DNA of 64,000 nucleotides, taken from NCBI GenBank assembly GCA_003116975.1, contig BGKB01000063.1:124001-188000 (forward strand), given 5' to 3'. Position 1 is the first letter of the stretch; each line of letters opens with the position of its first letter. Below the pieces are notes generated by a model. The model searched no databases, was not told the DNA's origin, and saw only the letters and a program-made list of their open reading frames with translations. Below are positions 1 through 64,000 of the stretch, one piece after another. Position numbers and translations under genes: made by a program. This DNA is from Aurantiochytrium sp. KH105. Lineage: Eukaryota > Sar > Bigyra > Thraustochytrida > Thraustochytriidae.

Positions 1-276
1 AAGTCGGAATCCTCCAGCGGCCAGGTTGCCTTCAAGCGCAAGGTGTCTGTTTTGACCGGCATCGCTGCAGCCGGCATTCTGGACGCTTGGCTGCTGGGCT
101 TTATGCCCATGTCATACGGCAGCGCCATTTCCGCGCTTACGCTTGGCACCCTCCATTTCTACTTTATGGAGGTTACCTACAACGGAAGCCTTGCTGTGCG
201 CCCCTTTGGTTTTCTCGCCTTTGCCGTACCCATTCTGTCCGGAATTGGTCTTGCCGTCAGGTATCTTACCAACTAA
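1..276 (+). CDS. 3' end of a multi-pass membrane protein gene (partial)
   Basis: The frame is open from base 1 to a TAA at 274-276, giving the last 91 residues of a protein whose start lies outside the window. The reading is KSESSSGQVAFKRKV followed by three hydrophobic stretches, roughly residues 16-37, 41-59 and 69-89, with short polar links, and it ends RYLTN. This looks like the C-terminal part of a polytopic membrane protein. The GTG at 43 is an internal valine codon, not a start. I do not recognise the family and assign no function. Confidence 0.6.
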   Translation, partial: KSESSSGQVAFKRKVSVLTGIAAAGILDAWLLGFMPMSYGSAISALTLGTLHFYFMEVTYNGSLAVRPFGFLAFAVPILSGIGLAVRYLTN

Positions 277-501
277 CCTGCCCAAGTGTTCATCAGCTTT
301 TGCCAAGCCATCAAGACCCATTAGCATCGCTCACTAATTACAGTTTTAGTCCCGTCTCGTCTCACGTTTACATCTACACGTACTTGCTTGCTTGCTTGCT
401 TGCACCAGATATATGCCGACGAAATTAAAAGCCGGGATGAAATCAATTATTGACAGCTTACTGATAACCTCGGTGGTGTTTGATGATGTTTTCGCGAGCA
501 G

Positions 502-585
502 TTTGGAAAGCATCAAAATGGCAAGCATGCAGTCATGCCACTGTCAGTCAATTTGGAAAGCATCAAAATGGCAAGCATGCAGTCA
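502..585. repeat. 34-bp tandem direct repeat, period 50
   Basis: The segment at 502-535 (starts TTTGGAAAGCATC, ends GCATGCAGTCA) recurs exactly at 552-585, with 16 bp between the copies. It looks like a local duplication in intergenic DNA. There are only two copies, so it is not an array. Confidence 0.9.
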
Positions 586-1222
586 ATCACTGCAGGCGAA
601 GAGCTTTTTACTTTTATATCTGTTCTTCTGGCTTCCCTATTAGTCTTGACGGATCTGGAAAAGTACTTTCCGAGAGCATGAGAAATGCAAGCACGCAGAT
701 GCAGGCGGTTCAACCAGTTCATACGAGCAAAGAGGCTGTTCCTACAAGTCGCTTATATCTTGGCGGCCTTGACGGATACGGGAAACGGTCTGATATGCCT
801 TGTTTCATGTGCGTTATGAATTTTTAAAACGCAAAAGAAGAAGATGAAGAAGAAGAAGAGGAAGACGGTACATGAGGCTCCGCGCGCTCTTTTTCTAAGA
901 AACAAAAATTAGAAGAGGGCACTGTCGCCAAAGGGGGTGATACCATGCAAGTCCTCTCTGTCTGTGAGATCAGACCAATGCGGAGAAATCAATTTAATCA
1001 ATTTCGCATGGTCCTTCGATTCGCCGGCATTTTTATTTTTAAAAGGCATTGGTCCCGTCTCTCAGTCCAGAGAACAAGATACAAATTCAAAAGTCCATCT
1101 TTGGACGACAATCACAAATTGGTCGGGCCTTCTAGCTTCTGCAGGTCAGGCGCAGGCCAGGTGCAGGACAGCGACTTGCACTGTTCCCTGCAAGCCTTGA
1201 CAAAAATTCGGACAGCTTCATG

Positions 1223-1230
1223 TAGGCCTA
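1223..1230. other. TAGGCCTA palindrome
   Basis: Exact 8-bp palindrome in intergenic DNA. A second copy lies at 1546-1553. It is one of six found in the window (see findings). Confidence 0.3.
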
Positions 1231-2009
1231 TGCTTTTCACCGAGCAAGTACAGTCCATTTTTACCTGGCTTGTGCTCTTTGTAACGCGCTCAAATTGTTG
1301 GAGACAGGCCACGGCTGTCTCATCACACGATTACGAATGTCGAGGAGGCGGACGAAAGACGGTTGAGAAGGTGCGCAGGATTGACTCTTATTTGGGGGCT
1401 TATTCCTCACCGAAAACCCCCGTACCGCGAATCCCTCAGCCGGTGATTTCGCCAGAGCAGGCTTACGCGCAGGCGCGAACTCCTGACACTGGCAATCAAC
1501 AGACAAGGTGAGTGCACACCCCTCTTTGTGTTGTCTGCCAAGTACTAGGCCTACTGTTGGCAGTAGTAGGCGAGTAGGAACAGAGTAACCATGCCTGGTC
1601 GCCGCACCGCTGGCTGCTCGCATCTCTGCTTCGCTCGCCCCCTCGCTTCAGGCTGCCTGGCGACCATTTCACGAGTGCTCCTGCTCTCCGCGCGAGACAC
1701 CGGCGCGCGCCGAAGCAGGCCCGCAGACCTTCTTCCTTCCACTCGCTCCCTGCAGCCGTCATCGCGGCGGCTGGATTCCTTTTCTTTTCTTTCCTTCTCC
1801 CTCCCTCCCTCCCTCCTCCATTTCCAGGCTCGCCCGCACTCCACGCCACTCCATTCCGCGCCCCGGCTGGACTGGACTCTCCCGGCGGCTGCACGCCGCG
1901 GCCGCCCGCCTCTGGAGCCCCGGCCTGCCGCGCCTGCCCCCTCTCTCTGCCTCTGCGGCGCCTCTCCGCATCGCGCGCAGGCAAACCCGCAACCGCGCTC
2001 GTGCATGCG

Positions 2010-2048
2010 TCCATCCATCCATCCATTCATCCATCCATCCTTCCATCC
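2010..2048. repeat. CATC tetranucleotide microsatellite
   Basis: Slightly interrupted CATC repeat in the GC-rich leader region of the phosphodiesterase. Confidence 0.9.
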
Positions 2049-2176
2049 GCGCATCCGCGCATCCAATCCTCCATCGCGCCGCGCAGCAGCGCGGCCGGGA
2101 GCGCGGCGAGCAGAGGAGCGCGGCGCGAGCGGCGCGGGCGGGAGGCGCGAGGGCGCGGCAGCGAGGGCGCCGCGCG

Positions 2177-2230
2177 TCGTCTCGTCTCGTCTCGTCTCAT
2201 CTCATCTCATCTCGGCTCGGCTCGGCTCGG
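2177..2230. repeat. Pentanucleotide array in three blocks
   Basis: A CTCNN array that changes in blocks: CTCGT units, then CTCAT units, then CTCGG units. The block structure suggests successive expansion of variant units. It lies about 0.9 kb upstream of the phosphodiesterase start. Confidence 0.9.
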
Positions 2231-3128
2231 CCAGGCGAGGAGGGCAAGGCGATCGATCGACCCACGGCCACGAACCAGCGCGCGCGCGCCAACCAGCGCG
2301 CCAGCCGCGACGACCGGAGCAGCAGAGCGGAGCGGAGCGGCAGCGGCAGCGGCCGCAGGCGCAGGGCGCGCGAGCGTGCGTGCGTGGCGACTGGCTCCGG
2401 CCTGTGCGTACAGCGGGGCCGGCCTGCGAAGGCTGAGGTATCAACAGGCGAGCGAGGAGGCGAGGGGGCCTGACCGCAGCTGGCTGGCGAGGGGAGGAAG
2501 GGATCTATCTCTTGCGGCCTGCGCGCGCGGGCTCTCCAGGCCAGCGAAGGCGGGCTGGCGGCCAGGCAGCCGGGCAGCGAGTCAGCATTTGTCTGGGCGG
2601 GTGGGGCTCACAGGGGCCCTGGATCCAGGCTTGAGAACGGGTCGGGTACCAAGACCATCTTGGGCCACGTATTCGCCGCCGATATCTGCCGGAACCGGCT
2701 AAGGCGAAGCTGGGACGTGCGAGACGCAAGGGTCAGTCAGATTCACGCTCGAAACAAAGGCTCGGGCTGGAAAACGTGGCCGCATCCTGCAGGCCTCAAA
2801 AAGTAGTTAAGGCATCCGCAACGAACTCTCCCTCTTGACGCCTAAACTTCGTGTCCCGGAGGACCAGATACTTGTTCGTCCGGGGTCCAAAGGCGGACAG
2901 TTTTCATTAGAGGCGCGCACGCCATTTCCGTTCAGTGTGGCAACGCCAACGGTGGCAGCTACCTACTTAGCTAGCCAGCTCCTGGCCTCTCCAGCCTCTC
3001 GACCTGCAAAGCAACCAAGCAAGTGAACCAGGCTTGTCGCGACTCGCCACGTCACCTCACGTCGCGTCGCATTAAGCCGAGTCTCGACTGCCCTCCCGGC
3101 CACGCAGACGCGGAAACCGGAACACAAG

Positions 3129-4853
3129 ATGCAAACTTCAACGCCGCTCACATGCAGCGAGCTTGCACCAAACTCTTATTCACCAAAGTCCATGACAAGC
3201 TCAGAAAATCACGTCTCCGCTGGCGTGGAGGAAGACAAAAGCCAAGGGGCAGCCATAAAGCCCGACTCAGTCTACACGGACAGCATCGCCGCCTTTATCG
3301 CGGAGAGCCTGCACTTTGATCACGTCATTTACGACTCGTTGGCAATACCAACAGAGACCCTTGTCTTTTCCTTCTCGCGTGCACTCTATGACGCGGCTGT
3401 ATGCCGCCAAGGTCTTCAAGATGAGATCACGCTGGCCGATATCGAGTGCTTTGTGCGGTGCACGAGCCGCTTCTACAAAGACCAGAACCCTTTTCACAAT
3501 TTCCATCACGCGTGCTCGGTTACGCAGGCCGTCTATTGTCTCGTCAGCAAGCTTTCCATCTTTTCTCCGCGAGAAAGACTTCTTCTCTGTCTCATTGCAC
3601 TATGTCACGATGCCGGTCACCTCGGACTATCAAATCGTTATTTGGCGCAGCGCTTCGGCAACGAGGTAGCCAGCACGAGCCCGTCCGCCTCGACGCCCTC
3701 TGCATCATCTTCTTCCCAGCAGACCGCCGCTCCCAGGGCAGCGGTAGCCTGCGAAGCCAAGAAGTCATCGGACTCGCCCGCCGAGGTGGAAGAAGAAAAG
3801 TCTGTTGCGGCAATCACCAGCAACAATTCTATCGTCGATGATGCCGCCAGCTCAGAGGGCGAGGATGACGAGGACCGCGAGGATGACGAGGACGGTAAGG
3901 CCGCTGTGGCAGCTGCCAAGGCGTGTATCCGGAATCCAATCAGCGACCCACGCGAGGTCGTTTCCCGCAACGGGACCATGTCCACGATGGAGAAACACCA
4001 CGTGAAAATTGCCCACAAAATCTTTCGACACCACCCTGCCTTGCTTCGCGCTGTTTCTAAAATGCCCAGTGGACATGATCCTCGCACCGAGGCCAGCGCG
4101 CAGGAAGTGTCTGCCTACGTGCTGGTCACCATTCTGTGCACGGATCTGGCTGTGCATGACACCCTTCTCAACGACCTCGCGCGCGTCGACGAGGGCGAAA
4201 CTTCGCTGCGGAGTAAACTTCGCCTCGCCGCTCTGATCATGCATTGCGCAGATCTCTCCAACCCGAGCAGGCCTTTTGAAGTGAATTACGAATGGTCCAT
4301 CCGTCTCGATGAGGAGCGTCGTCTTCTCGAGGAGAGCGGCGAGTCTTCGGCGCCCAATGAGCCGCCGTCGGTCTCCAAGTTCGCGCGAGGCGAGGTGGGC
4401 TTCATTCAGCGCTTCATTGAGCCGAGCTGGGTTCAACTCGCAGAAACGAATGCAGAAACGCGCGCTGCCGCCACGCCCTGGCTTAACGCTCTCCGCGCGA
4501 ACGTTGCCGAGTGGAAAAGGCTTGCCGAGATTGACGATGATATTGCCTCGCGTCCAGCGAGCGAGCGCCGTCGCCGATCCATCTCCTCTCTCGGCAATTC
4601 GACCGCTAGTTTCGGCAGCGAGCTCGATGATCTCGCATCTGCAGACAGCTCCGACTCGAAGCATGGTGATGTTACGTGTGCCTGCGCAGAAAACCCTGGC
4701 GCTTGCACTTGCGCCGACACTCGCGCTCTCCGGCTCGCTTGCACGCGTTCGTTCATTATGCAAACTCCTGCGACTCAAATCTGTTGTACAATTCTTGAGA
4801 GGGAGTGTGATCGGGCCCCAAAGGACGTGGTGCCATCCTCTCAGACCGCATAG
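3129..4853 (+). CDS. 3',5'-cyclic nucleotide phosphodiesterase (class I, PDEase_I)
   Basis: 574 residues; ATG has A at -3. The class I PDE domain hydrolyses cAMP and/or cGMP using two metals held by His and Asp residues. Visible landmarks: PFHNFHHACSV (candidate general acid H123, metal ligand H127), LCHDAGHLG (H160, D161), and MHCADLSNPSRPF (D375). A region of about 105 residues (about 178-285), Ser/Thr-rich then acidic, interrupts the catalytic domain between the HDAGH motif and EKHHVKIAH. Two positions differ from the usual pattern: the Asp of HAxDV is Ser130, and the Gln of QxGF that binds the purine is Glu422 (GEVGFI). No GAF, PAS or membrane segment is seen. The C-terminal 100 residues are Ser- and Cys-rich. 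Family assignment is firm; activity and nucleotide preference are open. Confidence 0.9.
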   Translation: MQTSTPLTCSELAPNSYSPKSMTSSENHVSAGVEEDKSQGAAIKPDSVYTDSIAAFIAESLHFDHVIYDSLAIPTETLVFSFSRALYDAAVCRQGLQDEITLADIECFVRCTSRFYKDQNPFHNFHHACSVTQAVYCLVSKLSIFSPRERLLLCLIALCHDAGHLGLSNRYLAQRFGNEVASTSPSASTPSASSSSQQTAAPRAAVACEAKKSSDSPAEVEEEKSVAAITSNNSIVDDAASSEGEDDEDREDDEDGKAAVAAAKACIRNPISDPREVVSRNGTMSTMEKHHVKIAHKIFRHHPALLRAVSKMPSGHDPRTEASAQEVSAYVLVTILCTDLAVHDTLLNDLARVDEGETSLRSKLRLAALIMHCADLSNPSRPFEVNYEWSIRLDEERRLLEESGESSAPNEPPSVSKFARGEVGFIQRFIEPSWVQLAETNAETRAAATPWLNALRANVAEWKRLAEIDDDIASRPASERRRRSISSLGNSTASFGSELDDLASADSSDSKHGDVTCACAENPGACTCADTRALRLACTRSFIMQTPATQICCTILERECDRAPKDVVPSSQTA

Positions 4854-5817
4854 CGCAGACAGTCAGTATCATATAAGTTTGTTTTTATCCAAAGAGCTCC
4901 TTTTGTTAACTTGGAAAGCGCAGACAATCGATGTGGTTTTCCCCGCGATTCAATCAATGCCAAGGCCTTTTTAGACATCAGCGAATGCACGCTACGATGT
5001 CGAGCGACCGGTGTTTTCACGGTTCATGATCAACGAATGGCTGGCCGACGACCAACCAATCGACCGACCGACAGGCACGCCGGTCGGCCAAGGTCGCTTT
5101 GTGCTCGTTGTGCTCAATTTTCTCTTCAGGTTGTACGTACCTGCTGCTCCTCTGATTGAACAGTACGTACTGCTATACTACCAGGAGACAAGAAGGATTT
5201 TGACTAGAGGAAATTATCCCGATCGGACAATCCATTTTTTCTTTTCTCTCATGGCACGAAGTGCAGCAGGGCTATTTTTGTCTTCCTTCGTGCCGTGCCT
5301 GCTATTTTTCCACTCCATGCGCGCATTTTCTCTCCTTTCTTGAAAAAGGTGCATACATGCATGCATGCATGCATGCATTACTTTCTACGCTCTCAGTCTA
5401 GGCGTGGCGCAATGTATACGCTCCATCACCGATATTACTAGCCTCGCCGCAAGCTTGTCGGTGCGTCTATACAATCATACCCGCGTGTCTCATACGCACT
5501 GCACTGGCACCATCCTCAGCTACTAGATCTAAGCTACAAGTAGTTGCCGTTTTTGTGATCGATCAATCATCGGGGCACTTGGATCCAGCGGCAACAGCAG
5601 ACCTTGAAGATTCCGACAGCCAGAACCTTCCGAGCAAGCATCCGCGGCGGCAACGCCAGGCCTGGCAATCTCTCGCTCCGAGCGACGACGGCTCGCGTGC
5701 AGGAACAGCAGCAGGAGCAGCAGCAGGAGCAGCAGCAGCGGTTCACGAGGGGGTCTCTCGTTTGCTAGAGATCATTGTCAATCGGGTGATCAGACGGGAG
5801 CGTCCGCACAGAGAAAA
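4854..5817. other. Intergenic region between PDE and cystathionine gamma-lyase
   Basis: Holds the 3' flank of the PDE gene, an ATGC microsatellite (5356-5378) and a CAGCAGGAG-type trinucleotide tract (about 5701-5740) shortly before the next start. An open frame at 5555-5821 runs through the CAG tract and has no recognisable content, so it is treated as 5' leader. Confidence 0.6.
5356..5378. repeat. ATGC microsatellite
   Basis: About six uninterrupted copies of ATGC in intergenic DNA. Confidence 0.9.
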
Positions 5818-7005
5818 ATGAGCACCTCCAAGGGCACCGAGTACGGCGACCTGGGCACTCGCTTCGTGCACGCAGGCAACGAGCCGGACCCCAGGACAGG
5901 AGCTGTGACAACGCCCATCTCCCTCGCGACGACATTTGCTCAAGTGGCGCCCGGAGAGACCACTGGGTACGAGTACTCCCGCACGGGAAACCCGACCCGG
6001 AACGCTCTGCAGCTCTCCCTGGCAGCGGCGGAAGGCGCCGCGCACTGTGTCGCCTTTGCCTCAGGATGCGCTGCCCTCGTGGCCATCCTCCATAGCACAT
6101 GCCGCACGGGAGACAAGATCGTCTGTATCGATGATGTCTATGGCGGAACGCAAAGATACCTGCGAACCTGCGTGGAGCCCATCTACGGAATGAAGCTGGA
6201 GTTCGTCGACTTCAAGGATATGAGTCTGGTCCAAAAAGCTGTCGAGGGCGCCAAGCTCGTCTGGCTTGAGACGCCGACGAACCCAAACTTGGAAGTCACC
6301 GACATTGCGGCCGTCGCCAAGGTGACGAACGAGGCTGGAGCCCTTCTCGTGGTCGACAATACTTTTCTTAGCCCGTACCTGCAGAACCCTCTAGAACTCG
6401 GCGCTGACATTGTCGCGCACTCTTGTACAAAGAGCATTGCAGGCCACAGCGATGTAGTCATGGGCGCCGTCTGCCTCAACAACGAGGACGTGCACAAGCA
6501 GCTGCTCTTTTTTCAGAACACTCTCGGCTCTGTCCCGAGTCCCTTCGATTGCTACATGTGCCAGCGCGGCCTCAAAACGCTTCACATTCGCATGCAGCGA
6601 TCGAACGAGAACGCCAGTGTCGTTGCCGGTTTTCTCGAGGCACATGCACAGGTGGTCCGCGTATCCTGGCCCGGACTTGCCTCCCACCCGCAATTCGAGA
6701 TTGCGAGCCGGCAACAGCGTGGTGGTGGTATGGTGATCACCTTTTGGGTCAAACCTGGCAATGATGGCGACAAAAGGGCGGCGTGCCGTCGCTTTCTCGC
6801 GGCCACCAAGCTCTTTGTTTGTGCAGAATCGCTTGGCGCCGTCGAGTCACTGGCAGAGAGTCCTTCCATCATGACGCACGGAAGCGTTCCGAAGGAGAAG
6901 CGCGAGCGTCTGGGCATCGACGACGCCATGGTCCGCCTTTCCGTTGGCATTGAATCGGCGCAGGACCTCATTGCCGACCTTGACCAAGCGCTGGCGCAGA
7001 TTTAG
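5818..7005 (+). CDS. Cystathionine gamma-lyase (PLP-dependent Cys/Met metabolism enzyme)
   Basis: 395 residues, a normal length for the family. The enzyme cleaves cystathionine to cysteine, 2-oxobutyrate and ammonia, the last step of reverse transsulfuration, and can release H2S. Seen in order: GYEYSRTGNPTRN near 50-62 (phosphate-binding Tyr/Arg), VVDNTF with D180 facing the PLP pyridine nitrogen, and HSCTKSIAGHSDVVMG with the Schiff-base Lys K205. The AESLGAVESL segment (E337) resembles gamma-lyases rather than bacterial gamma-synthases. The start is a clear ATG after AAAA. There is no targeting peptide, so it is probably cytosolic. A cystathionine beta-lyase or gamma-synthase role cannot be fully excluded. 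Confidence 0.88.
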   Translation: MSTSKGTEYGDLGTRFVHAGNEPDPRTGAVTTPISLATTFAQVAPGETTGYEYSRTGNPTRNALQLSLAAAEGAAHCVAFASGCAALVAILHSTCRTGDKIVCIDDVYGGTQRYLRTCVEPIYGMKLEFVDFKDMSLVQKAVEGAKLVWLETPTNPNLEVTDIAAVAKVTNEAGALLVVDNTFLSPYLQNPLELGADIVAHSCTKSIAGHSDVVMGAVCLNNEDVHKQLLFFQNTLGSVPSPFDCYMCQRGLKTLHIRMQRSNENASVVAGFLEAHAQVVRVSWPGLASHPQFEIASRQQRGGGMVITFWVKPGNDGDKRAACRRFLAATKLFVCAESLGAVESLAESPSIMTHGSVPKEKRERLGIDDAMVRLSVGIESAQDLIADLDQALAQI

Positions 7006-7400
7006 AAAATATCAACATTCGGTTCTCAATAGATGGACTTCACGAGACACCTTGGCCGCTCGGGCCCAAGCGTAAGTTATAGCTAGTCTCAAGGCTTCTC
7101 GGGCTGCAATCGGTGCTTGCTTCTGTCTATAGAAACGCCAAATCTTAACAACGAGCAAACAAACGTTGCCGCCTTCAAGTTTGCCTTTAGAGGGAGAAGG
7201 GGGGGGGGGGGGTCGCAAGCACTCGCCGCGGCCACTTCCGTCTCACTCTCCTCTCACGAGGTCTTATAGCATATTAGCAAAAGCAAGCATTTCAGTAACT
7301 TCCAATCATTTCTTTTCCCGGTGGATCGGATCGTGTCTTCATTTATACAAGAGAAAGGAGCAACCCTTTAATCGCCAGCACTAAGCCGTTGCTAGCTCGC
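7006..7400. other. Convergent intergenic region
   Basis: Holds the 3' flanks of cystathionine gamma-lyase (+) and the RING gene (-). The only notable element is a run of 14 G at 7199-7212. No gene is seen. Confidence 0.6.
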
Positions 7401-9053
7401 TCAGCCCGCCTTTGCAGCATTGAACTGTTGCCGGCACTGCGGGCATGTATCGCAAAGCCAATACCAGCGCGCCGCGCAATCGAGATGGAGACTGTGCGCG
7501 CAATTGGGAAGAGCAATGACTTCGGATGAATCGCAGAGCTCTTCAAGGCAAATGCAGCAGCTCGCGTCCTGAGAAAGAGCGGCTGAACTAACGCAATGCC
7601 GCTGCAAGGTTTCGCGTGTGATGCGCTTCTCTGCTGCGCGCAAAGCGCTGTCAAAGCGCTGATACGATTGATGCGAACGGTAATCGATTTGTACCATCCT
7701 GCCTTGGAACTCCCTCGCGGTCCTTGCGCTCTCGCTACGAACCCTAGTATAAGTAGCAGAATTCACCGCGGTTAGAAAACGCAACAGGCCATCGCAAGTT
7801 GTGTGGGCTTGTGCGCGACTGAAGCCCTGCGCTGCAAGTTCGGTGAGACGGTCACGAGTCTCCTGCAAAGGAAATGACACTTTGTTGAGCGCGTTCGCTT
7901 GCCGAAGCAGCATAGCATTCAGTGTAGACATCATATCAAAGAACGACTTGCACACCTCCGCTGAAGGTATAAACTCGGACCTGCCAACGCCCGTGGCGCG
8001 CCCCACCGCACTCGCGCGCGTGTATAAAAGTCGGTGCATCGCAAACGTCAAGACGAAGCGTTCTTGTTTTTCGCGTAATTTGACCAAAAGAGGTCGTTGC
8101 GATGCAGACGAGGATTCCAGCTTTAAGTGGAATGTGTGCACGTCTTTTTCGCCTTCGAGGGGGAACTCCTCCATTCCGTGCTGAAGTTGCCGCACCGTGC
8201 CGGTTAGCTCTTGCGCCTCGAGACTTGCTCGACCCTGGCAAAACGTCTCCATGTCATTGAAGGTGATTTGCGCACCATCCGCATCACTGCCCAACGTGAG
8301 AACACACACTTGCTCATCGTCGTGAGCAGCGTGCTTGACGAGGATCTGTTCCTCTCCTCGCTCATCGGTGAATGTACGCAGCACGTGCAAAGCATATGGC
8401 GTCCGTTTGCCGATATCAGGTTGCAGCAAATCCTTGTTGGCCGCTGACTCCGAGATCGGAATCTTGATGTTACCTTGAAACGAGTGTCCTGGCTGCAAAA
8501 GTTCGCGTACCGTCCCAAACATAAATGCGACTTTACCCTCATGGACACCATGTAGACGCTGTGCTGGTGCCAAGGTATCGGTATTGTTGTTGTCGTTGAT
8601 GGCGGTGGTGTTGGTGGTGTTTACGGCAGCGGCGGCGACGGCCTCGGCGCCAGCAGCACTCTCTGTCGTGGTTGGGGGTGTCTGCGACTGATGGAAAGGA
8701 AGAGAAGTCGTCGAAGAGCTCGCAGAAGGCGACGAAGAGGAGGAGGAGGAAGCGGAGGAGGAGGAGGTTCTCGTGGCCGATTCAGGACTACTACACGGCA
8801 ACGAAATGGTCGTTTGCGCAGACGATTGGGAAATGGCGAGCTCGGCGTTGTGCAGCTCACTCTGAGACTCTTGGAGTTGATTTCTGAGACCGTCAAGATC
8901 GCCACTGCGTGCACATTCAATACTAGCGTGCATTGCGGCGCCCAGAACCGGATCGCGCAGTGTCTCTAGCATGCTTGTTGCGAGCTTGGCGAGCAGTTCT
9001 CCCTCCTTACGCACGCAGGCGTCAGGGTCGGCAATTGCCGACGCAAGAAACAT
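7401..9053 (-). CDS. RING-H2 finger protein, probable E3 ubiquitin ligase
   Basis: 550 residues from an ATG with A at -3. The C-terminus carries a complete C3H2C3 RING: C499-x2-C502, C518-x-H520, H523-x2-C526, then C537-x2-C540, ending only 12 residues before the stop. RING-H2 domains recruit E2 enzymes, so ubiquitin ligase activity is inferred. Residues about 80-165 are a low-complexity Ser/Thr/Pro/Ala/Asn linker. Residues about 170-310 have alternating hydrophobic strands (KVAFMFGTVREL onward) that I cannot assign, and 310-490 is mostly helical. The N-terminal 75 residues look helical. No membrane segment. The substrate is unknown. It is head to head with the flavoprotein gene. Confidence 0.82.
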   Translation of the reverse strand: MFLASAIADPDACVRKEGELLAKLATSMLETLRDPVLGAAMHASIECARSGDLDGLRNQLQESQSELHNAELAISQSSAQTTISLPCSSPESATRTSSSSASSSSSSSPSASSSTTSLPFHQSQTPPTTTESAAGAEAVAAAAVNTTNTTAINDNNNTDTLAPAQRLHGVHEGKVAFMFGTVRELLQPGHSFQGNIKIPISESAANKDLLQPDIGKRTPYALHVLRTFTDERGEEQILVKHAAHDDEQVCVLTLGSDADGAQITFNDMETFCQGRASLEAQELTGTVRQLQHGMEEFPLEGEKDVHTFHLKLESSSASQRPLLVKLREKQERFVLTFAMHRLLYTRASAVGRATGVGRSEFIPSAEVCKSFFDMMSTLNAMLLRQANALNKVSFPLQETRDRLTELAAQGFSRAQAHTTCDGLLRFLTAVNSATYTRVRSESARTAREFQGRMVQIDYRSHQSYQRFDSALRAAEKRITRETLQRHCVSSAALSQDASCCICLEELCDSSEVIALPNCAHSLHLDCAARWYWLCDTCPQCRQQFNAAKAG

Positions 9054-9515
9054 TTTCCCTCTTCGCGCGCCTTCGTTCTCAGCTCAGCCGGGCGGCGACG
9101 ACGGTCGAAGGAGGGGGAATGACGGGCAGCCTTGCGTCGCGTCGTGTCGCGTCGCGTCGCGTCGCGTTTCGATGCGTCGCGAACAACTAATAGTCTGGCA
9201 AAAGCCAACTGGCTCAAGCTCGTATAGTGGTACTGTCTGGCGTGAGTCGCCAATCCGAACTACAGAGCAACTGCGCCAGCACAAATGTATATTTTAGCGC
9301 AAAAATATGGCTCCACAAATGTCGTCTTTCAAAGAACCACAAGCAGAGCGCGGCAAACGGGATCGCGTCGTGCGCGGTTGGTTGGGTTGCAGGCCCGTGG
9401 AACCCTCGTCAACGTCCCGCTGGGTGCACAACGGGGCGTAGGCCTCAAGGAGACCGCAAGGCTCGTTTGTCTTCGTGTGGAACCACCAGCAAGAGCCCGA
9501 ACTGACGGAGATCAG
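9054..9515. promoter_or_regulatory. Divergent upstream region, RING gene / flavoprotein gene
   Basis: 462 bp between the RING start (9053, -) and the preferred flavoprotein start (9516, +). It contains a GCGTC pentanucleotide array (9134-9168), the same unit seen upstream of the DFRP1-like gene. It presumably holds both promoters. An in-frame ATG at 9285 could shorten it to 231 bp. Confidence 0.5.
9134..9168. repeat. GCGTC pentanucleotide array
   Basis: About seven near-perfect GCGTC units directly upstream of the RING gene. Confidence 0.9.
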
Positions 9516-11354
9516 ATGACACTCCAAGTAAGTCCAGGTCGCCGGGCCGAGGCGCAAGTGAAGCTTGGCGTACTGGGGTTCACGCGCACAGCAGTGAACT
9601 TTGCCGGCGGGGTCGCAGGCCGCGTGCTTTCATGGGCTAGCTTCTCGGCAGTATCGCGGTCCGGCAAACCCGTGGACCTGAACAGTGGCAACAGTTCAAT
9701 CGAAGACGAGGACACCGACGGCAGCGATGAAAACGAGTCCATCTTTGAGAATTTTGAAATGCTTGGCACCGCCGCGTCCACGACAAGTCCCGGATCCAGG
9801 GCTGGTGCGAGCGTCCTCGGGTACTCTGGATATGATGGTCTCATGGAGTCCGAGGTATGGTCAGAGTCCGAGCCGGCCTCGCGTCCCAGTGGTGCCGACG
9901 CGCTGGCCTTTGCGGAAGCCGGCGGCGCACCTGCAAATGCCAATTGGCAAGATGGGAGCTTTGCAACGCCGCGTCACACTCTGAGTAGCAGCGTATCAAG
10001 TCACGATACGGGATCCTCTCGTTCAGACCCGGTGCGAATTGTGATTGTGGGTGGCGGCTTTGCCGGCATTCGGGCCAAATTGTGCCTCGATCGAGCTCGT
10101 CTGGAAAATTGCGTCGTGACGCTCATCGACAAGAAACAATTTTTCGAGTACACGCCAGGGATTCTCGGGGCACTGACGCGGGGAGGGTGGGAGTCTTTGA
10201 CGCGATCCTATCCTCGTCGAGGCTTCGTGCAAGGCCTCGTCAAGCGCGTCGATCTTGACAGCGTCACCGTCGAGGCAGGCGGCGAGTTTCGTGTTCCGTT
10301 TGACTACCTCATTTACGCAGCAGGGGGCGCTTACGGCATGCAGCCTCATGATCCCAGCGGCGTTATCAAGCCGCGCAATACACGTGCTCGACACGCCCAG
10401 AACCCGGTCCAAACAGTCGAACGCTGGAATGATGTCGTTGGCACAGAAAACGAAATTGCAGACGCCGAACACATTGTCATCATTGGTGCGGGCTATGTTG
10501 GCGTGGAATGGGCGGCTGAGATCGCCGAAGTCTACGCAGGGACAGAAAAATGTATCACGCTCATCGATCGCAATAATGAGGTGTGCCATTCTCTTCCCGC
10601 GGCTGCGCGTCAGCACATTCAGTCTTGGCTCGAGAGCCGTGGCGTCGATCTTCTTTTGGGCGCTCGCGTTCTCAATCTTAACAAGCGCGATCGGACCGTG
10701 GCGCTGCAAGTAGGCAACGAATCTCGACCTCGAACCCTGCGCTTTGACTTGTGTCTCGAGTGCAAGGGTTTGCGCCCCAACACGGACGCGTTACGTCCCG
10801 TGTTTGCGAGCGCCCTCTCTGGCGACGGTCGCATTTGTGTCAACGACGAGCTCAATGTCATGTCAAGCGATGGTGTTCTCAAGGCGCACAACATTTTTGC
10901 AGTGGGGGATGTGGTAGCGCACAAAGCGTCGGCTCGCTGGAGAGGTATGGCCTTGTACGCTGAGTTGCAGGCCGACATTGCCTGCGCAAATATTGTGGCA
11001 AGCCTGCAAGACAAACCAGCGCGGGTGTTTCCCAGCGATGTGACGCATGTCGACGCGGCAGCTGGCATCCCCGTTGCACAGGTCGTGAGCCTTGGCCGGC
11101 TGGATGCCAGTCTCCGTCTGGAGGATTTTGTGGTGAACGGCTTTGCCGCCGCATGGCTCAAGGTGGTCATGGAAGAGACGAAACTTTTGGAGGCGGCAGG
11201 CAACCCCGCCGGGCACTACTTTTGGCAAGTCTCCGAAAGAGCGTTGATGCTTGTGTGGCGAAAATTTCTCGTGAAGAGCGAAACGAAGCAATCGCCCAAA
11301 CAAGCTTCTTCTTCTTCTTCTTCTTCTTCGATCTTGATGCCCCTTAATTCTTGA
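9516..11354 (+). CDS. FAD-dependent pyridine nucleotide-disulphide oxidoreductase (FSP1/AIFM2- or NDH2-like)
   Basis: 612 residues from ATG 9516; an in-frame ATG at 9285 would add 77 Arg-rich residues. Two Rossmann folds are clear: IVIVGGGFAG (FAD), about 177-186 from the chosen start, and IVIIGAGYVGVEW (NAD(P)H), about 320. A late NIFAVGDVV is the typical flavin-contacting motif. The FEYTPGILGAL and FDYLIYAAGG segments fit AIFM2/FSP1 and type II NADH dehydrogenases, which pass electrons from NAD(P)H to quinones. About 170 Ser/acid-rich residues precede the FAD domain, and the C-terminus has a poly-Ser run encoded by TTC repeats (11306-11329). Localisation is unclear; the basic N-terminus could be a mitochondrial presequence. 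The exact subfamily is unresolved. Confidence 0.8.
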   Translation: MTLQVSPGRRAEAQVKLGVLGFTRTAVNFAGGVAGRVLSWASFSAVSRSGKPVDLNSGNSSIEDEDTDGSDENESIFENFEMLGTAASTTSPGSRAGASVLGYSGYDGLMESEVWSESEPASRPSGADALAFAEAGGAPANANWQDGSFATPRHTLSSSVSSHDTGSSRSDPVRIVIVGGGFAGIRAKLCLDRARLENCVVTLIDKKQFFEYTPGILGALTRGGWESLTRSYPRRGFVQGLVKRVDLDSVTVEAGGEFRVPFDYLIYAAGGAYGMQPHDPSGVIKPRNTRARHAQNPVQTVERWNDVVGTENEIADAEHIVIIGAGYVGVEWAAEIAEVYAGTEKCITLIDRNNEVCHSLPAAARQHIQSWLESRGVDLLLGARVLNLNKRDRTVALQVGNESRPRTLRFDLCLECKGLRPNTDALRPVFASALSGDGRICVNDELNVMSSDGVLKAHNIFAVGDVVAHKASARWRGMALYAELQADIACANIVASLQDKPARVFPSDVTHVDAAAGIPVAQVVSLGRLDASLRLEDFVVNGFAAAWLKVVMEETKLLEAAGNPAGHYFWQVSERALMLVWRKFLVKSETKQSPKQASSSSSSSSILMPLNS

Positions 11355-11647
11355 CGCAAGTGCTGCCCGCCCGCCTGCCTGCCTGCAAACCTGCATCCGC
11401 ACATGTATGTACTCTCTCGCTGCCTTGCTGTGCGGCAAACAATCTCTCTCTCTCTCTCTTTATTTCTCACTTTATACTTTGGCGTTCTCTTTTGGGAGAC
11501 CGCTGCTTTTGTGCAGCGCGATAGGTTCCCCTGATTTTGAACCTCGCCTTACTTCTTGAAGGAGGGAAAGAGCTTCATGTCAATCAGGATAATCTTTATC
11601 ATTTTACTTTATCACGTGTTTCCAACCAAATGCAAATGCAACGGTTT

Positions 11648-12454
11648 CTAAGCAGACGCCGTAGCAGGCTTCGCCCCGCAACGCTTCGAGAGGATTGTAT
11701 ACGAGGCATCTTCTTCTCCCTCCATCTGGGAGACCTGAGGAGAAGTCTCGTCCATCTTGTAGCCCAAACGCTCGTAGAACTTAGCTGCCGCCTCGTTGCA
11801 GTTGAGAACAGTGAGGCAGACCCAGTCCATCCCCGCACGCCGCGCGATGAGTTCGGCAAGCAGCATGATATGCCGGCCCACGCCTTTTCGCGAACAGGTC
11901 GCCTGATCAACCTGAACCTCGTAAACGTAAAGGACAAGCTGGTCCTCCTCGCGCTCGAAACGGAAGTGAAGAAAAGCACGAGGGACATTCTCTGTATCAA
12001 ATGCGACGAGTAGACGCGCCTCCTCGCTCTCGAGTTCGCGCTGCTTCTTGAGCGCATTCCAGCCCCAACCCGATTCTTCATAAGAGGCCTTCATGTTGGC
12101 CTCGGTCATGTCGAAGCACGCCTTGAGAACCTCGGGCGGTACCCCGCCCTCTGCACCGCGTGCGAACGCCTTGAGTGTGAGCTGAAGCCCGTTCCGATCG
12201 AATTTGGCAAAGGCGGCAAAGTTCTCGAGGTGATCGCGGGGCGTTGTGCCATCTTCTGCAAACCGCGCGGCCGAGAGCGTGGAGCTAATTCTGCGGCTCT
12301 CTTCGGCGAGTTTAGCGCGCTCCTGCTTTTTTGCGGCCTTCTTCGCTGCCTTCTGTTCTTCTTTGGTCAGCTTCCTGCCGGTGACCGTGGCCTTTTGCGC
12401 GAACTCCTTGGAGAGCGCCGAGACCTTCTCCTCCGCAGCTTGAGCAGCCGTCAT
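11648..12454 (-). CDS. NAA40: N-alpha-acetyltransferase 40 (NatD-type GNAT)
   Basis: 268 residues from ATG 12454 (context AACAAGATG), close to the usual length of about 240. The frame is open another 444 bp upstream, but those residues are low-complexity and unlike the family. NatD acetylates the N-terminus of histones H4 and H2A. Seen: a Lys/Ala-rich N-terminal helix (28-55), NMKASYEESGWGW (120-132) and LYVYEVQVD (175-183), both typical of NAA40, the acetyl-CoA loop R189-K-G-V-G-R194, and LTVLNCNEAAAKFYERLGY (214-232), the C-terminal GNAT element. It is probably nuclear/cytosolic. It is head to head with UROD and convergent with the flavoprotein gene (293 bp gap, with only a CT-rich tract at about 11441-11460). 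Confidence 0.87.
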   Translation of the reverse strand: MTAAQAAEEKVSALSKEFAQKATVTGRKLTKEEQKAAKKAAKKQERAKLAEESRRISSTLSAARFAEDGTTPRDHLENFAAFAKFDRNGLQLTLKAFARGAEGGVPPEVLKACFDMTEANMKASYEESGWGWNALKKQRELESEEARLLVAFDTENVPRAFLHFRFEREEDQLVLYVYEVQVDQATCSRKGVGRHIMLLAELIARRAGMDWVCLTVLNCNEAAAKFYERLGYKMDETSPQVSQMEGEEDASYTILSKRCGAKPATASA

Positions 12455-12957
12455 CTTGTTATTCTCGCCGCAGAGCTCCTTTTCTTTCGTTTCGTTTCGC
12501 TTCGTGTCGTGTCGTGTCTTTTCGTGTCGATTCAACTCTTCTCTATGCACGCAGTTCTCGCGGCAGCTGGCGCTTTTCCAGATCCACTTCCTCCGGACTT
12601 GCGCGGTGGCGCGCGAGTGCGTGAATTGGGTCTTTGTGCGAGTCGTCGTCGTGGTTAGGCTCGTCCGTCTGTCTCCGTGCCAAAAGAAAGGACCTAAAAG
12701 ACCTAAACGTGCAATAGTCCCTTTCTTGACTTTGATGCATGTTTGCTCCCTTGCTTGATTTTCATCCGAGTCCAGCCAGAGAGGCAAAGCCTGGACTTGC
12801 GCGCTGCAGCGAGGGAGCGAGCAAACGAGCGAGCAGCAGGCGCGTCCGAGGGCCAGCAGCGGCCTGCTCAGCGTCTCTGGCGCTGGCCACCACATCACGC
12901 GCGAGCTTCAGGGCTAGCTAGCCATTTCGCTATTTCGCCATTTTGATCGCTTGCAAC
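12455..12957. promoter_or_regulatory. Divergent upstream region, NAA40 / UROD
   Basis: 503 bp between two starts. Close to NAA40 there is a TTCGT/GTCGT pentanucleotide-like tract (about 12485-12530). Open frames across it are Arg/Ser-rich and unsupported. It presumably holds both promoters and leaders. Confidence 0.5.
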
Positions 12958-14295
12958 ATGGCGCCATCCAGCGACGCCGGCCAGACGTCCTGGGCGAGCT
13001 TGACCCTTGCCGTGGGCGTGGGCGCCGTGCTGGGCGCGGCTGCGGCGGTGGCCGCGGCTAAGACGAGCGGAGTCGAGATTTCCGAGTTTGGCAAGGCGCC
13101 CAAGGGCGCAGCCACCGCGGGTAGACTCAAGCCGGACGAAAGCGGCGCCATGGCGGCCGGGCGGCGCAAGGTAAAGCGCGTACCCGTGGAGGACTTTCCG
13201 CCAGCGAAGAACGATCTTCTCTTGCGAGCAGCGCGCGGAGAAGAAACGGAGCGCGTTCCTGTGTGGATGCATCGCCAGGCCGGAAGGTATTTGCCCGAGT
13301 TTAGGGAGCTTCGCAAACATGCTGACTTCTTCACCATGTGCCAGGATCCGGAGCTGGCGACCGAAGTAACTCTGCAGCCGCTCGAGCGATTCCCCACTCT
13401 CGACGCTGTTATTGTTTTCTCCGACATCCTCGTCATTCCGCAGGCTATGGGTATGGAAGTGCAGATGGTCCCGGGTCGTGGGCCCGTCTTTCCTGACCGC
13501 CTTGTCGACCCGGCGGATCTCGACCGCCTCAACTTCAAGCCAGACATGGAAAAGACCCTCGGCTACGTCTACGATGTGGTCAATCTTACGCGCCAGCGTG
13601 TCAAGGCGCGCGTTCCTGTGATTGGATTCTCCGGTGCACCGTTTACTCTTATGGGCTACATGATTGAAGGCGGTGGCAGCAAGACCATGAGCAAGGTCAA
13701 GGCTTGGCTATACTGCCACCCGGAGGCGTCGAAAAAACTCTTGCAAGCACTCACGGACATTATCATTGAGTACCTTGTCGGCAAGGTTCGCGCCGGAGCT
13801 CAGTTGCTCGAGGTCTTTGAGAGCTCGGGTGGCGATCTGGGCCCGGAGCTCTACGACGAGTTCTCGCATCCTTACTTGTGCCAGATCGCGACCAAGGTCA
13901 AGGCAGAGCTGCGCGCCCAGGGCCTTCCCGAGGTTCCCATGACAGTCTTTGCTCGAAATGTGCGTCACGAGGGTGCTCTCGAAAAGCTCGCCGACTCCGA
14001 GTACGATACGCTTAGTCTCGACTGGAACATCTTGCCCGAGGTTGCACGTCGCCGGGTCTCGATCAAGAAGGCCTCTCTTCAGGGCAACTTGGACCCGTGC
14101 GCTCTGTACGCCTCGCCGGACCGCATTCGTGCGCTTGTCCAAGATATGGTCAAGGGCTTTGGAACGCAGCGTTACATTGCCAACCTCGGACACGGCATGC
14201 TTCCGGACCACGACCCGGAGCATGCGCACGCTCTCATCCTGGCCGTGCAGGAAGTTTCCGCGGAGATGAACAAGAAGACTTCGCAAGCAAACTAA
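12958..14295 (+). CDS. Uroporphyrinogen decarboxylase with N-terminal extension
   Basis: 445 residues from ATG 12958. UROD removes four carboxyl groups from uroporphyrinogen III to give coproporphyrinogen III in heme synthesis. The catalytic domain (about 85-440) is well conserved: PVWMHRQAGRYLPEFR (101-116, with substrate-binding R106 and R110), FSDIL (D156), GFSGAPFTLMGYMIEGG (223-239, Y234), and NLGHG (H412). The first 80 residues are extra compared with cytosolic UROD and hold an Ala/Val-rich hydrophobic segment (about 14-34), which suggests a signal anchor or organelle targeting. An in-frame ATG at 13150 (GGCGCCATGG, strong context) would give a 381-residue enzyme of standard length, so two products are possible. 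Confidence 0.93.
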   Translation: MAPSSDAGQTSWASLTLAVGVGAVLGAAAAVAAAKTSGVEISEFGKAPKGAATAGRLKPDESGAMAAGRRKVKRVPVEDFPPAKNDLLLRAARGEETERVPVWMHRQAGRYLPEFRELRKHADFFTMCQDPELATEVTLQPLERFPTLDAVIVFSDILVIPQAMGMEVQMVPGRGPVFPDRLVDPADLDRLNFKPDMEKTLGYVYDVVNLTRQRVKARVPVIGFSGAPFTLMGYMIEGGGSKTMSKVKAWLYCHPEASKKLLQALTDIIIEYLVGKVRAGAQLLEVFESSGGDLGPELYDEFSHPYLCQIATKVKAELRAQGLPEVPMTVFARNVRHEGALEKLADSEYDTLSLDWNILPEVARRRVSIKKASLQGNLDPCALYASPDRIRALVQDMVKGFGTQRYIANLGHGMLPDHDPEHAHALILAVQEVSAEMNKKTSQAN

Positions 14296-14836
14296 TCGAT
14301 CAATCATAGCTGCTGCCACTGGTCATTTCATTTTTCCCAAGTCTCAAACCTAACCTAATTTGATCCGATTGACTGTGAATGAAGAACAACCACCGCTCGA
14401 GCTCGCTCGAACCTCAATATCATCGAACCAGACGCCACGCCGCCCCGCCCGTTGCCAAAAGCTTCAGCGCCATCACGGCCTCGTCTCGCCTTTGCTCAAT
14501 CTCGCCGGCGCTCCCTGACGGGCGAGCCGCCGACTCGCACTGTCGCAACGACGGAGCCACTGGGACGGAACTCACAATGGAATGTCAAGTCAGCAGCGCA
14601 AGTTGCAGTTGGGCCCAAGAAAACGCAAGTCGGAAAAAAAAACCAAAAACCTGTGAAAGCCACCGTGACGTGACGCACGTGCTGCGGCTGCTCGCAAGAG
14701 AGAGCAAGCTTCATCCTTCGCCACCTCCATCCCGCCGCGGCCGCCCGCCTCGCCACCGCGACCGCCACCGGGACCGCGACCGCGACCGCGACCGCGACCG
14801 CGACCGGGACCGCGACCGCGAGCCGCGCCGCCGAGG
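14296..14836. other. Intergenic region upstream of CCS
   Basis: 541 bp between the UROD stop and the CCS start. The last 100 bp hold a CCGCGA hexanucleotide array (14754-14822). An open frame through it (14379-15203) encodes only Arg/Asp-type repeats in another frame and is rejected. Confidence 0.6.
14754..14822. repeat. CCGCGA hexanucleotide array
   Basis: About eleven hexamer units, mostly CCGCGA with a few CCGGGA, ending 14 bp before the CCS start codon, so probably within the 5' leader. Confidence 0.9.
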
Positions 14837-15931
14837 ATGCTGCGGCTGCTCGCGCGGGCGCGCGGCCTGCGGCTGCGCGCGGCGGCGGGGGCTCCGGGCC
14901 CGCGCTCGGGCCCGCCGCGGCGAGGCGCCGAGAGCGCGCAAACGCGCAACGCGGCGGCGCTCGCGGCGCCTCGCAGACTCGCGGCGCCTCGCAGACTCGC
15001 GCGCGCGGAGCAGCGGCGCGGCGGGCGGCAGGCGCTCTGCGGCGTCGCGGGCGCGCTCGGCGCGCTCGGCACGCTCTGGACGGCAGGCATCGCAGCGGCG
15101 CGAGCCGAGGCCGGGGAGATGCAGGAGGCCGAGTCCGGCGCCATGGCGGCGGCGGCGGCGGCGACGCAAGACGACGACCTGCTCACGTACGAGCTGTTCG
15201 TGAAGATGTCGTGCGAGTCGTGTGCCAAGACAATTCGAGGCGCGCTCGACGCGCGAGCCTGGGAGGTCGTCCAGATCGACGTGCCGACGGACCTAGTGGT
15301 CGTGCGCAGCGCGGCGCCCGCCAAGGCAGTCGTCGAGGAGATTGAGTCCGTGGGCTTCGAAGCTGCCATCATCGGAACCAGCGCAGGTCTAGCCTCGGAC
15401 GGCTCCATTACCGTCCCGGATACCGTGGGCTCCTTTGAGGAAAGCGTGTCCGTAATTGGCGAGTTCCGAGGCGAGGCATACGGGCATGGGAACGTCGTCG
15501 GCGTTGTCCGCATCATTCAGCGCTCCAACAACGTGGCGGCCCTGCAAGTCTCCCTTGGAGGTCTCAAGGCGGGCGACTCGTATTCTGTGGCAATCCATTG
15601 CTTTGGAGACCCTCGTCCTGGCAAGCAGGGCGGCGTCTTTGAAGGTGCAGATTGCAGCATCGCGAACGCGCCGACGACTCCTGAAGCCGCCAAAGACGTC
15701 CCAGGATTTCTATGCAGCGCTATTGCCAACGATTCGGGTGAGATCGACATCACCAAGGCCGTACGCGGCCTTCGCGTCTGGGAAGCAATTGGGCGCGGAA
15801 TGGTTGTACATGCTGATGATGACTCTTGGACGTCTCTCGCGACCTGCGTCGTCGCGCGAAGCGCAGTCGTAGGCGCAAACCACAAAAAGGTGTGCACCTG
15901 CGACGGCACTATTATTTGGGAGGCAAAGTAA
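14837..15931 (+). CDS. Copper chaperone for Cu/Zn superoxide dismutase (CCS), with presequence
   Basis: 364 residues. CCS loads copper into Cu/Zn-SOD and forms its disulfide. The three-domain plan is visible: an HMA domain with MSCESC (C126, C129); an SOD-like domain (about 205-345) that has lost most metal ligands (the first His of FHVH is Ala) but keeps IGRGMVVHADDD; and a C-terminal CxC (C353-T-C355) that delivers copper. Residues 1-64 are very Arg-rich and 65-90 hydrophobic, resembling a bipartite mitochondrial presequence, which would place the product in the intermembrane space. An internal ATG at 15143 (GGCGCCATGG) gives a form without presequence. The 18-bp direct repeat near 14963-14998 duplicates part of the presequence. 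Confidence 0.9.
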   Translation: MLRLLARARGLRLRAAAGAPGPRSGPPRRGAESAQTRNAAALAAPRRLAAPRRLARAEQRRGGRQALCGVAGALGALGTLWTAGIAAARAEAGEMQEAESGAMAAAAAATQDDDLLTYELFVKMSCESCAKTIRGALDARAWEVVQIDVPTDLVVVRSAAPAKAVVEEIESVGFEAAIIGTSAGLASDGSITVPDTVGSFEESVSVIGEFRGEAYGHGNVVGVVRIIQRSNNVAALQVSLGGLKAGDSYSVAIHCFGDPRPGKQGGVFEGADCSIANAPTTPEAAKDVPGFLCSAIANDSGEIDITKAVRGLRVWEAIGRGMVVHADDDSWTSLATCVVARSAVVGANHKKVCTCDGTIIWEAK

Positions 15932-15958
15932 AGTAATGGACTGGATTTTAACAAATGA

Positions 15959-18754
15959 TCACTCTTGCATTAGGCCTAATGCATTCTGCGCGCTCGCAAC
16001 AACCCGCTCGTAGGTAAACACGCGACTCTTGCGACCTCGTCGAGGCTGAAATGTCTGCATTGAATCTTCCGAGGCCTCTTGCAAACCTGTTGCAGAAGCC
16101 TTGACACCAATAGACTGGTTTCGCTTTGCAGCACTCTCCACGGATTCGCTACTCGGCCCCGATAGCGACCTTGTCGTGGTCTGCGAAGTCGCCGCATCGT
16201 CACTTGATGCCGCGCCACGCCCTGGGCGACCTAAAGATGCACTTCTCGATGACATTTCGCCGCCTTGGTGAAAGTGAGTATGTGACGACGCGGAATGCTG
16301 ATGCTGGTGCTGGCCCCCAGCAGCTCGACGATGAGCTGCTGGGCGCCCACGACGTCGGTGGAGTGTCGAGCCCGAAGAGGTGGCACTCGTACTCGATGTA
16401 GGAGGAAATGTCGACATCATGTTTGCTTCGTTCTCCTCATCGTGCAAAGTACCATGAGACGCGCGGCCATTCTCATGAGTAAGCACCGGTGTCGCGTGTG
16501 CCTTCTTCGTTCCAGACTTTTCCATTTGCAAAGATACGCGCGCGTCTTCGTCGCGAGATGGGTCGTCAGAGTCCCAGGCAGCAAAGTCGAAAGGTGGATC
16601 GTCAAAGCTAAAAACACCACTTTTTTCTCCGTATTTTCCAAAACCGAGCCCCGTTGCAGTGGTGGCCGCTTTTGCATTCGAGTCCAAAGACGCAAGAAAA
16701 GCTTCCCAAACGACCTTGAGCACAACAAGAGACGCAAGCAATCCACAGAGGTAAAGCGCGTAAACGTCGAGGAAAAAATGCTGATGCCACGGGAGTCCAC
16801 AATCGACGGGAAGAAAGTGCGCAAAACTGTAGTCAAGCGCGCGGGAAATCCATAGCGCCGCACGAGTTGTACCTCCTGCAACACGCAGCGCTTCGCCAAA
16901 ATGCCGCAGATTCGCCTCTTGGGACCCGCTGATTGCCAGACCAAGGGCACGGCGAACTTCTGTTGCTTCGAGATCACTTTGGGCCAAAACTATGCCAATC
17001 TTGCTCGAGCTTACTCGAATAGCCACCTCGAGCTGTTCCGCAAGGATGGGTCGAACAATCAGCCCACGAATGTTTTCACATATCCCAGCGAGGTGCACGC
17101 ACGAGAGGTCGCCACTTGTGAACATGATGGCGGCACTCATTTCCGCAGTGCCCGCCACTTGTGGGGCGTACGCATCGCAAAAATGCTTGAGAGCTGTAAT
17201 ACTCAGACAGCGCTCCCCAACTAGCGTCAATGATAGATTGTGGTGCGCGCAAGCCTCGACGAGGACAGCCATCTCCTCGTCAGAGTATGATCCGTGTAGA
17301 ATAAGTCTACCGGGCACACCAAAAGTCCGTGGCGCTGACCTTTTTCCAAATCCGTTGACCTGAGGCCCATGACGAGATGCATCATCTTCCGGCATGGGCG
17401 GAAGTACTGCCCCAATAAGTTGCTGCAGTGGGGGCATGGGTCTTGGCTCGTCGAGATATCCGAGTACGGAATCGCTCAGGACAAGACGTTCCTCACAGTA
17501 GCCCCCAGGCACCGCGATTGGGCCGAGACCCATACCCTCTCGTACCTGCCTAAAGCTCTCATGTGCATATTTGGCGTCCTTGACGCGGGCATGAAGCCGA
17601 TACCACAGGTTGCGCAATCGCGAGAGAATATGCATATTGTTTGCGGCAAAATCTGCACCTGGAGTCCGCACAAAGGGGGGTGGATCATCAATGTCAAAGA
17701 GCGTCCAAGGATTGTGCACAACGAGTGCTGCCTTGCATAGTTCCGCAAATGTGAACCCTGATAGGGAAAAGCGATCTGTCACCACCAATGCCGGAAGATG
17801 GTTGCCACGTAAAGGCTGCGTACTCCGTATTCTTTTGCCGGTGCCCTCACCTTGATACGCGCGCAAGAGAGCAGTGGTTATAGGCCCTTCGAACGCAGCA
17901 CGCAAATCTTCGCGGGAAAGGGCCCCAAGTCCTGTCGATCGCTCGAGCGTGCAGTCGACGTGAGGCAGCGAGCACCACTTTGTTTCTGACATAGCGCGCC
18001 GCTTAGCGGGTGAGGATAGGTGTGAATGGGATCTGGGCGATACGTGTCGTCGCAGCAAATGCCAGGATTCGAGTACTTCTTCGGGTTGTGGCACGCGTTC
18101 AAGCTGCAGGACATTCAGCTTCCGCAAAAGATGTTCTTTTCGAGGACTTGAAAAAAGCTCTGGTACGAACCACGCTGGTGTAGCAAAGCGTACGGGGACA
18201 TTGTACGTTGATGCAAATTGGCTCGCGATTTCTCTGTGTGTTCACGTCTCATCGTCAGTCAGACATGTTACATTTCCGCTGCCGCATTTGCTTTCCTTTG
18301 CTCTGCGTTTGCGCCACGTGCGCAGAGTGCGTTTTCTCCCTGAGAGAAGCGCTCTGCTCCTTTTTAAGCACAAAAGGAGCGTGGGCTCTTTCAAAGGACC
18401 CTAGAAGCAGGTAAGCGGCGGCTGCACTGCTCAGGGCCGAGCACGCCTCTCTTTCTCGCAAGAGAGAGAGAGAGAGAGAGAGAGAGTTTGGTGCGATCAA
18501 GCTGGGCTGCCCGGCCCCGTTGTCTGTGTGCGAGTCGGCAAGGACGAGCTTCGGCAAGAGAGATGCGCGACACAACAGCATGAACGACATGGAGACAGCC
18601 GCTGTCATCCTACGTCAGCGAGTATTACTTACACCAAGGGGTCCGCGTGTCTGTGTACGGGCACAGAGACGAAGAGCACGTGCGGCGTCTGCGTCGCCGC
18701 GCACAGATATGCATGCCAGCTGAAAAGCACGAGGACCCAAAGAAGGGCCTCCAT
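15959..18754 (-). CDS. UDP-glycosyltransferase-like type I membrane protein (two exons)
   Basis: Join of exon 1 (18754-18633) and exon 2 (18233-15959), 798 residues. Exon 1 starts at an ATG in strong context (GAGCATGG) and encodes a signal peptide (MEALLWVLVLFSW...) followed by HVLFVSVPVHRHADPL, the usual UGT N-terminal strand. Splicing joins it in frame to VEIASQF...NVPVRFATP. Other UGT landmarks: PALVVTDRFS, and near the C-terminus FLPVDCGLPWHQHFFLDV followed by one membrane helix (about 528-556). UGTs transfer sugars from UDP-sugars to small acceptors in the ER lumen. The donor-binding signature is poor: the HGG motif reads TSGD (413-416) and the DQ motif EQ (440-441). A cytosolic Ser/His-rich tail of about 240 residues follows the membrane helix. 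Homology is firm; activity is doubtful. Confidence 0.8.
15967..15984. other. 18-bp perfect palindrome between convergent CCS and UGT ends
   Basis: TGCATTAGGCCTAATGCA is a perfect inverted repeat centred on TAGGCCTA. It lies 36-53 bp past the CCS stop and inside the last codons of the glycosyltransferase gene on the other strand. It could fold as a hairpin in either transcript and act in 3'-end formation; this is inference. Confidence 0.5.
18234..18632 (-). other. 399-bp spliceosomal intron in the UGT-like gene
   Basis: On the minus strand the exon ends ...CCCTTGGT and the intron begins GTAAGT. It ends in CACACAG before AGAAATCGCG. A CTGAC branch-point-like sequence lies about 25 nt before the acceptor. 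Splicing restores the frame through a GTA valine codon; without it the upstream frame meets a TGA near 18242 and has no ATG. A CT/GA dinucleotide repeat (18462-18487) lies inside. Confidence 0.75.
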
Positions 18755-18973
18755 GCTCGGTTGGGGTTTTGCCAGCAAGTTGGTGGGCCGTGCAAAGCAG
18801 AGCATAACCACGCCAAAACCCAAAGGAAATGAGGCAAACAAAAACAAGTTTTGGGGGGAAAAGAAGGGAAAGAAAATATCATTGCATTGTGCAAACGCTT
18901 TCATGAACGAGTGTTGCGGCCGATCATGCGTCATACTTGGCTGCACGCAGACGAAACGAACGAATCTGTCAAC

Positions 18974-20122
18974 TTACTTGGGCATGCCACCGCCGCCCAT
19001 GCCGCCCATCATCTTCATCATGTTTGCCATGGCATTAGGATCTTGCATCATCTGCTGTGCCATTTGCATCATCTGCGGGTTCTGCGACATCATTTGCTGC
19101 GCGGCTTGCATGAGGCCCGGGTTGTTCATGAGGCTACCAATGTCCGGCATGCCTCCAGCCCCTCCAGCGGCGTTGCGCATTTGCTCCATTACCGAGGGGT
19201 CCATTCCTTGCATCATGTTCGCAAGACCAGACATGTCGGGCATTCCGCCTGCTCCACCGGCGGGGCCACCAACCGCGCTGCCACTGCCTGACGAAAGTTC
19301 GTCGAGAGTTCGCTGCGCGGCAGCATTACCTGGCTCGAGTTCGAGAGCTCGCTTGGCAGACTTGCGTGCCTCCTCGGTCCTGCCGAGACGGAGAGCTGCT
19401 GTCGAAGCGCGGGCATGTGCACGAGCGTACGATGGATTCAAAGTCACTGCCAGCGTGCAATCTTCGAGGCAGCCCTCGAAGTTCTCAAGGTAAAGATATG
19501 CAGCCGCGCGGTTGCCATAGTAAATGTGCGTGTTGCTTCCTGCTGGGGAAAGGTCGATGGCTTTGGAGTAAGACACGACAGCACGATCGTACTCCTTGCT
19601 CTTGAGGAACTGATTTCCTTCCTCCTTGAGCTTGTCGGCCTCCTGCTCAGCGTTCGTACCGGCTGCGCTGGCATCACCCGACGCCGAAGCAGGGGTTTCT
19701 TGTGCGCCGCTTGCCTTGGGAGCGCTCTCGGCGCCACCAAACTTTTCCATGTACTTGGCCACGAGACGCTCGTACTTTTTCTTGTACTCGGGCGAGTCTT
19801 CTGCCGCGTCTCCGAAGTAGCCCTTCTCCTTGACGCGGGTCAGATAGTTTTGGAATTTCGGCGAAGCTTCGATTGCCGGATCTACTGCGCTCGTGCTCTC
19901 CTGGACCTTTTGCAGGGTGATGCCAAGCTTCTCGCACCCAGCCTTGAAGGTCTTAAGAAGGTCTACTTCGTCGGACTCGCCTTGCTGCGCGCTCGACGTC
20001 TCGACGCCGAGCACCTTGCTCGCGACCTCCGCGACGGCGGACTTGGCGCCCTCATCGCTGCCGGCCGTGTGCTCGAGGTACTTGAGCACCGCCGTGCGCA
20101 GCTCCTGCTCGCCGTACTGCAT
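18974..20122 (-). CDS. SGTA/Sgt2-like TPR co-chaperone
   Basis: 382 residues from ATG 20122 (context GAAAACATG). The frame opens 246 bp further upstream, but that part is Cys/Arg-rich leader. SGTA-type proteins bind Hsp70/Hsp90 through TPRs and hand tail-anchored proteins to the GET pathway. Seen: an N-terminal helical dimerisation-like segment (1-45); FQNYLTRVKEKGYF and a charged helix (90-128); three TPRs (about 159-264) with KEEGNQFLKSKEYDRAV and YGNRAAAYLYL, keeping the carboxylate-clamp Lys/Asn positions; and a Met/Gly/Gln-rich C-terminus (about 285-382) with NP-containing STI1-like repeats that would bind hydrophobic clients. It is soluble. It follows the UGT gene head to tail, 219 bp away, and is head to head with the USP gene. 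Confidence 0.87.
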   Translation of the reverse strand: MQYGEQELRTAVLKYLEHTAGSDEGAKSAVAEVASKVLGVETSSAQQGESDEVDLLKTFKAGCEKLGITLQKVQESTSAVDPAIEASPKFQNYLTRVKEKGYFGDAAEDSPEYKKKYERLVAKYMEKFGGAESAPKASGAQETPASASGDASAAGTNAEQEADKLKEEGNQFLKSKEYDRAVVSYSKAIDLSPAGSNTHIYYGNRAAAYLYLENFEGCLEDCTLAVTLNPSYARAHARASTAALRLGRTEEARKSAKRALELEPGNAAAQRTLDELSSGSGSAVGGPAGGAGGMPDMSGLANMMQGMDPSVMEQMRNAAGGAGGMPDIGSLMNNPGLMQAAQQMMSQNPQMMQMAQQMMQDPNAMANMMKMMGGMGGGGMPK

Positions 20123-21345
20123 GTTTTCCGCGTTGCTGTTTGGCCCGTCCCTCGCGCGTGCCCCGGTCTTGCGCGGCGCTCGCTGCTCGTGCGTCCTCCG
20201 TTTCCGACTTTGTTTCCAGAGTGCGACGGGCGGCAAAACAAGCAAAACAACGACGCAAAACAAGGAAAATAGAAGTTCGAGAAAACCAGTATAGCAGTAG
20301 CGGCGGCAGCAGCAGCAGCAGCCAGCAGCAGCCAGGCACAAGCGCCTTTTACGTGAAGAAGGCAGCAACCTCTATCAACACCTGGCCGCGTGTAATTGCT
20401 ACCCACGCATAGTGACGAATCGTTCAAAAGCTATGCGTCAGAGGATAGAGAGTTGGCGAATCTTTCAGATTTGCCAGCTCATCGTAATAAACGGAGAGCG
20501 ATAACATGGGGTTCACTACACTCGGACCTGCGGCCTGCACGGCTGCTGCATGAAAAGTATCTCTCCTTTCACAGCGATCAGCTGCAGCTATCGTTTTCCA
20601 TCAGCCCGGCCAAGGCGCCTGGACGATGCGAAACTCTTCGCCTTGCCCTTTATACGTAATGTTCAGCAGTTCCCGACAGCTTTACATAGATGCCAGCAGT
20701 GCAGCCAGCACGACTTTGGAGGCACTGCCGACCACGAGCAGAGCCAGCTGCAGCTTGCTGTTGCTGTTGCTTTCCATTGCTCGTTCACTTGCTTGCTTCG
20801 ACTTGCTTGCTTTCCTTTCGTGTCGCTGTTGCCATGGTATAGTAAAACCTAATCAACACGTCGCCGGCGTGGGACTTTTTGCGATGGCAAGCAGCCGCAA
20901 TAACAAGGCACCTCTGCACCGCGCCCCGCTGCCCCCCCTCGTTCCGGCCAGCGCCGAACGCACGCAGGCGTGCGCGGTCTCCGGAGGGGCCACCGGGGGA
21001 GTCTCCGTGCACACGTGTCTTCTCGCACCGTCGTCGCGAGGTAGTAAAAGGCGGGAGAGCGGGAGAGGCAGCAGAGGCAGACCTCGCTCGCGCCCGCGCC
21101 CGCGCCCGCGCCCTCGTCGCGGCGGCCCCGGGCGACGCACGCACGCACGCACGCACGCACGCACGTACGCACGCGCGCGCGCACGCACGCGCGCGCGAGT
21201 GCGCCGCTGCCGCGAGCCGTCGTCGCCAAGGGCGGGCGAGCGGGCGAGCGAGCGAGCGAGCGGTCAGGCGATTTTTTGAAACGCGGCACGGGGGAGGACG
21301 CCGAGGCCTCTGCTCGAACTCGCGTGCAGACCTCGCGACGCCGAG

Positions 21346-21382
<37 letters not shown>

Positions 21383-21869
21383 CGCGCGCGAGAGTAGACG
21401 CGCGAGACCAGGCCCTTATCGCGTCGTCGCCCGGCGCAAGGGAGACCGACCGAGAAAGGCCAGTTCAGGCTGATCGCACAGAAGTCGGAAAAGAGGACAC
21501 GTCGAACTAAAGTTGAGGCCGGCACGCTCGCTCGCTTCTCGCAATCGGCGAAGGCGCGATCGTGGCAGTCGCGCAAGCTCGCGCAGGCTAAGAGGATAAG
21601 AACGAAGGCCCTTGCGGAGATCTGACATCGTGCGAAGGAAAGAAGGAAGGAGAGGACCGACAGAGGTGACGGGAGGGCTACCCATTTTTCGTGTTCCAGC
21701 TGGAATTTGCCCATCATCCATTCTTGGTACTACGCAAAGCTAGCTAGCTAGATTGCTTGCTTGCTTGCTTTCTTGCTCGGCACTGCACTGCACTGCACTG
21801 CACTGCACTACACTGCGCATTGCGTGGAGTGAGTGATCAAGGGACCGCAATCAATCTGCACGAGGCACC
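20123..21869. promoter_or_regulatory. Divergent upstream region, SGTA-like / USP
   Basis: 1.75 kb between two starts, with a GC-rich core. It holds GCCCGC repeats (about 21089-21115), an ACGC array (21137-21195), GAGGAC hexamers (about 21338-21380), CTTG repeats (about 21752-21772) and a CACTG array (21781-21814) about 55 bp before the USP start. Large open frames here (20626-21279, 20785-21717) translate the repeats into Arg, Ala or Val-Leu runs and are rejected. Confidence 0.5.
21781..21814. repeat. CACTG pentanucleotide array
   Basis: Seven CACTG units, one altered to CACTA, just upstream of the USP start codon. Confidence 0.9.
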
Positions 21870-24800
21870 ATGGGTGGGACACATGGGCGAATCGTGTCGC
21901 CGGAGGAGGCGCGAAAACGGTTTACACCGCTCGAACTTAGGACACTTCGTAGCGGATTCGACAGACTGGCAAGTGCGTCTCCTCAGCAAGGATTTAGCGA
22001 AATTGGCTTCATGACATTCAAATCTCTGGTTCTCGCAGATTTCCCAGATTTTCCCGAGCTTCTTGCGCTCCGCATGTTTAGTGTTTTCGATATGAACGGA
22101 AACCAGGCGCTTGATTGGAACGAGCTGCTCTGCGGTCTATGTATTCTCTGCCGCGGCAAGCACGAAGAACGGTTGCGCTTTCTTTTTCAGGTGTACGACA
22201 ACGAAAGGACCGGCGCTCTCAGTCGCCATTCTCTTCTTCGATTTGCCGATTGCCTCGATGATCATCGCTTGAGTGACGACGAGCGCCGGTCTTCGTACGA
22301 CCTCATCGACAAAGCCTTTGCTCGCACGCGAGGAACAAATGCGGAATGGGCTTCCCCGCTCACACTAGAAGCGTTCTCGCGAAGTATGGTGCAGTTCATG
22401 GATTCTCCGCTTGTGAGCTGGCCAACGCGCGTTGGACAAAAGCTCCTGGGTCCTGTCTTCATGGCTGCTGCGCAGACAAGTGTTTCAGATGTGGCCGAAC
22501 GCGGGCCAATGAGCAAGCTCGGCCCACCGCTCCCTCCCCGACCGGATGAAGTTGAAAGCGCTATGATGTGCCAAGCGGCCCCAGGGTATGGTCTCAACGC
22601 GCATCTGTCGCGGTCAACGGGCGGCCCCTTTGCAGACGCTGATCTCAAACGACACCCTGCTTTTGTGCGTCACCAGTCAAGTCGCGCACAGCTTGAAGAA
22701 GGAAGCACTTTCAAGCGCATGCATCGATCTCCCGATCGCGAGCTCCTTGTGCCGGGTGATGTCTGGTTTGTTGTGTCTGCAAGGTGGTTTCGAGCGTGGC
22801 AAGCCTATAGCGGATACTCTCATGGGGAGGTCGATTTGATGTCCCTGCGGAGTAGCCGCCAACTCGAGCGGCCTGGGCCAATCGATAATCGCGACATCGT
22901 TCGCGGACTTGAGCCCGAGCAAGACCCCAACGATCCGCGAGACCTGGGCGAGCTCGAATTCTGCGCGCTGCGCCCCGAGCTCAACCACCAGCGGGACTTT
23001 GTGATATTGTGTCGCGATGCTTGGGAATTTCTTCACGGTACGTATGGGGGCGGACCCGTCCTCGCGCGCAAGGTCATTCCTGCCGAGACGCCTTTCGAGC
23101 GTGCTGAGATCGAACTTTTCCCCGTCTCGCTCCATGTGCGCTGCGTCGCCTTTTCCGGGGAAGCAGAGTCGGGCCTTGACACCACCTCTGATCGAGCCCA
23201 TCTGGACAGCTTTAACGCCGACAGACCTGCAAGAATTCAAGTTTCACGTCGGGCCACCGTGCGGGACATTGAGCGTGCCATCTTGGACCGCCTCATGGAA
23301 CCCCGCGGACGCGCCCTCTCCACGGATAGTCTTTACAGCACGCAAAGTGCTGCCGCGGAGGATGGTCTCGCGCAAAAGAGGGCTGCCCTGCAGAATCGTG
23401 ACCGCTTCTCTGCCGAGTGTATGCGGCTCTGGTGCATGGTGGATGATAGCCTCGAGTCGCTTTCGGCAACCTTTGCGGGACCCGAGGCGCGCCCTCTTCG
23501 CGGGCCGAACATCAATGCCAAGCTTCTGCAGGATCCCCAAGAAACCGTCGAGGAGGCGGACCTTGAAGATGACCAGACCATCATACTCGAGCTTTGTAGC
23601 GCAGATGGGAGCTGGCCACTGGCAAGCATCGAGACCCTGCGCTCGCTTCGGCCTCGGGATCCAAAGATCCAAATTGCTTCTGGGCCTCATACCAATGCGC
23701 GCGTGGTCATGCTGGGGGGTGGGCCCTCGCCTCACAACTCGCCGACCTCGCGCGCCTCGAGTGGTCTTCCTGCAATTGGTGCGCAGACTGCGCGCAGCAA
23801 TGCCAAGACCCAGCTGGCGACACGACCTGTAGGAGGTCCCCCGTCGCCCGGCCGGCCGGCGCCCCAGGTGCTCGGAAACGTGGGCATGGCCAATCTCGGC
23901 AACACTTGCTTCATGTCCGCCTCGTTGCAGTGCCTCTTGCACACAGAGTCGTTGAAGCAGTACATTCTAGACGATGCCTACGTGTCGGATGTGAACACGA
24001 CACTCAGGGATAGCACGCACGGTCTCCTGGCTGACGCCTTTGCGGATCTCTTTCGTATCGCCTGGGGCGCCAATGGGCGAATTCCGGCTTCTATCGCTCC
24101 GCGCCGTTTCAAAAAGGAGCTTTCCAAGCACGATCCTCGATTTCTCGGGGTGCAGCAGCAAGATGCACAGGAACTCTTGTCTTCTCTGCTCGATGGATTG
24201 GCGCAAGACCTCAATCGCATCAAGAGCAAAGCGTACGTGGAGCTCAAGGACTCGGACGGGCGGGCAGACCAAGAGGTAGCGCGAGAGTGGTGGATGGCGC
24301 ACTTGCGTCGTGAACTGAGCATTGTCACAGCATTGTTTTCAGGTCAGTTTAAGACCCTGCTGCGGTGCGACACGTGTGGGTATGAATCGGCGCGTTTCGA
24401 GCCTTTCTCGACGTTGTCGCTCCCGCTTCCAGAGTCGCCCAAGCGGACGGTGATGGTCCATGTGGTGTTTGCCGACGCCTCGCGGCCGCCCCTTTTGGTC
24501 GCGATGCGTCTTCGCAAGGAAGGTAACTTTGGCGATGTACGTCGCGCCTTGCTCGATCTTCAGCCCGGCACCACGGGCAGTGTCGTGCAGTCGATTTTAC
24601 AAGGTCCTACTTCGAACACGGAGGACGAGGATGCCGGCGAACGTGCGCCGCGAAACCTCGATTCGGAGCGCTTGGTCTTGGCATATGTGTTTGAGCGTCA
24701 GATATTCAGCTTTGTACCCGACGCTCGTCCGTTGAAAACCCTACGCGCGCGTGACCCTTTGTACGCCTTTGAGCTCCCCCATTTGCATCATGAAGACGGT

Positions 24801-26810
24801 TTTTCCGGCGCGGCGGTCAACCTCAAGGAGGCTGCCGCCGCCGCTGCTGCTGCTAACGACGACGAAGATGACGATGACAATGCCAAAGAGGCGGATGGCG
24901 AGGATGATGATAAGAATGCAGAGGTTGATGGCGACATTGGCGTTACTGGAGACCCAGAGGGGCAACCCCAGCAAGATGATGAGATTGGAATCGGTATTGG
25001 GACCCAAGTGGAATATCACGTCTCGGACGACCACTTCGGTCCAATGCTTGGCGTTGTGGTTGGGATCAAAGGCACCACCAGTAAGCGACAGGGACGCTTG
25101 CCCAAATACCAGGTCAAATTCGCTGCGGATACAAATGACATCAGCGAGACTCGCACTGTCGTGCTCGTGAGCAACGAGGTTCGTGCTGTTCCGATGAGGC
25201 CCATGCTCCTCAAGCTGGAGCAGCGGGTCTGGCACAAACATGCGTGCTACTTTGTGAACCCGATGCGCCCCGTCTTGGTAGGAATGCCCTTTGTGCTCAT
25301 GGCGCGCCCCGACAGACTCTCGGGGTATGCATTGTACGAGGCTGTCGCGAGGCAAGTTCGGCAGTTCAACGGCGCTTCTTCGCCTTCTGCGAACGCTGGT
25401 GACGAGGGCGGCGCGCTTTCTCCGGGCGTCTTTGAAAGTATTGGTGCTTCTGCGGGTTTGAGCGGCTCTCCGCCGACCAAGGATGTGTCTGCGTCACAGA
25501 TCCGATCGACATGGGGATTCACCATTGTCGCTCTCGGTGCCGACAGGCAACAACGAACTTGCGGCAGTTGCTCATGGATGTCTGCATGCGATGGTTGCCC
25601 GATTCAGCCCACAAGCACTCCCGTGTCCACGATATTCACGGGGCCGAGCACGCTTGTGGTCGACTGGGGGAGCGCGAGTTCCCCCGCTGGTAAATCGAGG
25701 TCGAATGCTTTGACTCTTATGCCTGTGGACAAACATTCGAGTGTCGACGATGTGCGACGCGAAGAGCAGAAGCGGATGCCCTTGTCTTCCTTGCTGGAGA
25801 ATTTTGTCCGGAAGGAGCAGCTCACCGGGGAGGATCAGGCCCGCTGTGCACGGTGCAAGGACTTCAAGGACCACTCCATGACGCTCGGGCTCTGGCGTGC
25901 GCCTCCTATCCTCGTGATGCACCTGAAGCGCTTCGATGGTAGCCGCAAACTCTTGAATTTGGTTGAGTATCCGACCCGAGATCTCGATCTTTCGCCTTAT
26001 TTGGCTCATGCGATGCCTGCTCAGCCTCGCAAATCCCGCAGATCTCTTGATCTCGCCCTGCGCAAGCGTGGCGTCGAAGCGGATGAGGACAGTAGCGGAG
26101 TCGAACAAGACGACGACGACGAAGAAAAGGAGGATATCGACGATGTGGAGCCGGACAATGCCGCTGGAGTCAGCAATGGGCGTTTCGTTGGCAAAGAATT
26201 GGGGGTGAACGCGCGCCCATCATCGATGTCTGCACGCAGAGACAGCGCTGTCGCTCCGGTCAATGCCTTGGAGGAAGAGGAAGAAGAAGAAGAAGAAGAA
26301 GAAGCTGAAGGCGAAAATGGTGGGGGGCACGGGAAGTCCGTCGCTGCGGCAGAGACGTCTGATCAGACTTTGTCACCAGAGGCTCTAGCTAAAGCCGAAG
26401 CAGAAGAAGAAGCACTCGAGCTTGTCGACGTGTTGGTAGACTCAGAGTATGTCGGTTTACGGGCGTACGGCGGTCATGAGCATGGTGGTATCCCTCCGGA
26501 GTACGATCTTTACGGTGTCGTGGATCACACGGGCAGCCTGGGCGGTGGCCACTACATCGCCAAAACGAAGAGCTCGATCAACGGCAAGTGGTACAACTTT
26601 GATGACCGGATCATTACCGAAATTAGCGAAGAAGAGGCCGTCTCTTCGCGGGCCTATCTTTTGTTTTACGTGCGCAAAGACGTTGCAGCCAATGCTGACG
26701 TGAATCGTCTCTTTCCTTGCGAGATTCTTAACTCCAAGAGCCTTCGGGCAGCTCGCAAGGCTCTCGATCCTCACAACCAGACCTTTCGGGACCGCTGTCC
26801 CATTATGTGA
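21870..26810 (+). CDS. USP32-like ubiquitin carboxyl-terminal hydrolase with EF-hand, DUSP and CaaX box
   Basis: 1646 residues; the start context CACCATGG is ideal. Order: Gly2 after the initiator Met; a canonical EF-hand loop DMNGNQALDWNE (74-85) and a degenerate second loop (110-121); a DUSP-like region (about 290-430, GDVWFVVSARWFRAW); a ubiquitin-like stretch (about 470-590); then the USP catalytic domain from about 672 with Cys box GNTCFM (C680), zinc-binding CxxC pairs in RCDTCG and RCARCK, His box GGGHY (H1561) and WYNFDD (D1579). Insertions in the catalytic domain include an acidic tract (985-1024), a Tudor-like beta segment (1044-1108) and poly-Glu (about 1468-1479). The last four residues, CPIM, are a farnesylation-type CaaX box. 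This order matches animal USP32, a Golgi/endosomal deubiquitinase. All catalytic residues are present. Confidence 0.9.
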   Translation: MGGTHGRIVSPEEARKRFTPLELRTLRSGFDRLASASPQQGFSEIGFMTFKSLVLADFPDFPELLALRMFSVFDMNGNQALDWNELLCGLCILCRGKHEERLRFLFQVYDNERTGALSRHSLLRFADCLDDHRLSDDERRSSYDLIDKAFARTRGTNAEWASPLTLEAFSRSMVQFMDSPLVSWPTRVGQKLLGPVFMAAAQTSVSDVAERGPMSKLGPPLPPRPDEVESAMMCQAAPGYGLNAHLSRSTGGPFADADLKRHPAFVRHQSSRAQLEEGSTFKRMHRSPDRELLVPGDVWFVVSARWFRAWQAYSGYSHGEVDLMSLRSSRQLERPGPIDNRDIVRGLEPEQDPNDPRDLGELEFCALRPELNHQRDFVILCRDAWEFLHGTYGGGPVLARKVIPAETPFERAEIELFPVSLHVRCVAFSGEAESGLDTTSDRAHLDSFNADRPARIQVSRRATVRDIERAILDRLMEPRGRALSTDSLYSTQSAAAEDGLAQKRAALQNRDRFSAECMRLWCMVDDSLESLSATFAGPEARPLRGPNINAKLLQDPQETVEEADLEDDQTIILELCSADGSWPLASIETLRSLRPRDPKIQIASGPHTNARVVMLGGGPSPHNSPTSRASSGLPAIGAQTARSNAKTQLATRPVGGPPSPGRPAPQVLGNVGMANLGNTCFMSASLQCLLHTESLKQYILDDAYVSDVNTTLRDSTHGLLADAFADLFRIAWGANGRIPASIAPRRFKKELSKHDPRFLGVQQQDAQELLSSLLDGLAQDLNRIKSKAYVELKDSDGRADQEVAREWWMAHLRRELSIVTALFSGQFKTLLRCDTCGYESARFEPFSTLSLPLPESPKRTVMVHVVFADASRPPLLVAMRLRKEGNFGDVRRALLDLQPGTTGSVVQSILQGPTSNTEDEDAGERAPRNLDSERLVLAYVFERQIFSFVPDARPLKTLRARDPLYAFELPHLHHEDGFSGAAVNLKEAAAAAAAANDDEDDDDNAKEADGEDDDKNAEVDGDIGVTGDPEGQPQQDDEIGIGIGTQVEYHVSDDHFGPMLGVVVGIKGTTSKRQGRLPKYQVKFAADTNDISETRTVVLVSNEVRAVPMRPMLLKLEQRVWHKHACYFVNPMRPVLVGMPFVLMARPDRLSGYALYEAVARQVRQFNGASSPSANAGDEGGALSPGVFESIGASAGLSGSPPTKDVSASQIRSTWGFTIVALGADRQQRTCGSCSWMSACDGCPIQPTSTPVSTIFTGPSTLVVDWGSASSPAGKSRSNALTLMPVDKHSSVDDVRREEQKRMPLSSLLENFVRKEQLTGEDQARCARCKDFKDHSMTLGLWRAPPILVMHLKRFDGSRKLLNLVEYPTRDLDLSPYLAHAMPAQPRKSRRSLDLALRKRGVEADEDSSGVEQDDDDEEKEDIDDVEPDNAAGVSNGRFVGKELGVNARPSSMSARRDSAVAPVNALEEEEEEEEEEEAEGENGGGHGKSVAAAETSDQTLSPEALAKAEAEEEALELVDVLVDSEYVGLRAYGGHEHGGIPPEYDLYGVVDHTGSLGGGHYIAKTKSSINGKWYNFDDRIITEISEEEAVSSRAYLLFYVRKDVAANADVNRLFPCEILNSKSLRAARKALDPHNQTFRDRCPIM

Positions 26811-27193
26811 GTGTTTTTCCAACTATTTGTTTGTTTGTTTGTTTGTTTGTTTGTTTGTTTGTTTGTTTGTTTGTTTGTTTGTTCGTTCGTTTGTTTGTTT
26901 GTTCGTTTGTTTGTTTGTTTGTTTGTTTGTTTCACCAGCGTTGTTTGTGCGCAGCGTTTTCCTAACATTTTCGTTTTTCTCGTCTTGCATGTGATGTGAC
27001 TGAAGGCGGAGCTACGCACGCCATTGTCCTGACTCATTCATCCAAGGCTGGAAACGACGAGATCAGTACGACCGCAGTTTGCTCAGGCTGGCTATTCGTC
27101 ACAGATTCACCGATTTGAGCTTGCCCATCACGATGGTGTCGGAGGATTGAAAGGCGCAGCAATTCCACAACGCGTTGGCAGGAGCAGAAGACA
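26811..27193. other. Intergenic region USP / NDUFAF5
   Basis: 383 bp, dominated by the TTTG microsatellite at 26826-26932. The rest is the leader of the methyltransferase-fold gene. Confidence 0.6.
26826..26932. repeat. TTTG tetranucleotide microsatellite
   Basis: About 26 units of GTTT with three or four GTTC variants, starting 16 bp after the USP stop codon, so probably transcribed in its 3' UTR. Confidence 0.95.
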
Positions 27194-28336
27194 ATGTACG
27201 GGCCACGACGCTTGGTCGCAAGCAGCATGGCGCGCGGCGCAAGTATCACGCGCGCGGTTGCTAAGGCGCCTGGTCTGAGAGCAGCAGCAGCGGCGAACGC
27301 ACGGCGCGCAGCCTCGGGAATGGCGCCGAGCGCAACTCGAGATCCCTTCGAGAGTGCCGTGAAGCGCGCACACAGGGACCGCGCGGCGCGAGCCTATGTG
27401 TCTAGCGGAGGGGACTTCGACTTTCTGCGCGAGCATGCCGCCTCGAGGATTGTTGACCGCATCTCTGATGTTGCCAAAGACTTTGACACCGCACTTGACC
27501 TCGGATGCGGCACAGGCAGCATTTTGGCCGAGCTCTTGCGCGAGGGCATCGAAGATGAGGACGGCTTTGAGGCGCCAGGCGCCATCCGAAAAGTTATTCA
27601 GCTCGAGCCTTCGACAATGATGGCCGATGTTGCGCGCGAGCGTGCCCAGACGCTCGAGGCTTCGGGTCGCCTCGAGGTGGAGACACTCGTGTGTCCTCTT
27701 GAAAACTGTCTCGAAGCCGTCCCGGAAGGCTCTGTGGACATCGTCGTCAGCTCTCTTTCGATGCACTGGGCCAATGGTCTGACGGAGGCTCTGCAGCGCG
27801 CTCAGCGAGCGCTCAAGCCAGATGGTGTCTTCATCGGTGCCATGCTCGGCGGCGACACGCTCCACGAACTCCGCACGTCTCTTGCGATTGCTGAACAAGA
27901 GCGCGAAGGTGGCATTAGCGCACACGTCTCGCCGATGATCCGGCACGCAGACGCGTGCGGTCTGTTGACGAATGCAGGGTTTAACCTCACAACAGTGGAC
28001 ACCGAGACGTTTACTGTCGAGTTTGGGTCCGCTTTTAAATGCATGGAAAACTTGAGCGGTATGGGCGAATCGAACGCGGTTTGGAATCGCCGGCCATACG
28101 TGTCAAAGGATACCTTCCTAGCGGCTGCGACGATTTACGAGCACCTTTATGGTGACGAGGAGGGCTACGTTCCTGCGACCTTTGATATGGTCTACATGAT
28201 TGGATGGAAGCCACATGACTCGCAGCCCAAACCACTCAAGCCTCAGGTCGCACAGACCTCATTGGGAACGCTTGGCAAGGGTTTTGATCTCACACAACAT
28301 TCTTCCCCTCGGGGTGGCTCGCCATCATCGCAATGA
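27194..28336 (+). CDS. NDUFAF5: NDUFAF5-like arginine hydroxylase, mitochondrial complex I assembly factor
   Basis: 380 residues. NDUFAF5 has a methyltransferase fold and hydroxylates an arginine of the NDUFS7 subunit early in complex I assembly in the mitochondrial matrix. The first 45 residues are Arg/Ala-rich with almost no acids, a typical mitochondrial presequence. Landmarks: DPFESAVKRAHRD (50-62), LDLGCGTG (101-108, SAM-binding motif I), SSLSMHWANGL, a GVFIGAMLGGDTLHELRTSL segment, GMGESNAVWNRR and YMIGWKPHDSQPKP near the C-terminus, all characteristic of the family. There is a small insertion (EDEDGFEAPGAI) after motif I. The start ATG has A at -3. Confidence 0.92.
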   Translation: MYGPRRLVASSMARGASITRAVAKAPGLRAAAAANARRAASGMAPSATRDPFESAVKRAHRDRAARAYVSSGGDFDFLREHAASRIVDRISDVAKDFDTALDLGCGTGSILAELLREGIEDEDGFEAPGAIRKVIQLEPSTMMADVARERAQTLEASGRLEVETLVCPLENCLEAVPEGSVDIVVSSLSMHWANGLTEALQRAQRALKPDGVFIGAMLGGDTLHELRTSLAIAEQEREGGISAHVSPMIRHADACGLLTNAGFNLTTVDTETFTVEFGSAFKCMENLSGMGESNAVWNRRPYVSKDTFLAAATIYEHLYGDEEGYVPATFDMVYMIGWKPHDSQPKPLKPQVAQTSLGTLGKGFDLTQHSSPRGGSPSSQ

Positions 28337-29144
28337 AGAAATTCGTTCTTGGGGCCGGGACCCCCCGAAGGCAAACAATGAGGTTAACGTTAGGCCTAGG
28401 CTTGGGCTGACTGCGTGATCCTTGAGTAAATATCATTAGAGTCTCAAGCATGGCGCGCAGGTCATCCAAGCTTGCGTGTCGACTTTCTGGTCGACTCTGA
28501 AGAAGAGACCATGCATTCTCTTTTCTTTTTTTCACCTTGCCCCGGCAAGATTAAAATCAAGATGAGCCCACGATTCAACAAACCTATCATCTATCTGTCT
28601 GTCCATCTGTCACGTCAAGTCAAGTCACGTCATGCCATACCACATCATATCACGTCACCTTACGTCAAACATACTATTTCAAGCCCCCAGAAGAATGTAT
28701 CGCTCTAGGCCTCAAAGAAAAAGATATGGATGTTCTCGGTGTCTCGTGATTATGAGGAGGCGGGGTAAGAGAAGATATCTCCGCTTCCCTTGGCCCCAAA
28801 GTGATCGTATCTGGTTAGGCGAGAGAAGCAAGAGAGACGCCTAGTTGTACTCTTCGTAATCATTCTTTCTTTTTTTCTTTTTTAGGTGTGATTTTATATG
28901 TGGTGTGCTTGCCTGCGTTCGTGAATTTGACCATCGATGTCAGTGAGTGTCCGCGACAAGAGCTGTCTAGGTCGCGAGGCTTTAAGTCATCGGGAAAACG
29001 CGTACAGATAAACGCACACCCTATTGTTTTTTGTTGTTGTTGAAAATAACCTTTCCGTTTGATTGGCCGACCCTCGGATCGCATTGCATTGCGATCAGCG
29101 AAGAAAGGAGCAGCGCCATCGTGTCAAATGAAAATGGATGGTGC
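28337..29144. other. Convergent intergenic region NDUFAF5 / DFRP1-like
   Basis: About 0.8 kb, relatively AT-rich. It contains a TAGGCCTA palindrome (28391-28398) 55 bp after the NDUFAF5 stop and a degenerate GTCAN pentanucleotide stretch (about 28608-28668). No gene is seen. Confidence 0.6.
28391..28398. other. TAGGCCTA palindrome, 3' flank of NDUFAF5
   Basis: Exact palindrome 55 bp downstream of the NDUFAF5 stop. Possible 3'-end element (see findings). Confidence 0.35.
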
Positions 29145-30440
29145 TCACTCTTCATCGTCGTCGTCGTCGTCATCGTCATCGTCAAGGTCGTCGAGGTCGT
29201 CAAGATCGTCATCGCCCTCCAAATAAAGTGTTTCCTGAATAGCGCTCGAATCGCCGTCAGCAGGGGGAGCTGCTGGCGGTTTAGAACTCGCTCCCGTCGC
29301 GCCCTCGTTGTTGGAGTCGTTGTCGGAGTCGTTGTCGTCTGTGGCGTCGCCATCTTGGCCCTTCGCGTCTTGTGTAGCTTGCGCGGTGCCGCCCGTGTCG
29401 CCAAAGTCATCGTCGTCGTCGTCCTTGAAGACAGACTGATCGAACTGGAACAGGGCCCTTCCACTGAGCACTGCGCCGGCCTTGCCTCCCTTCTTGGACG
29501 CCTCAGCGGCCTTGCGCTCTTGCTCCTCTTTCTCCTTGCGTTTCTTCTCCTTCCACTCGAAGAAGCGCTCCTTGGTCACCGGCGTCAAAGTGCCTGTCAA
29601 GTTTGCACGCTCTTCCTCGATGCGCTCCTCAATTGGAATGCCTCCACGCTCGCGGATCTCCTCTTCCTCGACAATCTTCTCCTTGATGAACTTGGTGAGG
29701 CGTTCGCTCGCCTCCGTGACAGAAGCCTCGACGTCGTCGGCCGGCTGCGAGAGGCCCTGCGCGCCCTTGGGTACCTCGAGGAGCACGCGTTGGCCACGGA
29801 CCATGGCCGAGATGTTCCTCACATCGAGAATCATTCCATTTTTGAAGTTGAAGGATTGAGGAGTCTCGCCAATCAGGACCATAGTCATCGGATTGCGGGT
29901 CGTGCCGTCCGCAACCTTGACATTGAGGCACGGAGAGCCGTCGTGCGCTTTGGAGACGAGGTTGTCCTTGTGCGTCATTTCCACGCAAAGACGCTCGACA
30001 ATCGCCTTTTGACCCAGGCCGTACACCTCGCGCAGGGGGCAGATGGGGATGCCAAAGTCCTTTTCGTCTTCCTCCTTTTGGCGGGCGGCGTCTTCCTCGG
30101 CTTTGGCTTTGTTCTCCTCCTCGAGCTTCTTCTTGACCTTCTTTTGCTCCTTGCTCTTGGGCTTCTTCTTGCCCGAGAGCGCGTACGCGTCACCGAGGAG
30201 GTCCAGCATCTCCTTTTCGGCGGCCTTTTGCGCCTCCTTGGCGCGCTTGTTCTCCGCGGCCTTCTTGGCCGCCATGGCCTCGCCGCCGCGAGACCCGTGC
30301 ACGGACGCCTGCACCTGCTTGGCCATGGCGCGCGCCTTGCGGCCCTTGGAGTTCTTCATGCCAAACAGCTTGTCCTCCACGATCTTCTCGCGCTTCTTCT
30401 CCGCGCCCTTGCCGGCGCCCTTCGCCTTGGCCTTCGCCAT
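29145..30440 (-). CDS. DFRP1/ZC3H15-family protein with an OB-fold-like domain instead of CCCH zinc fingers
   Basis: 431 residues. DFRP1 proteins (ZC3H15 in humans, Tma46 in yeast) bind and stabilise the DRG1 GTPase on ribosomes. The N-terminus matches: a Lys-rich start, then KIVEDKLFGMKNSKGRKAR (19-37). The C-terminal family region also matches: TLTPVTKERFFEWKEKKRKE (about 284-303), AVLSGRALFQFD (323-334) and an acidic tail. Between them, where ZC3H15 carries two CCCH fingers, there are only three scattered cysteines. Instead residues about 136-225 form a beta-rich pattern (LREVYGLGQKAIVERLCVEM, LNVKVADGTTRNPMTMVLIG, GMILDVRNISAMVRGQRVLL) resembling a nucleic-acid-binding OB fold. The family call rests on both ends; the OB call is inference from pattern. 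The coding Asp run ends the gene. Confidence 0.72.
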   Translation of the reverse strand: MAKAKAKGAGKGAEKKREKIVEDKLFGMKNSKGRKARAMAKQVQASVHGSRGGEAMAAKKAAENKRAKEAQKAAEKEMLDLLGDAYALSGKKKPKSKEQKKVKKKLEEENKAKAEEDAARQKEEDEKDFGIPICPLREVYGLGQKAIVERLCVEMTHKDNLVSKAHDGSPCLNVKVADGTTRNPMTMVLIGETPQSFNFKNGMILDVRNISAMVRGQRVLLEVPKGAQGLSQPADDVEASVTEASERLTKFIKEKIVEEEEIRERGGIPIEERIEEERANLTGTLTPVTKERFFEWKEKKRKEKEEQERKAAEASKKGGKAGAVLSGRALFQFDQSVFKDDDDDDFGDTGGTAQATQDAKGQDGDATDDNDSDNDSNNEGATGASSKPPAAPPADGDSSAIQETLYLEGDDDLDDLDDLDDDDDDDDDDEE

Positions 30441-31242
30441 CGTGCCGCCGCCGCGCCTCGCGCGCTCGCTCGCCGCCGCCCGCTGGAGCCACGCAAACCG
30501 GTCGTTCGTTCGCGCCCTCGCGCAGCCCGATGATCAGATTCCAGTAGTCAGGCCTCGCGCCGGCAGCCGGCCGGCCCTTCCGCGCCGCTCGCGCGCACGC
30601 CGCGCCGCCGCGTGCTCGCGACTCCGCGTCGAGTCGGGTCGCGTCGCGTCGCGTCGCGTCGCGTCGCGTCGAGTCGGGATTGGGCGCCGCGTTCGTTCTG
30701 AGGGCGAGCGCCTCGCCCGCCTCGCGAGCGGCTGCGCCAATCTGCACTTGCGGCGCGGCCGCTCTGCACTTGCCGCGCGCCGATGGGCCACTTGCGCCGG
30801 GGCCATTGTGCACTTGCGCCGCGCGCTGCCGGGCCCGAGGGCCACTCGCTCTCGGTCCCCGGCCTATGTGCCGCTGCGATAGGTCGCTATTGGCAGATGG
30901 ATCGGGTGCGGGGTGGGACATCGTTCGATGTCAAGTGGAACTAGGCCAAGGTATGGTCGTGGGAGGCACATATGCTTGCGTTCAGTTCAGTAGGAGGCCC
31001 TCTGTCCTTGAAAGAGAAAGTTTGCGGACGAACACGATGTCCCTTCCTCCGGCTTGGGCGTTCTTTCGCCATGTTGAGCACTTTACTTTTGTGGTTGAAA
31101 AAAAGGCCGAGTTCAACTTACAGTTAGTTGCTAGACTTGATTAGCCTTTTCGGGCCTAGGTTTATGCTATCCTTCAAACAAACATCTATTGCCTTTTTCA
31201 GAAAGATTTTGTGAGGCCCTTGTCTTTCTTTGCCCGCATGCA
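30441..31242. other. Upstream region of the DFRP1-like gene
   Basis: About 0.8 kb head to tail between the DFRP1-like start and the coiled-coil gene stop. The first 400 bp are extremely GC-rich with a GCGTC array (30627-30680); the rest is AT-richer 3' flank of the coiled-coil gene with a TAGGCCTA-like GGCCTAGG at 31153-31160. No gene is seen. Confidence 0.55.
30627..30680. repeat. GCGTC pentanucleotide array
   Basis: About ten units of GCGTC (with GAGTC variants at the ends) in the upstream region of the DFRP1-like gene, matching the array upstream of the RING gene. Confidence 0.9.
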
Positions 31243-34200
31243 TCAAGGAGCCGAAGGTGGAGAAGTCGGCAGCCAGCGAGTCTCACAGTCGAGCCTGCGC
31301 TCGGATGGAACAGGAACGAGAGGACGTTTGTGATAGTGTCCTGATCGTTTGCCTTCAAGGAAGTCCTCCAGAAAAGCGTCCAGCTGATCGCCGTGAAGTT
31401 TTGAACAATCTCCCATGCTCTCCAAGCGAGCAAGGCGCTCGCGATTCTGCTCGTGAATACGATAAATGTCGAAATCAGCAGCCCCCTGTTCTTGTCGCGG
31501 CGCATTGTGACTTTTTGTTCCTGGCTCATCCGCTTGGCAGGGATCGTGAACCGGAGATACCCTCAATGTAGCTTTCCGCGCAAGCTGACGTTTTTGGAGT
31601 GGCGATGACGCTGATGCGGAAGGTTGCAATCTTGCTGGAGGGGGGGGCGATGAAGCAATCTTTTGATTGACAGCGATTCCTATATTTTCATCAGTCACCG
31701 TACCGGGTGCCTCTGTCCCTGTCCCTGTCCCTGTCCCTGTTCCTGTCCACGCGCTCGCGCGATGCTTGCGCGGCGAGGTCCGGTGTGCTCGCCGGGACGC
31801 ATCCCTACTCACGCCAAAGGCTTTCCCATCAGGAAAAATAAATTTGGACTCACTTTCCAATGTTTGTCCAAGCGGGCTTGTCGCGCCTCTCAAGGTGTCA
31901 TCGCTGTTACTCGCGCTTGGGAAAAGCGACTTGACGAGTTGTAGTGCTGGCGAACCCAAGTCAGCCCATGATTCTCTATCTTGTGGCGATGACAATTTCC
32001 CCAGAGGCTGCATTTGGCGTTTCCCGGCATCACGCAAGTTGCTCCGACGCCTTCGCGTACCTGTGGGTTGCGGTGCAGGCACATAGCCCAGAACATTTCG
32101 GCGAAAGATATCCTCTTGGCTCGAACTCTCGTGTCGAAGATCTTCAAGTTGTTCGCGCATGTACTCTAGAGCTTCCCGCGTCCGCGCTTGCTCGCTTCGT
32201 GTCGCTGCAGTTTCCCTGAGAAGTGTGTCAAGCGTGTCGTCATGGGCATTGGAGAGCGTACCACGTTCGGCTCCGGCTCCGCTGGAGTTCCTACGAGCAA
32301 CGTTTGCATCAACAGCTGCTACCGAGTTTGGCAGTCTTCCTGTTAATTGCCTCACTTGTAAGGAAGAGCTACGCTTCGAGATTGGTCGTTCATCAGGAGG
32401 AATGAAGTTTTCACGCGGCGAGACGGAGGGCTCGAAGAGCTGCGCGGTCCCTGGAAGACCTTGCGGCGGCATCTCTGGTGAGGCAGGGTCGAATAAGCCT
32501 GCCTTGGCAGCCTCCATGGGTGCATGTGCAGAGCGAGGACTTGACGAGCTTCCTTGCTGCAGATGCTCTCCAGGCGTCGCAGCGCCCATTGCGCCAATCG
32601 AAGGTCTTCGTGGATCCTTGAACTTTAGTTCGAGTTCACGTCTTTCCCTAACAACACGCTCCTCTTCCTCCTCTTCTTGTCGCTTCCTCTGCTCTTCCTC
32701 TTCTTCTCGTTGACGTTTTTTCTCTGCAATTTGTTTTTCGAGCTGTTCTTGGTGTTCGATTTTGCGTTTTTGGGCTTCTTTCTCGCGCTCTAACGACTCT
32801 TGAATTTCGCGTTGCTCCCGCGCAAGACGCTCTTCATCCTCACGTTCTTGCCGCTCGCGCTCCTTCTTTTCGCGCTCCTTGCGAGCCTGGTCCATTTGCA
32901 TTTGCGAAAGTAACTCGTTTCGCTGCGCCATTTGCTTCATGCGCTTTTCTGCAAGCTCGGCTTGAACCGCAGGATCAGACGGATCAAGCATGAGCTTCGT
33001 GAATCGGGGCACGCTGGCACGAGACGGCGATCCTGGCCCTTGACTTCTTGCGCTCTCGAGCGCATGCATACCGGGCATGCAAGAACTGGCACCGTTGGGG
33101 CCAGAATAGTAAACGCCTCCAGAATTACCCATTTGCGAGCCTTCGTGGAGTGCTGGGACGCCTGCTGGATGCGGCTGCTGATAATGGGGTGCCTGCAGCT
33201 GACCGGATCCAGGTACCGCTCCTCCTGGTGGATACTGAACAGGGTACATTTGATGTTGAACCAATGGTCCGCCAGAAAACTGTTGCGGACCCGATAGAGC
33301 CGAATTCTGGAGTGGCGGCTGCGGTTGCTGCAACGCAGCAGGAAAGGGTGTGTTAGACCAGGGCTGCTGCTGATGATGGCGTGGATCAAAAGGGATTGTT
33401 TGCTGATACGGAGGTATCTGCTGTTGCGTGGGAGACGGAAATGTCGGAACGATGTGGGGGAATCCTTGAGGTGCAGGTAGAGCCCCATTTCCATATCCTA
33501 CGGATCGTGAAGTGTCCAAGCCTCTACGCGCGACGCGTTCCGCGTTTTCTCGCTGCTTTTTTTCCGCCATCTGCTGTTCAAGGTACCGCGCATACTCTGA
33601 CTTTTTCTGTGCAGCCGCGCTTTCCGAACCTGGGCCCCAGCCCAGCGCCTGGTGGATTCCTCGATGAGCATGAGAAGCTGCAACTGGGCTCGGTGCGCTA
33701 TAATCTTCTTCGACACGGGTTTCAAGACGCTGCTGTTGCTCTCGGATCTTTTTGTCACGAATTTGCTTTTCTAGGTCTCTTGCGTATTGCTGCTTGGCAC
33801 TTTCAGCTTCAATATGTTGAGGGTGAGATGGCCCTCGCGACTCGTCGTGTCCTATACCTCGAGCGAGGAGGCGCTCTTGCTCATCACGGAGCTTTTTCTC
33901 GCGAATTTGCTGCTCTAGCTCGTGAGCATATCGTGCACGTCCGTTGAGAGCAGCTTGGGCATGCTGGTCATGGGCATCAGATGTCAAGCCCTGAGGCTGG
34001 CTTCGGAGAATGCGATCTTCCTCTTCGCGTCGTTTCTTGTCTCGGATTTGTTGCTCGAGATCGTGAGCATATTGCGTACGTGCATCGAGTGCACTCTGGT
34101 TCTGCTGTGCGTGCGCTGCCGTTTGAAGGCCTCGAGGCTGGTCTCGAAGCAGTCGCTCTTCCTCTTCACGTCGTTTCTTGTCATGAATTTGTTGCTCGAG

Positions 34201-35625
34201 CTCATGAGCATATTGAGCACGTGCATCGAGTGCACGCTGATTTTCACGCGCGTGCTCTGCGCTTTGAATTCCTCGAGGCTGATCTCGAAGAAGACGCTCT
34301 TCCTCTTCGCGTCGCTTCTTGTCGTGAATTTGCTGTTCGAGCTCATGAGCATATTGGGCACGTGCGTTCAGGGCGGCTTGGGCATCTCCCGCATGGCTGA
34401 GCGGTGCGGTGTTTGAAGGTTGAGAACGCAGAATGCGATCTAGCTCCTCGTGTCGCTTCTTCTCATGGATCTGCTGCTCGAGCTCGTGCGCATACCGTGC
34501 GCGGGCGTCCAAGGCATCTTGGGTATTATGTTCATAACCGCTTGAAGTAGGCTGGGTTTGCTGATTTCGTAAGACCCGGTCTTCCTCCTCGCGTAGCCTC
34601 TTTTCGTGCATTTGATTCTCTAGCTCGCGGGCGTACCGAGAGCGCGCGTCGAGCGCCTCTTTCTTTTCTTGCTCAAGGCTCGACATGTTGCTATTTTCAG
34701 GTTGTGTGTGCATATCATGACTGTGGTACTCTGCGCGCTCCCCATTACGAATGTGTTGGTTTACTGTATCATGTGTATGCCGCGCTGACATATCGATCGC
34801 AAAGCGTTTTTGCTCTTCGCTACCATCGAACATATTGGACGAACTGTTTGAACTTTTCGAAAAGTGACCAAACTGCGAAGATGACTTGCTTGCAGACTGT
34901 ACATGAGGGTCTTCTTCAATCCCATTTGGGGTGTGATGGTGATGAACTTGCTGGCTTTCGTTCGGTGCAAAATTATTGCGGGAGTTTTGATGGAATTCTC
35001 TCTCTCCAAAACGTATGTCTTTCATTTGACCCAAGTTGTTCGATACTCCTGGCACGGAAAATGAGTCTGAATGTTTCTCTTGCGCTCGCGGCTGAAGATT
35101 GGTTTGTAGCTTGGATATTGCGTCGCCATTTGAGCTTTTACGGGCATCCTGACTTAATGCGCGGATTGAATCTCGAGTTTTTTCTTGAAATCGCAAGCGC
35201 TTGGCTTCGTACGCTTGGCGACGGCGCTCCTCTGCCCTTTCCTCTTCGGCGCTATGCGTCGGTGGAGGCTTGTGTGCCCCGCTGCCTCCATTTTCGACGT
35301 CGTGAAAGAGGTCTGCAAGCTTTGCATTTCCAGTCGCAAAAAGTTGAGCTGTTCCCGCGCCCTCGTCTGCGGGCCTTCTTTGCCTCTCTAAAGCCGCAAG
35401 TTCTTGGGAAGGGGCTTCAAGTTGTGCGGGTCTGGGGTTCCTTCTGCGTCGTCGCTCCTCTTCACGTCTGCGTAGGCGCTCTTCCCGCGAGAGCCCTGAT
35501 CGAGAGCTATCGCCCGACACTCCTGCGCCGCCAAGGGCGCCGCTACCTTCGCCGCCGAGTTTGGCCCAAAGAGACGCGTTGGGGGCCTTGGGCGCGAAGA
35601 GTTGGTCCTTTTGCAAGGGTTCCAT
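31243..35625 (-). CDS. Large coiled-coil protein with 47-residue repeats, CSPP1-like
   Basis: 1460 residues from ATG 35625; the frame extends 105 bp upstream only to a TTG. The protein is rich in Glu, Arg, Gln and Lys. Six tandem repeats of exactly 47 residues, then two looser ones, read ALDARAxYAHELEQQI followed by a basic/acidic helix (KKRREEEERLLR) and a variable linker. A Pro/Gln-rich region follows, then a long uninterrupted helix of alternating Glu/Arg (around residues 880-1000), then Ser-rich C-terminal segments. The YAxELExQIxEKK repeat resembles the centrosome and spindle pole associated protein CSPP1 of cilia, so a microtubule or basal-body role is suggested but not proven. It shares its upstream region with the divergent ARM/IQ gene. 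No catalytic domain. Confidence 0.75.
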   Translation of the reverse strand: MEPLQKDQLFAPKAPNASLWAKLGGEGSGALGGAGVSGDSSRSGLSREERLRRREEERRRRRNPRPAQLEAPSQELAALERQRRPADEGAGTAQLFATGNAKLADLFHDVENGGSGAHKPPPTHSAEEERAEERRRQAYEAKRLRFQEKTRDSIRALSQDARKSSNGDAISKLQTNLQPRAQEKHSDSFSVPGVSNNLGQMKDIRFGEREFHQNSRNNFAPNESQQVHHHHTPNGIEEDPHVQSASKSSSQFGHFSKSSNSSSNMFDGSEEQKRFAIDMSARHTHDTVNQHIRNGERAEYHSHDMHTQPENSNMSSLEQEKKEALDARSRYARELENQMHEKRLREEEDRVLRNQQTQPTSSGYEHNTQDALDARARYAHELEQQIHEKKRHEELDRILRSQPSNTAPLSHAGDAQAALNARAQYAHELEQQIHDKKRREEEERLLRDQPRGIQSAEHARENQRALDARAQYAHELEQQIHDKKRREEEERLLRDQPRGLQTAAHAQQNQSALDARTQYAHDLEQQIRDKKRREEEDRILRSQPQGLTSDAHDQHAQAALNGRARYAHELEQQIREKKLRDEQERLLARGIGHDESRGPSHPQHIEAESAKQQYARDLEKQIRDKKIREQQQRLETRVEEDYSAPSPVAASHAHRGIHQALGWGPGSESAAAQKKSEYARYLEQQMAEKKQRENAERVARRGLDTSRSVGYGNGALPAPQGFPHIVPTFPSPTQQQIPPYQQTIPFDPRHHQQQPWSNTPFPAALQQPQPPLQNSALSGPQQFSGGPLVQHQMYPVQYPPGGAVPGSGQLQAPHYQQPHPAGVPALHEGSQMGNSGGVYYSGPNGASSCMPGMHALESARSQGPGSPSRASVPRFTKLMLDPSDPAVQAELAEKRMKQMAQRNELLSQMQMDQARKEREKKERERQEREDEERLAREQREIQESLEREKEAQKRKIEHQEQLEKQIAEKKRQREEEEEQRKRQEEEEEERVVRERRELELKFKDPRRPSIGAMGAATPGEHLQQGSSSSPRSAHAPMEAAKAGLFDPASPEMPPQGLPGTAQLFEPSVSPRENFIPPDERPISKRSSSLQVRQLTGRLPNSVAAVDANVARRNSSGAGAERGTLSNAHDDTLDTLLRETAATRSEQARTREALEYMREQLEDLRHESSSQEDIFRRNVLGYVPAPQPTGTRRRRSNLRDAGKRQMQPLGKLSSPQDRESWADLGSPALQLVKSLFPSASNSDDTLRGATSPLGQTLESESKFIFPDGKAFGVSRDASRRAHRTSPRKHRASAWTGTGTGTGTGTEAPGTVTDENIGIAVNQKIASSPPPPARLQPSASASSPLQKRQLARKATLRVSPVHDPCQADEPGTKSHNAPRQEQGAADFDIYRIHEQNRERLARLESMGDCSKLHGDQLDAFLEDFLEGKRSGHYHKRPLVPVPSERRLDCETRWLPTSPPSAP
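33811..34656 (-). repeat. Six 141-bp coding repeats in the coiled-coil gene
   Basis: Unit starts on the minus strand are at 34656, 34515, 34374, 34233, 34092 and 33951; every unit is exactly 47 codons. Copies 3 and 4 are nearly identical in protein over the helical half, while the linker halves differ. Two diverged copies follow below 33811. Confidence 0.9.
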
Positions 35626-36118
35626 CGCTCGTGGGCCGGCGTTGCTCTCTTGTACAGTCTCGCTCCCAGAGACACATATGCGCGCGAGCGGTCGAGTCTC
35701 CGAGCTCGACGCAGCGCGCGTCCCAATCAATACCGTGACTGCTCGCTCTCTCGCTCGCGCTCTCGCTCCCTCGCTCAGCCCCGTGTGCGCAGGCTGATTC
35801 CCTCCTGTAGCAGGGAAGGAGAGAGCTCTGAGGAGTTCGTGAGTGGCAGTGCAGTGCAGTGCTGTGGCTGGCTGGCTGCCTGCCTGTCTGAAACGGTCTC
35901 CTGGCTCGGTTTTTTCGGACTTGGTTTCTTTCTAATTTTTTCTCGTGTCTTTCATCCCTTGTCACCTTCACGAACGAGTTGAGAGCGCTGCTAGCAGCTG
36001 CAGCTGAGCAAGCGCAGAGCCGGGCGATGGACGCGCCCGAGCTGGCTGGCTGCGGCGGTCTGGCGGGAGGAAGAGCTCCGCGGAGTGCCGCGAGCATAGC
36101 CGCGACACGGCGGAGGAG
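35626..36118. promoter_or_regulatory. Divergent upstream region, coiled-coil / ARM-IQ genes
   Basis: 493 bp between two starts on opposite strands, with a short CGCTCTCGCTC-type tract near 35750-35775. It is the likely shared promoter. No repeats longer than that were seen. Confidence 0.5.
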
Positions 36119-39100
36119 ATGCCGCTCGAGGAGCGCGTCGTGCAGTACGCGAGCTCTGCAGGAGCCCTGGTCACGGAGCCGTACGACTGGGAGGAGTGGT
36201 ACGGCGACGCCGGAGACCGCGCCGCGCGAACAGGCAGAAATGCGCTCGCGTTCAAGCGCTACTTTGCCAACGAGCTTTTGAACCTTCGCAAGGAGGTACG
36301 GCGGGCGTACGACGCCAAGCGATCGGCAGAGGACATTCATCACGAAGAGCAAAAGGCACGTGCGAGGGAGCGCGAAGAGCGCAGCCAACTTGTGCAACAG
36401 CTTGGGCGCGTTTCTCTAAAGCTTCGCGGCGAAGGCCCTGGCCGTCGCCGTGGCAGGCGACAAGGTGAAAAGAACCTTGTTATTGCCTCCGACTACGCAA
36501 ATCCCCACGGAGATATCGAAGATGGAGATTCCAGCGAGGATGAAGACTGGGAGACAGATGCCTGGAGCAAGGGGGAAATCGAAGGCGCCGTAGATTTACT
36601 CATTGCAGAGATCCGCGGGTCCCCACACGCGAAGCGTCGTCTCGTTGCCACAAAGATGCTTCGTAAGCTCATTCGCAGACACCAAATGGCTCGCGATCAT
36701 GTCGATCTGCTCATGCCTTCCTTGGTAGAAAAGGCATTATTTGTGGACTTGACGGCTTCTCGTCGCACTTCTGAAACCACTCGAATCTCGCAGCTCATTG
36801 CTGACGTAGTGTCCGTATTGCCCGAGAAGATGTCGCGCTTTGCTTGCGCAGAAAAAGCGTCGCGCATCCTCGCGCGAAAGTTTCAGCTCGCAGCTCTCGT
36901 CATTCAGTCTTGGCATCGTATGCGTATCTTCAAGCAGCATAAAGCACACACCATGCCTCTCGAATTTCGTGTACGGCGCCGCGCATTTCTTCTCGTGGCC
37001 TTTATGGACAGCCTAGAGCAGTGGACTCGCTTTTCCTCGAGCCCATCCGCGTCCCTGGCGCTGTCAGACAAAATTGTGTTACTTCGAATCCTTTGCGGCC
37101 TCACAGCAGACACCAATACCTACTTCCGCCTCAAAGATCGTAGACTCATTGTTGAGAATGGCGGGGTTCTCGCGGTCCAAGAGCTCGCGTTGAGTAGCTC
37201 CCAGGAAGCACGAATTCTGGCCATGCAGATCCTCACGAGCCTGGCGTCAGAGCCCTGTCTTCGACTTGGGCTCTTACAGAGCGGCGTGCACCTCGTTCTT
37301 GGAGTCCTTTTGCGGTCGGATCTCGTCGAGGATCGTTGCATGGCTCTCGAAGTTGCAGACCTGCTCGCATCAGCAACTTGCTTTGGCGAGACTCACACTG
37401 CATGGGCTGGCGCTTGGAAGCGTCTGTATAATACTTCCTCTCATGAAACACATGGCATTACATATGAAAATGAGTGCCGACATGAAATCAATCTTCGAGG
37501 CGTATCAACATTCCGTCGCGCCTTGCGTCCTGAACTCCGCGTGGTGGACGCCGCAGCCCTTTTAGTCGACCGGAGACGCGATGGAGGCCTCTTGAGATGG
37601 CTTCGCGAGCAGCTGCAGGCAAATGATGGCATTGTGCGCCTTGGGGCCACTATTGCATTGTTCAAGCTCGCAAGCGGCGTTTGCAATCCCCAAGTTGCAA
37701 GCGTCGCCGAGCCAAAGACCTTGCATGAGCGCCACTCTGGATATCTCGAAAAACTCGGTTTACGGAGGGCCAAGTTTGTTCAGGCCCTCGTGAGCAATCT
37801 CTGCGATGCAGACACTGCCGGCCTGCAAATCGCCACGCTTCAACTGATCGCACAGCTCAGCGGATTCAAACCCACGCGAGATTCTCTCATGAAAGCAGGC
37901 CTTGCTTCGCGCATACAGTCTAACGTAAGAGGACCCATTGGTCTGTTCGCGCTTGTGCTGCTCTGTTCGCAGAGCTCGAGGCCCATACAGCTACAAGACG
38001 AGAGGAATTTGGATGGAAGCCATCGTCCAGAAGAAGTTGCTGCTTCATCCTTGGACTTTGAAAAGGTCGACGTCCTGCAACGACCCGCTCTGGGAATCGT
38101 CGAGCTTGACATCTTCGCGTCTGAGATGGACTTTCGCCGATGCTTGGAATCCACTCTTGTTGCATTCGCCTCTCTCAAGCCAGATAATGCTGCGCGCGCC
38201 GCCTATCAAAGGTTGGCGCACAAGTTTAATGCCATGGGTTTGCTGTTCGACTTTCTCTTTACGCCCAAATCGGACGTGCTTCTCGACCGCATAGAGCTAA
38301 GTGCTGTGGCTGCAATAACCTTGGGGCGTGCGGGCTCCGTATGCGGTTCGGAGATTCTGAGTCAAATTCGGCTCGATCACCAATTTCGGCGTCTTGCGGA
38401 GCCTGTTCATACTATTGTAAAGCGTGAGAGCGATACGGACAGCTTCCCTGCGCATATTCAAGGCCTTGTGGTCGTTAGTGCCTCGTCTGCGTGTCAGGCG
38501 CTCTGTACTGTCGCGCGCACGCCTGCACGAAAGCATTTGGTGGAAGCATTGCTTCGCGATGGCGCCGTGCGAGCTTTGGGCATTCTGGTGAGCCAATTCG
38601 CTGAAGATGCCGCGCCACTTTATAAGGAGGTTTGCTGTAGATCTGCGGAGCTGCTGGGCTCGCTGCTCCCATATCAAGGTCTTGAAAAGGAGGCAAGCGC
38701 GGACCTTTTGTCAACTACAACCACCGAGGCCGAAAAGGATGAAGATGAGGACCTTGACGCGACGGACGATGCACAGCAGCAAAGGGCGCTGATTTCACGA
38801 GCGCGGCAAAACGCCAAAAAGGCCGCTACGCAAGGTGTCTTTGGTCTAGGATGGGGCGATGTGCGTTCGATGCTGCCTTCTGCGGAGCTGCGAAAGCTGG
38901 CCACGTCCGTGTTTGAAGCGTGTGGCAAAGAACTCATTCAAGCGCTGACATTGGCATGCAATGTCGACATCCAAGCCAGTATTTGCTATGCGCTCAGCCG
39001 GCTTGCAGGTACACATCAAGGTGCACGTGGTCTCCTTTCGAATGGGTGTCTGAAGCCCATTGTCGCAATGCTTCCAGGACGAAGCGAGGTTGAAAATGGT

Positions 39101-40216
39101 CTTCCAAACGCAGAGCATGCTCAACGTCTGGCCATGCTACCTCCCTCATACTTTACGCTGTGTGCAGCTTTGGCACGAGCGTGGACGGGTAAGCTCGCGA
39201 TGATATCAGATGATGTTCTCCGCCACGCCGTGGACGTCTTGTGTCTGCTGAGTCCACGACAGGATCCGCGACTTCACGGAGAAGCTGCACATTTGGTGGC
39301 ACGCGTCGCAAATGTGCATGACCCTGTGCATGGGTCCTGCAACGAGATGGTGCTTCGAGGGCGATACAATTGCGCAGCTCCGCTTCTCAAGCTTGCGAGC
39401 GACAAGAGCATGCCAAATCGAGTACGATTTTTTGCTTTGTTGGCCCTAGCACAGCTTGCACAAGACGAGCTGTTTGCGGTCCCTCGGCTGGTTCGCGCTG
39501 GAGCGCTCTCGCGAATGTGTAGCCTCGTTCAAGTTCTTGAGAACCGCGGTGATGCAGAAGCGGACATGATGCTTTCTCAGGCACTTCGCGTCATTCACGC
39601 GCTCGTTGCGTTTATGCTGGGAACCCACCAGGGCAGGTTGTTGGAAAAGGGGATTGAAGCCACATTGCGTCGACTCGCCAGCCGCAAAGGAGCTACATCA
39701 GGATCGCAATTGGCAGCGCAGCCTACAGTACGGGAGATGGCGCGGGCTGTGCTCGATAGTCTTAGTCTCTCCCTTGCCTTTGGCCCCGAAGTCGCTCGGC
39801 AAATTACAGTCGCGCCTGGACTAGAAAAGGAAGAGCCACTCACGCGGGAGGTTCTCGATGAGGAGGTTCTACGAAACGATCTCACAAATCACGTTAAAAA
39901 TCCATTTGGGACGCAGTTGGACCTAGGTGTGACCTATTCGGCTCTTGATGGTCGATTACAACGTAAAGTGCCGGGAGAGCCAAGTCCTCGCAGAAAAAGT
40001 CCGCGTAGATCGCGGGTTCCTCGTCCGCCTGAAGATCGCGAGCAAGGTAATGACTTCGGGGTCAATTCGACAAGCTTATTGTCCGAGGCCGTGCCAAGCG
40101 CAAGCCGATTTCGACAACCAGGTCGGAGATCGGATCTGCGGGCCACAAGACCGCCTCGAAAGCCAGCCCAAGCGACGATAACGACGACGACAACAACGAC
40201 GATGACGAAGAAATGA
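36119..40216 (+). CDS. Large ARM-type helical-repeat protein with an IQ motif
   Basis: 1365 residues. The first 170 residues are charged, with a coiled-coil-like stretch (45-100) and an acidic patch. An IQ motif, VIQSWHRMRIFKQHK (about 263-277), would bind calmodulin or a myosin-type light chain. From about 180 to 1250 the protein is almost entirely amphipathic helices in ARM/HEAT-like pairs (for example VLAVQELALSSSQEARILAMQ, YALSRLAGTHQGARGLLSNG), interrupted by an acidic loop near 875-890. The C-terminal 100 residues are basic and Pro/Arg/Thr-rich. I do not recognise a named family. A scaffold role is inferred from the fold, and the head-to-head arrangement with a CSPP1-like gene raises a flagellar or cytoskeletal role. 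Confidence 0.75.
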   Translation: MPLEERVVQYASSAGALVTEPYDWEEWYGDAGDRAARTGRNALAFKRYFANELLNLRKEVRRAYDAKRSAEDIHHEEQKARAREREERSQLVQQLGRVSLKLRGEGPGRRRGRRQGEKNLVIASDYANPHGDIEDGDSSEDEDWETDAWSKGEIEGAVDLLIAEIRGSPHAKRRLVATKMLRKLIRRHQMARDHVDLLMPSLVEKALFVDLTASRRTSETTRISQLIADVVSVLPEKMSRFACAEKASRILARKFQLAALVIQSWHRMRIFKQHKAHTMPLEFRVRRRAFLLVAFMDSLEQWTRFSSSPSASLALSDKIVLLRILCGLTADTNTYFRLKDRRLIVENGGVLAVQELALSSSQEARILAMQILTSLASEPCLRLGLLQSGVHLVLGVLLRSDLVEDRCMALEVADLLASATCFGETHTAWAGAWKRLYNTSSHETHGITYENECRHEINLRGVSTFRRALRPELRVVDAAALLVDRRRDGGLLRWLREQLQANDGIVRLGATIALFKLASGVCNPQVASVAEPKTLHERHSGYLEKLGLRRAKFVQALVSNLCDADTAGLQIATLQLIAQLSGFKPTRDSLMKAGLASRIQSNVRGPIGLFALVLLCSQSSRPIQLQDERNLDGSHRPEEVAASSLDFEKVDVLQRPALGIVELDIFASEMDFRRCLESTLVAFASLKPDNAARAAYQRLAHKFNAMGLLFDFLFTPKSDVLLDRIELSAVAAITLGRAGSVCGSEILSQIRLDHQFRRLAEPVHTIVKRESDTDSFPAHIQGLVVVSASSACQALCTVARTPARKHLVEALLRDGAVRALGILVSQFAEDAAPLYKEVCCRSAELLGSLLPYQGLEKEASADLLSTTTTEAEKDEDEDLDATDDAQQQRALISRARQNAKKAATQGVFGLGWGDVRSMLPSAELRKLATSVFEACGKELIQALTLACNVDIQASICYALSRLAGTHQGARGLLSNGCLKPIVAMLPGRSEVENGLPNAEHAQRLAMLPPSYFTLCAALARAWTGKLAMISDDVLRHAVDVLCLLSPRQDPRLHGEAAHLVARVANVHDPVHGSCNEMVLRGRYNCAAPLLKLASDKSMPNRVRFFALLALAQLAQDELFAVPRLVRAGALSRMCSLVQVLENRGDAEADMMLSQALRVIHALVAFMLGTHQGRLLEKGIEATLRRLASRKGATSGSQLAAQPTVREMARAVLDSLSLSLAFGPEVARQITVAPGLEKEEPLTREVLDEEVLRNDLTNHVKNPFGTQLDLGVTYSALDGRLQRKVPGEPSPRRKSPRRSRVPRPPEDREQGNDFGVNSTSLLSEAVPSASRFRQPGRRSDLRATRPPRKPAQATITTTTTTTMTKK

Positions 40217-40580
40217 TGAGGCAGATGTCAAGCTAGGTCGATTTCAAGCTTTTCTGATTGACAGTGAGATAGTGATGGGCACAGCGTGGAGAATTCTATG
40301 AAAAAAACTGGAATATAAGTGGTTGAAGGAATGGTTGAGTGAGTGGTTGAAGGAGTGGTTGAGTGAGTGAGTGAGTGAGTGAGTGAGCGAAGAGACAAAT
40401 GCGCTATGCTTGTCAATCGGACAATGGCATCATCTTCTCTTTGGCTCTTTGGATAAGGTTGCCAACGAACGAGCAGACGAACAGGCTGAACCTGACTAGA
40501 GCTTACAAAACGCATTGAAATTGGAAAGAGAAAATGGACACGTTCGCTATTTAGTTTTTTTTTACTTGCTTCACAGTCAA
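40217..40580. other. Convergent intergenic region ARM-IQ / PRA1
   Basis: 364 bp with a GAGTGGTTGA/GAGT repeat tract (40319-40388). No gene is seen. Confidence 0.6.
40319..40388. repeat. GTGGTTGA and GAGT repeat tract
   Basis: Decamer-like units (GTGGTTGAAG, GTGGTTGAGT) passing into a plain GAGT tetranucleotide run. Confidence 0.85.
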
Positions 40581-41267
40581 TCAGACGAATTGGGGTGGGG
40601 GAGGGCTGAGACCCGGTCCGTCGAGGGCGTCAAGCGGATCTGGCTCAATTGGCTGACGAAAGGAAGCGTGAATGCCAGTGAAAAAGGTGCCAAAGAAGAC
40701 AATGGAAAAGAGCGTCGAGATGACGCCGCCGAAAAAGGCAATGAATAGGACAAGTGGAATGAAGATCATCGTCTTCTCATTTCGACCAATTTCGTACTTG
40801 CCGACCTTGATGACGTCCTCTGCCTTGTTCACCTTGAAGAAAAAGGCCCAAAGACCGGCGACAAGCGCAATTTCAAAGAGTAGAAACGGAGAGGTGAGCA
40901 CAAAGTACACAAGTGTCAAGAGATACATGGCCGTATACGAGAGCCGGAAGTGCTTTGCATTAGCGCTGATGCGCGTCATCCACTCGGATCGCGTCTGAGG
41001 CTTGCTGAAGCCCGTCGGGTTCACCAAGTCCTTGGCCTCGCTGCGAATTTTGGCCGTGGCGTCTGCCACGCTGTTCAGGCCCTGCAAGGGGTTGACCTTT
41101 TTCGCGTACGTGACCGCGCCTGCGCCAAGCGAGATCAGCTGCGCCATGCGGAGGTTCGCCGAGGCGGTGGCGTCCGGCCCATCCGCCACGCCGCCGTCGC
41201 CAGGGCCCTCGTGCACGGGTGCCGCCAGCGGCACCGTTGTCACGTCGTCATCCATCTTAAGCGCCAT
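40581..41267 (-). CDS. PRA1-family (prenylated Rab acceptor) membrane protein
   Basis: 228 residues from ATG 41267. The frame continues upstream only through a GAAA microsatellite that encodes Phe/Leu/Ser runs and is not part of the gene. PRA1/Yip3 proteins bind prenylated Rab GTPases in ER and Golgi membranes. The family core is visible: FSKPQTRSEWMTRISANAKHFRLSY (about 87-111) followed by paired membrane helices (about 112-128 and 131-145, then 167-183 and 185-201) separated by a polar loop with VIKVGKYEIGRNEK. The N-terminus (1-85) is Ala/Gly-rich and longer than in small PRA1 proteins. The C-terminus is Pro-rich (SPPPPQFV). Confidence 0.85.
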   Translation of the reverse strand: MALKMDDDVTTVPLAAPVHEGPGDGGVADGPDATASANLRMAQLISLGAGAVTYAKKVNPLQGLNSVADATAKIRSEAKDLVNPTGFSKPQTRSEWMTRISANAKHFRLSYTAMYLLTLVYFVLTSPFLLFEIALVAGLWAFFFKVNKAEDVIKVGKYEIGRNEKTMIFIPLVLFIAFFGGVISTLFSIVFFGTFFTGIHASFRQPIEPDPLDALDGPGLSPPPPQFV

Positions 41268-41466
41268 CGCACCGGCTCCAGGCCGCCAGCTGGCACGCCT
41301 CGCTCGGGGCGCGCGCCCGCACCGGCCCGCGCGCCGCTCCCCTGCGCCTGCCGCCGCGAGCTGCCCGTCCCCTCGCTCCTGCGCGCTCGCTCTCCCGCGC
41401 CGCGCCAAGGCGTGCCACGTGCAGAAAGTTTCCGAAGCGATTTTGGCGATGTGATGACAGACAAAC

Positions 41467-41468
41467 GA

Positions 41469-41559
<91 letters not shown>
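41467..41559. repeat. GAAA tetranucleotide microsatellite
   Basis: About 23 perfect GAAA units, about 200 bp upstream of the PRA1 start. Confidence 0.95.
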
Positions 41560-41908
41560 GAAGGCAAACAGAGGAACAAAGAAAACGTTGATGGCACTGG
41601 CTTTGATTGCTAGTATACCTAGTAGGCCCAGGCCTAGTAGTAGGGCGTGTGTGCTTGTTGCAAAAAGCAGGCAGACCACGTGGTCAATTCACGACCTCAC
41701 TCACTCACTCATTTGATAACGCACTCACTATCACTATCAAAAGTGGTATCGTGGCACGAAGCCATTCACCTGGTCGACGGCGAGAGCTTTGGAGTGCGTG
41801 CACGAACGTGCTGTCTCGGGAAGAGCGAACGCAAAGTTTTGGTGCGAATGGCATCTTCACATGAAAAGAAAGTTTATCATCCTATAACTTTTTTACAGAC
41901 GCGCGGAA

Positions 41909-41916
41909 TAGGCCTA
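41909..41916. other. TAGGCCTA palindrome, 3' flank of receptor A
   Basis: Exact palindrome 56 bp past the stop codon of the minus-strand receptor gene. Confidence 0.35.
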
Positions 41917-41972
41917 GAATTGGCCTTGATGTAATTCCTTTGCTCTGCCTTTTTCCTTTGGCGTGGAAGACC

Positions 41973-44900
41973 CTACTGCAGCGCTAGAGATCCGTCCTTT
42001 GATTCACTAAAGTTTCCTCTCTCTTGATCGGTTGAGCGAGCACGGAGAACATCCCCAACGTCGTTCGAATCGGAAACTTGCCGCTCCTCCAGCACCTGGC
42101 CTTCAAGATCCCCCTCATGATCTGCATCGCGGCAAGTTGAGGCTCTCTCCGCAGTCGGCGTTATTTCGAAAGATACGTCGTGGCTGCGAATCGTTCGCGC
42201 AGTTGGCGCCTGTGCGTAAGGGACGTCCGTCGTCTCGCCTTCAGGCTGGCCGCATCTCGAGCTATCGCCATCACTTTTCGCCTTCACCTGGAAGGTAGGC
42301 TCGTCGCACTCGAGAGAATTCGTCTGTCCTGAATCGCTTCCGAGCCGGGACTTGCGCTCTTGGCCCATGACGGCCTTCCCGTTTTGGGCAGAGGCATCGT
42401 CAGTTGATCCTGACTGGCATCGAACTGGAATTGTCGAAGATTCCGAAAGGCGCAAATAGATAAAGAAGGCAGCAGTCACCGGCGCGACGAGGAGAACGCA
42501 AATGACAGCGATCTCGAGCGCGTCAATGTCGTCCACCACCGGAGTCATGAGGAATGCACAGAGTACGAAAAACAGCTGGGAATGAACGATCGTTGCAAGA
42601 ATGTTATCCTGCATGCGCACATATGGCCTCAACATCGTCTGCGAAATGGTGGCTAGAAAGGTGATCATAAATGCAAACGCAAGTTGGGCCAGCGTTCCGT
42701 CGGCCACAAGCATCACGACCGAGGTCAGAAGGTACTTGCGGAGAAGCTCGAACACCTCAAAGTACCGCCGCAGTCGGTTCTTTTGTCGCTGACCGTGCTT
42801 TTCCTCGTCGTAGTAGAGCTCGTGCAGAAAGCTTGCTCCTTCCACGCTTGGCTTGCTGCTTTTTGCAATTAACGTTGCAAAGAGCGCAACAGGGACGAGC
42901 ACATAAACAATGCTCATGGCCACCGCGTACTGCCAGATCCAGCCCATGTCATCGCAGTCAGTCGCATAATCGAAACGCAGCGTTCGCGAGCCATCCTCGA
43001 AACTATCGCATACAAAGGTCTGCACAATAGTCGTGTTCACCGAAGGGAACACAAGAAAGAGCAAAAAGGCTGCAGTGCGCCAAGTTGAGGAAGACAGATC
43101 ATTTCGCGCCTCCGCAGTACGTGCAAAGAGGCAGCGTGTGACCAAGAAAAGTGTGGCGAGGATGAGTAGCATTCCAGCAGGTAAAATGGTGGAGAAGAGC
43201 AGGCGGTTTTGGTGGTTGTCCTCAATGACGCAACCTGTCACAGACGGGACACCGCTTGAATCGACATTGGTCCAGGCGAAAGCTGACGTGACGATATCCC
43301 AGTTCGACCACCAGTTGTAGGTGGGACCGAAGACCCGCTGAAAGCCCGTAGCAACTTGAATGAGGCCAATGGTGATATTGATCGGGCCACGAAGTTTCTT
43401 CATCGTGCCGTGGGAATGTCTGAAAATGACCCGCATTTTGAGGCGAAGCTTTTGGAAAAATCCAGTGGGTGCCTGCTGGTTCGCGTTTGCACCGCGGCGT
43501 CGACGTGGAGTTCTCACCAGAGCAGAGTAATACGAGGCAATAATGATGATGGGCCACAGAATGCCAATCAACAGCGTCACTCCAGCAAGTAGACCTTTCT
43601 CGCGGCCAATCTTTTCTGCTGTGCAGATCGAGCACAGGCCATTCGAGTCCTTGCTGTACCCGCTCTTGCAAACGGCACAGTATGGACCCGTATGGCCCTC
43701 CCGACAGTATCGCGTTTCACTCCACAAGGACAGCTCCCTCCGTAACTTGCTTTCGCTGCTCAAGGTCCCAGTGCCACCAATGCAGCTCGCCTTATTTGGG
43801 CACTCGAACACAGTTTCTGCAAGAAGCGAGGGGCGCCAGAACCCGGGCTCCAATTCGAGTGCCTCCAGTGTCCCTCCAGCGACAGAACAGTTCACCCCAG
43901 TCGCACATTGCAAGACTTCGACCTTGCCTTCCTCGTCCTCTTCGAGGTAGAACCCAGCAGGCGCAACACAGTCATCGATGCTCGTCGCTACACCGACTGT
44001 TGTTTGCAGCTCGTTTGGACACGGAATACATCCTTCCGTGCTGTCTTGCACATAGGTGCCGCGGTCACAGGGTTCGCACGTAAACACACCATCTGCAGCT
44101 GCAGGCGTTTGTGAGGACCCCTCTTCGCAAATGATGGCTGCTGAACTCATCGCGTCGCTGTCGGCACTGTCTTGGCCGTTGACGTGAGCAACGACGCGAA
44201 AGAAACTTGAGACGCCAAGGGTGAGGCCCATGGTCAGCGACTCTGCGGAAATGTCGGTCACCTTGACGCATGGAGCGACAATCTCGGCGGCAATTTTCGG
44301 GGTCGCGCACGAAGACCAGCCATCTGAGGAAGACAGTGTAGTCGATCGATTTGCCGTACGATAGACAATGAAATAGTCGACGTCGCGTGGCAAATTGTCC
44401 TCGGTGCGCTCCCATTCCCAGGAGATTGTCACAAAGCCGTCCGAGGCGACCCAATTTGAGTTGTCGACCCCAGACGATGCAGATACCTGAGGTGTGGAGG
44501 TTGCTCGAACGCTTCGCACGCGCAGCTGCGTGCACCCGCCTTCCTCGTAGCCATCATCACCTTCAAAGGCACCCGCACAGCTGCAGGACACGCTTGGCGC
44601 GTTTGCAGAGCTTGCCGTGCACGTTCCGGTCGAAGAACACGTATTGGGACATCCAATCACAGCTGTTGAGGGCGCAAAGCCACTCCTGTCACCGCCAAAT
44701 GTCGATTCCGAAAGCCGGAAACGAGACTCTGAGTACACAAAGCGGCCGGCCCCATCGCTGTACGAGGTCGTATCGCCACTCTCGCCAACATAGGTCGCGT
44801 TCGGGTCGATGTTGGGCAGCGGTGTGCCTGCGCTAAAGCTGCAGTTGTGAATGTGGGCTGTCACACCAGCAGCAAGATATAAGCTGCCCCCGACACCTTT

Positions 44901-47900
44901 AGTGCACCCAATCGTGCTGTAGTCTTGAGGTGTCTCGCTAAGTACACACTGGAAGCCTTCCTCCGCGCCGCAGGTCCTGCGCCCGGTCGACTCAACCGCT
45001 TCGAGCGCGCAGATAGTCTGCTCGCGGCACGTTAGGTTGGCAGCGTTGTCCGTGAAGACCGCGCTTGCAATGTTGGCAACGGAGCCTGCGCCAATGAATG
45101 CCGCGCCGCCTTGGGTCGCGGCGGCGTTGTTATCGAAGAGAGCGCCGGCTGCACTGACTTGTGCGCCGAGCTCGAGCTCCAACGCGCCGCCCGAAGTCTT
45201 GGCGGCGTTGTCCTGAAAGGTCGCATCGACCAAATAAAGAGACACGGAGCCACTTGCCAAAATAGCGCCTCCTGCAGCGTGGGTTGCAGTGTTGCCCAGA
45301 AAGAAAACATTGTCAAAGGAAAACTGTGAGACGTCTTCGCAGTCATCCAAATGGACAGCGCCGCCCTTTTGCGCGCTGTTTGCCTCAAAGGTTACGTCTG
45401 TAAAACACACGTTGCCCTCCGAGCACGTCGAATTCGCGGCGAGCAGCGATGGGAAAGCGCCTACGGCGTGAAAGGCGGCTCCGGTGTTGGCCGTGTTACC
45501 CCTGATAACGCCTCCCCGCCAGACTGCAGGAAGGGTGCTGTTTTGCTTGAACTCGATTGCCCCGCCTCCGATTTCTGCGCTGTTCTCGATAAAATCTGTG
45601 TCCAGGATTCGTGTGATCTCGCCGCCGGCCTCCACGCTGATGGCCCCTCCTGCTGCCGTAGACCAGCAGCCTTGAAAAAGAGACGATGAGATTGTCTCGA
45701 TTTTGCCATAGAGCAGAACTGCGCCTGCGGGGACGCCCTGGAAGCCATCTGCATAGGTGTCTGTAAAAGTGCATCTTTCGATGAGCCCGATTTCACCTTG
45801 CAAGGTGACACCGAGAGCACCACCAACATTTGCTACGAGCTTATCGAACGTGCAATCAAGGATTTCCTCCACGCGGCCATCAACAGTAATGGCACCTCCA
45901 TTATTATTTCCAGTTGTGCCAGTAAAGGTGCAATTTCTGATTGAGCCAACGTGACCCAAGACGAGAAAGAGGCCCCCAAATCGCCCGCTACTTTGGCCAT
46001 CACGTGCGGAGACGTGAAAGCCATCAAGAGTCCAGAGGGTGGCCTCTGGGTCAACGCGAAGAAACGAAGTGGCGTTGCCCACGACAACGCTCATGCCTGG
46101 CGCCGCCACGATGGAAATGTTAGTGTTTGAGCGGATGACGAGGTCATCAGAATCAGAGCGCATGTCGAGTTCCGTTGCGCTCACGACAATCTCTCCCTGG
46201 ACAAACGACTCGTCTTCGAGGTGAGCTCGCAAGGTCTTGAGGCTATCTGCAGTCCTGCTCTCCCAAGGTGGAAGGACACTGGAGTCAGAATCTTCAAACT
46301 CTGTGTCGGCAGGCGTAACCCACGCTTGCAGGGCGAGTGGAATGGCCCCCTTGTCGGCCCCAGGCAAGCCGCGCAAGGACGTGACCATGAAGACGTAGAC
46401 TGAATCGGCCTGGACCTGAACGTCCGTGTAGTTGGAAGCCAAACAGGCTCGCCGCGGAAAGGAACCCGGGTTGGCTTCATGCAAGTCTTCTTCTTCGCGA
46501 AGGGCAACGTAGTTGAAAGGACAGCTGTTCTGGTACGCTTCGGTGGGTTCGAGATCCAAGAGGACCTCAAGATTCATGTGAATGACTGTATCTTCATTCG
46601 CGTCAGGGGCCACGAGTACGAGGCAGCGCGTCAGCTTCTGGACCATGCCCACAATGTAGTCCGAGAAGTCCATGACGCTTCCATTGCGAGGCAGCTCGAT
46701 TTTAAGACACGTAAAGTCGGCATCGCGTTCTCTAAATTCAATATCGACCATGTCCGTTTCGTTGAATGCAGTCACATTGTACAATGCATCGCTGGTCGTC
46801 TCAAACACAGAAAAGGTGGTCTCTGCTTCGTCGAATAGAGCGATGACGTAGCTGCCTTCAGGCGTTGTGTCGACACCCACAACCGCCTTTTTTCGTTCTT
46901 CGCGCTCAATGTAGTAAGCTGGGCTCCACGTCACACCGTCGTCCACAGACACTTGAAAAACGAGATTACTCTTGGATGTTGACCTGACAATTGGCGAGTA
47001 AAAGATGGCCCAGTGTTTGGGCTTGTTCGGGTCGGACACCAGCACGGGCTTGGCATTTTTGAAGACGTAGTAAGCAAATGCGAGCGGATTGATGTAGCTC
47101 GTACTTGCGACACGAAGGTCGTCGTTGGAGTCCGGCCTCACCTGCGCTGATGCGATGCCCGTGCCACGATCGGTCCAGACTGCAAGCCATAAGTCGCCGT
47201 CTGTTTTACTCGGTGCGATCATGACGTCGGACTGCCGCGAGTCGGCGTTGGTCATCCGTACGCGACTCTTCCAGGTACATTCACTGGTCGAAGTTTCGGC
47301 GAGCATGATGTCTGAGACCTGGCCAATGATCTGCGCGGTTGCAGTGGTAACTACGCGACCAGACACGGGGTTGATGGAGATGACGGGATCACGGTCTTGG
47401 AAAATGTCGGTTTCCTCGTCAGGGAAGACGGTTTCTACGACTGTAATATCCTCCTGGGTCAGAGGATCCCCCTCACTTCTGCCGGCCAATGTAAAAGAGA
47501 CCGACACGAGGTCCTTGTCATTGCCAAGATTAATGTCTGCAACTGCTTCGGGGTCTTCTGATTCCCAGACAAGCACGACCCGGCCTTCGACGTCAGCGGC
47601 GACTGCTGGGTTTCGGTCGGTGCGCGAGTCCGTGTTTCCAGTATAATTGACTGGTATGCCAATCCCTTCTGCCTCGCCAATCCAGAGTCCTCCTGCGAGC
47701 GCCTTTTCCTTGGGAATGAAGGCAGCGCGGATACTGTCAATGATGGCGCTGGAGTCGGTCGTGTTCTGCCGCTCTCGCCAGCTCATGACCCAGCCAGAGC
47801 TGTTGCCATACACTGAGACGGAGGGGATTATCTGAACGCGAAAATCCAGGTTTGGCGTACGGGGATCCAGTTGTGCCTGCATTGTTGCGTCGTACAGGGC

Positions 47901-48224
47901 GGGAACGGCCGGGTCCCATGTCGTGTTGCCAGCCTTGCGGATCGCGTACCAGAGGGTTCGGTCTCCATCGAGTAAGGTTTTCTTGCCAATGCCGTTGACA
48001 GCATCATCGAGCGCTTCGTAGTCGGTGACGTTGTCCATTTGGCTGATGACAACGAGACAGTCATTCTCGTCGTCACAAGCGATGGCAGGTCTGAACCTGT
48101 TCTTGTAGGAGAAGGCCCGGCTCAGGACGATGGCGTCGCCAAAGCCGCCAGCGATAGCGAGGGATTCGTGGGTCAGGAACGAGAGCACGACGGCCGCGAT
48201 TGCGAGTGCGACGTGGTAGGCCAT
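41973..48224 (-). CDS. Giant receptor-like protein A: propeller-like region, beta-helix, Cys-rich module, about 8 membrane spans
   Basis: 2083 residues. Order: signal peptide (1-25); a sialidase-like beta-propeller region (about 30-520) with an Asp-box SVDDGVTW (426-433); right-handed beta-helix repeats (about 690-1140) of the polymorphic-outer-membrane type, recurring GGAI/GGAL turns; an EGF-like CPNTCSSTGTC...CSCAGAF segment (about 1190-1228); a fibronectin-III-like segment (about 1235-1295, VDYFIVYRT); a Cys-rich GCC2/GCC3-like module (about 1378-1427, CEPCDRGTY...CIPCPNEL); and about eight membrane helices (1544-1929), including ITIGLIQVATGFQRVFGPTY and ELLRKYLLTSVVML. A polar tail of about 150 residues ends it. 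Many N-glycosylation sequons are present. Similar multi-span beta-helix proteins occur in stramenopiles and alveolates; ligand and function are unknown. It is a close paralogue of receptor B. Confidence 0.82.
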   Translation of the reverse strand: MAYHVALAIAAVVLSFLTHESLAIAGGFGDAIVLSRAFSYKNRFRPAIACDDENDCLVVISQMDNVTDYEALDDAVNGIGKKTLLDGDRTLWYAIRKAGNTTWDPAVPALYDATMQAQLDPRTPNLDFRVQIIPSVSVYGNSSGWVMSWRERQNTTDSSAIIDSIRAAFIPKEKALAGGLWIGEAEGIGIPVNYTGNTDSRTDRNPAVAADVEGRVVLVWESEDPEAVADINLGNDKDLVSVSFTLAGRSEGDPLTQEDITVVETVFPDEETDIFQDRDPVISINPVSGRVVTTATAQIIGQVSDIMLAETSTSECTWKSRVRMTNADSRQSDVMIAPSKTDGDLWLAVWTDRGTGIASAQVRPDSNDDLRVASTSYINPLAFAYYVFKNAKPVLVSDPNKPKHWAIFYSPIVRSTSKSNLVFQVSVDDGVTWSPAYYIEREERKKAVVGVDTTPEGSYVIALFDEAETTFSVFETTSDALYNVTAFNETDMVDIEFRERDADFTCLKIELPRNGSVMDFSDYIVGMVQKLTRCLVLVAPDANEDTVIHMNLEVLLDLEPTEAYQNSCPFNYVALREEEDLHEANPGSFPRRACLASNYTDVQVQADSVYVFMVTSLRGLPGADKGAIPLALQAWVTPADTEFEDSDSSVLPPWESRTADSLKTLRAHLEDESFVQGEIVVSATELDMRSDSDDLVIRSNTNISIVAAPGMSVVVGNATSFLRVDPEATLWTLDGFHVSARDGQSSGRFGGLFLVLGHVGSIRNCTFTGTTGNNNGGAITVDGRVEEILDCTFDKLVANVGGALGVTLQGEIGLIERCTFTDTYADGFQGVPAGAVLLYGKIETISSSLFQGCWSTAAGGAISVEAGGEITRILDTDFIENSAEIGGGAIEFKQNSTLPAVWRGGVIRGNTANTGAAFHAVGAFPSLLAANSTCSEGNVCFTDVTFEANSAQKGGAVHLDDCEDVSQFSFDNVFFLGNTATHAAGGAILASGSVSLYLVDATFQDNAAKTSGGALELELGAQVSAAGALFDNNAAATQGGAAFIGAGSVANIASAVFTDNAANLTCREQTICALEAVESTGRRTCGAEEGFQCVLSETPQDYSTIGCTKGVGGSLYLAAGVTAHIHNCSFSAGTPLPNIDPNATYVGESGDTTSYSDGAGRFVYSESRFRLSESTFGGDRSGFAPSTAVIGCPNTCSSTGTCTASSANAPSVSCSCAGAFEGDDGYEEGGCTQLRVRSVRATSTPQVSASSGVDNSNWVASDGFVTISWEWERTEDNLPRDVDYFIVYRTANRSTTLSSSDGWSSCATPKIAAEIVAPCVKVTDISAESLTMGLTLGVSSFFRVVAHVNGQDSADSDAMSSAAIICEEGSSQTPAAADGVFTCEPCDRGTYVQDSTEGCIPCPNELQTTVGVATSIDDCVAPAGFYLEEDEEGKVEVLQCATGVNCSVAGGTLEALELEPGFWRPSLLAETVFECPNKASCIGGTGTLSSESKLRRELSLWSETRYCREGHTGPYCAVCKSGYSKDSNGLCSICTAEKIGREKGLLAGVTLLIGILWPIIIIASYYSALVRTPRRRRGANANQQAPTGFFQKLRLKMRVIFRHSHGTMKKLRGPINITIGLIQVATGFQRVFGPTYNWWSNWDIVTSAFAWTNVDSSGVPSVTGCVIEDNHQNRLLFSTILPAGMLLILATLFLVTRCLFARTAEARNDLSSSTWRTAAFLLFLVFPSVNTTIVQTFVCDSFEDGSRTLRFDYATDCDDMGWIWQYAVAMSIVYVLVPVALFATLIAKSSKPSVEGASFLHELYYDEEKHGQRQKNRLRRYFEVFELLRKYLLTSVVMLVADGTLAQLAFAFMITFLATISQTMLRPYVRMQDNILATIVHSQLFFVLCAFLMTPVVDDIDALEIAVICVLLVAPVTAAFFIYLRLSESSTIPVRCQSGSTDDASAQNGKAVMGQERKSRLGSDSGQTNSLECDEPTFQVKAKSDGDSSRCGQPEGETTDVPYAQAPTARTIRSHDVSFEITPTAERASTCRDADHEGDLEGQVLEERQVSDSNDVGDVLRARSTDQERGNFSESKDGSLALQ

Positions 48225-48578
48225 CGTGATTCTTTTTTCGGAGTCTAGAGCTCAAACGAGAAGCGCAAGCAATCGACGTTTGCTTCCGTTGCAATGGGCT
48301 TGGCCCGGCGACTTGCAGTCGATCGTGCAGACTCAGCGACCCAGACCACAGTCTCTTCTTCTTCCTTGCTCCCCGGACTTGGCGCTTCTTGGTTCTGTCG
48401 TCTCAGCAGGCAGACAACTTCTCGTCTTTCCCGCAACGGCGAGCACCTCGAGCTTGCTTGCTCGTTTGTCTCAAGACTCCAAGCGTCTCGGTGATGAGAC
48501 GAGCTCTTGGACTGCCCTTTCGCCTTGGGCTTCTCGTTTGGTTTTGCTTGGCCTGGCCAGGTTTTGCCTCTCGCACAC

Positions 48579-48601
48579 AGCCAGCCAGCCAGCCAGCCAG
48601 A

Positions 48602-48632
<31 letters not shown>

Positions 48633-48633
48633 A
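48579..48633. repeat. GCCA tetranucleotide microsatellite
   Basis: About 13 units of CCAG with one CAGA interruption, upstream of receptor A. Confidence 0.95.
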
Positions 48634-48888
48634 CAACCCGAAGCTGCGCGCGCGCGCCCGCGCTCGGCCCGCGTCCCCGTCCGCGCCGCGCGCACTTCGC
48701 GCCTCGCGCCAACAAGCTTTGCTCCTCTGGGCCGCCGCTGTAGTTGCCGCCGCCGCCGCGCGCCCCTCAGATCAGCCGCTGCTGCACGTGCCTGGATCCC
48801 GTCACGCCGCCGCCGCAGTTACCTCGCCGCCCTCGCGGCCGCGCGTGGCCGGCGAGGCGAGCGCGTCCGGCCGCGGCGAAGCGGCGCC

Positions 48889-48962
48889 GAGCCAAGCCGA
48901 GCCGAGCCGAGCCGAGCCAAGCCAAGCCAAGCCAAGCCAAGCCAAGCCAAGCCAAGCCAAGC
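48889..48962. repeat. GAGCC/AAGCC pentanucleotide array
   Basis: About 15 pentamers: GAGCC units pass into eight or more AAGCC units. The same AAGCC unit recurs at 62655-62724 and 63706-63725. Confidence 0.95.
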
Positions 48963-49838
48963 GGGTCTGCGGCCGCGGCGCCGCGCCCGAGGCCGCCTCG
49001 CGGCAGGCAGTTGGCGCGTCGAGCCCCGAGCTGCTGCCTGCTGCCAGCTTTCTGGGTGTGGGTCTATCCACCAAGCCTCCTAGCTCTCCAGCTAGCTTTC
49101 TGCGTAGCTAGACAGCCGGTCCTGGCGGCGGTGGGGAACAGGGCAGGCAGCCCCCCCCTCCCCCATACAGACACACATGCCCCGCAGACTCCCGCAGCGC
49201 GGCGGCTGTGTGAGCTGCAGCTCCTCCGCAGCACCGGCATGTAACTTCGGGATGAGCAGGCCTAGCTTGCTGGCGGGGGCCCCCGGCCCACTGCGGCTGC
49301 GGGGCAATCAGGCTGATCTGGCTGATCGCGCGCCGCTGGGTCCGCACGCGCCGAGGGCGCGGCTGCGCGCGGTCCCAGCCAGCGCACGCGTGCGACATGC
49401 GGCATGCGGCGAGACTGCAGCAGGCCTGTGATAAACGGAGCGGCGCCGGAGCGCAGGCGGAGGGGGGGAGGGAGAGGGGGGGGGGGGGGATGCATAGCCG
49501 CTGCGATTCTGGAAAACAGACCGTCGGTCCGCGCGATAATGACTGGTCGGTCGGTCTTGGATTTTGACCATCCATCGATCGCTTCCCGTCTGTTCGGCGT
49601 TCACCCAAGCAAACAAGCAAGCTAGCGAAGGAAGGAAGGAAAGAAGGAAGGAAGGAAGCAAGCCTGTGTCGCTTCCGAGTCCGCGGCTTATCGATCTCCA
49701 TCGGCCTCCTTCCTCCCTCGGCTTGCGTGCAGAGCGGTGCGCGCTCACTCGCTCGCTGCAGCTGCTCCCTCGCGCCAACCTTCACCTCGCCGCCCTGGCT
49801 CTCCTCTCGGTCGCGCCTCGAGCGTCTCGTGCCCGGTC

Positions 49839-49861
49839 GACAGACAGACAGACAGACAGAC

Positions 49862-49893
<32 letters not shown>

Positions 49894-49905
49894 GGCAGAC
49901 AGACT
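49839..49905. repeat. CAGA tetranucleotide microsatellite
   Basis: About 16 CAGA units with two interruptions. Confidence 0.95.
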
Positions 49906-51170
49906 GGCCACGGTCTCTCCCTCTTTCTCTCTCTCTCTCTCGCGCGCGCTGCGGGGCCATCTCCACAGGCTGCAGCTGCAGCTGCATTCATAGGTGTTCA
50001 CATGAGGCTGCGGGGGATTGATCGAGGCCGCCCGCCCTGCTGCTAAAGCCAGCCCGGATCGACGGCCGCGGCTCCGTGCCTCCGCGGCGCCCGGGCGGGG
50101 AACGTGGGAGCGAGGGATGACCGAACGGTCGAGGTGGCTTGGCATGGTGGACTGACTGACGTGTTCGAGTTGCCTTGCCTTGCCTTGCAAACGCTGACCT
50201 CACATCTTGTGAGTCGAGTCCGAGTCCATTCTCTAATTGCCTGATCTTTCCAGGTCCGCGCGGCGCCGACGGCATTATGTGAACAGGCCCCTATTACTCA
50301 CTTGGCAAGTGCGAAGCTAGAGGAGGGAAAGCTGTGATGTTTGCTGCGATGAACAAGGATTCATGGTGGAGCTGCAGCAGCTACAGCTGCAGACAGCCTC
50401 ATTCCTAGGCACAGTGGCGGCAGACCGGCCTGGCGGCCACGGCCTCCCGAAGGGAAAAGTGGAGGTGCTCGTGTCGTGCGCCCGTGACAGCGACCACCGA
50501 CAAAGAGTGACGATGACCAATCTCTGCTGCCACCTGGAATGCAAGGAACTGCCAACAGCAAGTCAAATGGTAAAAGAGAACGTGTTCGGCGACCTCTGAA
50601 ATGGCCTTCATTCGAAGTGAGATAAGAAAATCATGCTCTGAATCATAAGTGGTCAAATACGTATCTACGCAATTATGCTCCGAACCTTTGACTAATTGTC
50701 AAATACGTAGGTGTGAATGAAAGCCGTCTCTTTCACGGATCGACCGACTAGTTGGCGGCCGAACGAACGACGCGGCTGGCCAGTATTCCGCCGAATCTTC
50801 CGCAATTGAGCGGCCAACCAAATCCGGGCCAGACGCTTCGATTTGGGTTGTCTCACGAACAGAGTCTTTAATAAGAGGCAAGCATGCATGCATGCAAGGG
50901 TTCAACGACAGCACGGCGAAGCTTGTATTGTATACGACTGATGGAAATTGGCTTGAGTCATGACAGGCACGGGCGGGAAAAGTATCAGCGAGAACAGGTC
51001 AATCTAGCTACGGGTATTGGTCTACCGAATAAATTCAGTCAACTCGTCACGCGGAGTCATTCGCGAACCCACCATGTTTAATTTTAAATTCTCAGAATGA
51101 AAATTCTTACATGTTAGTGTCAAGAAGATCGATCTGCAAGCCCTCCCCTCTCCCACCTGCCTTCCGCCCT

Positions 51171-54100
51171 TTATTGGAGAGTGAGCGAATTTCGATGCTT
51201 GGGGCCGTTCTCGTCCACATCATGATCCGTCGCACCCTCATCCATCATGACGACATCAATTGAAAGTGGAGAAGCTAGCTCTGGTCCAGGCGGAGCGTCC
51301 ATGGAAGACTCCGAGGAAAGGTCAGCATCGCAGTCTACAACGAGAGACGACGCTGACACTGGCTCGGCATCAGCGATCTGCTGCTGCGCAGGCGGGCCTG
51401 CGGATACCCAAGACGCAGGCTCATCTCCTTTTGCCTGAAGGACCATCGACTGCGGCGTGTCTGCCCCTTGGCCCGCCCCTGATACTTCTCCGAGTCCCGC
51501 ATCGGACTGACGCCCCGAGGAAGAGCTTGCATCTGATGCTCCACCCGCGCTGCCACTCCGCACGTTTCGCCGGCGTCCACTGCAGATTCGCCGGAAACCA
51601 AAGAAAATGGCGAGACAGGGCCCAATCAAGAGGATAAAGAGTGTGACACTGCCGAGAGAGTCCGAGTCCTCCGCAATCGAAGCAAAGAGGAGCATGCCTA
51701 ACACGGAAAAGAGCTGGGTGTGAGCCACGGTCGCGAGCAAGTTGTCCTCCCACTTGTCATACGGCTGCATGGAAGTCTGAAGAAGCGTGTAGAAGAAGGT
51801 GATATAGAGCCCGAAGGCAACCTGTCCCAATGTTCCGTCCGCAACAAGTAAGACCACTGAAGTGAGAAGATACTTGCGCAACAGCTCAAACACCTCGTAG
51901 AACTTGCGCAGAATACGAATGGCAGTCCGTTTGTCCGATGCTGTTGGGTCTTTGTATAGCTCGTGCAAAAACACTGCGCGCTCCAGCGCCGGTTTGTGGC
52001 TGCCATGAATAAGGACAACGAAGAGCACAATGGGACCGATCACATACAGGAGCGCCATCGCAATCGCATACGTGTGCACCCACCCCAAGTCTTCGCACTT
52101 TGTTGATAGATCAAAGCGCATTGCTCGCGACCCATCCTCGAATGAATCGCACACAAAAGTCTGCATGATCGTCGTGTTCACGGATGGAAACACCAGGAAA
52201 AGAAGCATTGCGATCACGTACCACGTCGCCGACGAGAGACTGTTGCGACGGTCCTCAGTGCGGGCGAAAAACAATCGCGTGATCGCAAACATGGCTGCAG
52301 CGATCATCAGCATAAGCACTGGCACAAGCGTCGCCATGAGTAATTTGCTTGCGTGCGTGTCTGGGATTATGCAACCTGTCACAGACGGTAGCACCGAGGC
52401 GTCCAAGGTCACCAAAGACATCGATGTAGGAAGCATGGACCATTCGCCCCACCAATCATACGTAGGGCCAAAGACACGCTGAAAACCCGTCGCTACCTGA
52501 ATGAGGCCAATCGTGATCGTGATCGGTCCGCGTGCTTCCCGTACCGTGTCACGGACACGCCGAAGAGAAGCTTTGAAAGAGCCGCACGGTCTGCACCGCC
52601 TCCTTCGCTGCGTATCATCTCTCGTGCTAAGGGCCTCGTAAAAGTTTGCCGCGATGAAACAAGGCCACAACAAAAGCACTACAATCGTGACGCCGGCGAA
52701 AATGCCTCTTTCGCGCGTAAGAGTAGCCTCAGTGCACTCTTTGCAGGTCTCGGTTCCGTGCTTACTGTAGCCATCCTTGCACACTGCGCAGTACGGACCT
52801 GTATGTCCTTCCCGGCAATAGATTGGCTCTGGCCATGACGTCAACACGCGGGACCTGGAATCAGAAGATACATTCTTCTTACCCGTTCCACCTCCTCCGA
52901 TGCAGTATTCCTTTTGGGGGCATTCGAGCACATTCTCTGCATAGATGGAGGGACGCCAGAAACCAGGGGCGAGCTCGAGCGACTCGAGCGTTTGTCCCTG
53001 ATCCCCACACTGGAAGCCCTCTGTGCACGGGATCACTTGCACTTCGCTCGCCCCACCGTCCTCGTCAGAATCCACTTGCACTTGATAGAAACCAACCGGA
53101 GCCACACAGTCTGAAATGCTCGTTGCCACGTCCAGCGTGGTTTGCAGCTCGTTAGGACACGCAATGCAACCCTTCATACTGTCCTCGACATACGATCCAC
53201 GCGCGCAGCGCTCGCAAGTAAGCATGCCGTCCTCAAGTGTTGGCACCTGCTCCATGCCTTCCTCGCATATGATCGAAGCGGAGCTCATGGCATCACTTTG
53301 CGCACTATCCTTGCCATCGACATTTGCGATGACTCGGAAAAAGCTTGCTTCTCCAAGTTGGAGACCCATTGAGACTGACCTTGCTTCGGAGTCTCTGACT
53401 TTGACGCAAGAGGCAATTTGGGAGGCTGCTTCGCTTGCGTCGACGCAAGAAGCCCATCCATTCGAAGAGGTCCTGATCGCGGATCGCGTCGACGTGCGAT
53501 AGACTATGAAGTAGTCCACCTCCCCGAATGTCCAGGTCCATGACACGACAGCAAGGCCATCGGGCCCCACTTCGGCTTCCGTTGTGCTTTCCGAGTCTTC
53601 GCCAAGCAGCAGCAAGGCCGAGGCCGCGGAAACGTGCGTGGCACGCAAACCCTCGCACCCGCCTTCTTCGTACCCGTTCTCTCCCTCAAAGGCGCCCGCG
53701 CACGTGCACTTCACACTTGGTGAAGGTTGACCTTCCGCTGTGCATGTGCCCGTTGACGCGCACGTTCCCGGACATCCCATGACTGACGTCGATGGAGCGA
53801 ACGAGCCTGCATCTCCGTCAAACTCGCTCTCAGAGAGTCGAAAACGACTCTCTGCATACACGTGACGCCCGGCCTGGTTCTTGAGGAAAAGTTCCTCTCC
53901 ACTTGAGTCCGAGTAAGAAGCATCGAGGTCCACGTTGGGGATCGGGTTCGCGCCGCTGAATTTGCTTTGATGAATGTGCGCCGTGACACCTGCCGCGAGG
54001 TAGACGCTTCCACCGACGCCCTTGGTGCAGCCCAGAGCATTAGGCGCCACCTCCGTTTCGTTGAGAAAAGCGATCCATCCATCTCTGGAATCGCACGGCT

Positions 54101-57100
54101 GCCTGTCTCCCACAACCTCTTTTAGCTGGCACACCGGGTATTCCCGGCAGGTAAGAAAAGCGGCATTGTCCGTGAATTCACACGCTGATGCGGACAGGTA
54201 GCCGCCAGCGCCAACGTAAAGTGCGCCACCTTGCAGGTCGGCAGTGTTATTCACAAACGTTACGTCGGTAAGATCAGCCTCTGCGCCAGACTCAAGAGAC
54301 ATCGCACCTCCGTGTTCGGTCACAGAATTTAGCTCAAATGTTGACGCGGACAGTTTCAGAACGGTCGCACCAGCGACAATGAGGGCCGCGCCCGTTCCTT
54401 GCGTTGCCAAGTTGCTTGAAAATGCAATGTCCGAAAGCGTGAAAGCAGCGAGCTGAGGGTTTTCCTCAAAATACAGCGCTCCGCCAATTGTACCTTCGTT
54501 GGATGAGACGCTGAGATCTTGCATGCACGCTTCTCCGGCCGTGCAAGTTTCGTCATCTACAAGCGGCGCAAGCACGCCCTTGGCAAACACGGCGGCTCCG
54601 CCAGAAGCAGTATTTCCGCGCAGAGTGCCACCTCGCCAAAGTGTCGGAAAGTGGCTCGAAATCCCAAAATGCAATGCGCCCCCGTACAGTCCTGCATAGT
54701 TTCCGATAAAGTCCGTTTCGAGTATGCGGTTGATTGAGCCTGTCAAATCAACGGCGATCGCACCACCAACACCATTGGAGCGGTTTTCCTCAAAAAGTGA
54801 GGCCTGAATCGTCCCGATATGCCCAGACACAGCAATCGCACCAGCCATGCCGGTCTTCATGTCTCTTTGCCGGTTTCCGGAAAACGTACAGCCATAAATG
54901 AGCGTAATGATTCCTTGAGTTGAGATGGAGATAGCCCCACCTTCCGTTGCATGCATCTGATCAAAAGTGGTGTTGACAATGGCGTCTACTTGTCCATCAA
55001 TGAGAATGGCTCCTCCAACCCGCTGGCCAAGACTGCCATAGGCTTTGGACTTTGAAAATACGCAAGATTCAATCTTGCCCACGCGCCCTTGCACAAGCAT
55101 AAGGCCTCCGTCGCGCGGCGGAATGGTGACGCTGGAGTTCGTGCTGTTGCTGCCGGGAATTTCAATGTCGAGCTTGTTCCGTGAGAATTCGATTCCTTGC
55201 AGCCGCCAAAGCACTGCGCCAGGTTTGACGTGTAGGATATCGTCACCTTGAATGTAGACGCTGAGACCATCCTGAGCCACAAGGGAAATGTTTACACCCC
55301 GTCGAACGACAAGCTCGGACGCTATCTCCATATATGCCGTCGTGACGACAATCTCGCCATGAACAAAAGTGGTGTCTTCGAGGTGGGCGCGGAGCTCCGA
55401 ATATGAGCCCGCCATTCGATGCTCAAATTCGATGACCTGATCGCCTTGGTCTGGCACGTATTCCCGCGTTGGCGATGCCCATGCCTCAATTGAAAGTGGC
55501 AAAGCGGCTCGATTTTCACCGGGAAGGCCGCGATCATCGGATGCGGCAAGAATGAAGACTGAAGCAGCCTCGACGTTCACGTTATCATACCGTCTTGCAG
55601 CGCAAGCTCGTCGTGGCATGCTCCCTATCTGGGCTAGGCCAAAGTCGCCAGAGGTGAGTTTTGCCTCCTCGCGAATGCCAACATAGTTGAAGGGGCACAG
55701 CTCCAGGTATTCGGCGACGAGGTCGAGATCAAAGAGAACCTCGAGATTCATGTGGATCACCGCATCAGAAGGCGCATCTGGAACGACAATTTGCAGACAG
55801 CGGATTACTTTGGGCGCCAGGCCCCGTATGTATTCCCCCAACTGCAAGTGACTCCCGTTGCGAGGCAGCTCTACGATGAAACACGCGGCATCTGAGTCGT
55901 TCTCTCTATAGTCCAAATCAGGGACGGTCTGATTTTCGGTGAAGTTCTCAATTGCGTAAAGCTCATCGCTGCTCGTGTTTGCAAACGTGACATTATCGAC
56001 GCCGTTAGAGACAAAAAGATATTCCCCTCCAAGGGTCGCAACTGGGATGAAACGATCGTAGTTGTCACTGGGCTCGTCCGTCAAATAGTAAGCCCTTGAC
56101 CAACTCTCTCCATCGTCTGTACTGACGCGAAACACAAGGTGGTAAATTTTCTCCTCTGAGACTTTGAAGCGGTAAAAGACAGCCCAATGCTGGGGCTTGT
56201 TTGGGTCTGCAACTAGGACGACTTGCTCGTCACCTTGGGTATTCGGAAAGCCAAGCGGGGCAATAAAGCCAAGCGAGTCTACCTTGAGATTTCCCTGCTC
56301 ATTGGGCGCGATGCGGGCGAAGCGGATGCCGACGGCTCGGTGCTCCCAAGCGGCAAGCCAGTAGTCATCGTGCGGGCTCGCGGCGATGGTGATATCGGCG
56401 TCTTTGGCGTCGAGATTTGTGACGCGGACACGGTCTTTCCAGCCGCAGACATCCACCTTGGTCTCGCCAAACATGATGTCAGCCTGGCCTCCTCCGTTCG
56501 TGGCCGTCGCAGCGACGACCATGCGCTGGCTTTGTGAACTGCTGAGGAGGACAGGATTTCGATCTTGAAAGATGTCGTCTTCGATGCCGGAGAAGACACT
56601 GGTGACCATTGTGACATCGCTCGCGGTGATGGGCCCACCGCCAACTCGAATGGGGAATGAGACGGAGATGAGATCTTTGTCGTTGCCGATATTGACGTCG
56701 TCTCCAAGAGCGAAACTATACTGAGCCTGCCACACAACGACGACATTGCTGTTTTTGTCAGCGGCGATAGTGGGTAGACGATTATTATTTTTGCCCTTGA
56801 CTTCGCTCACAGACACGCGCTGTCCGATGCCCTTTTCGGCCCCCATCCACATGTCGCCATTAAAAGCGTCAGCTTTGGTGATGTAGGCAACCCTGATGCT
56901 GTATAGATTGGCATCGTTCTTGTTGCGATACGCCAAGACCCAACCCTTGTTTTCGCCGTACACGGCCACTTGGACCTGTTGCTGTTTGATGCTGGTTGTG
57001 TCATTGAATACAAGAGTCCCATTATCTGTAGGCCAATCGCTGCCGTTTGGGCGCATTTTGTAGTACAGGTCGTCCCCCCCCCGGGAGAACGCAAGGAGGC

Positions 57101-57293
57101 AATCGTCGTCCACGTCGCAGGCAAAGGCCGGATTGAAGTTACCCCGATCGCTGGGCTCGGTGGTCAGCGACACGAGCGGAGTCCACGAGGCCGCGCGGCT
57201 CCCGCTCGCCCACGCAGGCCCCTGCGCGACCAGCGCGAGCAGCACCAGCGCCGCGGACGCCAGCAGCAGCCGTCCCGGCGCCGTCGTCGCCAT
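51171..57293 (-). CDS. Giant receptor-like protein B, tandem paralogue of receptor A
   Basis: 2040 residues with the same architecture as receptor A: a signal peptide (1-29); a propeller-like region with Asp-box STDDGESW (391-398); beta-helix repeats (about 680-1040, GGAI turns); an EGF-like CPGTCASTGTC segment (about 1180-1215); a Cys-rich module CERCARGSYVEDSMKGCIACPNEL (about 1358-1382 onward); about eight membrane helices (1528-1895); and a polar Ser/Gly-rich cytosolic tail. The membrane part is the most alike, for example ITIGLIQVATGFQRVFGPTYDWW and FEVFELLRKYLLTSVVLLVADGTL. Same strand and adjacent, so it arose by tandem duplication. The propeller and tails have diverged most. Function is unknown; a surface receptor, adhesin or transport role is possible. 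Confidence 0.82.
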   Translation of the reverse strand: MATTAPGRLLLASAALVLLALVAQGPAWASGSRAASWTPLVSLTTEPSDRGNFNPAFACDVDDDCLLAFSRGGDDLYYKMRPNGSDWPTDNGTLVFNDTTSIKQQQVQVAVYGENKGWVLAYRNKNDANLYSIRVAYITKADAFNGDMWMGAEKGIGQRVSVSEVKGKNNNRLPTIAADKNSNVVVVWQAQYSFALGDDVNIGNDKDLISVSFPIRVGGGPITASDVTMVTSVFSGIEDDIFQDRNPVLLSSSQSQRMVVAATATNGGGQADIMFGETKVDVCGWKDRVRVTNLDAKDADITIAASPHDDYWLAAWEHRAVGIRFARIAPNEQGNLKVDSLGFIAPLGFPNTQGDEQVVLVADPNKPQHWAVFYRFKVSEEKIYHLVFRVSTDDGESWSRAYYLTDEPSDNYDRFIPVATLGGEYLFVSNGVDNVTFANTSSDELYAIENFTENQTVPDLDYRENDSDAACFIVELPRNGSHLQLGEYIRGLAPKVIRCLQIVVPDAPSDAVIHMNLEVLFDLDLVAEYLELCPFNYVGIREEAKLTSGDFGLAQIGSMPRRACAARRYDNVNVEAASVFILAASDDRGLPGENRAALPLSIEAWASPTREYVPDQGDQVIEFEHRMAGSYSELRAHLEDTTFVHGEIVVTTAYMEIASELVVRRGVNISLVAQDGLSVYIQGDDILHVKPGAVLWRLQGIEFSRNKLDIEIPGSNSTNSSVTIPPRDGGLMLVQGRVGKIESCVFSKSKAYGSLGQRVGGAILIDGQVDAIVNTTFDQMHATEGGAISISTQGIITLIYGCTFSGNRQRDMKTGMAGAIAVSGHIGTIQASLFEENRSNGVGGAIAVDLTGSINRILETDFIGNYAGLYGGALHFGISSHFPTLWRGGTLRGNTASGGAAVFAKGVLAPLVDDETCTAGEACMQDLSVSSNEGTIGGALYFEENPQLAAFTLSDIAFSSNLATQGTGAALIVAGATVLKLSASTFELNSVTEHGGAMSLESGAEADLTDVTFVNNTADLQGGALYVGAGGYLSASACEFTDNAAFLTCREYPVCQLKEVVGDRQPCDSRDGWIAFLNETEVAPNALGCTKGVGGSVYLAAGVTAHIHQSKFSGANPIPNVDLDASYSDSSGEELFLKNQAGRHVYAESRFRLSESEFDGDAGSFAPSTSVMGCPGTCASTGTCTAEGQPSPSVKCTCAGAFEGENGYEEGGCEGLRATHVSAASALLLLGEDSESTTEAEVGPDGLAVVSWTWTFGEVDYFIVYRTSTRSAIRTSSNGWASCVDASEAASQIASCVKVRDSEARSVSMGLQLGEASFFRVIANVDGKDSAQSDAMSSASIICEEGMEQVPTLEDGMLTCERCARGSYVEDSMKGCIACPNELQTTLDVATSISDCVAPVGFYQVQVDSDEDGGASEVQVIPCTEGFQCGDQGQTLESLELAPGFWRPSIYAENVLECPQKEYCIGGGGTGKKNVSSDSRSRVLTSWPEPIYCREGHTGPYCAVCKDGYSKHGTETCKECTEATLTRERGIFAGVTIVVLLLWPCFIAANFYEALSTRDDTQRRRRCRPCGSFKASLRRVRDTVREARGPITITIGLIQVATGFQRVFGPTYDWWGEWSMLPTSMSLVTLDASVLPSVTGCIIPDTHASKLLMATLVPVLMLMIAAAMFAITRLFFARTEDRRNSLSSATWYVIAMLLFLVFPSVNTTIMQTFVCDSFEDGSRAMRFDLSTKCEDLGWVHTYAIAMALLYVIGPIVLFVVLIHGSHKPALERAVFLHELYKDPTASDKRTAIRILRKFYEVFELLRKYLLTSVVLLVADGTLGQVAFGLYITFFYTLLQTSMQPYDKWEDNLLATVAHTQLFSVLGMLLFASIAEDSDSLGSVTLFILLIGPCLAIFFGFRRICSGRRRNVRSGSAGGASDASSSSGRQSDAGLGEVSGAGQGADTPQSMVLQAKGDEPASWVSAGPPAQQQIADAEPVSASSLVVDCDADLSSESSMDAPPGPELASPLSIDVVMMDEGATDHDVDENGPKHRNSLTLQ

Positions 57294-58312
57294 CGTCCTA
57301 CGAAGCCTCGCGCGCTCCGAATCGCGCGGGCGGCCGGGGACCCGTGCGAGCTGCCGCCAAGCGGCAGGCCGGCTCGCGCAGGCTGCGCGGGCTGCGCGGG
57401 GCTGCGCGGGGCTCCGCGGCTTCGCGGCTTCGTCGCAGACGCCGCGCCTGTTCTATCTTCGAGTCAGGTGGTTTCGAGTTCTGCTGTTTCTGGACACCAT
57501 TCAGCACGCGCTCGCAGAGCGGAGACATGGATACTACTACGTAGTATAGTGACCAACGAAGAGAAGCACTTCTTTTCCACTTCTTTTCTTTTGTTTTGCC
57601 TATACTATAATCATTGCATGCCCGTTCTCCCGCGCACGACGCTCGCAGCTGCAGAACAAGTCGGGCTTGGCAAATCGCGATGGACGAACGGGCGAACGGG
57701 CGAACGAGCGGGCGAGCGCGCGCGCGCGGACAGAAGAGCAGCCGTGGCCGGCAGCGGCAGCGGCCCTCACAGGCAAGCAAGCAAGCGAGCAAGCAAGTAC
57801 GCAAGCAAGTAAGCAAAGAGACACGAGCTCGCGGCCAAGTCCCCGGGCAGAGAAAGTCGAACAATGTGAATGACAAGAGCCAAAATCCAAACGTAGCTCC
57901 CTGCATCGCCAGCCAGCCCTGTGCAGGTCGGAGCGGTCCCGGCCGATCTCCCCTCCCCTTCCCCTCCTTCCCCGTCGCCATGGCTCACTGCCTCGTGGAC
58001 ACCGACGACGACGACGACGACGGCCCGCCCCGAGGACACGCGCGAACACACACGCGCCACGCACGCAAGCTGCAGTTACGCGAGTTACGCCAACGTCGCG
58101 AAACCGCAGCGCGTGTTGATTAAGGGGCGGCGTCACCGTGCCTGACGTGGCGCTGCAGAAGTTGGAGCAGAGCGAGCCGGCCGAGGGGACTACGACGCGG
58201 AGGCCGCGCGCACGCGGGGCGGGGCGGGCGGGGCAGACGCGGGCGCGGGCGAGGGCCGGCGGGTTCCGGTCGCGCGGGCGCGGCGGGGAGGGCTGGGCGG
58301 GCCGCGCGTTGC
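57294..58312. promoter_or_regulatory. Divergent upstream region, receptor B / CANT1
   Basis: 1.0 kb between two starts. It contains GGCTGCGCGG repeats (about 57381-57415), CAAG-type repeats (about 57773-57816) and a GAC trinucleotide run (about 57999-58022). Frames through these repeats are rejected. It presumably holds both promoters. Confidence 0.5.
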
Positions 58313-59551
58313 ATGCGCGTCCAGGGTTTCGTCAAGAGCGCGAGCCGACGCAGGAGCGCAGGCCGCGGCGCGCGGCCTGACGGCTTGGCCGGCGAGGCGT
58401 CGAGGTCCACGGCGGGCAAGCTCATGCGGCTCGTGGACTGGAGCCGCGTCGTCGTGGGCGGAGGTCTCGCCCTCTTGCTGCTGCTCGTCGTCACAGGATG
58501 GCGAAGCGCCGGCGTCGGAGCCGGCGGGGCTGACGCCGTGTACGGCCAGGGCGGTTTGCGCAGCGGCGTCTCGCCCTCCGGCAAGGGGTGCGACACCGTG
58601 TGGTGCCGAAGCTCGCCAACTTCGATCAACTTTGGCATTGTCGCGGATCTAGACCGCCAGAGCAAGCTCGCCCTTGGCGAGAAGCACGCCGGCTGGCGCT
58701 CCTTCTTCAAGAAGGCGCGGCTCTTCAAGGATTCCACCAGCAACAAGTGGGAGATCTCGTGGGACGCCGACATTGAACTGCAAACGCACCTTGGCGAGGA
58801 CGGCCGAGGTCTCGAGCTTAGCGAGCTGGTGAATTGGCAGGACCGCCTCTGGACCTTTGACGACCGCAGCGGCGTCGTCTTCGAACTCACGGAGGAGGAC
58901 TCGATCTGCATCCCACGCTACATTCTCATGGAAGGTGACGGGAACAATGCCAAGGGCCAAAAGACGGAGTGGGCCACTGTCAAGGACGGCAAGCTCATTG
59001 TTGGCAGCTTCGGCAAGCCGTACACCAAAAATGGTGTCATTACAACGCGTAACAACCTTTGGATCTCCATTATCCATCCTTCGGGAGCCATCGAGCACGA
59101 GGACTGGACGGCAAATTACGAACGCATGCAACAAGACACTGACTCGGTGTACCCCGGTTACATGGTGCACGAGGCCATCCATTTCGACCAGTTGAACCGT
59201 CTCTGGTATGTTTTGCCTCGGCGTGTCAGCCACGATGCCTACGATGAGAAGCGCGACGAGATCATGGGTAGCAATCTCATGCTTGTCTATGATGAGCATT
59301 TTGGCAAGCTCGTCAAGAAGCTGAGTATCGGCTCGCTTGTGCCGACGCACGGCTGGTCCTCGTTCAAGTTTGTTCCCTTCACCAACAATCGCGTCATTCT
59401 CGGCTTGCGCAGCATGGAAATCGAGGACAAGGACAATGGCGACGGCGAGCAAAACACATATGTTACGATCTTTGACGTTGACGGAAACGTCTTTCTCGAG
59501 GAGCAGCTTATCCCGGGCGCACACAAGTACGAGGGAATTGAATTTCTCTAA
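58313..59551 (+). CDS. Soluble calcium-activated nucleotidase (CANT1-type apyrase), type II membrane protein
   Basis: 412 residues from ATG 58313; the start context is weak and M38 (58424) is an alternative. A basic N-terminus is followed by a single hydrophobic anchor (about 47-61), so the enzyme domain would face the ER/Golgi lumen. CANT1 hydrolyses UDP, GDP and similar nucleotides with Ca2+, which supports glycosylation. The five-bladed apyrase domain is well conserved: NFGIVADLD (106-114), GRGLELSELV and WTFDDRSGVVFEL, GDGNNAKGQKTEWATVKDGKL, VGSFGKPYT, WYVLPRRVSHDAYDEKRDEIMGSNL, SSFKFVPFTNNRVILGL and the terminal KYEGIEFL. Full length at the C-terminus. The glycosyltransferase-like gene elsewhere in the window would act in the same compartment, but the two are not linked. 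Confidence 0.9.
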   Translation: MRVQGFVKSASRRRSAGRGARPDGLAGEASRSTAGKLMRLVDWSRVVVGGGLALLLLLVVTGWRSAGVGAGGADAVYGQGGLRSGVSPSGKGCDTVWCRSSPTSINFGIVADLDRQSKLALGEKHAGWRSFFKKARLFKDSTSNKWEISWDADIELQTHLGEDGRGLELSELVNWQDRLWTFDDRSGVVFELTEEDSICIPRYILMEGDGNNAKGQKTEWATVKDGKLIVGSFGKPYTKNGVITTRNNLWISIIHPSGAIEHEDWTANYERMQQDTDSVYPGYMVHEAIHFDQLNRLWYVLPRRVSHDAYDEKRDEIMGSNLMLVYDEHFGKLVKKLSIGSLVPTHGWSSFKFVPFTNNRVILGLRSMEIEDKDNGDGEQNTYVTIFDVDGNVFLEEQLIPGAHKYEGIEFL

Positions 59552-59991
59552 GTTTGTCTGTCTGTGTGTCTGTCTCTCCCAGGATGGCTTCTAGATTTGT
59601 AGAGGGTCTCGAGGTAATGTATGTACGTGCGCAAGCCTATGTACTGGCAGCTCACGTTTCGGAACAGAAACAAAACGAAACGAAACGAAATGAAGCAACA
59701 GAATGAAAAGAAACAAAACAACATAAGAGATCTTCCCTCTCTTTGGCGCCGCATCAAATTATTTCCTAATCCTCTTGCGTATACTTTGGCTTTGGGAAAA
59801 GAAAAAAAAAGATGAAGAAAAAGAAAAGAACATTCTTCTCTTTCTTGATGAGTCTTGATCTCATCTAATTATTCTTATATCGATTGTTCGACTGTGAAAA
59901 CGAATCACAAAGAATCTGGGATGTAGGCCTAATCCATGTAGTGTAAGGCTCTGTAAGACGCCTTATTGGAAAGGCTCGGTAAGCCTTCGAC
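59552..59991. other. Convergent intergenic region CANT1 / NAPRT
   Basis: 440 bp, AT-rich. It contains a GTCT tract just after the CANT1 stop (59553-59577), an AAACG array (59673-59690) and a TAGGCCTA palindrome (59924-59931) 60 bp past the NAPRT stop on the minus strand. No gene is seen. Confidence 0.6.
59924..59931. other. TAGGCCTA palindrome, 3' flank of NAPRT
   Basis: Exact palindrome 60 bp past the NAPRT stop codon on the minus strand. Confidence 0.35.
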
Positions 59992-61656
59992 TCACTCGAA
60001 GAGCTCGATGGGCTGGTTCGCCTGCCAGAGCTCGCGCGCAAAGACTGCGTAGCTCTCAGAAATGGAAACCTTGTACGGGGCTGGATTGAGCGAGCGCACG
60101 TGATCTTCGCGCAAAATGCTCATCTGCTTCTGTACACGCTTGCGGGCATCCTCGACAGAGTTCATGGGCACAAGCACCTTGCTGTCTTGAAAGACGGGCT
60201 TGAGGATCTCAATGACCTCGGAGGGCCGCACGTCGCATCGCTTGCGCTCCTCGAATGGGTGGCAGCAGCGGATCGTCTCGCCGGGGCGCGGCGCGGGCTC
60301 GTCAGCATGCTTCATGAGATCGACGAGGGCAACCGAGTCCTTGCCGATGAGACGGTAGACACGCTTCTTTCCAGGCAACGTGGTCTTCTCGAACTCGTTG
60401 GAGAGCTTGACACAAGGCTGCCCATTGCACTCCACGAGCTTGTAGACCATGCCGAGCGCAGGTTGCGCCTGGCAGGTCACCAGGTTGGTGCCAATGCCAA
60501 AGGAGTCAATCTCGTGGCCCTGCTTGGACAGCGAATGCAGAACGTCCTCGTTAATGTCGTTGCTCGCCACAATGATAGCCTTCTCAAGACCATATTTTTT
60601 GAACATTTGGCGTGCCTGCCGCGAGAGGTACGAGAGATCGCCGCTGTCCAAACGAATTCCAACAGGCTTTCGTTGGAACTTGTCACGGAGAACAAGTGCT
60701 ACGCAGATAAAGTTGGGCACACCGCTGTGCAAAGTGTCGTACGTGTCGACGAGCGCGAGAAAAGAATCGGGAAAAGCTTGCGCATAGGCCACAAAGGCCA
60801 CCAGCTCAGAGGTGTTGGTGTTTGTAAAGCCGAGCTCCTCGCGCTTCTTCTCGACATCCTCCCAAAACTCCTCGTCGCCCATCTTTGTACTCGCAAGGTC
60901 GGCGACCGTGCGGAAGGAGCTCACAAAGGCGTGCGCGTGGGTGCCCGCCACCCCAACGTTGAAGAGTTTGCCAGCCAAAAGGTTGCTTGTGCCATCGAAT
61001 CCTCCGACGCAAGCGTAGCGACTGGCCGTCATGGCGCCGTCCGGGCCTTGGGCGCGCCGCAGTCCAAACTCGAGGAGTTTCTTGTCCGCGCCGGCCGCCA
61101 GGCGCATGCGCTGAGCATTCGTTGCGATGAGTGAGGAGAAGTTGGTCAAGTTCAGAAGCGTGGTTTCCAGCAGCTGGCAAATTCCGAGCGGGCCCTCCAC
61201 GCGGATCAAAGGGAGGCGCGGGAACACCACGGAGCCCTCCTCCATCGAGTGGAGGGTTACCTTGGAGGTGTCCACGTGGGTGAGCCATTCCAGAAATTTG
61301 GGGTCGCAGTTGGGCAAAGCAGTCTCCAGGTAGTCGATGTCGGATTTGGAGAACTCGAAGGAGCTCACAAAGCGGAGGACCTCTTCGAGCCCGCAAAAGA
61401 GGGTGAACTCGCCCTGAAAGGGATTCTTGCGGAAGAAGAGCTCAAAGACCGCGTGCTCTTCGTGGCGGTTCGCCTTCCAGTACGCGTAACACATGGTCAC
61501 TTGGTACATGTCTGTCAGCAACGGCGTCACCAAGGAGTTGTACGGCACAAAGCCATGCTGCCTCGACATGGGGCTGTTCGGCTGCGGCTTCTTGGGCAAG
61601 TTGTCCAGTTTGAGCCCCGCTGGAGTTGGCGTCGACGACGAATCGCTCTGCGACAT
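59992..61656 (-). CDS. NAPRT: Nicotinate phosphoribosyltransferase
   Basis: 554 residues from ATG 61656 (context CACCATG), the usual eukaryotic length. It converts nicotinate, PRPP and ATP to nicotinate mononucleotide, the entry step of the Preiss-Handler NAD salvage route, in the cytosol. Landmarks: LLTDMYQVTMCYAYW (46-60), FELFFRKNPFQGEFTLFCGL (71-90), GGFDGTSNLLAGKLFNVGVAGTHAHAFV in the active site (218-244), VDTYDTLHSGVPNF, GIRLDSGDL (333-341) in the phosphate-binding part, and SNDINED followed by DSFGIGTNLVTC (384-395). Residues 1-35 are a Ser/Pro-rich extension. Nothing is missing or broken. Confidence 0.94.
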   Translation of the reverse strand: MSQSDSSSTPTPAGLKLDNLPKKPQPNSPMSRQHGFVPYNSLVTPLLTDMYQVTMCYAYWKANRHEEHAVFELFFRKNPFQGEFTLFCGLEEVLRFVSSFEFSKSDIDYLETALPNCDPKFLEWLTHVDTSKVTLHSMEEGSVVFPRLPLIRVEGPLGICQLLETTLLNLTNFSSLIATNAQRMRLAAGADKKLLEFGLRRAQGPDGAMTASRYACVGGFDGTSNLLAGKLFNVGVAGTHAHAFVSSFRTVADLASTKMGDEEFWEDVEKKREELGFTNTNTSELVAFVAYAQAFPDSFLALVDTYDTLHSGVPNFICVALVLRDKFQRKPVGIRLDSGDLSYLSRQARQMFKKYGLEKAIIVASNDINEDVLHSLSKQGHEIDSFGIGTNLVTCQAQPALGMVYKLVECNGQPCVKLSNEFEKTTLPGKKRVYRLIGKDSVALVDLMKHADEPAPRPGETIRCCHPFEERKRCDVRPSEVIEILKPVFQDSKVLVPMNSVEDARKRVQKQMSILREDHVRSLNPAPYKVSISESYAVFARELWQANQPIELFE

Positions 61657-62654
61657 GGTGTGCTCGGCGAGCGGCCTCCTTTATTTCTTTCTCGAAGTCA
61701 AACACGCTCTCTTTCTCTCTCTCTCTTGAGAGCGTGCGCGCGCTTGCGTGCAAAGGCCGATCGCTGCTCCGCAGACGCTGTCCCCTTCTTTCCCCCTCGT
61801 CCCCTAGCCGCTCTCGACTGCGCTGTGCTTGCACACGCGCTCCACGTCTGGCGCCGCCCTAGTTACGCTTTTGCCCTCTTTGTTTGCTCTTTGCTTTGCA
61901 AAACAGTTGTGCACGGCCGTGCCTACATTATTTTATTTTATTTTCCCGCGGCAAGTTCTCGCCGGATTCTCTGCTGTAGCTGGTTATCGTATACACATCG
62001 CGGAGCGAAAGGGTTCCGCACAGAGAGGACTCGGAAGAAAGTCTTTAGCGCGTTCTCCGTGCCGCCAAAGTTGACTGTGAGTCAGAGGCATCACCAGCTG
62101 CAGCCAAGGGAACCCATTACTGCATTATCTATTCGTGGTGGATGACTGACTCAATGAATCATAATAACTTATGTGGTGAGGTGACTTTCATCCCTTGATA
62201 ATAGAGTTGATAAGAGGTGGAGAGGCTGACTGATGCATACACGTCAAGGGAAGCAGCAAGAGCGCCACGAGTGATGAAGACGGTATCTCCACTCCTCTCG
62301 ATCTTACTCTTCTTCTCGGAGATCAATGGAGAGTCTGCTCCAACACGAGTACTGCGCGGAAGGCATCTTCAAGGAGAGGTGTGCTCCCTTTCAATCGCAG
62401 ATCGTCAATACGCTTTGTTCGAGATCTGCTGCTGCTGGCTGAGCGAAGCCCCCCTCTTACTACTTTGCCGTTCATCTCTCTTCTTGGAAATGCCTGCTGC
62501 TGCAGACGAGCGGCAGCGGCAGGCAGGCAACCAACAGCATCCAACACCATTTCATGTAACAGCGAGGGAACCAGCCCCGCTTCCCTTGCAGCAACAACTT
62601 TCCGCCTTCGCGCATCTTGCTGCACCAGTCAAGCTACTTCACGTCTCGCAAAGA

Positions 62655-62724
62655 CCAAGCCAAGCCAAGCCAAACCAAGCCAAGCCAAGCCAAGCCAAGC
62701 CAAGCCAAGCCAAACTAAGCCAAG
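62655..62724. repeat. AAGCC pentanucleotide array
   Basis: About 14 AAGCC units with single-base variants (AAACC, AAACT). It leads directly into the longer-period minisatellite downstream. Confidence 0.95.
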
Positions 62725-62770
62725 CAAGTCGAGCAAAGTCGAGCAACGCCAAGCAAGGTCGAGCAACGCA

Positions 62771-63045
62771 ACTCCAAGTCGAGCAAAGACCAAGCCAATT
62801 TACGCCAAGCAAGATCAAACCAAGCCAAGTCATGCCACGCCAAGCAAAGTCGAGCAACGCAACGCAAAGTCGAACAAAGTCGAGCAACGCAACTCCAAGT
62901 CGAGCAAAGACCAAGCCAATTTACGCCAAGCAAGATCAAGCCAAGCCAAGTTACGCCACGCCAAGCAAAGTCGAGCAACGCAACGCAAGGTCGAACAAAG
63001 ACCAAGCCAATTCACGCCAAGCAAGATCAAGCCAAGCCAACAAAG
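62771..63045. repeat. Higher-order minisatellite, about 121-bp period
   Basis: A unit beginning GACCAAGCCAATTTACGCC occurs at 62788, 62909 and 63000: a 121-bp step, then a 91-bp step that lacks about 30 bp. Inside the unit are degenerate CAAGTCGAGCAA/CGCAACGCAAAG segments that look like mutated AAGCC pentamers. Confidence 0.85.
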
Positions 63046-63705
63046 TCCAAGCCACGCGAAGCGGCTGCGGCTGCGGCTGCGGCTCGCGCGTCGGAGACAA
63101 AGAGGAGGAGGAAGAGTTGCTCCCTGCTCTCGACGGCACGCCCTGCTCTCGATGGGTGCGCTCGCACACTCCCGGTCTGGATGTCGAGGGCCGCGCGTCC
63201 TAGGCGCTCGCTACCGCGAAGTCTACGCTGGCAGGGATTGGTTCCGCCTCGGGCATCGTGCCAGGTTGCAGCCTCAGAAAGACACGAGCACGAGGCCGAA
63301 GATGAGATGGCATGGCGCGGCTTGGCGTGGCGCGGCGCGACTCGGCGTGGCGCGATGATGGCCAGCATCAGCATCATCATCAGCATCATCATCAGCAGCG
63401 GCAGCAGCAGCAGCAGGCTGCGAAAGCTTGGCTGTGCGTGCACAAGCATCGGCTGCGACGAGAAGGAGGGATGGATGGATGGAAGGAAGACCCCCCGCTG
63501 CTGGCACAGCGGCGGCGGCGGCGGTCGGGGGGTGGGTGCTTGCACGCATCAGCATCGCGCCACCGGTACGTACTTTAAAGGCGGTGGCGTTAGCTGAAGG
63601 GTAGGCTGCGCGCCGGGGGACGCAAGTGCAACGAGATCCGGAGCCAAGGTGAAATGAGCTCGGAAGAGGATGTCAGGTCTCGACAAGCCCCAGCCTTTGC
63701 AAATC

Positions 63706-63725
63706 AAGCCAAGCCAAGCCAAGCC
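63706..63725. repeat. Short AAGCC array
   Basis: Four AAGCC units about 130 bp upstream of the last gene. Confidence 0.85.
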
Positions 63726-63855
63726 TTTCAAGCCAAAAGCAAACCCGTATGAGCATCGCGTCCGGTCAGAGCAAGAACTTGCGGGCATCGAGGTCATCGC
63801 CAAAAGCTAAAAGCTCTTGCTTCTAAAGAAGGTCATCGACACTGCAGCAAGCACA

Positions 63856-64000
63856 ATGACTCGAACAAAGAACGCCGAAGTGGCGCCTCTGAGCGGCCCG
63901 GAGCAAGAGGGTGATGAGATCTGCTGCACGTGCGCGGGACGAACCTTCACCAAGGCAATGTGGTTCGTCTTTCTTGTCGTGTGCTTGAACATTGTGCTCT
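63856..64000 (+). CDS. 5' end of a membrane protein gene (partial)
   Basis: Open from ATG 63856 (A at -3) to the window edge, 48 residues visible. A polar N-terminus (MTRTKNAEVAPLSGPEQEGDE) is followed by CCTCAGR and then a strongly hydrophobic stretch from about residue 34 (MWFVFLVVCLNIVL) running off the edge. It looks like a cytosolic tail leading into the first membrane span. The family cannot be told. Confidence 0.55.
   Translation, partial: MTRTKNAEVAPLSGPEQEGDEICCTCAGRTFTKAMWFVFLVVCLNIVL

What the first reader, a model, noticed from the sequence alone, without database searches (positions are those of the whole stretch)
29145..30440. DFRP1-family protein in which an OB-fold-like domain replaces the two CCCH zinc fingers
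Both ends match the ZC3H15/Tma46 family: the EDKLFGMKNSKG segment and the TPVTKERFFEWK...LSGRALF region that contacts the DRG1 GTPase. The centre holds only three scattered Cys, so tandem CCCH fingers are impossible. Residues about 136-225 instead show a five-strand-like pattern with VADGT and a GMILDVRNI turn, as in single-stranded nucleic-acid-binding OB folds. A swap of the RNA-binding module in a ribosome-associated GTPase partner would be a notable lineage feature.
Basis: partly seen in the sequence, partly recalled or inferred. Interest (0 to 1): 0.75.

Follow-up and report, generated by a model that had tools for sequence, protein, structure and literature searches.

The report
Zinc-finger-less partner of DRG1 GTPase
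This protist gene encodes the usual partner of the ribosome-linked GTPase DRG1, but the two zinc fingers that touch the ribosome in yeast are gone and an unclassified, conserved stretch sits in their place; that this stretch is an OB fold, as first proposed, could not be shown.

Summary
The gene is real: an uninterrupted 431-residue frame (window 29145-30440, minus strand) with a collinear, allele-like copy on another contig. It is a DFRP1 (ZC3H15/Tma46) orthologue: Pfam DFRP_C at E = 6e-19, an N-terminal EDKxFGxKN block shared with human ZC3H15, and yeast contact residues F246, W249 and K250 kept. The assembly also encodes DRG1, DRG2 and an RWD-type DFRP2; six-frame searches found no other DFRP1. 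The CCCH fingers are absent: three Cys in all, no CCCH pattern, no zinc-finger match. In yeast the fingers contact 40S RNA and the second is needed for function (review), so this is a real architectural change.

Residues 128-262 look constrained (9 synonymous, 1 non-synonymous difference between the copies) and match no known family credibly. The OB-fold reading is plausible by eye but not supported: OB profiles are equalled by 5-21% of shuffles, hhalign gives 0.2%, and one of six pairwise comparisons is nominally low (22 of 1000 shuffles). Both AlphaFold jobs were uninformative (pLDDT about 34). No relatives were found in the collections available, so fold and lineage breadth stay untested. 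Verdict: new variant of a known kind; finger loss supported, OB identity undecided.

The parts
29145..30440 (-). DFRP1-like gene, 431 aa plus stop, single open frame
   Evidence: copy on contig C38, 98% identical, collinear at about 95-97% over window 25230-35039
30300..30434 (-). residues 3-47: conserved DFRP1 N-terminal block with EDKLFGMKNSKG
   Evidence: aligns with human ZC3H15 6-50, 0 of 5000 shuffles; pattern only in the two copies of this gene
29655..30059 (-). residues 128-262: central stretch in place of the CCCH fingers; constrained, unclassified; OB fold proposed, not shown
   Evidence: 9 synonymous and 1 non-synonymous difference between copies; no family or PDB match, one NCBIfam match far below its cut-off; OB tests not significant
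29394..29639 (-). residues 268-349: DFRP_C domain (DRG1-binding)
   Evidence: Pfam PF16543 E = 6e-19; PDB 4a9a_C
29541..29579 (-). residues 288-300: counterparts of Tma46 I241, F246, W249, K250, H253 (here V288, F293, W296, K297, K300)
   Evidence: alignment with residue roles from PMC3510508 passages; numbering counted by hand
29148..29426 (-). residues 339-431: acidic tail, the more variable end between the copies
   Evidence: residues 351-431 have 3 synonymous and 5 non-synonymous differences and a 4-aa plus a 1-aa indel

Best explanation
The gene is the organism's DFRP1, the stabilising and recruiting partner of the GTPase DRG1. Its C-terminal DFRP_C segment wraps the GTPase and TGS domains of DRG1 as Tma46 does with Rbg1 (inferred from sequence). 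The two CCCH fingers have been lost and a constrained central domain of about 95-135 residues, of unknown fold, stands in the same place in the protein. Most likely it supplies the ribosome or RNA contact that the fingers give in yeast, so that the DRG1 complex still reaches translating ribosomes by a different surface. Shown here: orthology by sequence, absence of fingers, presence of the DRG1 and DRG2 partners and of an RWD-type DFRP2, constraint on the centre. Inferred: DRG1 binding, ribosome contact through the centre. Not shown: the fold.
For: DFRP_C over cut-off; Tma46 as best PDB match with F246, W249 and K250 kept; 38.7% identity over 111 aa with human ZC3H15, 61.6 bits, whereas the own DFRP2 reaches 22.7 bits; N-terminal block shared, 0 of 5000 shuffles. 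DFRP_C in the assembly: 4 matches of 4 candidates, two genes in two copies each, the other being the RWD type. DRG1 present, 501 bits to Rbg1 against 370 to Rbg2; DRG2 present, 399 to Rbg2 against 384 to Rbg1. No CCCH. Structured parts 12 synonymous to 1 non-synonymous against 7 to 9 in the tails, Fisher p = 0.008; centre alone against tails p = 0.037. Review text: Tma46 fingers contact 40S RNA, and a second-finger mutant does not rescue; Tma46 stays on polysomes without Rbg1.
Against: No experiment, no expression data and no relatives: the domain is known from one genome. Rbg1 Y264, which stacks on Tma46, is Ser in this DRG1, and H253 of Tma46 is Lys here (W278 is kept). RNA or ribosome contact by the centre is argued only from position. 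The selection count rests on 29 differences in one pair of copies. In the centre no known nucleic-acid-binding family is recognised.
Confidence: 0.6

Rival explanations
1. The central domain is an OB fold of the Ssb/RPA kind that binds single-stranded RNA, swapped in for the fingers.
For: By eye, the order of blocks (DGSPCLNVKVADGT, then FKNGMILDVRNISAMVRGQ) follows human SSB1 and Sulfolobus SSB; hhalign places the second block in that register and BLASTP the first one with SSB1, 18.5 bits, E = 0.019 for one pair. Local score with SSB1: 2.2% of 1000 shuffles.
Against: Profiles: 5.4 to 10.6% of 20000 shuffles score as well; rank 7 of 199 scored segments of the window; whole-profile alignment 83 of 400; hhalign P = 0.38; SsoSSB 28% and the Arabidopsis OB protein 92% of shuffles locally, 37 to 63% globally; no alignment with SsoSSB. 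The Ssb-like OB family is not found anywhere in the assembly, so that search would not see it here. AlphaFold uninformative.
Confidence: 0.3
2. The centre is a protein-protein interaction domain or a structural spacer and does not contact RNA; recruitment to ribosomes is left to DRG1 itself or to the N-terminal block.
For: No nucleic-acid-binding family is recognised. DFRP2, the sister partner, uses an RWD protein-interaction domain at the equivalent place. DRG1 itself contacts the ribosome in yeast structures (review).
Against: In yeast Tma46 brings Rbg1 to polysomes and a finger mutant fails; the centre is constrained.
Confidence: 0.3
3. A normal finger-bearing DFRP1 exists in this organism and was missed, and this gene is a specialised paralogue.
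For: Searches were six-frame without introns and the completeness of the assembly is not given.
Against: DRG1, DRG2, DFRP2 and this gene each appear as two matches; DFRP_C up to E = 10, the human finger-to-DFRP segment and the N-terminal motif found no further DFRP1. The CCCH genes met (contigs C32/C241, C44) have no DFRP_C match in the two scanned.
Confidence: 0.06
4. Assembly error, chimeric gene or decaying pseudogene.
For: Only two sequences, from one assembly.
Against: Two copies on different contigs agree, both open, collinear at about 95-97%, with constraint on the centre.
Confidence: 0.02

Closest known systems
DFRP1 (human ZC3H15/Lerepo4, yeast Tma46)
   Same: N-terminal EDKxFGxKN block, DFRP_C segment with aromatic contact residues, acidic tail, DRG1 in the same genome
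   Different: no CCCH zinc fingers; an unclassified constrained centre instead
DFRP2 (human RWDD1, yeast Gir2)
   Same: shares the DFRP_C segment in general; also lacks zinc fingers
   Different: no RWD domain here; lacks the DFRP1 N-terminal block; the genome has a separate RWD-type DFRP2
Ssb-like OB proteins (human SSB1, Sulfolobus SSB)
   Same: by-eye order of two short blocks
   Different: no significant similarity in profile, pairwise or profile-profile tests

Membership tests
DFRP1 (ZC3H15/Tma46) | C-terminal DFRP domain that binds DRG1 | tested here: met
   Pfam PF16543 68.8 bits, cut-off 27.5; binding itself not testable here
   0 of 5000 shuffles
DFRP1 (ZC3H15/Tma46) | two CCCH zinc fingers | tested here: not met
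   three Cys, no CCCH pattern; only DFRP_C in Pfam up to E = 10. Positive control: typed human ZC3H15 gives zf-CCCH and DFRP_C, though only one of its fingers scores. So it is an orthologue by its ends, not a CCCH protein.
DFRP1 (ZC3H15/Tma46) | association with DRG1 and polysomes | not testable with these tools
   DRG1 gene present; no binding data
DFRP2 (RWDD1/Gir2) | N-terminal RWD domain | tested here: not met
   no RWD match; the other DFRP gene has it, E = 1.9e-19
OB fold (Ssb/RPA kind) | sequence-profile similarity to OB families | tested here: not met
   one nominal pairwise result
OB fold (Ssb/RPA kind) | five-strand beta barrel | tested here: inconclusive
   AlphaFold pLDDT 34.8 and 33.8; no fold search was run on these models

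The most novel reading that the evidence does not exclude
In this lineage the ribosome-anchoring CCCH fingers of DFRP1 were replaced by an OB-type or otherwise new single-stranded RNA-binding domain, so that a conserved eukaryotic DRG1 complex reaches the ribosome through a non-homologous module.
Probability: 0.3. Interest if true: 0.7.

Novelty: new variant of a known kind. Interest (0 to 1): 0.5.

Why it matters
Yeast work (as told by the review) ties the DRG1 complex to ribosomes and to its function through the CCCH fingers of the partner. An organism whose only detected DFRP1 lacks both fingers gives a natural test of that model: either another domain took over the contact, or the fingers are less essential than yeast suggests. 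A non-homologous swap in a conserved translation factor would be of interest to translation and evolution specialists; the present evidence is from one genome.

Tried and rejected
Relatives: P0001 in viral contigs (15 pattern stretches, none a relative), in genome contigs (99, none), in phages (none); central stretch in phages up to E = 10 (3 records, best E = 0.6 to a tape-measure gene, taken as chance). The DFRP1 N-terminal pattern in viral contigs gave 6 stretches and in genome contigs 14; all 20 were translated and none looked like DFRP1. Sulfolobus SSB and an SSB alignment in viral contigs: none.

Paralogue of the centre in the assembly: 3 matches of 4 candidates up to E = 10, two being this gene and its copy, the third E = 1.88, 28% over part of it, taken as chance.

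Structure: two AlphaFold jobs, both too poor to read; no fold search was run on them. NCBIfam gave one match to the centre, NF041832, 14.4 bits against a cut-off of 400, rejected. PHROGs none. PADLOC was not searched.

OB tests. A degenerate trace of the fingers was looked for: the centre scores no better than 75% of 2000 shuffles against the human finger region. Ssb-like OB family in the assembly: no candidate.

Literature: seven searches; only listings were seen (40 of 148, 5 of 5, 20 of 32, 15 of 32, 20 of 2274, 20 of 5234, 10 of 30). No listed title or abstract start mentions a DFRP1 without fingers. Passages read: PMC8629797 (sections 9 and 14 part 1 of 2), PMC3510508, PMC8040806, PMC9256742. 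Zeng et al. was not read; its result is taken from the review. One search fetched an unrelated paper by a wrongly guessed DOI.

Own mistakes: the first of two proteins (window:29718-30111) was out of frame, so its empty result means nothing; replace it. One search counted three differences at a mispaired stop codon; one search is the corrected count. One search ranked the OB profile on 18354 reported rows; one search repeats it on 20000 shuffles.

Full report
What is there. Window 29145-30440, minus strand, is one open frame of 431 codons from its first ATG; stop to stop the frame is 462. A second copy lies on contig C38, 98% identical as protein. The DNA around both is collinear at 94.6 to 96.8% identity over window 25230-35039, as for two haplotypes; the RWD-type DFRP gene shows the same pairing (contigs C4 and C187, 94.5 to 95.6%). 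The assembly is 76,034,492 bases in 367 contigs and unnamed. The lineage was not established; the one search meant for it did not complete.

Identity. Pfam finds a single family up to E = 10, DFRP_C, at 6e-19, residues 268-349. The best PDB sequence match is the Tma46 fragment crystallised with Rbg1, 4a9a_C, E = 7e-4 over residues 253-374; the next matches, to acidic stretches and histone tails, are low-complexity. In alignment scores the N-terminal 127 residues against human 1-60 (110; shuffles mean 44.8, maximum 79) and the DFRP_C part (146; mean 33.8, maximum 66) are reached by 0 of 5000 shuffles each. The genome's other DFRP gene gives 22.7 bits at most with ZC3H15 and carries an RWD domain (E = 1.9e-19); its DFRP_C match is 23.9 bits, under the cut-off of 27.5.

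Contact residues. In the Rbg1-Tma46 structure paper (passages) Tma46 I241, F246, W249, K250 and H253 and Rbg1 Y264 and W278 are named at the interface. Counting along the alignments, the residues here are V288, F293, W296, K297, K300 in DFRP1 and Ser and Trp in DRG1. Three of five on one side and one of two on the other are unchanged; Y264 to Ser and H253 to Lys are departures.

Partners. The DRG-specific family PF16897 has 8 matches, 4 over the cut-off, in two genes with two places each. One is DRG1 (501 bits to Rbg1, 370 to Rbg2), the other DRG2 (399 to Rbg2, 384 to Rbg1).

No fingers, and no fingered second gene. The protein has Cys at 134, 152 and 171 and His at 48, 157 and 166, and no CCCH pattern; two fingers would need six Cys. 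The centre shows no trace of the human finger region: 75% of 2000 shuffles do as well. In the assembly, DFRP_C up to E = 10 gives 4 matches of 4 candidates, all accounted for by this gene and DFRP2. The human finger-to-DFRP segment gives 7 matches of 7 candidates: two are this gene and its copy, five lie in other CCCH genes, of which the C241 and C44 frames were scanned and have no DFRP_C. The N-terminal DNA pattern occurs twice, once per copy, 0 for the reversed control. All these searches read six frames without introns.

The centre. Between the copies, residues 128-262 have 9 synonymous and 1 non-synonymous nucleotide differences, residues 263-350 have 3 and 0, the N-terminal 127 have 4 and 4, and 351-431 have 3 and 5. 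The two structured parts together (12 to 1) differ from the tails (7 to 9), Fisher p = 0.008; the centre alone against the tails gives p = 0.037. This is one pair of copies and 29 differences. The centre therefore behaves like a folded, used domain, not like a spacer.

Is it an OB fold? By eye it can be laid on human SSB1 in the right order. The tests do not bear this out. Pfam, 102 residues, none up to E = 10, where typed human SSB1 and Sulfolobus SSB are found at 3.2e-7 and 1.4e-11. PDB sequences: none up to E = 10. BLASTP with SSB1: 18.5 bits over 19 residues; with Sulfolobus SSB nothing. Pairwise shuffles, six tests: local SSB1 p = 0.022, SsoSSB 0.28, Arabidopsis 0.92; global 0.55, 0.37, 0.63. 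OB profiles built from 3 typed proteins and, iterated, from these and 6 archaeal plasmid proteins: 1090, 2115, 1867, 2078 and 2102 of 20000 shuffles do as well. Against 135-residue segments of long frames in the window the centre ranks 7th of 199 scored. Whole-profile alignment: 83 of 400. hhalign: probability 0.2%, P = 0.38, in the OB register. AlphaFold with 2 and with 1 sequence: pLDDT 34.8 and 33.8. So an OB fold is neither shown nor excluded; I put it at 0.3.

How it probably works. From the literature seen: DFRP1 stabilises DRG1 and raises its GTPase activity; Tma46 stays on polysomes when Rbg1 cannot bind it; the fingers of Tma46 contact 40S RNA and a mutation of the second finger abolishes rescue. 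By analogy the DFRP_C segment here should hold DRG1, and the central domain, which stands between the N-terminal block and DFRP_C as the fingers do, is the best candidate for the ribosome contact. The first half is well grounded in sequence, the second is an inference from position and constraint. A pure protein-interaction role, as the RWD domain has in DFRP2, is a serious rival.

Novelty. The review describes DFRP1 as having two conserved CCCH fingers. In seven library searches (listings only) I saw no DFRP1 without fingers. That is not proof of absence from print, and no eukaryote sequence collection was at hand, so other protists may well have the same form.

Noticed in passing
window 31243-35625 (-): 1460-aa charged, repetitive frame with a tandem repeat of period 141 (34016-34365, 2.5 copies) and no Pfam match; its YAxELxxQIxxKKxREE repeats recall centrosomal CSPP1 from memory, untested.
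   Followed up: partly
window 41976-48224 (-) and 51171-57293 (-): Two very long frames (2083 and 2040 aa) with signal-peptide-like starts that look alike near the N-terminus; possibly paralogues. The first has one ephrin-receptor-like match; the second was not scanned.
   Followed up: no
window 36119-40213 (+) and 15962-17992 (-): Frames of 1365 and 677 aa without a Pfam match at E = 0.001.
   Followed up: no
L019 1285-3087 (-), contig C44: Frame with four CCCH finger stretches and a PP2C phosphatase match at its start: an unusual combination, not checked for a merged gene.
   Followed up: no
window 30625-30676: CGCGT repeated about 10 times upstream of the DFRP1 start.
   Followed up: no
window 29031-30533 (+): 500-aa open frame on the strand opposite the whole DFRP1 gene, probably a by-product of composition.
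   Followed up: no
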